Shown here one piece after another: positions 1-64,000 of a stretch of DNA of 64,000 nucleotides (position 1 is the first letter of the stretch; each line of letters starts with the position of its first letter). The notes under the pieces were generated by a model. That model had not been told where the DNA came from and did not search any database. It worked only from the letters and a program-made list of their open reading frames with translations. This DNA comes from Brachypterus glaber (Eukaryota; Arthropoda; Insecta; Coleoptera; Kateretidae). The position numbers and the translations under genes were made by a program. The stretch covers positions 71,560,095 through 71,624,094 of the forward strand of contig OY294044.1 in assembly GCA_958510825.1 (NCBI GenBank), given 5' to 3'.

Positions 1-645
1 ATTCTCATCCTTAAAGCCGAAAAAAAGTTAAATTTTCAGGGCTGTGTAATTAGCTAATTTTAATATCTGGCGACAGAATTATAGGGCTTTACTGATATTG
101 GATATTTTTTCTTAAAAAAAAATTAACATCAAATAAGATTTTGGCAAATATAATTTGCGTTGTTTGACTAAACTAAAATATACTCTAAAGTATGGTCATT
201 AAGCCGATTCTCCACCTGTTAAGACTGAAGACACAAAAATAACTTACAATATCGTAAAATACCAGTTTTCTTTTATTTATAGATTCATTATGCATTTGAG
301 AAGAGTTCTGCATAAAACAATTTCCTGTAATCGATAAATGATTCAATTTTCCCACCAATTGTCTATAAGAATTTGAAGAACTATAAAAGTGATCGATCGA
401 ACTAGTTTATTTTTGCTATAAAAGAGTTTATAAATGTTTTACATATTTAATTTGTAAAATATTTGTTAAATATATTTTTTATGTATATTTTTTATTTTTT
501 GGTATATTACCGACATGGCTTAATTATAAACGGCACTGGGCCAGCATTTTTTATTATTGGGTAAGTGCTGGGCCATTGTCATATTAACGCCGGGCCATTG
601 ATGTATACCAACGATGGCCCGAATCGGCAACTATGTAAATCGCCA

Positions 646-738
646 TTTCATAAGTTTTTAGCGCACGAGTATAAGTTTATAAAACAAGCCGCTTGCGGCG
701 AGTTTTCTAAAGTACTACTGCGCTAAAAACGTGTTATG
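646..738. repeat. foldback hairpin MITE, copy 1
   Basis: An imperfect palindrome. The left arm carries GTTTTTAGCGCACGAGTA, the GC-rich apex is AAGCCGCTTGCGGCGAG, and the right arm is the reverse complement, ending TGCGCTAAAAAC then GTTATG. Two further copies lie at 2037-2136 and 45197-45298 with the same arms and apex, which makes this a dispersed family. It has no coding capacity. Bases 540-640 just upstream hold short repeats of GGGCCA/TGGCCC type. Confidence 0.75.
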
Positions 739-739
739 G

Positions 740-1960
740 ACTATTACTGCGCAGTATTACATTAAAGCAATGTGGCATGGTCGGTAAAAAGACATGAAAA
801 AGGCACTCTTGTTATAATAGCGTAGGATAAATACATTTTTAGGTAAATTATGGTTTAAAAATTTTTTAAAGAATTTCTTTCTGTGTAAAATCTATCAATA
901 TAAAATGAACAAAAGCCTTTACGATAAAGATTAAACGAGTAAAATTCCAGCGAGTTTTCTAGTTAATTAAAGAAAACTCCCACCAAGTGAAGTGTTCAAA
1001 GAAAAAAGATCAATCACATGTGAAACGCAGCGGGGCATAATTTAAAAGTGCACCCGCACTAAATTTTCCTTCTTTATGGATAATTTTACACAAAGAAAAA
1101 TAAGTTAGTAATTTAAGTAAACATACTTCGGGTGACCACACCCGTTATTGAAATCGACAAACATTTTTTTTACGTATACTTTTGAATGCTTTTGTTTTTT
1201 GATGTTGACAGTACTTTTTTATTGTCACTGGGCTGTAGTAAACTAGCGCGTCGTAAAAAAATATTCAAAATCATTTAGAAATATGCTAATTACATACATA
1301 TGTAAAAGTTGGAAAATCAGTTATTGTTAGCTTCTACTAACTAAAAAGTTTGAAACACCACATTACCGTCCCTTGGTCGGGAACTGTCTTATGACTAACT
1401 TCACTACACTTTAGATATGTCAAAAACTTAAATGTATTAAAATTTTATGGAAAAAATAGTTACTTATTTTTTTAAAATAACATCAGATACACATTTAAAT
1501 TGCATTATTTTCGTATTTATAAAATATATTAAATTTACAACCAATTTAACCGTCATTTCTAAAAGTCACTGATAAGTACTGCCACTGCAGGTAATTTGGA
1601 CTTTTTTATTATTTATGTCAAATGAATATTTATATTCAATTTATTTATATGTTTTAAAATTGTTAAGATTAAATAAAAGTTATTTTTTATTTTATTTTCG
1701 TGGAGATCGTCACATATACATGCATTGATAAGCAAAAATGTGTAACTAACTTACCAGTGTTTATAAATTTAAAGTCTAGTCGTGGAACATAAACTATACA
1801 ATTTTTAATAAATAGGTCTAAATTGTAATTAAAATAGTGTACAAACCTAGGAGCAAAATTTAATTTTTCCTTCGGGAATTATCTGACCGGGGGGCTGACG
1901 CCCCTTGGTCAGCTAACCTTCCCTCAGGAAATGAAACATTTTCCACCTTAGTATGTAATA
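740..1960. other. gene-free AT-rich stretch
   Basis: No open frame of note on either strand. The only structure seen is a GC-richer hairpin around 1870-1930 (TTCCTTCGGGAA-like arm, CTGACCGGGGGGCTGACG in the middle, CCTTCCCTCAGGAA on the far side). Otherwise nothing recognisable. Confidence 0.5.
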
Positions 1961-1963
1961 TAC

Positions 1964-2212
1964 TATTATTTTCGATGAAGCTGAAGTTTTTAACGTTTTT
2001 TTTGCAACGAAAACCAATAGAATATTAAATTACTAGTTTCATAACATACGTTTTTAGCGCACGAGTAAAAGTTTAGAAAACAAGCCGCTTGCGGCGAGTT
2101 TTCTAAAGTACTAGTGCGCTAAAAACCTGTTATGAAATAACTGCTGTAATATACTATTTGAATTTTCGTTACAAAAAAACGTTGCAAACTTCAGCTTCAT
2201 TATTCTCGTAAG
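1964..2212. repeat. foldback hairpin MITE, copy 2 (long form)
   Basis: The palindromic core at 2037-2136 matches copies 1 and 3. It sits in the centre of a wider inverted repeat: TGAAGCTGAAGTTT on the left at about 1977 reappears as its reverse complement at about 2190, with similar AACG-rich runs inside. The whole 250 bp could fold into one long stem. The flank TACTAGTTTCATAACATACG is shared with copy 3, so the element is longer than the core. Confidence 0.7.
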
Positions 2213-2400
2213 CCGCAAACTAATGTCAAACAATACTCTTTTTGTAACCTTAGATATAGAATAGCTATCATGAATAATCTTTATCCGTCTATTTGTCTGT
2301 TCGTAAACCTTAAAACTTTTAAATGGAATATTAAAAAAAAACACATAACAGTACTTTAAATTTACTACAAGGATTCAAGCTCGCGTGGCAATGATAAAAC

Positions 2401-2668
2401 AGCCACACAAAAAAAGCTCAGGATTTTTGTCGGATACTATTGTATTTGTATGTATTTTTAGGCGCTGAGTCCGAATTTGAGGTCAAAATAGCACCTCATG
2501 TGATTATTTTTGGAGATAACCTAAAAAAATATTTTCGAGTATAAAAATACCACTTATTGAGGTTATGACCAAAATTTACCAGATAAGGTGCTATTTTGAA
2601 CTCAAATTCTGGGTCAGGAATAGGAATACAATGGTCTTCGAAAAAGTTCTTGACTTTTTTGTGTGTAA
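2401..2668. repeat. TIR hairpin element, AGCCACACAAAAAAAG ends
   Basis: Starts AGCCACACAAAAAAAG and ends with a near reverse complement (CTTTTTTGTGTGTA). Inner arms GAGTCCGAATTTGAGGTC and GAACTCAAATTCTGGGTC also pair. A close relative forms the centre of the foldback at 56091-57569. The left boundary of the 1600-bp duplication (2451) cuts through this element, so the second copy at 4051 lacks the left end. Confidence 0.65.
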
Positions 2669-4050
2669 TTTTGGAATAGTAGTTTTTCTTTATGCAACGT
2701 ACTAAAAAACCAATTTTATGATTATTTCTGGAAAAAACCGGATAAGCCGGTCATCTGGTAAACTATAAGCTGAAATTTTGCTCAAAGAAACAATATTAAC
2801 TACATTAATTTGAATTAAAAAATTTGCTGTACAATTTTCTCTGTGTGCAGCACTGTATTTTTCCGTTCTTTATGCAGGGTTTTAGAATTATGGCATACTT
2901 TGCCAGCATACTTTAAGAGTGTGCCTCTTTTATATAAAAACTTCATTGATAAAAGCTTCGCCTACGATATTATGTAATTGTGTATAATGCACTTCAAAGG
3001 AAAAACTATTTTCCTTAGTTAGATGTGCATTTTTTATACAACACAAACCCTTATACATTTTAAAAATATTCTTGCATAAAAAAATACTAAAAGTATAATA
3101 ATATTGCATGTTTTATTCATAAAAATTAAATATTATTATTTAGTAAGAAGTTGGAGGATGCTTTATTTTATTCAAAATTGTTTTTCCATTCCTACTTTTA
3201 AAAAGTTGTTTAAATAGATAAAGTTAAGCGTCCCCGCTAATGGGATGGTAGAAGAATCATTTACAAAATAGGAAATATAATCATACGTTGATAGAAAATC
3301 CCTTATGTAACTATAAAGGCCTATATACGGTGTTTTTGCAAAAGTTTCAACAATTTTAACATAAAAAATATAAAAAAAAGTTCCCATAAACATAAACATT
3401 CCCCCTTTCGTCTAAGACTTTCTTTCATGCGGAGAACTATACTTATAATTTACATTTAAATACACTGCCCAGTAAAAGAGATTTCCCATTTTAAACCTCC
3501 GCGCGTAAAATAGATTTTTTATTATTAGATTTACTTTTAGCAACCTTAAAAATATAACAGTTTTCACGAAAACTACCCCCCGCCTCTTAAGGGTGCAGTT
3601 AGAACTTTTTTATTATCTTTTTTTTATAATCAGATTCACTTTCAGCAACATCAAAAACCCCAATATACCAATTTTCTTAAAAACTACCCCCCACCCCTCA
3701 GGGGCGGATTTAGAATTTTTTTGTTATAAGATTCACTTTCAGCAACCTCGAAAACCCCAATATACTAGTTTTCACGAAAACTACCCCCACCCCTCAGGGG
3801 GTGAAATTAGAAAAAAAATATTCAGATTCATATTCGTCAACCCCAAAACCCCTATATACCAATTTTGACGAAAATATTGAAAATGTTTAAAAATATTTAC
3901 CCCCTAATCCCTCTTGGGTGGAGTTAGAAAAATTTTATTATCAGATTCAATTTCAGCAACCTGAAAAACCCCTATAAAGCAATTTTTAAATTAAAAAAAA
4001 TATATATATGTATATATATATATATAGATATAAATATATATATTACCCCA
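2451..4050. repeat. 1600-bp tandem duplication, unit 1
   Basis: This unit is repeated immediately downstream (4051-5650) with exactly 1600-bp spacing. By eye the only difference is in the GATAAGCCGGTCATC stretch near 2750 (G, against T in unit 2). It contains most of the hairpin element at 2401-2668, a 500-bp unique-looking part, the element starting CTGCCCAGTAAAAGAG at 3465, its minisatellite, and a TA-rich tail. No gene is seen; the 75- and 91-residue frames in both units are AT-rich or minisatellite translations. Confidence 0.9.
3465..4050 (+). repeat. minisatellite-bearing element, copy 1 (3' truncated)
   Basis: Begins CTGCCCAGTAAAAGAG, then ATTTCCCATTTTAAAC, then about four diverged 95-120-bp units. 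Each unit contains a CAGATTCACTTTCAGCAACC-like box, AAAACCCCAATATACCA, CGAAAACTACCCCC and a CCCCTCAGGGGG hairpin. A TA-rich run closes it. Copies: 5065 onward (+), 6370-6813 (-) and 6900-7908 (-). No transposase is visible, so this is a non-autonomous element of unknown class. Confidence 0.7.
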
Positions 4051-5650
4051 TGTATTTTTAGGCGCTGAGTCCGAATTTGAGGTCAAAATAGCACCTCATG
4101 TGATTATTTTTGGAGATAACCTAAAAAAATATTTTCGAGTATAAAAATACCACTTATTGAGGTTATGACCAAAATTTACCAGATAAGGTGCTATTTTGAA
4201 CTCAAATTCTGGGTCAGGAATAGGAATACAATGGTCTTCGAAAAAGTTCTTGACTTTTTTGTGTGTAATTTTGGAATAGTAGTTTTTCTTTATGCAACGT
4301 ACTAAAAAACCAATTTTATGATTATTTCTGGAAAAAACCGGATAAGCCGTTCATCTGGTAAACTATAAGCTGAAATTTTGCTCAAAGAAACAATATTAAC
4401 TACATTAATTTGAATTAAAAAATTTGCTGTACAATTTTCTCTGTGTGCAGCACTGTATTTTTCCGTTCTTTATGCAGGGTTTTAGAATTATGGCATACTT
4501 TGCCAGCATACTTTAAGAGTGTGCCTCTTTTATATAAAAACTTCATTGATAAAAGCTTCGCCTACGATATTATGTAATTGTGTATAATGCACTTCAAAGG
4601 AAAAACTATTTTCCTTAGTTAGATGTGCATTTTTTATACAACACAAACCCTTATACATTTTAAAAATATTCTTGCATAAAAAAATACTAAAAGTATAATA
4701 ATATTGCATGTTTTATTCATAAAAATTAAATATTATTATTTAGTAAGAAGTTGGAGGATGCTTTATTTTATTCAAAATTGTTTTTCCATTCCTACTTTTA
4801 AAAAGTTGTTTAAATAGATAAAGTTAAGCGTCCCCGCTAATGGGATGGTAGAAGAATCATTTACAAAATAGGAAATATAATCATACGTTGATAGAAAATC
4901 CCTTATGTAACTATAAAGGCCTATATACGGTGTTTTTGCAAAAGTTTCAACAATTTTAACATAAAAAATATAAAAAAAAGTTCCCATAAACATAAACATT
5001 CCCCCTTTCGTCTAAGACTTTCTTTCATGCGGAGAACTATACTTATAATTTACATTTAAATACACTGCCCAGTAAAAGAGATTTCCCATTTTAAACCTCC
5101 GCGCGTAAAATAGATTTTTTATTATTAGATTTACTTTTAGCAACCTTAAAAATATAACAGTTTTCACGAAAACTACCCCCCGCCTCTTAAGGGTGCAGTT
5201 AGAACTTTTTTATTATCTTTTTTTTATAATCAGATTCACTTTCAGCAACATCAAAAACCCCAATATACCAATTTTCTTAAAAACTACCCCCCACCCCTCA
5301 GGGGCGGATTTAGAATTTTTTTGTTATAAGATTCACTTTCAGCAACCTCGAAAACCCCAATATACTAGTTTTCACGAAAACTACCCCCACCCCTCAGGGG
5401 GTGAAATTAGAAAAAAAATATTCAGATTCATATTCGTCAACCCCAAAACCCCTATATACCAATTTTGACGAAAATATTGAAAATGTTTAAAAATATTTAC
5501 CCCCTAATCCCTCTTGGGTGGAGTTAGAAAAATTTTATTATCAGATTCAATTTCAGCAACCTGAAAAACCCCTATAAAGCAATTTTTAAATTAAAAAAAA
5601 TATATATATGTATATATATATATATAGATATAAATATATATATTACCCCA
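4051..5650. repeat. 1600-bp tandem duplication, unit 2
   Basis: Second unit of the direct duplication, nearly identical to 2451-4050. It ends at the same TATTACCCCA as unit 1. Only here does the sequence continue into TTGCCCCCCTTGCCGCACCCC, the natural continuation of the minisatellite element, so unit 2 keeps the original right flank and unit 1 keeps the original left flank. The near identity means either a very recent duplication or an assembly artefact. Confidence 0.9.
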
Positions 5651-6000
5651 TTGCCCCCCTTGCCGCACCCCAATGTTCACCAAAAACAATCCCGAGCTAG
5701 AACTTTTGGTAACATACCCGTATGTCAAATTTCAAGTTTCTAGCTTAAAGCGTTCTTAAGTTATCGTGCCCACAAGATTTCCCGGACAGACCAATCGACC
5801 GATCAACCGACCCACCGACGGACCGGTCGTGGCCTAGCGACAATTTTTTTTTTGCTTGAAATTGATTTATATTGACATAAAACGCAAAAATACGCAAAAA
5901 AAAATTGAAAATTTTTGCACGAATACAAAGCTTTCCGAAATGTTGAAAATTTTCAAAATGCGAAAGCAAAAACGAAAACAAAAATTAAATATTTTTTAAA
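5065..6000 (+). repeat. minisatellite-bearing element, copy 2
   Basis: Same start and array as copy 1, but it continues past the TA tract into a GC-richer part. That part has CGTTCTTAAGTTATCGTG and a pyrimidine/purine-biased run of GACC/GACG repeats (5780-5825), then an A/T-rich tail. The same tail occurs in reverse at 6900-7180, and a diverged version at 33900-34150 (GTACTTGAGTTATCGTGG). The shared tail defines the 3' half of the family. Confidence 0.65.
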
Positions 6001-6369
6001 AAGTTGTTACAAAGTTATATAAAACTATATAAACAAATTTATAAACTAAAACATAAAAAACTTACCATTATGTGAAGACTTTTGAACCAAACACTTATTT
6101 GTTAAGATTGTATAGTTATTTATATATTATATATTATGTTTATAAACAATATATTTTAATACAATTAATGTTTAAAAATATAAACACATAAAACAAAGAG
6201 CGAAACTACCCCGAGAACGCACCTACCGTATGACACAAAAACGCGTGACTGACATATCTTGATACGAAGCCTGCTAAAAACTGTGAATTTTTTTTTATCG
6301 CACATTTTATGCATTTTTTGATCAGTTGAGTGCTTCCACGTAAAAACACACTTAGGCTGACCGTTTTGC

Positions 6370-6813
6370 TTTTCCATTTTGAAAATTTTCAAAATTTCGG
6401 AAAGCTTTGTATTTGTTTTTTGGTCAAAATTGGTATATAGGGGTTTTTGTAGTTGGCGAATCTGATAATATTTTTTTTCTAATTTCACCCCCTGAGGGTG
6501 GGGGGTAGTTTTAGTGAAAACTGCTATATTGGGGTTTTCGAGGTTGCTGAAAGTGAATCTAATAATAAAAAAATTCTAAATCCACCCCCTGAGGGGTGGG
6601 GGGTAGTTTGTGTGAAAATTGGTGTATTGGGGTTTTTAATGTTGCTAAAAGAGAATCTGATAATAAAAAAGTTCTATCTGCATCCCCTAAGAGGCGGGGA
6701 TTAGTTTTCGTAAAAATTGGTATATTTTTAAGGTTGCTAAAAGTAAACCTAATAATAAAAAGTCAATTTTACGCGAGTAGGTTTAAATTGGGAAAGCTCT
6801 TTTACTGGGCAGT
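6370..6813 (-). repeat. minisatellite-bearing element, copy 3 (inverted, partial)
   Basis: Read on the - strand it starts at 6813 with CTGCCCAGTAAAAGAG and runs through three to four units of the roughly 110-bp minisatellite. It then joins a GAAAATTTTGAAAATTTTC-like tail. It lacks the long middle section of copies 2 and 4. The frames that open here and at 7416-7779 are repeat translations. Confidence 0.6.
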
Positions 6814-6899
6814 ATATTTTATACACAATGTATTATTTGGTTAACATGCCAGCAGCAGTGTTTTTCTTTCCTATTTATAATTTTAAAATTTCGGAAAGT

Positions 6900-7908
6900 T
6901 TGAATTCATGCAATAATTTTTCGTTTTTCTTTCCCATTTTCAAAATTTTCAAAATTTCGTAGACTTGTATTGATGCAAAATTTTCAAAAATTTTTTTTGC
7001 GTATTTTTGCGTTTTATGACGTTTTATGTCGATATAAATCAATTTCAAGCAAAAAAAAAATTGTTGGTCGATCGGTCAATCGGTCTTGTGGGCACGATAA
7101 CTTAGGAACGCTTTAAGCTAGAGACTTGAAATTTGGCATACAGGTACCAAAAGTTTTAGCTCTGGATTGTTTTTAGTGAACATATGGTGCAGCAAGGGGA
7201 AAAATACATTTTTTTAGAAAACTTTTAAAATTGCTATATAGGGGTTTTTGAGGTTTTTGAAATTGAATCTGATAATAAAAATTTTCTAACTCCACCTCCG
7301 TGGGGGTAAGGGGGTAAATATTTTTAAATATTTTTAATATTTTCGTCAGAATTGGTATTGGTTTTTGGGGTTGACGAATATGAATCCGCTAATAACTTTT
7401 TTCTAATTTCACCCCATGAGGGGTGGGGGTGGTTTTCGTGAAATCTGGTATATTAGAGTTTTTGAGGTTGCTGAAAGTGAATCTGATAATAAAAAAAGTT
7501 CTAACTATCACCCCAAAGGAACAGGGGTAGTTTTCGTGAAAATTGGTATATTGGGGTTTTTCAGGTTTCTGAAAGTGAATCTGATAATAAAAAAATTCTT
7601 ACTCTTAGTTTTTTTGAAAATTTATATATTAGGGTTTTTGAGGTTGCTAAAACTGAATCATAATAATTTTTTTCTAATTTCACCCCCTGAGGGGTGGGGG
7701 TACTTTTTGTGAAAATTGGTATATTGAGATTTTTAGGTTGCTGAAAGAGAATCTGATAATAAAAAAGTTCTAGCTCCACCCCCTAGGAGGCGGGGGATTG
7801 TGCTCGTGAAACGTGGTATATTTTTAAGTTTGCTAAAAACAAATCTACTAAAAAAAACCATTTTACGCGTGAAGGTGTAAAATGGGAAATCTCTTTTACT
7901 GGGCAGTA
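6900..7908 (-). repeat. minisatellite-bearing element, copy 4 (inverted)
   Basis: Reverse orientation of copy 2: the CTGCCCAGTAAAAGAG end is at about 7908, the minisatellite at 7235-7800, and the AAGTTATCGTGCCCACAAG box plus GACC-rich run at 7060-7110. With copy 2 it forms a convergent pair around 6000-6900. Confidence 0.65.
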
Positions 7909-7909
7909 T

Positions 7910-9838
7910 ATTAATGTTTTGGTTTAGCTGAAGCTTCCCTAAAAAACTGGAAATAAATAAATATTTCTACAAAAATAAATATTAGACTAGTTAACATGCA
8001 ATAACCTGGTCTGGTCCCTTCAACTGATAAGCGGCCGGGTCCGATTAAACTCAAAACCTTTTTACATCATAGAAAACCCCACTAATATTTAAGTAAAAAT
8101 TAAACCCAGTTCATTTTAAGAAAGTTGGAGTAAGCCCTAAATAGAAAAACTTACGAAGACTTTTAAACAATTTAATTTTAATATTTAAATTATAAATTTA
8201 ATTAAAAAAGGATTATAAAAATCTTCAAGTATAAAGTTGTATCTGTGAAAAATGAGGCAAAATATTTTCTTGGAAAAGGTAAACAAATCTTTCAAGGCCT
8301 TGGTTACGTATAATGCTTCGTATTTCATGGTATACTCCTTACAGTGAAAAGTAGTTATTGGTTGCTTTTTCAAGTGGCGCCCCTTATAATATTTTTCTTT
8401 TTATATCCTATGAGCATATGAATACAGTGTAAAATTTTCTAAATAAATTAATTCCAAAAACCAAAAAAAATATTTTTTAGACAACAAGTCGATTTGTTTT
8501 GATTTTGCTCATGTTATGAGTGGCATCATAACCTTCTTCTTCTTCTTATTTTTATTCTTCTTTAAAATGACCTTTTGGACACTAAAGTGATTTAATGATC
8601 TTGAATTCTCGTTCTTTTTGACTAGGTACATGTATTAGTGACTTGAAGTAAGTCTCTTTAATCGTTTCAAATAAATATAATTTCTTCTTAAGTAACCTCA
8701 AAAAAAAAAAAACGTGGATTACCCTATTCCGAGTTTATCCACGAAAGTACAACACAACCATCAAATATTCAATTGTAAAATCAATTTAAATATGACGAAC
8801 GGTTTCGCAGTATTAATATTTTCTTGACAAACACTTTTTACATAAAATAGTCAGGCTGCTACCAACGCCGTTAAACGAATTATAAATCACGCTGCAGAAA
8901 TTTTGCCGGTTGCACGAGAGGAACGCAACTCTCATCATAACCTTCTGCTGTCAAGATACTCCATGTTTAGAAGTTTAAATAGGACTATATGTCAAGTGAT
9001 TCAGGTTTTAACAGTTTTTTGTAATTGATCAGCGGTTCTTGTAATTGGCCAGCGGTTATTCGATATTTATTTGTTTCAGACTGATATCTTAATGAACTTC
9101 AGCTTATTATTATTATTATTAAAAAAAAATGTATATTTATATTCACATTTACTTGTATTTGTATCTTTTATCTCATCATCACAATGTACTTAAACATTTT
9201 GTATCATTCTGTGTGCTAATAAAGAATTATTATTATATTATAATTATTATTATAGCTATCTTGTAGAACCATATTTGGCCCATATCCACCGTGTTTGTGG
9301 TCTTATAGCATATAATAAAGGGGATAATTCTACATCCCCATTCAACAGTCTAACTTCAGAGGGTCGTAGCTCCCTTAGGGGTTATTTCCGAACATTTGTT
9401 TCTAGTTATTTTTTGATGCTTTGTGGTCTTTCAATTTAATATAATTCAATTTAATTCTTTTCATCAAAAATTCTTTGATTTTCGTATTAAAAAAAAAAAC
9501 TTAATTAAACAATCGTAAAAATATGAATACAAATAGGAACTGTCACATAATAAATACTCTTCCCTAGAGCAGTGAAGAGTATAAAGAAGTTGTTTAACTT
9601 TTGAACAACTTACTCATAAACTTAGCTTTTTTGTATAATTCTTTAATTAATTTTAACTTTTTTTGGTGTTTTAATTATAGCCAAAAAGCTTTCAATAAAC
9701 TTTATTGATAACATTCGATGCTTAAAATTTTGATGAAAGAGACGAATCTAAATTTGTTGAACCGATGTTGCCAGCTAGTTATTTAACATATAAAATAGCT
9801 TCTATCATAAAGCAATCCATTACTAGGTATACAATGCC
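7910..9838. other. gene-free stretch with repeat scraps
   Basis: No supported gene. There is a TTC-rich run at 8530-8570. Bases 8757-8850 match 35075-35165 (shared ATTGTAAAATCAATTT and ACGGTTTC...AGTATTAATATTTTC), so this is a dispersed repeat. TTATTA runs flank GTGTGCTAATAAAGAATTAT at 9205-9240, which resembles the 3' tail of a LINE, but no coding part is left. Bases 9330-9400 hold a scrap of the CACCCTGTATA family seen at 40652, 42390 and 50588. Confidence 0.4.
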
Positions 9839-10031
9839 ATTATAAAGTGCCGGACAGTTTAAAAAGAAAATACTCTTCGTTTGAAGCCACGCCTGTTAGA
9901 GTTGTGCGCGAAAAGGCCATGTGATTGCTATGTACAACACCTCGGTGGCCAGTGAAACGCACACAGCTTTCTTGCATTTTACTCATCGCTAATGCCAGTT
10001 TTGCATTAAAAAGTGTTCGGCACTTTATAAT
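9839..10031. mobile_element. 193-bp MITE with ATTATAAAGTGCCG ends
   Basis: Left end ATTATAAAGTGCCGGACA; right end is the reverse complement, TGTTCGGCACTTTATAAT. The interior has a GC content above its surroundings. Both strands stay open across it (68 residues on -, 67 on +), a by-product of the short length. Superfamily not assigned; no clear target duplication. Confidence 0.6.
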
Positions 10032-10198
10032 CGCAAGGTATATCAATAATTCTCGAGTTGGGAAGATCTACTGTCCAGTTGGGAAAATGAGTGGCAAATT
10101 TCGGAAATTTAGTGGTAATTTTCGGTAAATTGGTAGAAAGTTGAAAAAATTGAAGTAATGAGTTGGGTATATTTGAGTTAATAAAAGTTGGGAATTTT

Positions 10199-10510
10199 AG
10201 GCACCAAGTTTTGGTAGAAGGTGTCAGTGGTATTTTTTTGGACATCAATCTGTTTTTGTAGGGGCTCCAAGTTTGGTAGAAACCTAGGGACAAAGCTTTA
10301 TTTCTTGAGGGTATTTTTTGGGTGCTAAGTTTGGTAGAAACCGTCAGGGACAAAGCTTTTCTTTTTCTTGAGGGTATTCTTTGGGCTCCAATTTCTTTGT
10401 AGGGGCGCCAAGTTTGAGGGTATTTTTGGGGCGCCAATTGTAGGGGCTCCAAGTTTTGTTTTGGTAGAAACCGTCAGGGACAAAGTTGTTTTGAGGGTTT
10501 TGAGGACCTG
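10199..10510. repeat. roughly 60-bp minisatellite
   Basis: Diverged tandem units containing CTCCAAGTTTGGTAGAAACC, GTCAGGGACAAAGCTTT and CTTGAGGGTATTTTTTGG. Starts of units are visible near 10199, 10261, 10320 and 10440, with a scrambled unit at 10382-10435. The 148-residue - strand frame across it reflects the repeat and is not proposed as a gene. Confidence 0.7.
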
Positions 10511-11425
10511 TTTTTTTTCTCAATCAGAAGTTAAGAAGTTTTTCTCCTAAAAAACGCCCCGCTACCAAGAATTTTCTTATGTTAGAAGTTGTTTGACTGG
10601 ACATAAAGAACACATATACAAAGTCTCAACGCTGAGGTAATAAAAAAACTACTGGGCTCCCGGACTAGTAGTTCCATAGATTAAAACAATATCCTTTCTA
10701 GTGCAAACATATAGTAACTAAAGTAGAGAACTAAGTAAATATTTAAATAGCACATTATTTACCCTACAAATAAAATGTTTTACTCTACTGGTATAATTCA
10801 TATATGATTTCTTCCTAAATTTTTCCATACCTAAAAAAAAAGGCCCTTTTTGGTGAAAATACACATTTCTTTCCTTTATATAAATATATTAGGGTGATTG
10901 TGTCAGAATTTAAAATTCATTATTTGCTTAGGGCTTTATTCATACTTTTATTCAATTTAAATAAACGCTTATATAAATGAATAAAATAGATTAACTGCTG
11001 AAAATGTAAAATTAAATTTTCACAAAATGTTGAATTTAAAGTCTATTTATACTTAAAAGTACCATTATAATAAAGTGCTTTACTAGTTTCTTACATTTCC
11101 CCTTAATTTTGCCGGAAAAAAGTGAAAATTACGAAAGGACGGAAATTCTACATCACACGTAACTGGAATTAATTAAACTTTTATAAAGTTTGGAATACTT
11201 CAAATGTCTACATTAAGTTTTTATTCTGCGCTAAATATACCTCAAAGTTTCCTTTAAAACTAAAAATAAAAAGGATACACCCGAGACAGTATATAAATTT
11301 TCTACAAACCTACACAGAGAAAATTTTATGGCATATAATATTATGCATTTTAGATTTTAAGCTTTCACGGCCACTAAGATGTAAAGAACTTTCACTTTAG
11401 ACCGTATTGATGGATTTTTACTTTC
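10511..11425. other. gene-free AT-rich stretch
   Basis: No open frame or repeat family that I could recognise. The right end (from about 11350) grades into the 3' region of the Penelope-like fragment on the - strand. Confidence 0.4.
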
Positions 11426-11463
11426 CGACGTTTCGTCTCTTAATTCTAGACACATTTTCAGGG
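11426..11463 (-). ncRNA. degenerate hammerhead-like motif in Penelope 3' region
   Basis: On the - strand the sequence reads CTGAAAATG, then a stem GTCT...AGAC, then GAAACGTC. A hammerhead core is CUGANGA, stem II, GAAA, with a GUC cleavage site. Penelope-like elements are known to carry such motifs. Here the conserved G of CUGANGA is A, so activity is unlikely. The position, just 3' of the endonuclease remnant on the same strand, fits the family. Confidence 0.4.
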
Positions 11464-11523
11464 TTTAATCTGAAACTGAGTTTCGAATCACTTGTGTCTC
11501 AATTTATGCCGAGTTGTGGTTAT

Positions 11524-11855
11524 TCACCCGTGCCTATCAATATTTTCCATATTGCAGGTAAATGGTGACCAGTGTCTAGTGTCTCGATTAAAGTTATTAG
11601 GATGTTTGAAGATTTCTATCGATTCCAAACGAAGAAAGCTTCGAATTGTTCTGGACTCTGTTAATACTTGCTTTGTTTTGGACAAATTGATTTTGTGACC
11701 TGTTTCATGTAACATGTACGGCTACTGCCGATAAGGGAATTTGTTTCTTTCTTATATAGCGCTCATGCTCTTTAAGTCTGGTAGAAATGTTTCTCTTAGT
11801 TTCACCTATGTAAACTGTACCACAGGAGCAGGGTATTTTACGTACGCCTTCCGAA
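11524..11855 (-). pseudogene. Penelope-like element GIY-YIG endonuclease remnant
   Basis: The - strand frame from about 11855 reads KIPCSCGTVYIGETKRN then STRLKEHERYIRKK, matching the C-terminal GIY-YIG-type endonuclease of Penelope-like retroelements (CxCG, VYIGET, RLKEH). After about 11712 the frame shifts by one base and continues with TGHKINLSKTKQVL and IEIFKHPNNFNRDTRHW, also typical of this family's C-terminus. The shift and lack of an upstream domain show that it is dead. It lies head-to-head with a reverse-transcriptase piece of the same family at 11869-12057, so the copy is internally inverted. Confidence 0.8.
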
Positions 11856-11868
11856 CTCAGGCGCCGCA

Positions 11869-12057
11869 ATGAGACCCCCATTGTCACCCCCTGCAGCTAA
11901 CGCTTTTATGGAATATTTTGAGAAAAAAGCTATTAAATCATTTCCACTAAAACCATAAATTTGGAGCAGATACGTAGACGATGTCTATGCTTTTTGGCCA
12001 CATAGTATGGAAAGCCTTCAAGGTTGTCTAAATCACCTTAATGGAGCTCTCTACAAC
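11869..12057 (+). pseudogene. Penelope-like element reverse transcriptase fragment
   Basis: The + strand reads ANAFMEYFEKKAIKSFPLK, a TAA stop at 11956, then SRYVDDVYAFWPHS with the RT catalytic box YVDD at 11971-11982. The order LSP..AN.FMEYFE..ALKSF followed by RYVDD is characteristic of Penelope-like elements. Only about 60 residues around the palm survive; the frame ends at 12055-12057 where the inverted repeat of the 12041-16821 structure begins. It is oriented opposite to the endonuclease remnant to its left. Confidence 0.8.
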
Positions 12058-12454
12058 TAGAATTATGAAACAAAAGACGTCTACCCTATCTCTATCTCAT
12101 TTCTGATACACTTTCCAGCCAACCAAATAAATACTGTATTTGTTTTTCATACAACAAATACAGTATTTATTTGGTTGGCCGGAAAGTGTAGCACTGAACG
12201 GCACGAACGAACATAGCTAATGTGAATCTGTAGAATAAGATAATTCTACTAAAATTTAGATGGCGCCAGTAATTTCTTTAATAAAAATAATATAGTTACA
12301 CTTTTCGCCCGGCCAAGTAAATATTGTATTTGTTCAACAAAGAACCAATACAGAATTTGTTTGGTTGGGTGGAAGTGGGAGTGTATGTATGTCTTCTATC
12401 CTCTTTGGGTAGAACTTTTGTCCCTGTCTAATCTAAAGGGAGAAATCGCCATTC
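12041..12454. repeat. left arm of long inverted repeat
   Basis: About 410 bp that recur as the reverse complement at 16407-16821 with high similarity. The outer end is TAATGGAGCTCTCTACAACT. The arm contains two further palindromes: one built on CCAACCAAATAAATACTG with its complement 30 bp later (12117-12179), and one on AATATTGTATTTGTT/AATACAGAATTTGTT (12310-12370). The hairpin-within-TIR design is typical of foldback-like elements. Confidence 0.8.
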
Positions 12455-12480
12455 TAAACCCGAAAGTTCTTTATAATATA

Positions 12481-12909
12481 ATCACGGAAAAAAAAAATTA
12501 TAGCTAGGAGCGCTATAACACACATACCAAGCAAATTATAATCGCTTATTATATAAATACAAGGCTTTCTCTTACAATTATGGCAGTCAGTGTAAAAATT
12601 TATATGAAATACTTTAATTGTTTAGTGAATAATAAAATATAACAAATAGTATGGCATTTATAGCTTAAATAGATTTAATTATTGTCCGTGCTAATAATTT
12701 TTATAATATAATAAAATTTCTGTAAATTTATAATAGTGCCTGTAATAAATATAATCGTGTCTGTAATATATATAATCGTTTCCAATTTATTTTTAACATT
12801 ATTAGTTATTGTGTCCCTTATAATCTATAGCTTAAATCACTATAATTTGCCACTGTTACCAAATATCTTATAATGTATAGCGCAGAGCCCACTAATTTCT
12901 TTCCGTGAT
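12481..12909. mobile_element. MITE with ATCACGGAAA ends
   Basis: Left end ATCACGGAAA followed by AATTATAGC...GCGCTATAAC. The right end is the reverse complement (GCGCAGAGCC...TTTCCGTGAT). The interior repeats TATAATCG and GTCTGTAATA motifs. About 430 bp; non-coding; superfamily not assigned. Confidence 0.55.
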
Positions 12910-15900
12910 CAAGGCGTCCTTCACGTCAACGCATTAATATTATACATAGTAACGAATGGATAGTTTACACAGTCAATAATACTTACTAAGAATTTGACCA
13001 ATAAAATTATTTGAAAAAATATAATTACACAGGCCAACAAATTTTCAAGTTTTGAAAGTTGAATTGGATCTGACAGCTGATTTTGGGTAATTTAGTTATG
13101 TTGATTTCGAATAGAGCTTCCGTTTTTTCCACCACGTCAGGGTTTTGATCAACCGCACAGTGGGACAAAATTCTGAATTTTTGCATACGACTATTTTTGA
13201 TACCGTTAATTTGGAATAAAATAACGAAAAAAATCAAAAACTAATTTCCGCCCCATTAGGGTGTTCCAAAAGTTTATTTTTGTTTCGATTTTTATAAAAA
13301 TGTGTGAAATTACTTCTTTTGATTATGTTGATGTAGACCGATGTCCATAACTTAAAAATTCTACACTTCATGTTAAAGAATGAGATTTTTGGCAAAGCTT
13401 ATAGCTGAAAAAAATTATACGTGATGGAAACAAAAGTGCTTGTTTGGTAGTGCACTATGGGCTGAGAAAAAAAAGGGACGAAAATCTAAATTTTTGCTTA
13501 CCAGTATTTTTGATATCGCTGATTTCGAATATGATGTATGAGTGAAAAAGCTGAAAAAAAAATCCACTCCACTGGGGTGGTTCAATTTTTTAATTTATTT
13601 CGATTTTATTCAAATTTGGTATACAGGCTCTTTTTAGGGATATTAACTGAGACCAATGGTTAAAACACCAAAAATCAAAAAGTAGCCAAGATGGCGTATC
13701 AGTTTTTAGAATCTTGTCATAATTAGGTGAAATTAAGGCTATAAGGTAGTCCAAGGTCATCGATTTTAAGGAAGACTACTCTTAAAATACTTAATATGAC
13801 AAAGCTTATATGAAAGTAAAAAATACAGTTTTATATCCATTTTAGTTAAAATATTCATTTCAAGGTCGTCAGAATTCCGAGAATTGAATTTTAATGTCCA
13901 GGTATAGGAAATATCTTATATTAGCCCTAGTGATTTTTTAAATTAAAATAAATTAAAGATAAGTTGGTTTTAAGTATGCAAAAAGGCCATTGCAACCTAA
14001 AAATTTAAATTAAATTGTAAAATTTTAAATTTCAAAAATTGCCCTCATTTGCCAGACTCAAAATCTTATGCATTTTTGTCTTTACTTATAGTAGTAATAA
14101 ACGATATAAAAAAAGTTGCCTACTGCCATTTTCAGAAAAAAAATCTAAAATTTATGATCGAAATAAAACGCTATAAAAATTATTTAAATGGTCAAATTTT
14201 ATTAAATAAATAATTATTCATTAAAATCATCAGTGTCTAAAACAAATAGACATCAAAACAAAAACATTTTGGGTTGTGTATTATTTTCGACAAGAAATTT
14301 TCTCGGTATATTCTTAGTTTTCCTTAAAAGTAAAAATAAAAAGATATTCAAGGCAGTGCATAAATTTTACACAAAATCTAAACTAACGAATAGAATATTT
14401 TCTGTGATTTTCGGTTGAGAAACTTTCCTTAATCTATGCAAAAAAAACAGCATTTAATTTATTTCGGAGTAAAATTAAATAATTAAAAACAGTATAAACA
14501 TGTTAATTAAGTATTTATGAATATTTAAACATTTCATAGCAATAATAAAGAACATAGCTCTAGTTATGAAAAAATATCAAAATTACAGACTTGTTATAGT
14601 ATTATGCGATATATTCCTAGTTAAAATTGATTGATTTAAAATAGTTCTAGGTTATTGAATATATATCGATAAGTGACATTAATAACTATTATTGTCCCTT
14701 AATTAACAATAATTATTATTATTATGGTCCCTCAATTAACATTGATTACCGTATCAACCACCTTGACCCTAAAAATAAAAAAATAAACTTTTTCGATTAA
14801 ATTTGTTAATTTTTTTATTAACTTTGATTGTTATGCTTTTTAAATAATAGTTTTAATATTTGTTACAGTTAGGGGGTTTATTAGTGTTTACATTACAACA
14901 CTAGAGGTTTTTGAAGATATTATATAACCCGAACTCTTTTGCTTTTTCATTTTGACAGTACTTTTTTCTATTGTGTAGTAAATTCCTGTGTTGTCATTTT
15001 TAACTTTTTCTTTTTTTTAAGCTTTGGACAGTAAAAAGTCCAAACAAAAATATTGAAGTATTTTATTTAATTTTAGAAGAGCAATACTACGAATTAAATT
15101 TATTATGAAAAAAAACTAAACGAAAAATAAAAAAAAATTGTTCTTGTAACATAAAAAACATTCAATAAAATTACCCCCCCAAAAAATCGCCGTTACTGGA
15201 TTTAATCTAAAACTTTTTTTATTTTTACAAACCTCATATGTATGTTAGTGTTACTTATAAAAATCAGAGCCATATCGTTAATATTTATATAAAATTTTCA
15301 TGAAAATATATCGAAAAAATGCGAAAAAATATATATTTTTTTTAATTTATAAGCCTATAAAAAACAAACAAATAAAAAAGATATTTTAAATCTGCTTTTT
15401 GGCTTAGAGCCAACATTCAAACCAATTTGTTTTACTGTAACTATTATAGACAAACACAGTATTTAAAAAACACTGTGCGCCGTATCTAAGAAAAAACGAG
15501 CTGATCGAGAAAAATGAAGCAAGGTTCCGAAAACAGCTCATCAAATAAGTCTAGAATCAACTAAAATGGTGTCGGAAATTTTTTGAGTGTAGAGCAGTGT
15601 AATTACTATTATTAATTAGAAGTATAATTTTAATATTTTCTATAAAAAATAAAAAAAAAACAACTCTTCCAATATAAAGTTCTTGGTTCGCACTTCAGGC
15701 TGGCGAAAGTTAACGAATTTCGTACATTTTATTGAGTCGCAGCAGAAAAATAAGGATGCCTAATATTCAGTGTGCTCTTTTTTATTTGCCTTTAGGTGCA
15801 TTAAGAATGAAAGAGTTACTGTTCTCTAACAGAACCTTCTTTCAATCCGCCAATTTTTCATGTTGTGGCGCCACTTGTCTGATACTCACAATATACACAA

Positions 15901-16071
15901 TAAAGAGTTGCACGTCTATTTTTGGTTTAATCTGTGATTGTCATTCCTAACCTAACAATGTTCTAGTTTTAATTTGTTTAACTTATCTATTTATTTATTG
16001 GTAAGAATTGTTTTTAAACCTTTAATATTTGTTTATGTATCTTTTTATAAAATACTACTTTAATTTTTAGT

Positions 16072-16100
16072 CTGATGATGTAGCTTTATGCTTACGAAAC
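16072..16100 (+). ncRNA. hammerhead-like core, Penelope-type 3' end
   Basis: CTGATGA at 16072-16078 and GAAAC at 16096-16100 flank a potential stem (GTAGC/GCTTAC, one bulged T, five-base loop). An A-rich tail follows at 16120-16132. The pair CTGATGA...GAAAC close to an A tail is the usual layout of the hammerhead motif at the 3' end of Penelope-like elements. The cleavage-site GTC is not obvious, so this may be a 3' relic. Confidence 0.4.
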
Positions 16101-16406
16101 TGCAGTCACAAATATTTTAATAAAAAAAAAAATCGTGAAGTCTGATTATATGTTTCTCTTATTTTATAAATTATAACTTCACTTTAAGAAGCGTAACATT
16201 AAAAATGGACAGTTTTCCAGAATGGGTTTATTATTTTCATTATGTTTTCACTAGATCTCCATTTTTATTACAGCCGATATTACAAAAATTCTGTAACAGA
16301 ATGCATTTTTGCTTTAATTTAATAATTATTTTTGCGCTCTTTTTTTTTTTTAAATTTATCTATGTATATTTAGCTTTTTATGATATACAATTTATTATAA
16401 TTCTTC

Positions 16407-16821
16407 AATGGCGATTTCTCCCGTTAGATAAGACAGGGACTAAAGTTCTACCCAAAAAGGATAGAAGACATACATACACTCCCACTTCCACCCAACCAAA
16501 CAAATTCTGTATTTGTTCTTTGTTGAACAAATACAATATTTACTTGGCCGGGAAAAAAAGTGTAACAATTTAATTTTTATTAAAGAAATTACTGGCGCCA
16601 TTTAAATTTTAGTAGAATTATCTTATTCTACAGATTCACATTAGCTATGTTCGTTCGTGCCACTCAGTGCTACACTTTCCGGCCAACCAAATAAATACTG
16701 TATTTGTTGTATGAAAAACAAATACAGTATTTATTTGGTTGGCTGGTAAGTGTATCACAAATGAGATAGAGATAGGGTAGACGTCTTTTGTTTCATAATT
16801 CTAGTTGTAGAGAGATCCATT
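16407..16821. repeat. right arm of long inverted repeat
   Basis: Reverse complement of 12041-12454, including both nested palindromes, and ending GTTGTAGAGAGATCCATTA. The two arms share small indels only. Distance between outer ends is about 4.78 kb. No target duplication could be confirmed outside the arms. Confidence 0.8.
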
Positions 16822-17221
16822 AGTTATTGGGATCCCGCACACAAATGCAAATTTAGGCGGATCACCCATCTGTATTATTGTAAACTTTTTGTAAATATGA
16901 AAATATGAAAGTAATCCCAAATATTATTTATTAAAATTCTTAAAATATCTTCGGTTTATTAAGAATTTATTAAAACTATGTACAGAAATATTTTTTAATA
17001 AAATAAGAAAATTAAAAACAATAATACACACGAAGGAAGGAATGCAGACAAAATACAGGGCCGGCTGTTTCTGTTTTTGGTGTTCATTAGTTTAAAAATG
17101 ATTAGTGTTTTTAGTTTTTATGGCCAAAACTACTTCTTTGCATGACTTGCATTTTGTAGTCTCGTTCCTCGTCATTTAAAGCAAAGTCGTTCTTTCGGCC
17201 TTGGCACACAAAACATATCGA

Positions 17222-17410
17222 GGGCTTCATAACATAGGGAACGTTCAAGTATTAGGTAACGCTCCTGGGGGGGGAATGGGGGTCATTTTGGAGTGTTACG
17301 CCCAAGTTAATGGTATAGAAAAATTGCGTTATGTAATACTTGAACGTTCCCATAGGGGCGTATCTTACATTTAAAAAACACTGAAGATACGCCCCTATGT
17401 TATGAAGCCC
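17222..17410. repeat. 71-bp hairpin element interrupted by a MITE
   Basis: GGGCTTCATAACATA starts the left arm, which resumes at 17355 as GGGGCGTATCTT. The exact reverse complement, AAGATACGCCCC then TATGTTATGAAGCCC, closes it at 17410. Removing the insert at 17237-17351 and one ATA restores a hairpin with 27-bp perfect arms. Confidence 0.75.
17237..17351. mobile_element. MITE with GGGAACGTTCAAGTATT ends, nested
   Basis: Ends GGGAACGTTCAAGTATTA and its reverse complement; flanked on both sides by ATA, so the target duplication is ATA or TA. A second copy at 60568-60806 has the same ends and the same ATA flanks. The insertion splits the hairpin element at 17222-17410. Confidence 0.75.
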
Positions 17411-17419
17411 TTAATATAA

Positions 17420-18275
17420 AAGTAAGGAAGATATGGATTTTTGGCTTTTTGGCATCCATATCGCCCTCCAGCCCCAAACGGATGCCGTAATCAAATGGTT
17501 CTCCAAATGGAAAATTAAGGTAAACCACCAAAACAAAAGCATTTCTAATCTCTAGGATTAGAAGAGGTCCACCTCAACCCATTCAGATAAATGGCCAAGC
17601 CATTAACTGGGAAAACCATGCCAAATACCTCGGCATTACAATAGCCAACTACCCCCTAATAGGTAGAAAGAGCTCCTTTTTTTCAAAAACAAACTTTTTC
17701 TTTACAACCAAACCCTAAAGCCGGTACTCCTCTACGGAGCCCCAGCCTGGAACAAAATCACCCTTAACAAAAAGCTCTCATCCAAACTTCAGGCCTTCCT
17801 AAATAAGGCAGAATATGCCTCATGTGGAACAACCAAATACACAGAGATCTCGAAATGCCCTTCCTAAAAACGGAAATCATCCGCTACAGCACGCCTTTTA
17901 TAAAAGACAATTTTGATCACCCAAACTCCCTCATTTCAAACTTTCCAGATTATGATCACGATATCCACTACACCCACAAAAAGATCAAAAACATCCTCAA
18001 CCAGTAATGGTACCCTCAAATTCAGGACAGATGCATTCCCAGCATCAGTGAGCTAGACTTACTTTTCCCACACATCCCTCCCCTTCCTACCCCATCCCTC
18101 CTCATCCCCTTCCCACTTCTTCCCCAGTCGCCAATGCCAATTTATGACAGATGCAACTCCAGCATCAGTGAGCAAAGACTCACTCCCCCAATTATCCATT
18201 CAAACTAATTCTATTTTAGCCATAGGCACTGCGCCTGTCTGTTAAAGATCCAAACAAACTACTGATGATGATGAT
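17420..18275 (+). pseudogene. 5'-truncated Jockey-like LINE (RT C-terminal part and 3' UTR)
   Basis: A degenerate frame reads WFSKWKIKVN, then (other frame) RRGPPQPIQINGQAINWENH and AKYLGITI, then LLYGAPAWNKI, then IHRDLEMPFLKTEI. These are landmarks of the RT thumb and C-terminus in Jockey-type non-LTR retrotransposons (WCxKWRLKxN, KYLG, YGxPxWG, IHRDLxxP). The last open piece is 17822-18007. Several stops (17557, 17563) and frame changes make it dead. A roughly 265-bp 3' UTR follows, with the box GACAGATGCA...CCAGCATCAGTGAGC present twice (18025, 18146) and a short GAT-repeat tail. Confidence 0.8.
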
Positions 18276-18589
18276 TTTTGGCCTCTACTGTGTGACGTCC
18301 ACATCCCACAAAGAATACATGTTTCATATTAAGGTTGATTTACCCAATCACTAACACTTTAAAGTGTAAATACTAAGAATTTACTAATGAAATAAAATGT
18401 CTCAAATAATTCTAACATTTCGTTGGTCATATTCTTAGTTTAGTGTTACTCTCTAACTTTACCGCATTTTTTTACAGTGCATTGTCATTGTGTTGAGTTT
18501 AGAAATTAGTCCTAACTTTCAAAGCATTAAACATAAAACGATATTATACAACATTTTGACATATCTCGGAGAAAAACAATTCATGCTTG

Positions 18590-18990
18590 AACATACAACA
18601 TACACCATTATGCATAAACTTTTTCCCCCGGTATAGATAAATATAAATCTCAGGAAAAAATGTTTAAATATGATTATGCATAATTATTTATAATTATGTC
18701 TAATTTTACATCAATTGTGCATAGTTTTACTTAATTTTATGCAAAATTATGCATAATCATACAAAAACTTTGTCATGCATGGTGCGCCTTCGCCAAAATT
18801 TAAAATTTTATGCATGATCATACATAATTAGGCATAGGTCTATGTATACCCATACATAATTATGCATGATCATACCATTCAAACATGATTAGGTGCAATC
18901 ATGCATAATCATGTAAAATTCTACCTAATTTTAGGTAAAATTAGACATAATTATGCATAATGATGCATGATCATACATAAACTTTTTTCC
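18590..18990. repeat. ATGCATAAT motif array
   Basis: Dense run of variants of ATTATGCATAATCATGCATA and complements, with TAATTATG and ACCTAATTTTA interspersed. It is bounded on both sides by CATAAACTTTTTYCCCC in direct orientation. Because ATGCAT is self-complementary the array can pair with itself in many registers. Function unknown. Confidence 0.6.
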
Positions 18991-18995
18991 CCTGG

Positions 18996-19527
18996 ACTGT
19001 AAAAAGCAAAACTAAATATTAATTTACAAATGGATAGGAAGTTATTATCATATAGCATTGTAATTTAATTTTTGTTAAAAACACGCAAAATTTCATGTCG
19101 GTCACTGAATATTAAAGTAGACTTTAAAACTGTAGTTCTAGAATCACATACTTGAATATTCAGTGAAGGACAAGACATGTTGCATGTTTTTAACAAAAAT
19201 TAAAGTACAAGATAACTACCTGTCAGTAGGTATGGCACTGTCTGGCAGAACCGACCCAATACCTACTCCTATTCATTTCTAACTAAATATTCAGTTACAA
19301 ATGGATAGGTTGTTATGATCCTATACAATTGTACCTTAGTTTTTGTTAAAAACACTGTAGTTTTAAAGTCAGGTACTTTAATATTTTAATTGTAATGTAA
19401 TTTAATATCCAGTGGGATATGAAATGTAGCTTGTTTTTAATAAAAATTAAAGATAAATTATACGGAATGATAACTTCTTAGCTTACCATCCATTTGTAAC
19501 TGATTATTCAGTTTTGCTTTTTACAGT
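18996..19527. mobile_element. MITE with ACTGTAAAAAGCAAAACT ends
   Basis: Left ACTGTAAAAAGCAAAACT then ACAAATGGATAGG; right is the reverse complement, CCATTTGTAACTG then AGTTTTGCTTTTTACAGT. The interior carries an inverted pair around 19060-19200 with GTTAAAAACA and TTCAGTGA boxes. The short end TTTTTTACAGTGCAT also occurs at 18472 and 20950, pointing to further partial copies. Confidence 0.65.
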
Positions 19528-20464
19528 GCAGACAAACATTGTACATTTTCTTTATCCTGGATAGACTGACCTAGCAATATTTTCAAATAATTTAAAATAC
19601 AATAAAATACCTTCGTCAATATGAATATATAGGATTACATCCTCAAAATATCGTCTGGTTGTCGACTATAAAATGGATAAATGAGGAGTGTCTAGTCAAA
19701 ACTCTTTATGCATACTTTTAGTTATTTTATAGTAGGTATCCACAAAAAAATAACTGAGTAACTAGATCAAAATGTCCCAATATGTTTTCTTCACCTTTTA
19801 ATTTTTTAAACATTTTTTGAACAATCAAAAAAGTTTTTGTATAAATATATGTTCAAAGTCCAAATAAGTTTTTTTACGGTGTATACTGGGTGTTTCACGA
19901 TAGACAAATCAAGTAATTTGTTGCGTTATTAACAAAGATATCAAAATTAAATTTTTATCAGCCAATTTTATTCTTATTATCTTTAATTCTTCCCAGACAA
20001 AAGTTCTTTACTTTTCTTTTTTTTTTGAGGTAGAGTTCCATATGTGCATTTCTTTTGCATATCTACATTTTTAAAAACGAAAATTTAAAAAATAACTAGT
20101 TTTCTTTATTGTTTAATAGTTTTTTTTTAGGCACTCCTCAAATAGAAATATATTTTGGTAAGTAGTTTTCATCGGAATTTTATCTGAAATGCATAAAAGA
20201 TTCGCATACAATGTAAAATAATTCATATAAAATTGCCAAATATTTTCGTTTTATAGTAAATATGTATTTCTTTCAAGATATGTAGATTCCATAATAAAAT
20301 TCTGACCTAATAAAATAATAATTAATAAAAAGAAAGAATTATCTAACCGCCGTAAAAATGTGTATTATTAGTAGTACTATTAAGATAAAGATAAAGATAA
20401 GGATAAAGATAAAATCCCCCGTGGATCTAGAAAACTAGATTAGTAATACTCCACGCAGTTGCAC

Positions 20465-20467
<3 letters not shown>

Positions 20468-20547
<80 letters not shown>
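20468..20547. repeat. (AG)n microsatellite, 80 bp
   Basis: Uninterrupted AG/GA run of 40 dinucleotides. Followed at 20555-20600 by CCATCCGTCCGT-type tetranucleotide repeats, then CACAATAACTCGAGAAG. A GATAAA hexamer run lies at 20385-20412. Confidence 0.95.
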
Positions 20548-20549
<2 letters not shown>

Positions 20550-20599
20550 ATTTTACATCCATCCGTCCGTCCCTCCGTCCGTCCGTCCTTTCATCCGTA

Positions 20600-22367
20600 T
20601 GCAACACAATAACTCGAGAAGATATTTAAACTTTAAATTAAGGTATCCCACGACCACATTTTTTATTTAAAAAAATGATCCACTTGCCGCCAAAAAATAG
20701 TTCGGGTTATATCAAGCAATTTAAAAATTAAGGGAGGGAAGGAAAAAACCCATGATTCTGCATGTAAACGTGTAAAATTTACTAGATTTTACATGTAATT
20801 TTACAATTGTACATGTAATATTCATAAAAAACTGTAAAATTGTATTTAAAATTTTAAAATTACATTTAAAATCTAGTAAACTTTACATGTATCTTCATTG
20901 AATCATATTTACATACCAAACAAAATCATGTGTAATTACATATTTGTTTTTTACAGTGCATACCTAAAAAAATGATATTTTCTTTAACCCGCTAAGGCAC
21001 CATGTAACCATATAGACAACCTAATTAAATTTAACTAATTAAAGTATGTTTGTTATAAACTGTTGCTTTAGTACAGTCACTTAAATATAACATTATTTTA
21101 ACTTCTAAAGCTCCTGCGCAATTTACTTGCGCAGCTCGAAAACTAATTTTAATTTGTTTCGAGACAGCCGTTTACAGTTTGGTGCAACATGTGTTGATGC
21201 TTTGATTTTGATGATACGTGACTTTAGTACGTAATAAGGCGAATATTTTAAGGTAAAAACACTTTAAATGTGAATAACTTAGTTAATAAACAATTATTGG
21301 GTATAATGTACATATTTATTTCAGATATTTGAGGCCTAACGATATATTATGGCCTAATGCTGCCAAATGGCCACAATTACAAAAATCACTTTTTTTATGT
21401 AAAATTTAATTATAGAAATAGACTAAGGTGATCCTAATTAATCACATACCCTATTATAGTCCTATAATATAAAAGTACTACTGAACCTTACAGGGTTAAA
21501 ACAGGGCTTTGAATGAAGGTGGTTGAATTCTAATTTTTCTTGCATTTTAGGAACTTGCTGACATATTTTGTGTCTGAAATTTTAAATTTAAATTTGTCGT
21601 CTCACAAGCAATCATTTTTAAAGTGTAATACACCAATTAAGTGTAAGTATCATGCTGTTTTTTTATAAAATACCCATACAAAAGATTTAATTTTTTTGAG
21701 ATATACATAAATAAAATCTGTAGGTGTTTAAAAGTTGATCGAAATACATCCGAAAATATCTAAATTCAGCAACTATAGTCTCACACACGCGGTATAACTT
21801 TATACTGATAAGTAAGGCCTTTATTGGTATAAGTACATAATATTATTATCTGATGTCAGGAAATAAATCAATATGTTTCAGCATTCTGTTACGAAATTCG
21901 TGAAAAACTTTTAGTTTGATGTTGAAAAGTGTAAGAAAACTTAGGCAAAATCCTAACAACTCCTAGATATATATTATGCTTTGCTTTCCGCAGTATACTC
22001 TTCGTTGTGGTTATTAAATTATGTTTATGTGGCAAACTTGTCAAAATATGGTTTCTTTGAACCATTCGTGAGTGCAGTTAAGCGCGCTTATTATTTTTTG
22101 TATCTAAAGTGACACTTTTTGTATGAAAATTTTAATATTTTACACTAGTGCGAAAAGTAAAATAACACCGGTATACAAAAAAAATCTTGTCCAAGGACTA
22201 AACCTATCATGCCTTAAGTATTTTTGTGTGCTGAAACCAAATTGTCAATTAAAAAAACAACTTTCTACCGCGTAGATTTCGAATAAATTCCGGTTTTTAT
22301 TAGACATGGGTTATACGAGCCCAAAAAAAGTAAGATTTCAGGGGGCACCGAACAAAATGGTTGGGGC
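20600..22367. other. gene-free AT-rich stretch
   Basis: No supported gene. 20760-20960 holds a run of TTTACATGTAATTTTACA-like self-complementary motifs ending TTTTTTACAGTGCAT, probably a MITE scrap. A short hairpin CTGCGCAATTTACTTGCGCAG-like arm pair is at 21114-21135. Nothing else recognised. Confidence 0.4.
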
Positions 22368-22674
22368 CCCTTGGTTTTAATTATATGCTTTTCGTTATCT
22401 CCTTTTTTAAGAGATATTCATTAACTTTTTGTCCTTTCCTAAGCTTTAGAGTTCTACAGTTGTATTGCAATGCTCAAAATCCACTGGCGGGCTAAGGGGG
22501 CGACCAGGGACGATAACCTGCTTTTCGAGTTGTTATCGCCCCTGGCCGCCCCCCTTAGAGATTTTGAGCATTTTATTATAACAGTAAAAGTCTAAAGCTT
22601 AAAAAAAGATAAAAAGCTCTTAAAAAAATGCCAAGTTATAAGCGATAACGAAAAGGATATAATTAAAACCAAGG
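22368..22674. mobile_element. foldback MITE with GC-rich apex
   Basis: Arms CCTTGGTTTTAATTATAT and ATATAATTAAAACCAAGG, then CTTTTCGTTATC/GATAACGAAAAG further in. At the centre, AAGGGGGCGACCAGGGACGA faces TTATCGCCCCTGGCCGCCCC. The whole 307 bp can fold into one hairpin. Non-coding. Confidence 0.7.
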
Positions 22675-22847
22675 CACTTGCATAGTGTTATTCTTGCTAT
22701 ATTTATTCATAATATTATAAAAATATTCTAATATCTTAACTGTTAATTGTTTTTCCTATTAAAAAAATATAAAAAGAAGATTTATTTAATAAAATTTAAA
22801 AATATAAGTATATTTTATTTTAACTCCGCTCGTAGAAAAAATATTGT

Positions 22848-22970
22848 TCCTAACGCATGCGTAAAGAGGCTTTTCCACACTCGATTGCTTGCCTAAGCTC
22901 CCACTACAATACGTATGTTCAGGCAAATGCAATCGACTGCGGAAAAGAGTCTCTTTTGCACTTGTTAGGA
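22848..22970. mobile_element. 123-bp foldback MITE
   Basis: TCCTAACGCATGCGTAAAGA, CTTTTCCACACTCGATTGC on the left; GCAATCGACTGCGGAAAAG and CACTTGTTAGGA on the right are its near reverse complement. A 30-bp loop lies between. Non-coding. Confidence 0.65.
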
Positions 22971-23457
22971 AAATAGCTACTACGCAAAACTCTTATGTAT
23001 TTTTAATTTTAAGTAAAGCTTGTAGAATTGTACTAATTTTTTACAACTGATGATAGACTGATGACAGTCTGGCGACTTATTTTATGGCTGGTCATGTTTA
23101 ATATTTAAATTAATAGCAAAGCCTAATTTTGTACAAATAAGAATAAGTGACGTAGTTTTATTATAGGTCGTTAACAAAATAGGCAACTAATGAATCTTAA
23201 GGCGCCAGAAATATCAATCTTGTAAAAATTTGTTGCAGAAACGCACAGTGCTCCAACTATTTTTTTATCTAGAATTATATTACACCGTCAAAAAATTATA
23301 TATTTTAAAAGTAAACTAGTTCAACAAACAAAGTAACAAAATTTTTATTATTGCTGACATCTTAAAGATTATTTTAAGAATAAATATGTTGCATCAGGTT
23401 TATACGCAGTGCGTTTTACGAAAGGATCATAGTTGAGCTATATATTAGAGATATGTA

Positions 23458-23634
23458 GAAGAAGAAGAAGAAGAAGAAGAAGAAGAAGAAGAAGAAGAAG
23501 AAGAAGAAGAAGAAGAAGAAGAAGAAGAAGAAGAAGAAGAAGAAGAAGAAGAAGAAGAAGAAGAAGAAGAAGAAGAAGAAGAAGAAGAAGGAGAAGAAGA
23601 AGAAGAAGAAGAAGAAGAAGAAGAAGAAGAAGAA
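23458..23634. repeat. (GAA)n microsatellite, 59 triplets
   Basis: 177 bp of GAA repeat with a single GGA interruption near 23590. It opens all three frames in each direction (poly-Arg, poly-Phe, poly-Ser), which are not genes. Long GAA:TTC tracts can adopt triplex structures. Confidence 0.97.
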
Positions 23635-24074
23635 TACATTTCTGGGAGATATTATGGGAGGATCTAGAATAGACATAAGGGAGAGGGGAGGGTTATCTTA
23701 TGACTTCTTGGAACGCGTTTGCAAGAACCTAATGGAATAACCCCTGGAAATTATTTTTCGTACAATATTCCTCACTTTTAAAAATCTCTATTCCTCAAGC
23801 GCATTTAAAGTATACGCCTGTACACAACATGATATGGAACTTTTTTTTAGTCATAATAATCCCAAATCGTCCACATTATCCATTTTTGTTCAAAATTTTA
23901 TCATATCTTACGATTGCAAAAAAATAACACTAGTATAATTTATCTCAAATTTTACGTATCAACATTGTCTTAAATTAGTGTTTTTTTGAAAAATCGTTTG
24001 ACATAATTGTTGTTTAAAAATGTTTCAATAACTTAGTGCAAGATTTTTTTGACATTAATATGTTTGGACTTTTG

Positions 24075-24312
24075 TTTGGAACCGTTACGAAAAAGTTTTC
24101 CAAAAAGTGTCCCAAAATTATGTCCCAAAAAGTGTCCCCAAATATATGCCACCATAGGCCATAGGCCATTAAATGTTTTAGACGGGGGGGTAGGGGGCTG
24201 GAACCGTTACGAAAAAGTGTCCCAAACAGTGCCTAAAAAGTCATAGGCCATAGGCCGTTTTTGACGGGAGGTAGGGGGCTGGAACCGTTACAAAAAAGTG
24301 TCCCAAAATTAT
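24075..24312. repeat. roughly 110-bp minisatellite
   Basis: Units share GGAACCGTTACGAAAAAGT, GTCCCAAA, CATAGGCCATAGGCC and GACGGGGGGGTAGGGGGCT. Two full units and a third partial are visible, with internal duplications of CATAGGC. Confidence 0.7.
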
Positions 24313-24404
24313 GTGACGCTTACGATATTAAGAAATATAATGCTTAAAACATATTTATGTTATCGCGGATTTATTTACTTGTACAGTAGAACGTTTTTTT
24401 AATT

Positions 24405-24410
<6 letters not shown>

Positions 24411-24466
<56 letters not shown>
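24411..24466. repeat. (TA)n microsatellite
   Basis: Pure AT/TA run of 56 bp after a T-rich tract. Confidence 0.95.
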
Positions 24467-24468
<2 letters not shown>

Positions 24469-24720
24469 ATCCTTAATTAAAAATACATAAAAAAGGTACT
24501 CTTTATTTATGTAACACCGTAGGGCCCACCATTCTCGAGAAAATTGAAGTTAAAAATTTTTTAACAGTGACATCGACTAATCTCCTTGTGACTAAATGAG
24601 TTAATAAAAATAAACCATCGTGTGGTAAAAGAATTTTATGCAGTATTAAGCGGTTATAACTTTGTTAGATATACCATTTATTAACCTCGTTGTTAGAATT
24701 TCATACACATTTTTCTAAAA

Positions 24721-24722
<2 letters not shown>

Positions 24723-24770
<48 letters not shown>

Positions 24771-25128
24771 AAAATCCTCTATTATCCTCTCTATTTTTCC
24801 CTTTTCTATTATCTATCTTTTTGTATTTACCTGTTTCTCTGTTGCTTTTTCTCTTTATCCTTTGCTCAATTTTTCTTTTATCCCCTTGTCTATGTTTTTC
24901 TTTTTATTTCACTTTTTCTGTATTTCTTTGTCTTTCTCCCTCGTTGTGCCTTTTTCTATCGTTTTCTCATTATTTTTGTTTGTCTCTTTCGATTTCTTTT
25001 TCTCTTTATTTCTCCTACTCTTGTTTTTTCTCTTTCTTTCACTTTATCTCTTTTTTATTTCACTTTATATATCTTTCTCTCCCCTCTTTCTCTCTTTTTC
25101 TTTTTCTTTCGCTACTTTATTTTTTTTT
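24723..25128. repeat. (CT)n tract grading into a 400-bp pyrimidine-rich strand
   Basis: 24723-24769 is a pure CT repeat. The next 360 bp on the + strand are strongly T/C-biased, with CTCTTT and TTTCTC recurring. All three + frames stay open (99-146 residues of Leu/Phe/Ser), which follows from the composition. I read it as a decayed microsatellite, not a membrane-protein gene. Confidence 0.85.
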
Positions 25129-25690
25129 AAACTGTTGTATCTCGAAACTAGGTCAGTTTAATAAGCGGCTTAAGCCTTCTCACCCTTGCTATTAAAGCTC
25201 GCAATGCCCCTGTGACTTGATACGTTATTGAATTGACCTACACGCTGAAAAATATAGTCTTAAATCAAGAATTTGGTGATTTGTATTTAACGAAGGGAAT
25301 ATACTCTTTTTTTAGGGATACCATATTCTTATCATTTCATATTTGGAAATATATTCTTCTTTTAAGCATACCATATTTTTTTCCTTTTGTATTTGAAGCA
25401 AAATTTTGCAGTGTACTGCCAAGTTATGAATATACAGCTAAGACAGCTAGTAGATAATTTTCATAGAAACAAATGAGCAGTAATGGGTTTCTATCTAAAT
25501 TATGTCATAGTTAATTTTAACATAACATTCATAATTTCGCCGTTATAGCACTAAAGTAGACAATTAAAGAAGTGACGTGATAAGATTGAGGACATGGTTC
25601 AAAGTCCTTAAATATTAAAAAGCCTTTAAAAAAGTTCAATCTCGTTTTTTATGCTATTCTATCACAATGAATTAATTTTAAAGTTGATCT
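25129..25690. other. gene-free stretch before the LTR element
   Basis: AT-rich, with no repeat family or gene recognised. The 74-residue frame at 25233-25457 has no features. Confidence 0.4.
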
Positions 25691-25694
25691 ATTA
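25691..25694. other. target-site duplication, left (ATTA)
   Basis: ATTA directly precedes the 5' LTR and recurs directly after the 3' LTR at 33513-33516. A 4-bp duplication is usual for Ty3/Gypsy-type integration. Confidence 0.8.
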
Positions 25695-26810
25695 TGTAAC
25701 AGAGTGGTCACCCTGTATATATTGAGTATTTATATTTTTATTTGTATGGTTATTGAACGTGACATAGCATTGTTCTTAACGGGCGGTTTGCTGTTTATTT
25801 TTACAGATGCTAATATTATTAGTTTTTGGGAAGCTTGCATTTTGTGTAATTGAGGCGTTTACATAAAAAGGGTGTACATTTTTATTAGATTAATTAATTG
25901 GTTATTTCGGTTTTCTTAATTAATAAATATGGGAATATCTTTAATGATGTTGTTTTAGATACTGGCAATAGTTAGGGATTGTTTGTAAAAATGGTTTTTT
26001 CTACTTCGAAGCAATGTCATGAAAATCAATATCAATCAATATGTAGAAATAGTTTTTTTAATCATTTCGCTTAATTAAATTTAAATTCATTTTCAGTAAT
26101 TTAAAGTAATTCAGTTTATTTTGATCGAAAACTCCTCAGATATTTTTTGTTTATAGTTTTATGACTGGTATATCAGCATCTTTGGGAAGGGACGTTTTGC
26201 CTGTGTTTAGTTATGGTCAAAAATGGGATTCGAAAATATGTAGTCGTCTAGTTAAGTTGGGCCTTAGGGAAATTAGAATTAACGTAATATGTGAAAATTT
26301 AAAGTAAAATTTAGAGTCGCGCGTATAGAAATATCTGAAGGGTAAAGATGCTATTTATTCATAATTTTTTTCATTTCAAATTAAAATATTTTGTTGTTTT
26401 TTATTTGTTTTCAACTTTTCATTTTTCTTTGAATTAAATTCTTTTCATTGTTGTTTAATCCTTTTGTTTTATTGGCAAGATATATTTTAATTAATTTAAA
26501 ATATATTTGAAGTTTTTTACCTTTCACATTTCTATATAAAGTTAGTGATATTGGAAGACATCGAAGAAACATCTAAGAAAGTCAGATAAGTATTAAATAG
26601 TAATTAGATTCTTATATTAACATTTGTTATCATATGATATATGATATTGTGATAATATTATGTAGTATTATTACTGGTGGCACGCTACCCAAATAGCAAC
26701 TATACAGCTATTTGCATTTGATACGCCTCCAAATAATAGTGTGTGGTTCTAAATTAATGTCTTAGATAATTAATATTTTTGGCTATAATTGGGACCAGCA
26801 CCCTATTACA
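25695..26810 (+). repeat. 5' LTR (1116 bp)
   Basis: Starts TGTAACAGAGTGGTCACC and ends GGGACCAGCACCCTATTACA, with terminal inverted TGTAA/TTACA. It carries TATATAAA at 26533-26540, a plausible promoter. Compared with the 3' LTR it has an extra 7 bp near 26619 and three base differences. Confidence 0.95.
26533..26540 (+). promoter_or_regulatory. TATA box of the 5' LTR
   Basis: TATATAAA in the context TTTCTATATAAAGTTAGTG, about 280 bp before the LTR end and 560 bp before the Gag start. The same box is in the 3' LTR at 33242-33249. Position fits a U3/R boundary; the start site itself is not identifiable by eye. Confidence 0.5.
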
Positions 26811-26813
26811 AAT

Positions 26814-26832
26814 TGGTGGACAGCGGAAACGC
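26814..26832 (+). other. primer-binding-site candidate
   Basis: TGGTGGACAGCGGAAAC begins four bases after the LTR end. A TGG start (complement of the tRNA CCA tail) at this distance is the normal layout. I could not assign the tRNA. Confidence 0.5.
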
Positions 26833-27102
26833 GTTAAATAACGCTGGGTTTTATTTTTTTTACGTTTTTATAGTTTTTTTTTTGCGTTTTAATGAGGAAT
26901 TTTCAGTTTTCACATATTTCTGTTTTTTTGGTAACCGATTCGTTAGTTTTACGTAAAAGTACGAACAGGTATAAGTGTTTTTTGTGTGGATTTTAAAGTT
27001 AAGTGTTTTAGCGATTTCCTTGCGGTAATTTTTAATTTTTGTTTTAGACTATAGATATTTGTTTTTCCCCAAGGTAAATTTATTTAATTATTTTATAACA
27101 AA

Positions 27103-27918
27103 ATGTGTTGCGAATGTTGCAAAAAGATGACTCAAGTGAAAAAGAGCAATTTTTCCTTTGACTTAGTAGAAAATTTTTCAGGTGGTCCCGATTTTTCATT
27201 ATTTTTTACTGCCATAGATATTGTTGCTAAAAATAATAGTTTGACGGAGCAAGAGACAATAGATTTAATTATTTTGAAATTAAGAGGTCAGGCATTGGTT
27301 TATTTTCACGCTTTACGAGAAAATGAACGCCCCACTAATTTGGTGGATTTAAAACAGTTTTTTAGTAGAATTTATACGAAAAAGGTTAATTTTTTTGATA
27401 TTAAAAAGGAAATGTCCACTTGTATTCGTTTAAATGATGAACCGTTAGCAAATTTTGTAATTCGTTTAAAAATATTGGCAAATAAAATGTTTTCAGATAA
27501 ATTGTGTCCTGAAGATCAAATAGTTTATAATCGTCTTATCTTAGATCAGTTTTTTGAAGGTATAGATACAGTTTTAGCTAATGAAATACTTAGTAGCGAT
27601 AAATTTTTTAGCGTCGATGAAGCATTGCAAGCTGGGGAGAATATACTAGAAATTAGAACTAGATTAATTAAACAAACTTTTCACGATCAATTTATAGAAT
27701 TTCAGGATAATCTCAAAATATCTGTTTTACACAATGAAATAAATAATAATAATAATAATGAATTTTGCGGTAATAATAGTAATAATGATAGAAACGGTTA
27801 TAATATTAATAGTAATTATAATTTTAAACCTAGGTATAATAAAACACGCAATAGGTACAATAATTTTTATGATGGGCGGAAATTTCAAAGGTACAATCCG
27901 GTAGGGTACCGAAATTAG
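27103..27918 (+). CDS. gag: Gag-like capsid protein of the LTR element
   Basis: 271 residues from the first ATG after a 290-bp leader. Structural protein expected to form the particle that packages element RNA. Residues 55-130 match the retrotransposon Gag capsid pattern: KLRGQALVYFHAL (59-71), NLVDLKQFF (79-87), LANFVIRLKILANKM (115-129). The N-terminus MCCECCKKM is unusually Cys-rich. There is no CCHC zinc knuckle; the C-terminal part (213-271) is rich in Asn with scattered Arg/Lys, a likely nucleic-acid-binding tail, as in some insect Gypsy-type Gags. The stop TAG at 27916-27918 lies inside the start of the macrodomain frame, so a +1 shift there would give a Gag-macrodomain fusion. Not confused with a host gene, because it sits between LTRs and is intronless. 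Confidence 0.85.
   Translation: MCCECCKKMTQVKKSNFSFDLVENFSGGPDFSLFFTAIDIVAKNNSLTEQETIDLIILKLRGQALVYFHALRENERPTNLVDLKQFFSRIYTKKVNFFDIKKEMSTCIRLNDEPLANFVIRLKILANKMFSDKLCPEDQIVYNRLILDQFFEGIDTVLANEILSSDKFFSVDEALQAGENILEIRTRLIKQTFHDQFIEFQDNLKISVLHNEINNNNNNEFCGNNSNNDRNGYNINSNYNFKPRYNKTRNRYNNFYDGRKFQRYNPVGYRN
27905..27918 (+). promoter_or_regulatory. Gag/macrodomain frame overlap, possible +1 recoding site
   Basis: The macrodomain frame opens after its own TAG at 27902-27904 and the Gag frame closes at TAG 27916-27918. A shift from Gag to macrodomain must occur within GGGTACCGAAATTAG. Moving one base forward at AAT-T before the TAG would read ATT-AGA. No classical -1 slippery heptamer fits, because the needed shift is +1. 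A single-base indel in this copy is the alternative. Confidence 0.4.
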
Positions 27919-28561
27919 AGATCAGGATAATTACGAATATTTTAAATCAATTAATTACAAAGCGGACGATTACAAAATTAAGGAAAAGTACCAAGACATA
28001 TTTTTGTGCCCGGAAAATGTTTCTCTCGCTCACTGTGTTTCAGAAGATTTAGATATGAATAAAGGAATTGCAACTCAATTTATGTCAAAATTTGGTAAAT
28101 TAGAACAATTAAGAAATCAAAAAGTTCGTACAGGCGGTTTGGCAGTTTTGAAGGATAATGATAGGTTTATTTATTATTTGGTAACGAAAAAGTATTCATA
28201 CGAAAAGCTGACATATGAAATTTTGTGGAAGACACTTTTAAAGCTAAGAAATCACGTAATTAAAAACAATGTTAAATATTTGGGTTTGCCAAGAATAGGA
28301 TGTGGTTTAGATCAGCTTAATTGGGTTAAAGTAAAGGATATGATTTGTTATATTTTTAAAGACGTTGATGTTAATGTTACGATTTTCTCATATCCGCTTA
28401 GAGCAAGATTATCAGTTTATAGTAATTTAAATAGCCAACAAGTACATTTTGAGTCGGATTATTATGGGACTAATACCGAAAACGAATCACATATAATTAC
28501 GCACAATCCGGAAGCTATCGGTACATTTTCAGGTAGAGATGAATATTATATTAGGTACTGA
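27905..28561 (+). CDS. TARG1/OARD1-like macrodomain (ADP-ribose hydrolase) in an LTR element
   Basis: Frame open from 27905 and overlapping the Gag stop by 14 bp in +1 phase. It has no ATG before 28055; a TTG is at 28004. The domain starts near 27971 (YKIKEKYQDIFLCPENV), upstream of either start, which favours expression as a Gag fusion. Landmarks: SLAHCVSEDLDMNKGIA, VTKKYSYEKLTYE and LPRIGCGLDQLNW, which match the TARG1/OARD1 class of macrodomains. That class removes ADP-ribose esters from Asp/Glu and related adducts, using a Lys and an Asp. Here these are Lys at 28187-28189 and Asp at 28310-28312, 41 residues apart as in human TARG1 (K84, D125). A roughly 45-residue tail rich in Asn/Glu/Tyr follows the fold. 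Domain length (about 147) fits the family (about 150). Base composition is as AT-rich as gag. Substrate in the element's life cycle is unknown. Confidence 0.85.
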   Translation, partial: GTEIRDQDNYEYFKSINYKADDYKIKEKYQDIFLCPENVSLAHCVSEDLDMNKGIATQFMSKFGKLEQLRNQKVRTGGLAVLKDNDRFIYYLVTKKYSYEKLTYEILWKTLLKLRNHVIKNNVKYLGLPRIGCGLDQLNWVKVKDMICYIFKDVDVNVTIFSYPLRARLSVYSNLNSQQVHFESDYYGTNTENESHIITHNPEAIGTFSGRDEYYIRY

Positions 28562-31500
28562 CTGTTGTTTTAAAAGGTGAAATTTAATTATAATAACTAG
28601 ACCGAAGTTTTTGCATATGAGTAGAAACGTAGTGTTGTATTATTACGATATTTTTTTTAGTAAAAAAGATCAGAAAATTGTTGAAAATATGTGTTTCCTT
28701 GTAAGTTATTTTCGAAAATATTATTTGTTTGAATTTATTGTCTTTATTTTAAAGTTTTGTTTATACAAACTAGTATTTAGATATTTTTTTACCCCAAAAA
28801 TCCTAAGCGTCACTTATTTTAGGCCCTAACTGCCCACATGTAAAAACATGTGCTGTGAACCTTTTTGTGCAGGTCAAGAATTTGTACATTTAAACCCTTT
28901 AATTCAATATTTTGTGTAAAGTATTTTTAAAATTTATAATGAAATTTTAAGATAATAGACGTATTAATATTTTACAAATGAGAAAAGCATAATTTCATGT
29001 TAAAAATAGTTTTTATCGTCATTAAGCTTAAAAAAAGCTTATTTTAACGTTTAGCGTAAATATTATTGAATAATTTTTGAAAGTTAATTTTCTGATCTAT
29101 TTTTTGTGTATAATTGTCATTAAGCTACAACTCGCTAATATTTTTTTTAGATAAAGTAGTAATCTACTAAAAAGACCATACGTTTTTTTTAAATATATAT
29201 ATATATTTTTTTTTTCATTGAAGTGGCAAAGTTTTGTTTAATTTTGATAAACCTAATTATATTGGATTTGTTTTAAAAAGTTTATGTGCAGAGAGTAGTT
29301 TTGAAATACAGTTTTAATATTTGCAGTTATGAAGAAATTTAGTTATAACAAGGCTTAAAATTGGCATAAGTTGCAGTTAAATATATTTTCCAAGAAATTA
29401 TTAGTTTTTAACGTTTGTTTTATTTTTAAAATATAAATAAATGTTTTTTTGAAGTTATTTTTGCAGTTATCGATAGTACTCAAATGTTAAGTAATAATTA
29501 TTGCATATGTTATGTTTTATGTCTGTATGTTAAGGTGGCCACCGAGAATAAATGTGCGTATGATTGGTTGAATAAAAGTCTATGAATGCTAATGCAAAAT
29601 TTTGTTTTGTTTTGGGCATTGAAATGCGTAATATCTTGTTTTTTTAAAAAATTGTCGTTTTTTTTGAAGATACTATCAATAACTGAATATTTTTTTTTTA
29701 AAGTTTTAAGTATTTTCAAGTTTTTGATTGATAAAGTACAATCAGTTTTTTAAGAAAAGTCTAAATGAATGTTATAGAAATTAAAATTTATCTTTTGCAC
29801 ATAATTTTGTTAATTTTTGATTTTTTACGAGTTTTTTTTTATATAAAATTACATTTTTTCAGTATCGTAATAAGAATAAGAAGCGCAATAAGAAACGTTT
29901 ACTTTGGTTATAATAAATTTTGAGTATATGAGTTCTTGGGTTAGCGAGTTATTTTTTTTTTTTTTAAGTAATATTGAGTTACGTTTTTTGAAAAGTTTGT
30001 AATCTGCATAAATTTCAGTTAGAAAAATAGGAATTGATTTAATTTTTAAGGTTTGAAGCTGAAACCTCTGTTTAAAACAGACTAATTTATCAATGAAAGT
30101 ATTTTGCAATAATATTTGAACCTAGAAGTCTAAATGAAAGATTGTAGCTATATTTTTTTAAACTGATTAACAACCATAAGATATGGACTAATCAAGTATA
30201 GCTTATATCATTTGTAGTGTTACAAACACGTTTTCTTTTGAAAAGTTTTGAGTGGAAAATATCGTAATAAATATTTGTTAATTTTTCAGAATGATGTATT
30301 AATGTAATAATTTGATTAAGTTTTATTGGTTTATGTAGTAGGAAGTATTTAAAGTTTTTAGAGATTTCGAAATGAATTATAAAAAGGTATAGTTATAAAA
30401 GAGGTTTTATTGAGTTTATAGGTATATTTTTATACATTTGCTTCAAAAGTTAAGCAAATTAAGAATTTAAAATGAGTTTTTGTTCATAATTTACAGTCGA
30501 AATAAAATGTTTAGCAGAAGCTAAAAGTGTTAGTATGGTATACCATAAAAGTATTGTTGTAATTAAAAAGTATATACCGGTATAAAAAGTAAAATAAAAG
30601 ATACATTTACCTATGAGTAGATAAATAAGAGAAATAAGGTAAAATAAGTGAAATAAAATAATTTGATAAATAAATTAGTAAATATTGGGTATAATAAGTA
30701 AAAGAATAGGTACATATACATATGGGTAGATAAATAAGAGAAGTAAGGTAAAATAAGGAAAATAAAATAAGTTAATAAATAAATTAGTAAATATTGAGTA
30801 TAATAAATAAACTAATGAGTAAATAATTAGGAAATAAAAAATGAGTAAATAATGGAACTAGTATTTTTGGTTATCGTTACGTGATCATTATACCAATTGA
30901 AACAAATTAAGACTAGTTACAGGAACGCTATAGCTACGTTCTAATTGCAATATGGAATAAAAATAAGGGTAATAATTACTATCTTGTTACATGTTTGTAA
31001 TGCACATTTTAAATCATTTTTGTAATATAACCCTGGTAATCATTTTGTTGAGTAGTTGCGTAATTAAGCAACTTTGTTATTTCTATTTAGTAAAAAAGTT
31101 AAAAGTAATGTTTTTGGTAGAAAATATAATTCAGTTAATAATCAGAATATTTTTAATTGTTTTAAGACCGTAAAGTAATATAATTAGTGAGATCTACGTA
31201 ATAACAACTCATGAATGGCAACGGTTACAATTATTTAGGTAAAATTCACAAAGAATACTAGTTGAGAGATATGTAAATATATATGAGAATAAAGAATAAT
31301 TATGTTAAAGATTAATTAGTTAATTAATTAATTAGAGTACTAGTACATTAGTTATATTTAATAAGAGGTACCTCACGAACACAAACACGAATAGAAACTT
31401 GAATCAAATTTTAGCTGAAGTTTTTAATGAAGTTTTTTGACATTTTTTGAAGTTTTGTTTAGAATAGAGTTTTATAAGCAGTTAAAATAAAGAAATCAAA

Positions 31501-32388
31501 TGTTTGTAATTACGATTCAATTATTAATGAAACTTTAGGCAAAAATTACGAATAGTAATTTAGTTTTTTTTTGTGTGTATACATATGTGTTTTTTATTAT
31601 GAGAAAAGTTTTGCGTTTATTATGGAATTAATTAAATTTTAGGTATAAATAGTAATGCTTTGTTTCTAATGTTTTTTATGAGTTTTAGGTTTGGTTTGTC
31701 AATAATTATTCTGTGTTGAGAAAAGATATTTGAATAACGAAAAGTTTTTGTCAAGTTAAGGTTGTTGGTTGTATCCAAACTTCAGGAGTTTGTGGAAGTG
31801 CTGACAATGTGATCAGAAGAAGTTAGTAGTTAAACTTTAAGCTTGCTGAAGTTACCTTAAAGGTTGGGTAAAGTTAAAAGTTTTTCTAGGATTTTGAAGT
31901 TATTATGGAGTTGTACTGAAGTTACACTGATACACCGATGCTTGACAGGCACTTGATATTTTCCCGTCTTCTCGTGAAAACTGGGGAAATAAAATTTAGT
32001 TTGAACGTATTAATTTTTTTTTGTTACAGTTCCGTTCCTTTTTCTTTTGTTTTGGTTGTTTTCCATATTCATTCCGTAGATGATGGTAACGCTAATAGAG
32101 AAGAATAATATTAATCACTTTAGATTTTTGTGCTACTTGGGATTGAATTGAGTAGGTTCTATAGTAGTTCATTAATTTGAATATGGGTTTTTATTATAAG
32201 AGACTGATTGAGTAGGTCTCAAGAAGAATTAGCGTTGGTTTGTCTGAGTGCCAGAGTTAGGAGTGAAGATTATAGAAGAAAGAAGAAGATGATGTCAATT
32301 TCAGAAGATTTATATTGCCATTTTGTTTTGTATAAATAGTATCTAAATCAATTAATTTAAAGTTTTGTTCAAATTAATCTGATTTTTT
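28562..32388 (+). other. non-coding internal region of the LTR element
   Basis: 3.8 kb of AT-rich sequence where pol would normally lie. No frame reaches 90 residues and none resembles protease, RT, RNase H or integrase. It contains a tandem pair with 109-bp spacing at about 30610-30820 (GTAGATAAATAAGAGAA in each), a TTAATTAATTAATTAG run at 31315, and a GC-richer patch with a short stem (ATTTTCCC/GGGGAAAT) at 31951-31995. It may serve as packaging or spacer RNA. Confidence 0.7.
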
Positions 32389-32403
32389 AAAAGGGGGGAG
32401 TAT
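32389..32403 (+). other. polypurine tract
   Basis: AAAAGGGGGGAGTAT directly before the TG of the 3' LTR; the expected primer site for plus-strand synthesis. Confidence 0.8.
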
Positions 32404-33512
32404 TGTAACAGAGTGGTCACCCTGTATATATTGAGTATTTATATTTTTATTTGTATGGTTATTGAACGTGACATAGCATTGTTCTTAACGGGCGGTTTGC
32501 TGTTTATTTTTACAGATGCTAATATTATTAGTTTTTGGGAAGCTTGCATTTTGTGTAATTGAGGCGTTTACATAAAAAGGGTGTACATTTTTATTAGATT
32601 AATTAATTGGTTATTTCGGTTTTCTTAATTAATAAATATGGGAATATCTTTAATGATGTTGTTTTAGATACTGGCAATAGTTAGGGATTGTTTGTAAAAA
32701 TGGTTTTTTCTACTTCGAAGCAATGTCATGAAAATCAATATCAATCAATATGTAGAAGTAGTTTTTTTAATCATTTCGCTTAATTAAATTTAAATTCATT
32801 TTCAGTAATTTAAAGTAATTCAGTTTATTTTGATCGAAAACTCCTCAGATATTTTTTGTTTATAGTTTTATGACTGGTATATCAGCATCTTTGGGAAGGG
32901 ACGTTTTGCCTGTGTTTAGTTATGGTCAAAAATGGGATTCGAAAATATGTAGTCGTCTAGTTAAGTTGGGCCTTAGGGAAATTAGAATTAACGTAATATG
33001 TGAAAATTTAAAGTAAAATTTAGAGTCGCGCGTATAGAAATATCTGAAGGGTAAAGATGCTATTTATTCATAATTTTTTTCATTTCAAATTAAAATATTT
33101 TGTTGTTTTTTATTTGTTTTTAACTTTTCATTTTTCTTTGAATTAAATTCTTTTCATTGTTGTTTAATCCTTTTGTTTTATTGGCAAGATATATTTTAAT
33201 TAATTTAAAATATATTTGAAGTTTTTTACCTTTCACATTTCTATATAAAGTTAGTGATATTGGAAGACATAGAAGAAACATCTAAGAAAGTCAGATAAGT
33301 ATTAAATAGTAATTAGATTCTTATATTGTTATCATATGATATATGATATTGTGATAATATTATGTAGTATTATTACTGGTGGCACGCTACCCAAATAGCA
33401 ACTATACAGCTATTTGCATTTGATACGCCTCCAAATAATAGTGTGTGGTTCTAAATTAATGTCTTAGATAATTAATATTTTTGGCTATAATTGGGACCAG
33501 CACCCTATTACA
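32404..33512 (+). repeat. 3' LTR (1109 bp)
   Basis: Same ends and TATA box (33242-33249) as the 5' LTR, three substitutions apart, lacking 7 bp near 33328. Followed by ATTA at 33513-33516. Confidence 0.95.
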
Positions 33513-34231
33513 ATTAATAATTATAATTGAAACGCTGCAAGGTGTTAATATAGTTACCATATCTGGAAGTTTAGCGTGTGGACTACATACCTGAAATAAA
33601 ATAAAATAATATTAAAATTTAATACAAATTATGGTTAAAAATTTGTGGATTCTTTAAAAATATTTTCGTTTTATAAAGTGGTACTTGTGGTTTTACAATT
33701 GTCGAGTGAGAAAAAAAATACTGCTGCCAACAAAATAATATTTCCACCTACAAGCATAGATTCATTAAGCAAAAACAAAAAAAAAATAAAAAAAAAAATT
33801 GAAAGAATCAAAAATTTTTTTGTTTCTCAAAAAAAAATTTTTAATTTTCTTTTCTCGTAAAACGAAAAACAAATTAAAAAAATCCCCAATCCTATTTTTA
33901 CGAAAAACAATCCCAGCCTAGAACTTTGGATAATCAACCTGTGTTTCAAATTTGAAGTTTTTAACCCAAAGCGTACTTGAGTTATCGTGGTCACAAATTT
34001 CCCGGACACACAGTTCGACAGACCGACAGAGATTTTTTTTTACGGAAATCATATTTCAAGAAACGACAAAAAAGGCAATAAATTTTTTTCGAATTTTTTT
34101 TACTAAGACAAGTAAAAGTATTTTCAAAGAAAGAACCAACTAACCAACCAAACGCGCCTTCGCCAAAATTGCAAATAATATTTTAATATTGTTAAAACAA
34201 TTTACAATTTTATCGAAAGCGCACCGTTTAA
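33513..34231. other. gene-free stretch with a repeat scrap
   Basis: Starts with the right-hand ATTA duplication. 33890-34160 is a diverged piece of the family seen at 5690-5830 and 7070-7180 (AACAATCCCAGCCTAGAACT, then GTACTTGAGTTATCGTGG and a GACAGACCGACAGA run). A-rich frames at 33645-34143 are not genes. Confidence 0.45.
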
Positions 34232-34401
34232 CCCTCTGCCACAGACACCTTATTTATGGAATGTTACTACAGACATGGCGTAAAAATTACGCCTTCCTTT
34301 AACCATTTTTTTCTATTTTGCCGTAATTAGTCGGAGTTGGAAGGAATCACAAATTGCATACTATGCAGGCGTAAAATCTACGCTGTGTTTGTGGCATAGG
34401 A
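34232..34401. mobile_element. piggyBac-like MITE, 170 bp, TTAA target
   Basis: TTAA at 34228-34231, then CCCTCTGCCACAGACAC. The right end is GTGTTTGTGGCATAGGA followed by TTAA (34402-34405). CCC-type ends and a TTAA duplication are the hallmarks of piggyBac insertions. An inner GGCGTAAAAATTACGCC palindrome is present. Non-coding. Confidence 0.8.
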
Positions 34402-34405
34402 TTAA

Positions 34406-36601
34406 AGACTTTTCATTTCAAGTGTAGGTAAGGTATTCCGAGTAGATTTACATTTTTTGTAAATCTATATACCGTCAGGTTAGAGTTAAATTTTTGCATG
34501 CGCCATTCTTGTAAATTTTTAAGATTTTAATATTTTTATGTTTGATTTGACTTGGAGTTTTCTTATTATTTTCTTTTAGAATAACAAAGTTTGTGTTTAC
34601 CAAAAAAATAATTTTAATAGAGCTACATGATTTTTTAATATTTATTAAACTTGGAAAAAAGTTGTTATTATAAAAAGTTAAAATAATTTGCTCAAAACGT
34701 TGCAACGTTGGTTTTTATAAAAAAATGAGCAAAAATAGAAAAAAAAAATAGTATAAAATAATCTCTTTTTCCATTGATTCTAAAAGTATGACTTTTTGTT
34801 TATGTTTTGCGGGCGAAAAGTTGGACTTTGTGGCCCTAGGACCAAAAAGTTTTTTGTCCCGCTAACTAAATTTCTTATTAAAAACCTGTTTTCGAATAAT
34901 ATACTTTACGTTAATGTAATATTTATAAATATAACCTTTTGGTCACTTTCGGTCTTAAACTGTATGTTCTTTTTGAGTATTATAATCATTGCATATTAAT
35001 AAAAAGTAGCATAACCTCAAAACATATGGTTAACCGGTTAATCTGTATGCATCCACTGAAATAAATCATATACACAAAATTTCTATTGTAAAATCAATTT
35101 CAATATTTATAATATTTATAGAACGGTTTCAGAAGTATTAATATTTTCATAACAAATACATTTTAACACAAATTAATTTAAAACACTAAGCCAATTTTAA
35201 AATAAAACCGCACCCAAAAAAAAAACGATTCAATTGCTTTTTTTAGCAATTTGATCGAATAGCAATTTGTCATAAATAACTTCATAGGTTTATTACCCTC
35301 GGACCGGCCGGCCGGATCTCGGCTTCTAAAAACCTACTTAATCAAAAAATTTAACTTCTCGCCCTTGTATTATAATTTTATTACTTCTAATAGCATCTGT
35401 CTATTAAAAAACTCGTCGCTTCGAGAGTCGTTTTTTAATTCTGGACGCGTACTTTAATTTCGCGTCTTAATAACCTAGTCTAAAATAAATATTCCATCAA
35501 TATATTTTCTAATCATCGTACAAAGTGATATTGATAGACTGACAGTTTCGGGCTGCTGGAATATTTAATTAATATTTTTATAATTTTCTTAAATTAAATG
35601 TTCCTGTACTTAAGTACTTATAGTCTAAAATAGATATTTTTGTTTTAAGAGCGCAAATAAAAGGTTTTGGTTTGAACGTGGAGCAATCAAGCAAAAGCAG
35701 AAAAAACATTTTGCACTTCCAAAACAAACAATATGGTCCTAAAATCCAACAAAAATATTAAAATTCTTCGTTAAACCATAAACAGTTGCCATGATAGCAA
35801 GCGGAAAAGTTCATTTCCTTTTTTATTCTAAAATAAATAAATAAATATTAGGTAGTAACTTTATAACCTTCCAAGGTCGCAGCACATACAATTTTTTGCA
35901 AATCTAGTGGTGTAGAAGTAAAATTTACATCACTGTCACTTTCCATAGTTCCTTCGTAACTACCGCATAAAAATATTGAGATTATTTATTATTTATTTAT
36001 TTATTTATTTGTAATATACTACAAAGTCATGGAGAGCCCCAAATATACTTCTTGCTTGTGCTAGGTGCTCTCCGTTAATTTTGACAAAAAAATATCCAAA
36101 AAGTTCAGTTGACAGTACTTAAAATTTTGAATTCTTAAAGCTGGATGCTATTCGTTGCAGCTATCTTCATCTTACAAATTTCCATACTGGTTGCATTTCG
36201 TTTAACTTGTTTATACGATTTTCTTCCAGCTTTTTACGTTTAATTTTGACCCAAATAAAATTCTAAAAGGTTCGACATTGACATTGACATATTATGTTAT
36301 TCACTATTTTTTTTTTATTGAAAATAAATATTATATTACAAAATGGTGGACTACGTTTCGTAGCATATACATACTTGACAGCTGTTTTACAACTAGCAGA
36401 AAAGTAAAATACTTAGAAATACGTTCTTTGCGGTCTGAAAACTTCATTTGTTTTTGTCGACATGTTAACTTTTCTATCTGATTTTAGTAAACAATAATTT
36501 TTCTTTTTTGTTAGGGTTTGTTTTACCTTAACAACGAGCGCAAAATGAAAACAGTTGAATGGATCGTAGGAATAGTATTACGCACCGAGTACGCGAACCT
36601 A
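34406..36601. other. gene-free AT-rich stretch
   Basis: No supported gene. 35075-35165 matches the dispersed repeat at 8757-8850. A GC island GACCGGCCGGCCGGATC is at 35304-35320. A 38-bp hairpin (ATTAAAAAACTCGTCGC, TTCG apex, complement) is at 35403-35440. A TTTA/ATTT run at 35985-36010 precedes a short GGAGAGC...GCTCTCC hairpin (36032-36075). Confidence 0.45.
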
Positions 36602-36677
36602 GTTTTCAGTGCACGAGAGTGCTTATTTTTTTACAAGACGGAGCCGAGTAAAAAAAGCACTCGAAGTGCACTGAAAC
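36602..36677. repeat. 76-bp hairpin
   Basis: GTTTTCAGTGCACGAGAGTG with TTTTTTTAC, apex AAGACGGAGCCGA, then GTAAAAAAAGCACTCGAAGT and GCACTGAAAC. Similar in design to the hairpins at 38381 and 39413. Confidence 0.65.
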
Positions 36678-37760
36678 AGATTTGCTTACAAACACAAGAA
36701 TTATAATTATCTTAAAATTAATATTATTAATTTGACGTTTTGTGTTTGACATTCACTTATTTTCTGTCAGCAGATATGTAAAATCATCTGACTGTCACTT
36801 TCCGACCGCTGTCATGGCAACGGGTGGAAAATAAGCACTAACTACTAACTATAGGTCTTAGGAAAATATATTTTGAGAGAATATCGAGAGAATAAACTAT
36901 GGGTATACCATGGATTGCTAAGCATACCTATATATTCAGAGCTTGCTGTATAATAACATATGTCAGTTTACTTGATATCATCTATGATTATCGATCACAC
37001 ACTGTGACACTAAAACTATTAGGTGGTAAAAACTTTTATAAAGTCTTTATAGACCTTAAATTGAGTGACAGTTCTTACTTTTATATAATTTGACAGAAAC
37101 ATTTTAAAATAAGTAGATTAAAAGTGGTGGCTAGGGATGTTTCGGGATACAATTTTAAAAAAATACACGATATTTATTATATTTGTTGTAACCACTGGTT
37201 ATACTCATTTTAAAAATTATTTTTTAAGTAAAAATAGACATTTTAAACTATATTTTACTAACTAGTGTGGGTCAGTTAGACCATTTTTTTTTTCGATTTG
37301 TTTTAATAGGTAATTTTTTTTTAAAATTAATTTATTTTGTTTTTCAAAGATTGTTTTTCTTTCCTGTTCCAAGAGACTAAGCTTGCAATAAAAAAATCAG
37401 CATAGGGGAGGGACAGGCACATATGTGAACAGTCAAAAAATTAAATCCATCGAATTATTTAACGCTCAGTGGCCCTAGCTGTTGCCATTTGCTTTGTCCC
37501 CAACAACAAGCGACATCAAATGGGCAAGATTCGCACATCTTTAGTTTTTTACTTTTTTACAATAAAAAGCACTTTTTATTTTTTGCTACCTACTAGATAC
37601 CTACTAGATTAATTTAAACGAAATCGTCCCTCAAAAGGTTAAAAGTTTTTAAAAATTAAATTTATGCCTGCCCTCGGCAACTGAATAATTTGATCCGAAA
37701 ATAAAACATATTAAAATCACATCACTCTTACATGTTTAACCTTTCTCTAAGCAAAAGTGT
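36678..37760. other. gene-free AT-rich stretch
   Basis: Nothing recognised. A few short frames of about 60 residues have no motifs. Confidence 0.35.
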
Positions 37761-38508
37761 TTTCGTACGACCTAGTGTACACGAAATAAATAAAAATGCA
37801 TGTTCACTATATATACTCGTTACGATATTTTTCTATCGGACGAGTACATAGTGCATATTTGAATGAAATGACAACTATGCACACTCATTTATCCAAACGA
37901 TTACACATAGCTTTCATTTTGACAAAAGTCATTTGACGTTTATAAAATTTTGAAATGTCAAAAGTAAACACAGTTAATTCTTTAAAATATACATTTTTAA
38001 ACAGTCTAGACTGTAGGTCGAACGAAAAATGTTGTTTGCAACTCATTTTCGACAAGTCCCTACTCGTTACGAAAACTACTATTTCGTACGACTTAGTGTA
38101 CACGAAATAAAGAAAAATGCATGTTCACTATATATTTTCGTTAGGATATTTTTCTATCGCACGAATACATAGTGCATATTTGAATGAAATGTCAACTATA
38201 CACACTCGTTTATCCAAACGATTACACATAGCTTTCATTTTGACAAAAATCATTTGACGTTTATAAAATTTTGAAATGTCAAAATTAAACACAGGTAATT
38301 ATTTCAAATATACATTTTATAGAGTCTAGACTGTAGATCGAACGAAAAATGTTATTCGCAACTCGTTTGCGACAAGTCCTTAGTGCACTCGAATGATTTT
38401 TTGACTTAGCTTCGCGTCGTCAAAAAAACTTCATTCTAGTGCACTAAAACTACTATTTCGTACGACCTAGTGTACACGAAATAAAGAAAAATGCATGTTC
38501 ACTATATA

Positions 38509-39172
38509 TCGTCGGCTTACAAGTAAAAGGCACTAAGTCACTTTTTTGCAAAAATGGGATTTTTAATTTTTGATGATCTATGTACAGGTAAACCGAACTA
38601 AATTCTAGGTGGACTGCCAAGAGAGTTACCCACTATACATTGGGAGGCATTGGCGTAGTGGCTAGCGCGTATGCATAGCAAGTCTACTATCGTGAGTTCG
38701 ATTCTCACTGGCGCCGATTTGCCTTTTTCAGTTAATTAATAATTGAAATTTGGCGAAGGGGATAAGTGAAACGGACACTCCCTAGAAACTGGTTCGAAAG
38801 TCAGTATAAGCCGGTGGTTCCCTCTACTACTAGCCCACACAAGTCCTGGACTTAGGGGATGCTTAATTAAGTAGAATAGTATGAGGTTAAACAAACAATT
38901 TAATTTAATTTAATTTAATACAAAACGCATCAGTTTCATTTTGAATAAAATTTTATCTGGCAATATGCACTAAGTCACTTAGTGCACTTAGTGCGTTTTA
39001 CTTGTAGATTATTTCAAATTTTTCTGCACTAAGCGACTTAGTGTTTGTTTGGCGAAACGTGCATTTTTGTAACAATTATTACAAAAATTAAAAAAGAACA
39101 GTGAAAGTTAAATTTGTCAATATCTCAAAACCATGTTTTTGGACTTAGTGCTCTTTACTTGTAAGCCGACGA
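38509..39172. mobile_element. MITE with TCGTCGGCTTACAAGTAAA ends, nested
   Basis: Left TCGTCGGCTTACAAGTAAAA; right TTTACTTGTAAGCCGACGA. Comparison with unit 2 of the host array shows a TA (or ATAT) duplication at the insertion point, as in Tc1/mariner-type insertions. The interior repeats CACTAAGTCACTTAGTGCAC. It is itself interrupted by a SINE at 38640-38905. Confidence 0.75.
38640..38928 (+). mobile_element. tRNA-derived SINE, copy 1 (inside the MITE)
   Basis: Pol III A box TGGCGTAGTGG at 38651-38661 and B box AGTTCGATTCT at 38695-38705 with flanking GTG/CAC stem. The body has GGACACTCCCTAGAAACTGG, AAGCCGGTGGTTCCCTCTAC and GTCCTGGACTTAG; the tail is TTAAGTAGAATAGT then an AATTT repeat. Related copies at 44878-45110 (-) and 47464-47712 (+). 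Confidence 0.8.
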
Positions 39173-39528
39173 TATTTTCGTTAGGATATTTTTTTATCGC
39201 ACGAGTACATAGTGCATATTTGAATGAAATGTCAACTATGCACACTTATTTATCCAAACGATTACACATAGCTTTCCTTTTGACAAAAATCATTTGACGT
39301 TTATAAAATTTTGAAATGTCAAAATTAAACACAGGTAATTATTTAAAACATACATTTTATAGAGTGTAGACTGTAGATCGAACGAAAAATGTTGTTCGCA
39401 ACTCGTTTTGCGACAAGTCCTTACTGCACTCGAATGATTTTTTGACTTCGCTTCGCGTCGTCAAAAAAACTTCATTCTTGTGCACTAAGAACTAAAGTCA
39501 CTTACTCGTTACGAAAACTACTATTTCT

Positions 39529-40066
39529 GTGTAGGGTAAGTTTTAACTATAGTTATAGTTAGTGCATAGTATAATATATTATTTAGATAATAATAGTAAC
39601 CATAACCATTAAAAATCACTCTTTCACTTAAGAACCATTAAAAACTTTATGTTAAATCATAAACTTGAAAATAAAATAAATTCTGAAGATATATTATAAT
39701 GCTTCGCATTCTCTAATATAACCTTTGTGATTGCTCTAAGCTTTATCCAAATTACATTTATTTATTTATTTATTTTTATTGTCTTTTTTTTTAAATAATG
39801 CACTGTGTATCTACTTTTTTTTTGTTTTCTTTTATTTATAATTGTCAATTAATGATAATACATTAATTGGTATGTACTGGTACTATTGTACTACATATAT
39901 CAATTCGGGATTTGGACTTTAAAGTTATAGAACTCCTTTTAATTTGTTAAAAAGTTTACGTTCTTTTTCCTATACATTTTCCTATACATTTTTAAAACAA
40001 TACGATTTTTTCCGATATACCCTAATTATTCCAGTCAAATAACGAAAAATTTGCAATAAATGTACA
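39529..40066. other. gene-free AT-rich stretch
   Basis: Nothing recognised except TTTA runs near 39760. Confidence 0.35.
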
Positions 40067-40672
40067 CGGGCTGATATTTTAACGGGTAGTAGTGGATAGT
40101 AACAAAACACTCTTGTTAATTTTTCACCGGGTGATTTGTGTAAGAGGTGCAGCTATCTTCAATTTTAGGGGTGAGTGCGGTTATCTCGCTAAATATACAT
40201 CTTACTATAAAAATGCATATAACCAATTTTGTTAAGAAGAAAATTTCCAACAACTTTTGTCAAGATAATTTTTTAACAATTGAGTTTTAAATATTCAAAA
40301 ATGGCAATGTTGGGGGTGAAATTGTTTTTTTTTTTCGCTACAAGGGCTACAAGTTTGCTAATAACCTTTTTTATCGTCAAATAGATAATTTGGCTGAAAA
40401 ATGGAAAAAAAACAATTTCACCTCCAACATGGCTATTATTAAATTAATTCGATTGTTATTAATGTATTAAAAAAATGATCTCAACAAAAATTGTTGGAAA
40501 TTTCCTCCTTAACAAAATTGGTTATGCATTTTTATCCTAAGATATTAAGCAACTCACCCCTAAAATTCAAGATAGCGGACACCCCTTACGCAATCCACCT
40601 GGTGAAAAACTAATAGGAGTGTTCTGTTACCATCCACTACTAAACTTTAAAATACAGCCTGTTCCAGAACTC
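40067..40672. mobile_element. foldback element, about 260-bp arms
   Basis: Left GGGCTGATATTTTAACGGG, AGTAGTGGATAGTAACA and TTTAGGGGTGAGT reappear as complements on the right (TGTTACCATCCACTACT, ACTCACCCCTAAAATTC, ATACAGCC). Inner arms pair GGGGGTGAAATTG with CAATTTCACCTCC. Non-coding. Confidence 0.7.
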
Positions 40673-41390
40673 GCGTACCGAAATTTAAGAGGTGATTCTA
40701 CATTCAAAAATATGAAAAAAAGTTTCTATAAAGGTTGGTCCGGAAATGAGCCCTAAGGGAGCTACGGCCCTTCGAAGATGACGTATTGAATGGGGAACAA
40801 AAAAAACCAGCAATAAAATTTTAATGCTGCAGGGTGATTCTTCATTTAAAACTGAGCAAAAAAGTATTATACACCAAAACACCTAAATTAATTATTAAAG
40901 GAGTAATAGCCTTTTAAAAAGTAACGTTTTTGGTGGCACAAAATGTTACTTCCTCTTAATTGCATTTTTTTTTTGATAACGGTTGCTCCTACAGTGTTAC
41001 ACTATATGATATTTTATATGTATTTTTACTCTAGAAATCTATATTTTTTACAACAAATCCAAAAAACATACACATAGAAAAGTTTGGGGCAAAAATGTTT
41101 TAAGCCTCATATATTTTGTCCGTCTGGGCACGCCTCTGGATAAATTAAAAAAATAAACTAACATAAACTTATTGCCCTTATTAATACTAGTATACATGCA
41201 AAAGCTCGCCGCTCTAGCTTAAACGGTACCCGAGTTTTTAATTAAAAACCTTATTTTTATTACAATTTTAAAGGACCCTAGATCCCTAAGGGCTCACTTC
41301 CGGACCAACCTTTATAGGAACTTTTTTTATATTTTTGGATCTAGAATCACCTCTTAAATTTTGGCATGCCAGTTATGGATCACCCTGTAT
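40652..41390. repeat. inverted-repeat member of the CACCCTGTAT family
   Basis: Left part GAGGTGATTCTACATTC and TATAAAGGTTGGTCCGGAA; right part is their complement, TTCCGGACCAACCTTTATAG, TAGAATCACCTC and GGATCACCCTGTAT. The right half (41129-41390) is repeated in direct orientation at 50588-50838, with a third piece at 42390-42515. Non-coding. The 65-residue frame at 40685-40882 is antisense to this repeat. Confidence 0.65.
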
Positions 41391-42109
41391 CAGCTCGTCT
41401 ACATTAATTGCAATTTACATTTATTATTTGACTGAACTAAATTTTTAAAATAGTTATCTTGTACAGAAAAAAAAAACATGAAAAACCTATAGAAAGGTAA
41501 AGTCTTTTGCCCATGAACATACATCAATGCAAGAGACATAGCCTTGGATACAATAAAGTCACTTGTCTTTACAACTGAGTATCTAGAAAAAATTACATAA
41601 CCTAAAATAATTTAAGAAATTTTCTACTGGTATATCTCAGCGTTGATTGCAAATCTGCTTCAAGCTAATCTAAAATTTCTTATTTCATCATAGCCTTGGG
41701 TACAATCAACTGTTTTTTATGCTGGCAAAGTCGCGACGTTTAACCGACGCATCGGTTAAACTTGTTAGGGATACAAAGTGTAATACATTTATTTTATATA
41801 TAAAAATGCACAAGGTTGGTAAAACCTTTAAGAGACTATAAAATACTATTGAATCCTTAACAATTTTCTTAAACGAGTTTATATAAGCTGTAAAATGTCT
41901 AGCCTGTAGCACTTGAGGCTTGAAAACCTTTTTTATTCATTTATTTAGTTTGAATGAAAAATAATAATAATAATACTTGCTTCTTATGCTCAACTTACTT
42001 TAAAATACAAGAGACTAAAAATAGTATGAGAATAATTCAACTGTTTCCTTAAAAGTTTGTATTGTCTGGAAATAATTATTTTTTAGAATGTAGAATCGCT
42101 CCATAGTAT
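41391..42109. other. gene-free AT-rich stretch
   Basis: Only a short direct duplication, CATAGCCTTGGATACAAT (41536) and CATAGCCTTGGGTACAAT (41689). No gene. Confidence 0.35.
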
Positions 42110-42515
42110 TCCAATTTTTATTCTCGAATTTTTTAGTACCTATTTTGGAAGCTCAGAACGTGAATTTTTCTCTTTAACTGCAATTTTCTCGAGAACTGTT
42201 GGCCCTACGGTTTCACATAAAGATCACCTTTTTGATGTATATTTAACTAGAAAATTATATTTTATTGACAAAATGTCAGATAAAAAAGGTTTAGGGCAAA
42301 ATGACAGCCTTTATCGATGTTACGTCATGTGCAAAACATTCGTTGCTGTGGTTCATGTGGTGCCGGATATATTAAATAAAAACCACTTTTTAGATGTACC
42401 CTCGGAGGGACGTAGGTTCCTTTCCGAATCAACCTTTATCCGATTTTTTTTCATATTTTTGGACCTAGAAGCACCCCTTAAAGTATTGTAACTTACTTCT
42501 GAATCACCCTGTATA
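42110..42515. repeat. CACCCTGTAT family, copy 2
   Basis: Contains TTTTCTCGAGAACTGTTGGC and CCTACGGTTTCAC (complement near 24520-24550), then TTTCCGAATCAACCTTTATC, GACCTAGAAGCACCCC and GAATCACCCTGTATAT. Diverged relative of 40652-41390. Another GAATCACCCTGTAT scrap is at 43155. Confidence 0.55.
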
Positions 42516-43164
42516 TTAAAACTTTCTTAGGATCCATTTTAGAATCTAAGTTTCTTGATAAATTTGTTTAGTTTTTAAGTAGAATTAACTGTTAAAGCTA
42601 TGTACTAACCTCGCCACAAAAAAGTGGGACAAGAAGGTAGCAACGAAGCCTACATATACAAGCGGCTAATTACTGCTCGCTGTGCCGTGTTTGTTTTGGT
42701 TTCTTGTTGTTTTAAGTTTTTTTTTAATGGGGCGTTGGTTTACGTTAACGTTGGTTTGGCTTCTGTTTAGTGTTTTTTTTTTAATTGTTTTTTATTTAAA
42801 ATAATATATTGACATTTTTTGGACATTTTAAATTGGATTCTTAATATTAGGTTATGTCTTGCTTTTCAGTAATTTTGACGCAAAGAAAAAGTAAGGCTAT
42901 TTTTTCTTAGATGTACATAACATATTGACGGTGAGTTGCTGATTATATGACAGGGTATACTATTTGAGGTTATGTATAAGAACCGTCATTTATTGACAAT
43001 CGATGTTGTCTATTGCAAAAACGAAGAAAAATTTCTATTGACATTATGCATGCAGATGATTTATTACTAAAAGTAGAGGAAGAAATAAACGTATATTTAC
43101 ATCATTAAAAAAACAGCTGTCTTACTTTTTTCTGTCATGGATAGTAACCCTTTTTTGAATCACC
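42516..43164. other. gene-free stretch
   Basis: Nothing recognised. Confidence 0.3.
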
Positions 43165-43440
43165 CTGTATTTAATATGTATGTAAAATCTGCAATGGACT
43201 TCGAGTACTTCTGATGATATAGGAATCCGGGCTATCAGTGACATAAATCCGAGACTCCGGTGTGAAATAAGAGGAGGGCGTGTATTCATAGAAACTGTCG
43301 TTAATCAGAAGCTCAACGGCTGCCGATATCAGGTGATTTATCGAACTCTTAATCACAACGGCCAACTTTCTTTCTTACCCCGATCTGAACTGGATTTCCA
43401 TAGGTTTCCTACTTTTCCTTCTGCAACTGATATCCCATTT
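43165..43440 (-). other. GC-richer block with a short open - strand frame, unidentified
   Basis: Composition is clearly less AT-rich than the surroundings. The - strand frame 43171-43365 reads KSSINHLISAAVELL, SFYEYTPSSYFTPESRIYV and SPDSYIIRSTRSPLQILH, with no stop for 64 codons. A stop lies just upstream (about 43375) and no ATG is near. It could be a degraded exon or a piece of an unknown element. I do not recognise a family. Confidence 0.25.
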
Positions 43441-43494
43441 ACCTAGTTTTTTTAGAGGCCGTGAATCGATAGTAAAAAGTTTTGATGTAAAGAT

Positions 43495-43604
43495 AAAACA
43501 CCACTGAGAAACAGATAAAACAACACTGAGAAACAGATAAAACAACACTGAAAAACAGATAAAACAACACCGAAAAACAGACAAAACAACACTGAAAACC
43601 GGAC
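43495..43604. repeat. 22-bp minisatellite, five units
   Basis: Five consecutive units of the type AAAACAACACTGAGAAACAG + AT, exactly 22 bp each, with one to four changes per unit. Confidence 0.9.
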
Positions 43605-44874
43605 TAATTAATCGATTTTTTACCCAGAAATGTTATTTAAAATCTATCCGTGCATTTTTGTAAATACGTAAGACGTAGTAGTAGTCTGCGGGCAGGCTTC
43701 AAGTACCTATCTAGTGACAAGTACCTACATTTTGAAAAAAAAAAGATTAACAGTCATTCTAACCGGAATTTTACTAAATATTGCAAAATTCTGGCATCGA
43801 TCGGTAAAATTCTAGTACCAATATGGCTAAAATCAGATTTCCGGTACGGATGTGGCAGTTTTTCTTTTTTATACGCCTTTTTGTCTGTTCCAAAAAAACC
43901 TACCCAAACTGTTGCCTAGCTTCACCCTGCGTAAATCAACCTAAACTTCGGATAAAGTTTGTGACATTGGTTTAGGCTATTAATTGGTTAAAATTAGATA
44001 ATTCTACTAGCTTTTTGCACAGATTCTAAATATGTTAACAAAAAATCATTATTCTCCTTACATTTCGAAAAAAGCATTAAAAACTGATTTTTTACGTTAA
44101 ATTTAATTATGTGTAGTAGTAGCTTTATTAAAACGCATAAACCATCTGAAAAACTTAGTATTTGAATTTTAAGACTACAAAATAAAATCTAAATGAAAAT
44201 CTCTTAAATAATTAAAAAAGTATATATTTTTAATTCGACTTTTGGAAAAATAAACAACTTCGTTGTTTTTTTATTTGTGTCAGTTAACATGATTTGTCTG
44301 ATACACTGGCGTGCACTTTTAAAATATTGTTAAATATTTATCATTTTAAACATACACGTTATGTTTTTGTCAAATTCGAAACTAGACACTTAAAATACCC
44401 AACAAAGTTTAATAATTTTTTGGTTTATTGCTTTAATAATATTATAATATTAATAATCTCTTCAAAAATATATAAGATGTATTTGTTTAGATTTTATTTA
44501 GGTATTTAAAAGCAAAGACTTAGCTTTATTTTAAGCTTTTTAATAAAAATACTACACTTTTTTAAATTTAATCTAAAAAATACAGTTTTTGATGTTTTTT
44601 TCTAAATGAAATAAAAATAACGTATTAACAGATTTAAAATCTATGCAAAAAGAACTACTAGATTTACCTTATGTTGTTTATGAAATTCTGTTGATAATGA
44701 TAGAGGACTCTACTGAAGAACTTTTACCATTTAATGGTAAAGATAATATCTTGAGAACTGGATCAGCTGGGATTTTACTAATTAATTTTATGTAAAATAC
44801 CCACCTTCAGATTTCAAGATCAATCAATAGTTTACTTTGAAAATCTTTTAAAATAAAGTTTTGTTTAGTGCACA
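43605..44874. other. gene-free AT-rich stretch
   Basis: No gene or repeat family recognised. Confidence 0.35.
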
Positions 44875-44877
44875 TGT

Positions 44878-45110
44878 GTTAATTAAGCATCTCTAAGTCC
44901 AGGGCTTGTGTGAGCTAGTAGTAGAGGGAACCACCGGCTTTAACTCACTTCCAAACCAGTTTCTAGCAGGGTGTCTTTGATCAAAGTATCAGAATTTTCC
45001 AAAACTTAAATAAATTTCAACAAAAATTATGTCCATTCAGATGGACAGTATGACTGAGAGGAATAATTAACTAAAAAAGGCATTCGGAGCAAGGTGTGAA
45101 TTAAACTCAT
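44878..45110 (-). mobile_element. tRNA-derived SINE, copy 2 (diverged)
   Basis: On the - strand it carries the family body: GAAACTGGTTTGGAAGTGAG, AAGCCGGTGGTTCCCTCTAC, CTGGACTTAGAGATGCTTAA. The tRNA-like head is barely recognisable, and the middle is expanded relative to copy 1. Confidence 0.65.
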
Positions 45111-45196
45111 GCGATGTGTCAAGTATATAGATTAAAATATAGATTATAGACGCCTTAATCCATTCGGTAGTTAATAATAGTATATTAAAGTACTAG

Positions 45197-45298
45197 TTTC
45201 ATAACATACGTATTTAGCGCACGAGTACAAGTTTAGAAAACGAGCCGCTTGCGGTGAGTTTTCTAAAGTACTAGTGCGCTAAAAACGTGTTATGAAAC
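45197..45298. repeat. foldback hairpin MITE, copy 3
   Basis: TTTCATAACATACG, TTAGCGCACGAGTAC, apex GAGCCGCTTGCGGTGAG, then TAGTGCGCTAAAAACGTG and TTATGAAA. Nearly identical to copies at 646-738 and 2037-2136. Confidence 0.75.
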
Positions 45299-46458
45299 GA
45301 GCGCTTTATACAATTTTTTCTATTTTGCTCTAAAATTTTAAAAAACTTACATTTAAATTGATGACTGATTTAGGGATTTTTGGTTCGAATTGGCATTACA
45401 GTTTTCACCATGTTTAAAATTCTAAGAACGAATATTATTTTTATATATTTTATAGTCATTTCTTCTCTTTTCCACTGTAAGTAACAAAGCTACAATTTTA
45501 ACACGGTAAAACATAACCTAAACACAAAATTTTGTAGAAAATTAAACTTTAAACCGACGTTCACAATTGCACGGCAAACGTCAAGAGATAGACTTTTGTC
45601 TGTTGCCAACCCAAAAGAAAAAAAAGTAGAGACCTCTTATGGGCCGATAAGAACACGCAAAATGCGTGTGATTATGAGCTTATAAGAGTCGCAAAATAGA
45701 AAAATTATTAAATAAAACAGTTCTATAATAGTCACTTTGTACGACCAAACCATTAAATTGTTATTGCCGGGAAAAATGAAACCTCATAATATTTTTAATT
45801 TTCCTTAATAACGTAACATTTTCAAGTGTAAAATGTAAAAAGTTCATTTCGTGTGCGTTTGTGGTGGAAATCGTGGCGCTAAAACAATTTTCGTAGGGTC
45901 TGCGGTCTTGGTTTTCCCGATGGCGAAATTTAATTTTCCCCTTGATATTCGCTAAAGTTTTCTGATAAACATCGACGCATCTCTAGGGTACAGCTGAAAA
46001 CGTAACATTTTTGCCCGTACGAAATATTTTAATTCGACCGCTAAAACGTATTAAGAATTTATACTGAGTGATCGAGAACTTATTCTTACCTTTCCCAGTA
46101 GAGCTGGAAATAATTATATTGCTGTTATACACGCTTCCCTGGATACCAGAGTTGAAGGCTAATACTTTTTATTTCTTAACTAATGCATTAATTTTAATTT
46201 CTAATACAAAAAGATGTGTAATAGAGTGGGTCGAAAAAAAAAATTTTCAGATTAAGATCTAATAGCAAAAAAAAAGTCGTTAAACACAAAAAAATTAAAA
46301 AAAAATGGTCAAAATTGATTGGATAACTTAGGAGCATTAAACACAAAGGAGCTTTTTTTGTTTTGCTTAAAACTTAAAACTTTGAGCTCGAAATCGCAGT
46401 TTTTTTTGTTTCGCTAATAACATAAAACTTTGAGCACGACAACTTGAGAACCGTTTAA
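45299..46458. other. gene-free stretch
   Basis: Only short hairpins (ACACGCAAAATGCGTGTG at 45652). No gene supported. TTAA at 46455-46458 is the left target copy of the next element. Confidence 0.35.
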
Positions 46459-47032
46459 CCCAGCGCATGTGGGGTTAAAACCACCCATGGAATATTTCAA
46501 ACGTAGACTGCATCCCAGTATTTTTTGTTTTAACATTCTCCTCTTCAATAGCTGTAGTTAAACGCATAGAGAACATATTGGCAATTTATGTTAGACCCTT
46601 ATCCTACACGTTTATTTTTTTACCGGTTTCAAAGTTCCGTATGGGTGGATTTAACCCCACACACACTTAACGTTATAAAAATATTCCTTATTTTAGATAC
46701 GTATACACCATGTAAAATTTTCGTTTTCTTAAATATTTTTTTTCTCGTGGTTTTTTTCATTTTATGGTATTTTATTTAGATAAATAAGTTGTTTTTTGTG
46801 TTTTAAACAAGATTTGTTTTCCCTAATTGATATCTCCAAGAAATCATTTTTTCTTGTAAATATGCATTCTATAGAATCGAGTTTTGTATTTCTTTACAAC
46901 GATAAAATAAAAATATTTCTATTAAATGTATTAGTATAGTAATCTAAACAAATTATTAAAAAAAAAAAGTTTAGGGTGGATTACACCCATCACACTCGCG
47001 ATATTATAATTTTTCACTACACACGCGGAGGG
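46459..47032. mobile_element. piggyBac-like MITE, 574 bp, TTAA target
   Basis: Left TTAA then CCCAGCGCATGTGGGG and AACCACCC; right GGGTGGATTACACCC...CTACACACGCGGAGGG then TTAA (47033-47036). Ends pair imperfectly over about 16 bp (CCC..GCGYGTG). A third related motif, GGGTGGATTTAACCCCACAC, lies inside at 46643. Non-coding. Confidence 0.65.
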
Positions 47033-47036
47033 TTAA

Positions 47037-47460
47037 GATTAAAACTTTAAAAAAATTTAAACAGATTTTTACCCAAAATTTCAATAGGAATTTTTTTCAA
47101 AAAGAATTTTTGGATAAAACTATAGTTTTTTTTATGAAATTTCGTTTAGTTTTAGTTGTATGTAGTGAATTTTTAAGTTAGGAAGTAAATTGTTCATTAT
47201 CGTGTTAAATGCTGAGCGCTTTTGTTTATTTGAAACTCCTAGCAACTTTAGATATTGAATACAAGTTCTTTCAGTAACAATAGTTCTTACAGTAACAACA
47301 GAACAACGTTTTACCATAGCAGTACTGTAATAACTTATATTCAATAACTAAAGTAACAACTGGAACCAAATGTACAAAATTGTTGATTATTTAATAGGTT
47401 ACGGTAACATATTTTCAGTGTGTTAAGTAAAAAAGAGGTATTTTATGGGAGGATTTGTGT
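47037..47460. other. gene-free AT-rich stretch
   Basis: Nothing recognised. Confidence 0.3.
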
Positions 47461-47463
47461 ACT

Positions 47464-47712
47464 GGACTACCGCGTCGTACTTGACGAGTTTACTACCCAA
47501 AATAGCGTGAGTTCGATTCTCACCGGCGCTGATTTGCCTTTTTCAGTTAATTAATTATTAAAATTTGGCGCAGGCGTAAGTGAAGCGGACACTCCCTATA
47601 AATTGGTTCGAAAGTCAATTAAAGCCGGTGGTTCCCTCTACTACTAGCCCACAGTCCTGGACTTGATGCTTAATTAAGTAGAATAGTACGAGGTTAAACA
47701 AAAATGTATGTA
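47464..47712 (+). mobile_element. tRNA-derived SINE, copy 3
   Basis: B-box region GTGAGTTCGATTCTCACC is intact (47507-47524); the A-box part is diverged. Body: GCGGACACTCCCTATAAATT, AAGCCGGTGGTTCCCTCTAC, CAGTCCTGGACTTGATGC. The tail ends in ATGT repeats, not AATTT. Confidence 0.75.
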
Positions 47713-49470
47713 TGTAAAAATGTATTTTCAACTTTTTACAGACAAGAATAAGAAAAAATTTATTCGATATAGAAAATCTGTGGTCTTGTCGTTTGAAACT
47801 GCGTAGATAAATATTGACCTAACATAAAATATGTATTTTTAGATTTTCTGTTTTATATATGATAAACCAATATTAGCTTCTTGTATCAGTATACATATTA
47901 AAATATTCTTTGCCTTAGGAAAATTGAGCGTATATCATCCAGAACATTCACTGTATTCATATTTAATAAAAATAAATTCAAGCAAATATACATAAAATAG
48001 AAGAGATAATCTTTAAATTTTCAAAAATTAACTTAATGTAAGGTAAATATTAGTGTTGCCTAGAATGGAATTTGGCTTTTCAAATATAAAATATTCGGCA
48101 ATGCCGAATAGTTTTTTTAAAGTGAAGTTTAGTATTCTTTTAAATTCATAATAAAAGTAATGCAGAATAATAATATATTTTTTTCACTACTAGTTTTAGA
48201 ATATACCATTATTTATTATATTTTCAGACTGTGAAATCAATTTTCTTCAACTATAGCAATAATAATTTTTTCTCTGCAAGTAGGAGAAAATTTTATAAAC
48301 AATTGATTTCTGTGCAATTTTTACTAATTAAACCCAAGGAAATAGGTTTAAATAACTTTTTATTTATTAATTATAATTATTTCCAATTAATACAATCAAT
48401 ATTTAATATTATGAAAAAAATAAAAAAAAAATAAATTTTTAAACGTCAGTTCAAAGTATTTATTTGAGCAAATGGCATTGATCAAGGCTACTTGATTGTT
48501 ATAAAAATTTCAAGAAATATCATTTCTGTTAATAATTTATTTTAATATTTGTATAAAAATAGTGAAATACTGCTAGTAGTGAAAAAACTAATAATAATAA
48601 TAATAATTTAATGCGATCTGCTATAAAAAAATGTCTTCTCTACCTTGGTATACAATTACTATTTTTCTAATTTATAATATTTTTTATGAATATCATTTAA
48701 TTTTTTTATGAATATTGTCTAGGTAGTTAGTTTTGTTGTTGTTTTTGTTTCTTTATTTTATGCAAATATTTCTTTCTTTATTTTATAAAAATTTTTGTAA
48801 AAAAACCTACTACTTCTTTTTCAAAAACTCTTGGCTGTAAAACAACCTAGTTAATTAAATAATTATTAGTTTATTTATTTTTTTTTTACTTTTTCTATAA
48901 ATATGAAATTATAATTTTATTCAATTAAAACCTTAAAAGAATTATAAAATTCTGATTAAAACCTCTAATAGTATGCAATATTTATATTTTTATTAAATAC
49001 CTAATTGGAAGAATCTATCTGATATTAAAAAAAAATACATCTAGAAAAGGTTTTTAATTTTATTTCCTAAAAAATAAAATATTCTGCTAAAGGCCGAATA
49101 CCAGGCTATAGAAACAAAAATTGCTGAAATTTCTGTCTGCCGAATATTTGGCCCAATTTCTGCAGCATAGTGTTGCCGTGAAAATATGGTGTAAATATAG
49201 TGTAAAAATAATCATAATTACACAGAACTTCTGAAAAAGTTGTTTGGAATATGAGAACTAATTTTGAAAATTACTTCCGTTTTTTACATAGCGTCATATT
49301 TTCTTGTAAAATCGACTAATTTAATATTTTTCTGAGGCACGACTCAAGGAGTAAACATGCTATTTTCTACGACTGTATTAAAATGTTAGTCAAATCGAAA
49401 AGAAATTTAAATTATTGGATGTAAATTATTGTTTTTTATTAAAAAAAAAATAAATTAATGTATAAAACTT
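47713..49470. other. gene-free AT-rich stretch
   Basis: A perfect small palindrome TATTCGGCAATGCCGAATA at about 48099 and related GCCGAATA words at 49090 and 49138, both near AGTGTTGCC (48052, 49171), hint at a decayed roughly 1.1-kb inverted-repeat element. No gene. Confidence 0.35.
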
Positions 49471-49712
49471 CAGTCGTAGAAAAAGTATAGTGTAGAATAG
49501 CTATTCCTCACTCGTGAACCATCCCCCTCACCGCTATCGCGGCTTGGTTGGCAAACATCCACTCGTTCGGAATAGTATATTCTAGTATGAAATAGACAAT
49601 ATTCCGAGCGAGCGGAAAGTTTGTCATCAGAGCCGGTAGGCGAGTATGACGGTCCTGCGAGCGCGGAATGACTATTCCATACGTGTTGTAGACTATAATT
49701 TTTCTTCGACTG
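49471..49712. mobile_element. 242-bp MITE with CAGTCGTAGAAAAA ends
   Basis: Left CAGTCGTAGAAAAAGTATAG then GAATAGCTATTCC; right is the near complement GGAATGACTATTCC...CTATAATTTTTCTTCGACTG. The interior is GC-richer. A lone end, CAGTCGTAGAAATATACTAT, is at 50263. The two overlapping - strand frames here are repeat translations. Confidence 0.7.
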
Positions 49713-50587
49713 CAAATATGAAACACTATATGGACACTGCGGACAAGGTTAAAAACAATGTTTTTTGTGACTCGACATTGTAAAAGCAACAAAACACATA
49801 TTTTTAAATAAGGAAATTAATGTTTTTTAATAATTTTATCAAATCAGTAATCAAAAAAGGTTTTTATTTAATTTTAGCACATATTTACAAATTACAATGC
49901 AAAAATTGAAGGTTATTTCAGATTGTTGTGACAGATATCAGGTTTAAATATTTAATAATAGATGGAGCAGTTTTAATTTTTTGAACTAAATTGATAAAAA
50001 ACTGGTCAAATATTAAGAAAAACTAATAAACTTTATATAATTTTAACTCAAAACTTTAAATTGCATTAAATTATTCAATATTTCATGGTAAAATATGTAT
50101 ATATATATTTTTGCTAATTTTGCTACAGTTTTCTTTAATTTATAAACAAGAGATGGCACTACATGTAATCATTCTAACACTTGTATTCATACCGTATCTA
50201 GAGCTAGAATGGATTCATTCTGTGTTTGAAAAGTGTGTGTATTTACTTACATTCTAAAGCAGTCGTAGAAATATACTATACCGTCATTCCTAATAACGTT
50301 TTTTTCTTATTATTTTTTTAATAAAAAATGTTTGTCTTATGATAATTATCCAGAATAATTAACGCATGTATTCCGGCCATATTGCCAACGTTATTTATCC
50401 CCGAAAACCTGGAAGAATGTACGCCACAAATTTTACAAAACTGTCACAATCTTAATATATAAAATTGAACACAAATGCGTCCTGAAACGCACTACAAAAC
50501 TGAGAAGGGGAGAAAAGAAATGAGGAGACGGGAATAACGATCTTACTTCAAATACAAACCACATCGTCGTTCATTTAACTATGTTAG
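49713..50587. other. gene-free AT-rich stretch
   Basis: Nothing recognised besides the solitary MITE end at 50263. Confidence 0.3.
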
Positions 50588-50838
50588 GCACGCCTGGATA
50601 AATTCAAAAAAATAAATCAACATAAACTGATTACACTTATTAATACTAATATACATGCAAAAGCTTGTCGTTCTAGCTAAAAGGGTACAAAAGTTATTAG
50701 TTAAAAACATTATTTTTATTGCAGTTTTATAGAGTTTTAGGACTCATTTCCGGACCAACCTTTATAGGAACTTTTTTTCATATTTTTTAACGTAGAATCA
50801 CCTCATAAATTTCACTAACTTATTTCTGAATAACCCTG
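50588..50838. repeat. CACCCTGTAT family, copy 3
   Basis: Direct match to 41129-41390: GGATAAATTCAAAAAAATAA, TATACATGCAAAAGCTTG, TTTCCGGACCAACCTTTATA, GTAGAATCACCTCATAAATT. Ends GAATAACCCTGCA, a diverged terminus. Confidence 0.65.
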
Positions 50839-51996
50839 CATAACAGTATTTATTTGAAATCTATTCACAGTATTTTTGAGTTGATTTTTTGAGGACTTTA
50901 TTTCACTTATTGAGATCAGACAAACTTTAATAATAGTGCCAAAAAGCGACTGATTCACTACGGATTCCCTAGTGCTTATACGTAGATCATTTTTCTTGTG
51001 TTATCTTTAAGTATCAAAAATACTACTTGAGAGATACATTGCAACTTTTAGCACGAAGGATCTCAAACATGGTGATGTTTTGTCACGAAAATATTTTTCT
51101 TGTCTACAAAAATCGTTATATAATGTTTCCTATGTTTCGTTTTTTAGGCGGATAAAAATTTATACTTTATTTTATGAACACCAAAAACGTGAAAGTTTCA
51201 AATGGTAGGGTGGTTTATTTCCTTAAATTAAAAAAAAAAATTATAAACTTTACAAATCTTATTCAGGACCAGCATACTTAGTAAACAAAGTGATGAGACA
51301 TAACGTCAACACTTTTATAGACTCAAGATGGCAGCATTATTATATAAACGTTGTAATACATGTGACTCAAATTTGAATTAAATTGACTCTTGTGTTAGAT
51401 TTCCTATATTTTTATTTATATGTAAATTACCAGTTTGTGTCCTGTACATCTGAGAAATTAACACCAAGAATGTTTATCATTAAAAGACTTGTCATAAGTT
51501 GATGATATTTTGTCAAAAGAATAATTTTAATTGACGATCCACAAAATTAACCCAAAAATTGTAGATTGTTATATTGCTATAAATATTAAAAATAGGGTAA
51601 ACAGCAACTCTAAGAACTCTTTTTCGTTGAAAAATTTGATATTTCACACTTAGGAGGTAAGTGTTGCAAGTTCATTATATGCCTTATGCGACAAAATTTT
51701 TTAATTCAAAAATAAACATCTATAAGTTTAGTATTAGAACCCCAGTAATCAATATAGACCAAAATACAATCAAATTCGTAAAACATTGGACAACTCATTA
51801 TTTAAATTTTGCAAATAAAACAAGGTTTATATCTACAAGCTTTATAAGCCTTAGATTTCAATTTAGATTCCAAAAATTATTCTGTGACATGAAAACAGTG
51901 TCTGTCTATTGGGTTGAGTTTTTATACATTGTGTCGTTTGGAACGGAAAGGGAACATAATATTATTGTGGTATTGAATATCAGTTGTTCTGGTTCT
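50839..51996. other. gene-free stretch
   Basis: A 120-codon frame at 51661-52023 opens with TTG, has no motif I recognise and runs into the inverted repeat at 51997. I do not call it a gene. Confidence 0.35.
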
Positions 51997-52517
51997 ACAG
52001 GGTACACCCACTGTAACTTTTAAACGGGATGAGATATAAACTTTATATTTGGAATATAACAAAAACTATCAATTTTTTAAGTGATACGTCATTTTAAAGA
52101 GCTTAATTTTCTATTTAACCATGTAACTATTTATTTTTTAATATTTTTTCTGAATATTTTTCTAATAGTTAATACATGGTGTATTATCATGTTGACTAAT
52201 TATTTATCATTTTCATATAAAAAATTTAATATTTATGCACAAAAATATTAAACATTTTAATAATTTTGAAAAAAAAAAAAAATCTTCAAAAAAAATATTA
52301 AAAAATTAATAGTTACACAGTTAAATAGAGAACTTTAAGCTTTTTAAAATGAAGTATCACAAGACCTAGGATGCCATTTGAAATATTGTTCCACATCGCC
52401 CCCCTGGCGCCACCTTACCAAATAAAAAATTAAAAAATATGCAAGTGATAATTTTTATTGTGTGATTTACATATTTATATCTCAGTTCGTTCAAAAGTTA
52501 CGGGGGTGTGCCATTTA
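51997..52517. mobile_element. foldback element, about 200-bp arms
   Basis: Left ACAGGGTACACCCACTGTAA, GAGATATAAA and CATTTTAAAGAGCTTAATT; right complements GAACTTTAAGCTTTTTAAAA, TATATCTCAG and GGGGGTGTGCCATTT. A diverged relative of the right arm lies at 57715-57925 (AATAGAGAGTTTTATGAGC). Confidence 0.6.
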
Positions 52518-54429
52518 AAAGGATAGCTTAGCCTGATGTTTTATTATTAATGACTTATTAGTCATATGATATTGTATATTAAAAATAATATTTATGTATT
52601 ATACATTGTATAATATCATAATATTTGTTATTCAACCGTATGTAGTATTATTAATTAAAAATAATTTAATAAAATACTCCTTATTTTAAACAAAATTTAA
52701 TACAAAATACATGTATAATGTATAATGCTATTATGATATTTTTTGCGAAATTATGTTTAGAGAAAATGGAACTGTAATGTAATGTACCTATTCTTTATAA
52801 AATTGGTTATAACCATATGAATTGAAGGTAGTTTCCTTAATATATTTTAAAAATTGTGACCCGAATACCTAAAATTAAGCATATATGCTAATGAATAAGT
52901 TAAGCAAATTTGCTTAACTTATTCATGTAGAACAACATGTACGAAATGTGTAATCTTTAATTCGGTTAGTTTAGAACATATTATGTAAAATGTTTAGCAA
53001 CTGTCATTATGTCATTTCACAATGTGGGGTAACATACTATTGCAAAACAATTTCCATATATGAATGTTTGAAAGTATAGATTCAAAAGCTGGTTAATAAA
53101 TAATTACTTATCCCTAAATTAAATAAAAATTCCAATTAAGTGTCAGGTGTATCTGACAGATACTCTCTGTCAGCTTTGATTTCATTGGTTAATTTAGTGT
53201 TAGTTAATTGATGTATAAACTAGCCTTAAGAATTTTGCAGTTTTAAGTTTTAGTTGTAATTAGTTTTTTTAGTTAATTTTATAACAAATTAGGTATATCA
53301 ACCACACCATTTTTTACTCTGCTGCAACATTATTTTTATCATTCTAACTGTCCATTTTCGTGAAAAACTTCACATGGAAATGCTTTATCTTATGCTTTTT
53401 TGGGACATTTCGAACGTGATTTTGTATTCTTTTGAAACCAGTGATAATAGTCATGTGTTAGCACAATTTATTTTATTTTTACGGATTATGGTTGCCAAAA
53501 TGTGGATGTTTCAACCATTATAGGATAATTCTTTTGGTTTCAATTGACAATTTATAAAATAAAATGTTAGTATTGTTTTAGATAAAGTGTGTTAACGATA
53601 CTCATGATTATTTTTATATTTTGAAGCACACGCTCTTGGATAGAAAAAGTCAAAAGTCGATTTCACGACCTTTGTTGATATATTCTATTAATTTACGTAT
53701 ATAACAATTTAAGACCAAAAATAAAATAATCTATGGCTTTTTTTTATTGAGGAGCATATTCAAAATGTTTGAAAAGACGATTTTTTTGTTTTATTCAGTG
53801 GTTTTTCGACAAGAATTTATTATTTTTATATAAATTGTGAGTCTAATAAAGTAAACAGGGACTGTACCTATACTTTATATTATTAATCTAGTTTAATTAT
53901 GTTACAGTATTTACTGTAAAATAATACCAAAATTTTGATTTTGATTTTAACATTCCAGACGGCTAGCCGCGGCTGACTGCAGCTACTAAAAAGCGAGGCG
54001 TGTGCACGGCAGGGCAGAGTTTGTTCCAAAGTATGGTCAAACATTATATCAATCCTATAGGATTGTTGTTTTTGACATATCGCCTTGTAAATTCCGGAAC
54101 ATCGTATCTGAAAAATTACCACTTGGCAGGTATAACAAATTATCCTGTTTTAAATAATTAATAAGGTATTTATTTAGTAGTTTATTAATTAAATATAAAC
54201 AAGAATAAGTTCTTATTAATATAAATTAGTCAACTATTAAATTACTACCCTACAAATTCCATAAAAAAGAATAATTTCTAGTCTCTGGCAAGTTACCATT
54301 TCTCACTAGAGATTTTTAATATTTTCTACACTTTTTCTAAATAAAAACCATATTATCTATTTCAATAAAACATGATTGATTGTTAAATGTATTTATATGT
54401 ATTTAATAACTAAAACAGTGGTATTATTT
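52518..54429. other. gene-free AT-rich stretch
   Basis: Contains the 36-bp perfect palindrome at 52891-52926. No gene supported. Confidence 0.35.
52891..52926. repeat. 36-bp perfect palindrome
   Basis: Left half ATGAATAAGTTAAGCAAA and its exact reverse complement with no spacer. Confidence 0.9.
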
Positions 54430-54439
54430 ACAAAAAATT

Positions 54440-54790
54440 TATTCCACTAATATTTGTTAAAACCCCCCTTCGTTTCTGTTCTGCGGGGCATGCTTCTGAC
54501 TTAATTCATTGCTGTTGTTTTGGATTCCTCATTATAGTGCCAATGATGGATAATCCTCTCTAATAATTGCGCCTTATTTATTATGTTCTCCTTCCCCAGT
54601 TCTATTTTTAAGCACTCCCACACATTTTCTATCGGATTCATGTCCGGAGAGTTTCCGGGCCACCACAACACAAAAATCTTCTGTTCGTCATAATAGATTT
54701 TGCCTTCTGGCATGGGGTACCGTCTTGCATGAATATTCTAGGCCCATCCCCAAACCATTCGGTTAGCTCTTGAACGAGGCTTGTGAGCAG
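54440..54790 (-). pseudogene. Tc1/mariner-type transposase C-terminal remnant
   Basis: On the - strand: LVQELTEWFGDGPRIFMQDG then TPC, followed after a frame change by FVLWWPGNSPDMNPIENVWE and CLKIEL. MQDGxPCH and WPGNSPDxNPIENxW are the second and third catalytic blocks of the DDE domain in Tc1/mariner transposases. Frameshifted at about 54712 and lacking the N-terminal two thirds, so inactive. No terminal repeats found nearby. Confidence 0.85.
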
Positions 54791-56090
54791 GGTGAATCTG
54801 ATAAAGGGGACTGTACCCTACTATAACTATAATATACTAATGCTATCAAATGTTACAGTAATGTTTTCTACAAAATTTTAGTATTAATAAACAAAGGTTG
54901 TGAGGGATTCTAAATAGGCCAGCACATTGTGTTGTGGCAATATGATAATATATATACACAAATACGATATTGTAGTTATAATATTTCAAGTAGGCTACAA
55001 AACATCAAATTTCGCGGGATAAATAAAAAATGCGTATTTACAAAATTTGTACAGTAAGTAACATTTTCTGTGTGTACCGGTTTCCGAGATGAGTATCTGT
55101 AGTTTATTTTAAATGATGCATTAATGTCGTGGGCGAAGTTGTCTTGGTTAGGTTTAAACACAAAAGTCGATATTTTACTTTAAAAATATTAGGTATCATT
55201 AAAATTAAGTATTCTTTTTTACTTTTAAAAAGATATTTATATTTCTATAACTAATGTATTTAATTATTACCTTAAAACTTAATAATTGAATATAGTTGTT
55301 GATTAAAGTGTTTTTTTATCAAGAATTTACCTATTTTTTTTTTCAAATTATAATTAATTTTAATTATAATTAAATAGCAAACTTTTTAGATGTGCCTTCA
55401 GTTTTGGTATTTATTAGTTTTTAAGTTATAACTTATAACTAACTAAAATGTATCCGAAATAGCGGTCGCAAAGTTTGACAATTTTAATCGTTCTAAGCTT
55501 TTAGGAAATATGGGAAACATTCATTCAAGGCAGGTATTATAAATAAAGCAGGTATTTCAACTTTTCTAAAGAATATTTCAATGTAAGTACTTGGATCTCT
55601 CGCTATAAATTCTAAAGATATCATCAGTGCATAGCCAGCTTATAAGGTTTTTTTAGTTGCTATTTATGTTTGAAAAAGATTTATTATTAAAAATTCAAAT
55701 ATTTATATGAAGAGGTTGAAAAATACGTTAGGATACCCAATAATTCAAAAAGATATTAAATTTGAAAAAAAATACGCTAATTTATTATTTGACGTATGTA
55801 AAGACTGGTTGGATCCTAAAACACTATTTTTAAACATTTGGTCAGGGCCGTAGGTATGATGATGGGGAGCCTCCCCCGCCTATATTAAAATAAAAAAGTT
55901 GCATATTCACGAAAAGGGGTAATCTTTTTTTTAACTTAACTTTTTTATCAAAGAAAAAAGTTGCATATTTCATGGATTCAAATACAAAAGTTGCATATTC
56001 ACGAAATGATGAGACCAGTTTAAAATAGGTTTAAAAATGGGAATTTTGGTCAAAACTTCTTTTGAATAATGGTTTATTTCATGATGCAAA
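54791..56090. other. gene-free AT-rich stretch
   Basis: The box AAAAGTTGCATATTCACGAAA occurs twice (55898, 55987) with a third variant between. Nothing else. Confidence 0.35.
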
Positions 56091-57569
56091 TACATCAATA
56101 ATACTGGTCGACAAATCTGAAGATTTCTCTAACTGAGATTCCAGACATAGGTTTATACTAATTTTGGGTCGCTGAATCCAAATCCGAAGGCCGTTTGTCT
56201 CCATCACCCTCAGATTTTTTTATATCATAAAAAAAGTTAAAGTTAGGAAAATCGATTTTGTGTAATTACAAGAAAATGCTTTGACTTATCACATTAAAAT
56301 TAAGTACGGTTAATAGTGGTAATATAAGTTATTTATTCCCCTACTTACCCAAAAATACAATTGTGTGTATATCAGAGGCGTGCGTTCTAAAGTGTTTCTG
56401 TAATATATTCCTCCAACAAAATTTATGTTTAAGAATTTTACAATTTCGATAAAAAATTATTATTTATTGATTAATTTTACGTAAAAAACATATTGGACCT
56501 TTTGATCAAAATTCAATAGTTTTCGAGAAAAATAGGTTTAAACATATCTCTGCAAGTTCCACTAAGAAAAAAACTGCTGCCAACAAGATAATACTTTCTC
56601 CTATAGGTCTAGGTTTATTAAAATAAAAATAAACATAAATAAATAAATTAAAAAAAATTAAAATTTTTATTTTCCGAACAAAGTCTATTTTTTCGTTTTA
56701 CGAAAAATAGATTGAAAAAAAAATAAAAAAAAGTTTTAACCCCATTTTACCCCCTTACCCCACCCCGATTTTTATAAAAAAAAAAATATCCCAGCCACAC
56801 AAAAAAAGGTCAATAGTTTTTTTCCTATGTATTTTGAGGCGCTGAATCCGAATTTGAGGTCAAAATGGCACATCACCTGGAAAACTAATTGGATAAGGTG
56901 CTATTTTGACTTCAAATTCGGATTCAGCGCCTCAAAATACATAGAAAAAAAAAAACTATTGACCTTTTTTTGTGTGGCTAGGATATTTTTTTTGATAAAA
57001 ATCGGGGTGGGGTAAGGGGGTAAAATGGGGTTAAAACTTTTTTTTAATTTTTTTTTTTCAATTTATTGTTCATTAAAACGAAAAAAGACACTTTTTCGGA
57101 AAAAAAAATTTTAATTTTTTTTTTTTATTTAATTTATTTATTTATTTTTATTTTAATAAACCTAGACCCATAGGAGAAAGTATTATCTTGTTAGCAGCAG
57201 TTTTCTTAGTGGAACTTGCAGAGATATGTTTAAACCTATTTTTCTCGAAAACTATTGACCTTTGATCAAAAGGTCCAATAGTTTTCGTTTGGAACGCACC
57301 CCTCTGACATACAAAGTAGGGGAATAAATAACTTATATTACCACTATTAACCGTACTAAATTTTAATGTGATAAGTCAAAGCATTTTCTTGTAATTACAC
57401 AAAATTAATTTTCCTAATTTTAACTTTTTTTATGATATCAAAAAATTTGAGGGTGATGGAGACAAACGGCCTTCGGATTTGGATTCATCGACCCAAAATT
57501 AGTATAAACCTATTTCTGGAATCTCAGTTAGAGAAATCTTCAGATTTGTCGACCAGTGTAATTGATGTA
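56091..57569. mobile_element. 1.48-kb foldback element
   Basis: Starts TACATCAATAATACTGGTCG and ends CGACCAGTGTAATTGATGTA. Arms of about 590-700 bp match along their length (for example ACAAATCTGAAGATTTCTC, GGCCGTTTGTCTCCATCACC, CATTAAAATTAAGTACGG, GGGGTAAAATGGGGTTAAAA in the right arm). The centre is a nested hairpin, 56791-56983, with ends AGCCACACAAAAAAAGGTCA and arms GGCGCTGAATCCGAATTTGA, akin to the element at 2401. No transposase; frames inside are spurious. Confidence 0.85.
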
Positions 57570-58980
57570 TAATTATTATACTTTTAAACTAATTTTGCAG
57601 ATAAAAATAATATTTTGCAAAAAAAAAATCTTTAAAAGGCATTTTTTAGCAAAAAAAAAATGAAAAAATTAAACTTAAAAAAAATAAAAAAAATAAAAAT
57701 GTGCACGCATGGTCGAATAGAGAGTTTTATGAGCTGTAAAATGATGTATTACACGACACCACACTCCTTTCAAAAAAAAAATCCTCCTTGCCCCCTGTCG
57801 CCATTGTGCCATTGCGCAAAGCATATCAAATATATACCAAAAAAAAAATTATTTGCGCTTTTTTATTTACGTATTACAAATTTCAAGTTAATATCTTAAG
57901 CAACCCAAAAGTTAAAGGGGGGGCGGACTTTTGATACGCTCTCTAGAAAATCTTGTATAACAAAACATGACTGACATGCTAAAATAAAAACAGAGAGATT
58001 CACTCGTATAGTTTGCCATACGGATCTAAAACAGTGAAATAAATCCCACAGAAAATTTAACTTGAAAATACTCTAGAAAAGATTTAAAATAAACTGATAG
58101 AAATGTTGTTGTTGCCAACCATATTTTGTAATATGTTATAATATAAATATGTTATACTATACAACAACCAGTTGTAGAATTAAGAGGTAAACAACATAAA
58201 ATTGTAATAAATACAACAACAAATGTTATCTTATATCATAGTTAATACTATATTATAGTACAATTTGTGGTTGGCGCATATATAACACTATATTGTTTAT
58301 TAATAATGCTATCACTGTAAATACTATTAATTAAAATATTTTTTTAGATTTTTTTTTAGTATGGGAACCTAGGTATTTCCGAATTTAATTTTGTGCCGCA
58401 TTCCTTTGACTGTTACAGATCCTTGTGTCAAAGTTTAATTATTGTACCCAAAACTCAATATTAGAACTTACTTAATTTAGTTCTCTATTAAGAGCTTTAA
58501 AGCAGTTAAAAACAAAATTAGAAACCTAACCTCATTGTTTTAAATGATGCTTATGAAACAAGTGTTTTGAACAATTAAAATATTATGCAAATTCTAAATT
58601 ATAAGTTGTTTAGCACTACGCGCTGTGAATACTATACTATTATATATAATAATATTAGAAAAAAAGTAAGAATTATTGGGTAAAAATAAATTTTGCTTAA
58701 CATTTTCATTTTAAAATTTCCTAGGGCCTGATAAAGGGTAAAAACATCACTCAAGTTTGATTTTCTCTAATGAATGATGGTGGTTTGGGTGAGGGGTGTC
58801 GTTTATTTATGGAAGACAGGGAGCGCAATTGAAGAGTGAAACTTTCATACGGCTAAACTCCATTTAATCAATTTCTCAGGGGGGACAAAAAATTTATTTA
58901 TTTTTTACGGACACAGAACTTGTAGATTTGTAATGTCATCCAAGCTAAATTATAGTTGTCCTTCCATCTTGCCAAGCTGC
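57570..58980. other. gene-free stretch
   Basis: 57715-57925 resembles the right arm of the element at 51997-52517. 58098-58285 has a weak inverted pair (TTGCCAACCATATTTTG / TACAATTTGTGGTTGGCG). No gene. Confidence 0.4.
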
Positions 58981-59017
58981 TGACGTCACAACGCACTGTT
59001 AGTGCATTGTGACGTCA
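58981..59017. repeat. 37-bp palindrome with two TGACGTCA boxes
   Basis: TGACGTCACAACGCACT, GTT, then AGTGCATTGTGACGTCA; one mismatch between the arms. TGACGTCA is the consensus CRE/ATF site, here at each end of the hairpin. Confidence 0.8.
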
Positions 59018-60281
59018 TTATCTTAAAGACAAATGTCTAAAAAATAAAAGTAATATTTTTATTTCAACGCCCAAGAGTCCAACCAGCTTTATTTTAAACG
59101 AAATACTAAAGAAAATCTTAAGCGTTAAGTAATAATCAAACAACGCCTTTTGGTAAAATCACAACATTAATCATTTTCTCTTGAGAGAATCAAGTTTAGC
59201 GGCATTTAAAAGATTTTCAGTGTGCCGTAATATTTAAGTGACCCCTTAATCAAGTTATCCGGCTTATCCGAGTTATCCGATATTTCTATAAAAATTTGGC
59301 TGGTAGTAGAGCCAAATTAAGCCGTTTTTAAGTAAAATTGCGTTAAAATTATTAGATTTATCTTAATTATCCGGCTTACCCGGCATTATCCGAGCGTCAA
59401 ATTAAAACGGGATCACCTCATGAATGCTTTAACTTGCAAAAAGTTTTATTAAATTCCGCTCATTCGTTCCAAAGTTATGCGAGAACAAACATAAACAAAA
59501 AACAAAGTCTTACGTCGAATTGATAACCTCCTCCTTTTTGGAAGTCGGTTAAAAAATTAATAAAAACTCTCAATTTCCCCGAGCCACAAGATATATAACC
59601 CCTTAAAGAGAAAGTATTGTTTGATAGGACCATCGCAATTGTCACGATGCATCATCCTACTATTGCAGAGTAGGACCATGGCACTAATACTCTGCCGTGC
59701 TAAGCTGAAAGGTCCTATCTACATAGGTTTCACATATACAGATAGGACCTTTCAGCTTAGGAAGGCAGTACTGCAGTAGTTTGCAGGATATAGCAGCCCA
59801 AAGATTTTTGAGTACAAAGAAAAAAAGGTCTCTTTTTTTTAATTTCCAAGCCCAATATGGTCTTATTTTGACATATTTAGGTCAAGTGTAAGTCAACAAC
59901 CGATTTCCCGCAAAACCCAGTTTAACCCCTTATAGAAGTTTTACTCATTAATTTAAAAATTGCACCGTATCGATTACTACATTTAATTAAAATGCAATTA
60001 ATCGACGCTGACAACGGCATTTAAGAATTTAAAAGGAAACGCTAATTGGAGAAATAGCTATCGATGAAATTGATTAAATTTACTCATTCTAAGTAAGCTC
60101 AATCCTGTTTTACTAGAAATACCTTTTATTTAAATATTATGTAAAAAATAGTACACCAAAAAGAATAACATAGCCCTACAAAACAAAAAATAATAATTCG
60201 GTAACCAATAGGGTGGTAATACACACAAAGAAAAAAAACTAATAATACTTGTATTACACTGATAAAAAAGATAATTTAGAT
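59018..60281. other. gene-free stretch
   Basis: Repeated CCGGCTTATCCGAGTTATCC-like words at 59260-59395; otherwise only the hairpin at 59700-59760. Confidence 0.35.
59700..59760. repeat. 61-bp hairpin with 21-bp perfect arms
   Basis: CTAAGCTGAAAGGTCCTATC + T, a 19-base loop, then the exact complement. Upstream GATAGGACC at 59616 and GTAGGACC words suggest a larger decayed inverted repeat. Confidence 0.8.
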
Positions 60282-60476
60282 TTATTTGGATATGGCCAAT
60301 TAAATTATATGGTTGTGAGTAATAAATGTTATTTGGGTCAAATAAATATTTAGTTAATGTAAATAAATATTTTAATATTAAAATAATTTATGAATGAGAA
60401 CAAAATAGTTTATTTGACAGAAATAATATTTATTTGTCACAACCAAATAATTCAATTGGCCATATCCAACCAAATA
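60282..60476. mobile_element. foldback MITE, 195 bp
   Basis: ATTTGGATATGGCCAATTAA and TATGGTTGTG on the left; CACAACCAAATAATTC and AATTGGCCATATCCAACC on the right. Interior repeats AAATAAATATTT. Confidence 0.65.
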
Positions 60477-60567
60477 TTTTGTACACACAAATAATAAAAT
60501 AATATAAAAAAAGTACAAACCAAAAAGTTTTTAAAGTTAAAACCCTTCTATCAATTAAATGTATATA

Positions 60568-60806
60568 GGAAACGTTCAAGTATTACGTAACGCAAATTGT
60601 ACCAAAATTCAAACACTTTATACACCAGTGCCCGCGTTATTAAAGGTTGTGGAGATTTTATATTTTGGCTACCCCTCCTAACACACCCCCTATTTGGGGA
60701 GGTAGCCAAAACATAAAATCTCTACAGCCTTTAATAACGCGAGAAACGGGGTATGAAGTGTATGAATTTTGGTACAATTTGCGTTACGTAATACTTGAAC
60801 TTTCCC
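60568..60806. mobile_element. MITE with GGAAACGTTCAAGTATT ends, copy 2
   Basis: Ends match the nested MITE at 17237-17351, with long arms (ACGTAACGCAAATTGTACCA and complement). ATA on both flanks. The inner arms hold GGAGATTTTATATTTTGGCT and complement. Non-coding. Confidence 0.8.
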
Positions 60807-60940
60807 ATATAACTAAAAATTAGAAAACAAGATATTTACATAAATTTTCAAAAACTCATCATAGATTTTTAAAAGAAAGGTTTTGGAATTTTTGATAGTT
60901 TAAAGAACGTTTCCAAAACGCTTCTTTTAAAAACTTTTTT

Positions 60941-62219
60941 AGTTATCTTTCTTTTATTATATGTAAAGTAACCCTTATTGGGTGTGAAACAGAAATTATA
61001 TTAAAAACTGTATTGTCAACGGAGATAAGCATGCTTACCAAATTTCAGCTTTCTTCAATTTTTTCTTTTTTGTGCCGGGGGTTTTTCATAGAAAATTTTA
61101 TTTACGGGAGATAAGCATGTGTACCAAATTTCAACCGTTTAAGTTTATTCTAAGTGGTTAAAACAAAGAAGGCCCTGTAGGCTTGACTTAGCCGCATGGG
61201 GATAATGGGTAAGGACACTAAGTCTAGTTTAGTTTTCTAGATCCAGTGTCCCTAATAATGGGGGGTTGACGGGAGTGTTTTTATTAGAGTAAAATTTTAT
61301 TACTACGGGATGAGTAAGTAACGCAATTTTAGTTTTAAATTATCTTGGGTCGGTAAAAAAAGTTTATTTTTTATTTTAGGGGTGGGGGGGTTAAGGTTAA
61401 TTTTTTTAAATTTTTAAATTGTATGGTATCTGAGATAAGCATGTGTACAAAATTCCAGCTCTCTAAGTTCATTCTAAGTGGATAAAACAGAGAGGTTTCT
61501 CCAGAGTTAATCTAACTGCATGAGGGGGTGATCGTGGAGTTGACGGGGGCTTTTTTATTCATAGTAAAATTTTATTATCACGAAAATGAGTACGTAACTC
61601 GGTTTTAGTTTTAAATTAACTCACGTGGGTAAAAAACGGGTTTTTGGTATTTTAGGTGTGGCGGGGTTAGGGGGTAAATTTTATATAATATTGAATTGTT
61701 AGGGAAGATTAATTCTAAGTGGGTGAAACATAGAGCGCCATCCAGTGTTAACTTAGCCGTATGGGGGGTGATGGGAAGATTAACGGGGTTTTTTATTTAT
61801 ATTGAAATTTTGTTATCACGGGATGAGTATGTAACCAAATTTTACTTTAAAATTAACTCACATGAGTAAAAAAAGGGTTTTTGATATTTTAGGGTGGGGG
61901 AGGTTTTGGGGCTAAATTTTATATGAAATATTTTTCTAGATTAGATAAGCAAGTCTACCAAATTTCAGCTCTCTAAGTTTATTCTAAGTGGGTGAAAAAG
62001 CATTTGGCAGATTTGAGGACAAATAAGTTCTTTATATATGTACATATGTACGTATGTATATGGAAGTGAAGTGAATAGAAGGGTTTTAAAACAACATGAT
62101 ACGAATATAGAGTCCGTGCAAAAATTATTTTTTAAGGATTTTGGACACCCCTTTTTATGTAAGATTATGTAAGACTTTTACATAAATGTCTTTTATCTAT
62201 TTGCGTTTTAAGTTTTTGT
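60941..62219. repeat. 1279-bp tandem duplication, unit 1
   Basis: Repeated directly at 62220-63499. Inside are diverged subrepeats of roughly 90-320 bp, each with AGATAAGCATGTGTACCAAA, TTCTAAGTGGGTGAAACA, TTGACGGGGGTTTTTTATT and TTTTAGGGTGGGGGGGTT. A short GGACACTAAGTCTAG...CTAGATCCAGTGTCC hairpin lies at 61212-61252. No gene. Confidence 0.9.
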
Positions 62220-63499
62220 AGTTATCTTTCTTTTATTATATGTAAAGTAACCCTTATTGGGTGTGAAACAGAAATTATATTAAAAACTGTATTGTCAACG
62301 GAGATAAGCATGCTTACCAAATTTCAGCTTTCTTCAATTTTTTCTTTTTTGTGCCGGGGGTTTTTCATAGAAAATTTTATTTACGGGAGATAAGCATGTG
62401 TACCAAATTTCAACCGTTTAAGTTTATTCTAAGTGGTTAAAACAAAGAAGGCCCTGTAAGCTTGACTTAGCCGCATGGGGATAATGGGTAAGGACACTAA
62501 GTCTAGTTTAGTTTTCTAGATCCAGTGTCCCTAATAATGGGGGGTTGACGGGAGTGTTTTTATTAGAGTAAAATTTTATTACTACGGGATGAGTAAGTAA
62601 CGCAATTTTAGTTTTAAATTATCTTGGGTCGGTAAAAAAAGTTTATTTTTTATTTTAGGGGTGGGGGGGTTAAGGTTAATTTTTTTAAATTTTTAAATTG
62701 TATGGTATCTGAGATAAGCATGTGTACAAAATTCCAGCTCTCTAAGTTCATTCTAAGTGGATAAAACAGAGAGGTTCCTCCAGAGTTAATCTAACTGCAT
62801 GAGGGGGTGATGGTGGAGTTGACGGGGGCTTTTTTATTCATAGTAAAATTTTATTATCACGAAAATGAGTACGTAACTCGGTTTTAGTTTTAAATTAACT
62901 CACGTGGGTAAAAAACGGGTTTTTGGTATTTTAGGTGTGGCGGGGTTAGGGGGTAAATTTTATATAATATTGAATTGTTAGGGAAGATTAATTCTAAGTG
63001 GGTGAAACATAGAGCGCCATCCAGTGTTAACTTAGCCGTATGGGGGGTGATGGGAAGATTAACGGGGTTTTTTATTTATATTGAAATTTTGTTATCACGG
63101 GATGAGTATGTAACCAAATTTTACTTTAAAATTAACTCACATGAGTAAAAAAAGGGTTTTTGATATTTTAGGGTGGGGGAGGTTTTGGGGCTAAATTTTA
63201 TATGAAATATTTTTCTAGATTAGATAAGCAAGTCTACCAAATTTCAGCTCTCTAAGTTTATTCTAAGTGGGTGAAAAAGCATTTGGCAGATTTGAGGACA
63301 AATAAGTTCTTTATATATGTACATATGTACGTATGTATATGGAAGTGAAGTGAATAGAAGGGTTTTAAAACAACATGATACGAATATAGAGTCCGTGCAA
63401 AAATTACTTTTTTAAGGATTTTGGACACCCCTTTTTATGTAAGATTATGTAAGACTTTTACATAAATGTCTTTTATCTATTTGCGTTTTAAGTTTTTGT
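62220..63499. repeat. 1280-bp tandem duplication, unit 2
   Basis: Differs from unit 1 at only about four places by eye: CCTGTAAGC near 62455, GGTTCCTCC near 62775, GATGGTGG near 62810, and one extra base near 63408. Confidence 0.9.
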
Positions 63500-64000
63500 A
63501 GTTTTGGTTTGGGTGTTGCAATGACATTAATTGTAAAACAGTTTTAGTAATTTTTTTATAAATTGTAAAACAGTTTTTGGGATTTTCTTTGTTCATAAGT
63601 TGGTAACAAAAATATGAAAATTATTAGTTTTCTAAAAATACTGGTTTCTGTATTTAACAGTATTTATTGATCTAAAAAACAGCTAAAATTCTTACATTAA
63701 TAAATATGTTTATTTTGTGTTGTGTGTTATTTTGGGCTTTGTTTGATTTTGTGTCAGTTAAGTTCAAGTTACTCACAGGTAAGTCCCAAACACTAGAAGT
63801 AAAGGTGGCAGGAGGAAAGCATTTGAGACACCTTTATACACTGGGGTAAATGTTAACTCTTTCCCGTTCTTTTTTATTCAAAATAACTATAATAAAAGTA
63901 AAAATACACTTAAAATTTGAAAAGTTTGTAACTATTATAAATTTTTAATGTAAAAAAAAACACAAATGAAAAATTTTAAATTGTTAGTGTCATTGTTCCA
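63500..64000. other. gene-free window end
   Basis: AT-rich, nothing recognised. Confidence 0.3.

What the first reader, a model, noticed from the sequence alone, without database searches (positions are those of the whole stretch)
25695..33512. Young LTR retrotransposon whose only proteins are Gag and a TARG1-like macrodomain
Seen: intact LTR pair, 4-bp ATTA duplications, Gag frame, and directly behind it a macrodomain frame with the landmarks SLAHC, VTKK and PRIGCGLD. Known: TARG1/OARD1-type macrodomains remove ADP-ribose; some RNA viruses use macrodomains to counter host PARP signalling. Inferred: the element captured a host ADP-ribosyl hydrolase and carries it as part of its particle proteins, while pol is supplied by another element. 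I know of no standard Gypsy layout with this content, but I could not search for it.
Basis: partly seen in the sequence, partly recalled or inferred. Interest (0 to 1): 0.93.

Follow-up and report, generated by a model that had tools for sequence, protein, structure and literature searches.

The report
Retrotransposon carrying an ADP-ribose eraser
A recently inserted, probably insect, jumping gene encodes a likely capsid protein and, right behind it, a predicted ADP-ribose-removing enzyme (TARG1/OARD1 type); the same enzyme turns up at three different places inside the polyproteins of other jumping genes, so such elements may have armed themselves more than once against a host signalling system.

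Summary
Window 25695-33512 is a young LTR element: 1.1-kb LTRs differing by three substitutions and one 7-bp indel, TG...CA ends, ATTA duplications, a polypurine tract, a Gag-position frame, and a 218-codon frame holding a full TARG1/OARD1 macrodomain (PDB sequence match E 5e-37; model 0.9 A from TARG1; Lys84/Asp125 equivalents kept). No pol remnant was detected. 'Gag' rests on position and a sub-threshold PNMA match. Ten of eleven retroelement macrodomains lie beside insect host TARG1-like proteins in a tree. Best reading: a pol-less, probably trans-mobilised element laid out like the macro-before-protease kind, making Gag and, by +1 recoding, a Gag-macro fusion that removes ADP-ribose from element proteins or nucleic-acid ends. 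Function is inferred. Descent from any sampled pol-bearing family is not shown, and copies in the source genome could not be searched (tool unanswered 15 times).

The parts
25691..25694 (.). target-site duplication, left copy (ATTA)
   Evidence: sequence
25695..26810 (+). 5' LTR, TGTAACAG...CCTATTACA
   Evidence: direct repeat and pairwise alignment
26814..26831 (+). possible primer binding site (TGG-starting stretch 3 nt inside the 5' LTR); tRNA not identified
   Evidence: sequence; inference from position
27103..27918 (+). Gag-position ORF, 271 aa, no CCHC knuckle seen, Asn-rich and basic C-terminus
   Evidence: PNMA sub-threshold match E 0.0059; no homologues
27905..27918 (+). 14-nt overlap of the two frames; a +1 shift must fall here if they are fused (first ATG of the macro frame is at 28055, behind the SLAHC motif)
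   Evidence: six-frame translation; mechanism inferred
27905..28561 (+). macrodomain frame, 218 codons, TARG1/OARD1 type; Lys84 and Asp125 equivalents are codons 95 (28187-28189) and 136 (28310-28312)
28397..28558 (+). C-terminal tail of the macro frame (54 residues), mostly low-confidence in the model, no protease DTG/DSG motif
28562..32403 (+). 3.84 kb AT-rich (24% GC) stretch where pol would be; no detected pol remnant; 109-bp tandem repeat at 30579-30811
32389..32400 (+). polypurine tract AAAAGGGGGGAG
   Evidence: sequence
32404..33512 (+). 3' LTR
33513..33516 (.). target-site duplication, right copy (ATTA)
   Evidence: sequence

Best explanation
A recently transposed, pol-less LTR retrotransposon that makes two proteins: Gag and, by a +1 shift or other recoding in a 14-nt overlap, a Gag-macrodomain fusion. 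The macrodomain is a TARG1-type ADP-ribosyl hydrolase of insect-host kind. Its layout parallels Ty3/gypsy polyproteins that carry the same enzyme before the protease; the simplest history is loss of protease-RT-RNaseH-integrase from a Gag-macro-pol ancestor, with mobilisation in trans, but no sampled family is its demonstrated parent. Most likely mode of action: the enzyme travels in the particle at a low ratio to Gag and removes mono-ADP-ribose that host PARPs place on element proteins or on RNA/cDNA ends, a carried accessory enzyme in the way of retroviral dUTPase (comparison recalled). Shown: anatomy, homology, catalytic residues, parallels in other elements. Inferred: recoding, packaging, trans-mobilisation, substrate, benefit.
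For: Young LTR pair and duplications. TARG1 identity by sequence and fold. Lys/Asp dyad invariant in 40 of 40 aligned proteins, window included, and found in 13 of 13 retroelement or suspected-retroelement domains inspected. Of 47 long proteins matching the macrodomain (377 candidates), 8 carry an RT label, 7 of them with RT, RNase H and integrase zinc domains. The domain precedes protease in P0145, P0151, P0156 and P0166 (the last cut at its N-terminus). Against chimaeric assembly: P0151 stands for 55 contigs, P0145 for 9 member sequences, P0150 lies on a 97-Mb record. Within the P0145 group macro identity (55-67%) is like that of protease (56-73%), below RT (81-93%), with open frame and dyad kept. 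10 of 11 retroelement domains lie with insect long TARG1-like proteins (91/96, just short of a starred branch). TARG1 is reported to act on Glu/Asp-linked, phosphate-end and thymidine-linked ADP-ribose (passages of PMC9411070).
Against: No other copy of this family was seen. Gag is weakly identified. The P0145 group is a clade of its own without the window domain (100/100). The frame change could be an inactivating indel. P0144, P0156, P0160 and P0166 each rest on one member sequence and one contig, so a chimaera is not excluded for each of these alone. No expression, activity or dN/dS evidence; the dyad shows competence, not activity. Unrooted label counts cannot tell capture from host to element apart from the reverse; the direction is inferred from the wide spread of cellular TARG1.
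Confidence: 0.6

Rival explanations
1. One-off transduction: this element or a small family picked up a host TARG1 transcript next to Gag, with no function in the element; it persists only because the copy is young.
For: No other copy seen; no close retroelement sister of the window domain; young insertion.
Against: Seven Ty3 polyproteins carry the same kind of domain in frame between or beside their own domains, in one group diverging without loss of the dyad. The window domain is at most 53% identical to any of the 70 other tree rows, so it is not a fresh copy of any host gene sampled; the host's own gene was not seen.
Confidence: 0.2
2. The frame change between Gag and macro is an inactivating indel in this copy; the working family makes a single Gag-macro(-pol) polyprotein. 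(Not exclusive of the best explanation for the family.)
For: I recognised no known slippery site; only one copy could be read.
Against: Both frames are otherwise open and the change lies within 14 nt of the Gag stop; predicted proteins P0145, P0151 and P0156 also begin 15-30 residues before the macrodomain without Gag, as expected if Gag and macro-pol are separate frames, but their contigs could not be read.
Confidence: 0.25
3. The macrodomain was acquired from a virus rather than from the host.
For: Macro-domain ORFs exist in fish endogenous retroviruses (PMC4977317 passage); a scan of viral contigs found 125 stretches encoding relatives of the macrodomain alignment.
Against: Alphavirus and coronavirus macrodomains among the 50 listed Foldseek hits have 11-17% identity and E 3e-7 to 1.2e-6, against 47% and 1.9e-18 for TARG1. 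The two viral-contig loci read (of 80 kept) match at 41% and their ORF lists show no retroelement gene by eye; no family scan was run on them. The trees place 10 of 11 retroelement domains beside insect host proteins, but viral-contig domains were not put in the trees.
Confidence: 0.05

Closest known systems
Ty3/gypsy polyproteins with the macrodomain before the protease (database proteins P0145, P0151, P0156, P0166; Rhamnusium bicolor fragment P0046)
   Same: TARG1-type macrodomain at the head of the predicted pol protein; Lys/Asp dyad kept
   Different: They carry protease, RT, RNase H and integrase domains; the window element has none detected; the domain tree sets them apart
Ty3/gypsy polyproteins with the macrodomain between RNase H and integrase (P0144; P0150 of Rhynchophorus ferrugineus) or after integrase (P0160; perhaps the Pyrocoelia pectoralis fragment P0083)
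   Same: Same enzyme class inside an LTR-retroelement polyprotein
   Different: Other slots in pol; RT 33-44% identical among P0144, P0150, P0160 and the P0145 group
Fish epsilon-like endogenous retroviruses with macro-domain ORFs (Basta et al. 2009 as cited in one passage of PMC4977317)
   Same: LTR retroelements with an accessory macrodomain
   Different: Vertebrate retroviruses; described as additional ORFs; macrodomain class not stated in the passage
TARG1/OARD1 (C6orf130) and long insect TARG1-like proteins such as Tribolium castaneum LOC661444 (P0125)
   Same: Domain fold and dyad; by eye some beetle proteins and several retroelement domains share a short aromatic segment upstream
   Different: Cellular genes without LTRs or Gag as far as the records name them
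Other enzymes carried by retroelements: cytosine methyltransferases (title of PMC5890265), DEDDy and GDSL ORFs of bdelloid LTR elements (passages of PMC5408684), SF1 helicases (PMC6338049), retroviral dUTPase (recalled)
   Same: Accessory enzyme in a retroelement
   Different: None of these is an ADP-ribosyl hydrolase

Membership tests
LTR retrotransposon | paired LTRs with TG...CA ends | tested here: met
LTR retrotransposon | target-site duplication | tested here: met
   ATTA both sides
LTR retrotransposon | PPT before the 3' LTR and PBS after the 5' LTR | tested here: inconclusive
   PPT clear; TGG stretch at the PBS position, no tRNA matched to it
LTR retrotransposon | Gag | tested here: inconclusive
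   position and open frame; PNMA E 0.0059 under cut-off; no homologues
Ty3/gypsy (Metaviridae) | Ty3-type RT and pol order | tested here: not met
   no pol detected: tblastn of 7 macro-bearing pols against the window at E up to 1 gave only macrodomain matches; so the element is not filed as Ty3/gypsy
TARG1/OARD1 macrodomain | TARG1-type sequence and fold | tested here: met
   Pfam Macro itself below cut-off
TARG1/OARD1 macrodomain | catalytic Lys84 and Asp125 | tested here: met
   codons 95 and 136; roles from passages of PMC5087735 and PMC9411070
TARG1/OARD1 macrodomain | ADP-ribosyl hydrolase activity | not testable with these tools
   needs an assay
Macro-before-protease Ty3 elements (P0145 type) | macrodomain follows the Gag position and heads the next frame | tested here: met
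   window; P0145 type: where Gag itself was not seen
Macro-before-protease Ty3 elements (P0145 type) | macrodomain groups with that family | tested here: not met
   the five P0145-type rows form a starred clade (100/100) without the window

The most novel reading that the evidence does not exclude
Insect Ty3-type retrotransposons have repeatedly taken a TARG1-type ADP-ribosyl hydrolase from their hosts, in at least three polyprotein slots, as a counter-defence against PARP-type ADP-ribosylation of their proteins or nucleic-acid ends, and the domain is useful enough to be kept by a pol-less element that otherwise keeps only Gag. This would make ADP-ribosylation a general, unrecognised restriction on insect retroelements.
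Probability: 0.3. Interest if true: 0.88.

Novelty: new variant of a known kind. Interest (0 to 1): 0.72.

Why it matters
An open, dyad-keeping, host-type eraser in several Ty3-type lineages would point to ADP-ribosylation as a force acting on retroelements too, and gives a testable enzyme, two residues to inactivate, and natural with/without comparisons. Seven searches of the held full-text library aimed at this (listings, not all texts opened) showed macro-domain ORFs in fish retroviruses but no paper on macrodomains in Ty3/gypsy elements.

Tried and rejected
Viral origin of the macrodomain: not favoured, though viral-contig domains were not put in a tree. Assembly chimaera for the macro-bearing pols as a set: not favoured, not excluded for the four that rest on one contig each. 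Pol remnants in the element: none found. Gag homologues: none; Gag model unusable. A second copy of LTR, interior, Gag or macro inside the window: none. Scans of viral contigs with the window macrodomain, with P0151 and with an LTR string gave nothing.

Single versus repeated capture: unsettled. Holding ten retroelement domains as one clade was not rejected on the domain alone (p-AU 0.092; nine without P0160, 0.262) and was rejected when up to 34 upstream residues were added (p-AU 0.022; there the ten rows include the unclassified fragment P0041 and leave out P0166). The second tree has long branches and weak deep forks. The pairing of the window domain with P0041 (80/78) was flagged there as a possible long-branch join.

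Rows dropped or unseen: one search listed 120 of 280 hits; one search listed 20 of 65 papers and one search listed 12 of 121; the tree used 71 hand-chosen segments of 170 (P0042 failed my length rule; P0086 was not chosen); one search used 39 rows, P0042 left out; one search kept 80 of 125 loci, of which L001 and L002 were read. Domain borders were set by hand around the Pfam matches.

Full report
Observation. The element spans 25695-33512. Its LTRs (25695-26810, 32404-33512) align with three substitutions and one 7-bp indel, begin TGTAACAG, end CCTATTACA, and are bounded by ATTA on both sides. A polypurine tract AAAAGGGGGGAG lies just before the 3' LTR, and a TGG-starting stretch 3 nt inside the 5' LTR is a possible primer site. 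The only frames of 120 aa or more inside are 27103-27918 (271 aa) and the one within 27905-28561 (218 codons stop to stop, +1 relative to the first). In 500 order-2 Markov simulations the longest forward open frame was 124 codons.

The macrodomain. The frame matches human OARD1/TARG1 over 128 residues at E 5.3e-37. The AlphaFold2 model has 140 of 218 residues at pLDDT 90 or more, covering most of the domain, and a disordered tail. Its best Foldseek hits are TARG1 structures at 0.9 A rmsd and 47% identity, ahead of DarG (23%) and of alphavirus and coronavirus macrodomains (11-17%). Pfam Macro gives 19.4 bits against a cut-off of 22. Lys84 and Asp125, reported as the residues for binding and hydrolysis in TARG1 (passages of PMC5087735, and PMC9411070), correspond to codons 95 and 136 and are invariant in 40 of 40 aligned proteins. 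The first ATG of the frame (28055) lies behind the SLAHC motif, so a start there would cut into the domain; fusion to Gag by a +1 shift within the 14-nt overlap is the likeliest way to an intact domain. That is inference; I recognised no known slippery site.

The Gag-position frame. It has no database homologue at E 0.001 among 350 candidates, its best PDB match is E 0.1 to an unrelated protein, and PNMA matches at E 0.0059 below the curated cut-off. Its single-sequence model is unusable.

No pol. tblastn of seven macro-bearing Ty3 polyproteins against the window at E up to 1 returned only the macrodomain. The 3.84 kb behind the macro frame is 24% GC with a 109-bp tandem repeat and no frame of 120 aa or more. 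With nearly identical LTRs the copy probably moved in this form, enzymes supplied in trans; loss of pol after insertion is less likely but not excluded.

Relatives. A first search gave 280 macrodomain proteins among 421 candidates, 120 listed; where a source names them they are mostly OARD1, TARG1 or macro proteins of insects, molluscs, rotifers and others. A second search, set to long proteins, gave 47 among 377 candidates, of which 8 carry an RT label. Seven of the 8 are Ty3/gypsy-like with RT, RNase H and integrase zinc domains. In P0145, P0151, P0156 and P0166 the macrodomain precedes the protease; Pfam Macro itself does not report it there at E 0.1, but the window domain does, at 127, 120, 116 and 83 bits. 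In P0144 and P0150 it lies between RNase H and integrase, in P0160 behind integrase. The eighth, P0167, has an RT match below its cut-off and another architecture. Fragments may add to this: P0083 (Pyrocoelia pectoralis, 11 member sequences) begins with what looks by eye like an integrase tail (Pfam Integrase_p58_C only at E 0.55), and P0046 (Rhamnusium bicolor) shares the FMP-x-A-x-EWN linker of the P0145 group. RT domains of P0144, P0150, P0160 and the P0145 group are 33-44% identical to one another, so four distinct RT lineages carry the enzyme. The Lys and Asp are found in 13 of 13 domains inspected: the window, the eight RT proteins, P0083, P0046, P0086 and the unclassified P0041. Within the P0145 group the macrodomain (55-67% identity) diverges like the protease (56-73%) and faster than RT (81-93%).

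Origin. In a 71-row tree 10 of 11 retroelement domains lie on the side of long insect TARG1-like proteins (split 91/96, not starred), the eleventh being P0167. The retroelement label needs seven changes on that tree; starred branches force at least two. Such counts cannot tell gain from loss; that the flow was host to element is inferred from the wide spread of cellular TARG1. P0160 groups with aphid host proteins (96/91) on the domain alone but not in the extended tree. Holding ten retroelement domains as one clade gives p-AU 0.092 on the domain and 0.022 with the upstream segment. Kinship with insect host proteins is supported; repeated capture is suggested, helped by three different slots, but one capture followed by exchange between elements remains possible.

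How it works. TARG1 is reported to remove ADP-ribose from acidic residues, from phosphate ends of nucleic acids and, like DarG, from thymidine (passages of PMC9411070). I think it most likely that the element-borne enzyme, carried in the particle through fusion to Gag, removes ADP-ribose put on element proteins or on RNA/cDNA ends by host PARPs. The slots before protease and between RNase H and integrase are those used by dUTPase in some retroviruses (recalled), which suits a carried accessory enzyme. None of this is tested.

Known or new. Macro-domain ORFs are on record in fish epsilon-like endogenous retroviruses (PMC4977317, one passage, citing Basta et al. 2009). Four papers on accessory domains or captured genes show no macrodomain by term search: PMC6338049 (parts 1 and 2 of 4 read, and term search; its one 'macro' is 'macrophage'), PMC7264820 (passages), PMC5408684 (passages), PMC5890265 (term search, no term found). 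Of ten library searches, seven bear on the question; some searches sought TARG1 residues, PARP and retrotransposons, and the bdelloid paper. None listed a paper on macrodomains in Ty3/gypsy elements, but not all listed texts were opened, one search listed 20 of 65, and subscription papers and preprints are not held, so priority cannot be claimed.

Limits. The source genome could not be searched, so copy number, conservation in the family, selection and a pol-bearing partner are open. The host species is not identified; an insect host is inferred from the macrodomain's neighbours.

Noticed in passing
P0121-P0143, P0152, P0153, P0158-P0165 (e.g. P0125, Tribolium castaneum LOC661444): Long insect proteins, most with no RT and named only as uncharacterized, filaggrin-like and the like, with an intact TARG1-like macrodomain, by eye low-complexity N-terminal parts and in some (P0121, P0122, P0123) a second macrodomain match; they are the nearest non-element relatives of the retroelement domains.
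   Followed up: partly
window 12039-12453 and 16407-16822: Inverted arms of about 415 bp, 95-97% complementary, about 4 kb apart, with palindromes inside: looks like a foldback or TIR element; no frame of 120 aa or more outside the arms.
   Followed up: no
window 56090-56346 and 57314-57570: Inverted arms of 257 bp, 96% complementary, 967 nt apart.
   Followed up: no
window 2450-5643 and 60935-63276: Repeat copies at 99-100% identity at spacings of 1600 and 1279 bp, apparently tandem duplications.
   Followed up: no
P0041 (JGI metagenome fragment, 201 aa): A macrodomain protein that pairs with the window domain in the tree (80/78) and ends in a stretch that by eye resembles the protease-RT linker of Ty3 elements; no Pfam match; its contig could not be read.
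   Followed up: partly
P0167 (JGI metagenome, 885 aa): A protein with a sub-threshold RT match and a C-terminal TARG1-like macrodomain, outside the insect side of the tree.
   Followed up: partly
L002 3858-4298: A macrodomain gene (41% identity to the query alignment's first sequence) among genes that by eye look like replication genes, on a viral contig.
   Followed up: no
window 38643-38716: A tRNA-Ala(agc) call by ARAGORN amid 230-bp repeats at 37811-39408; gene or tRNA-derived repeat not decided.
   Followed up: no
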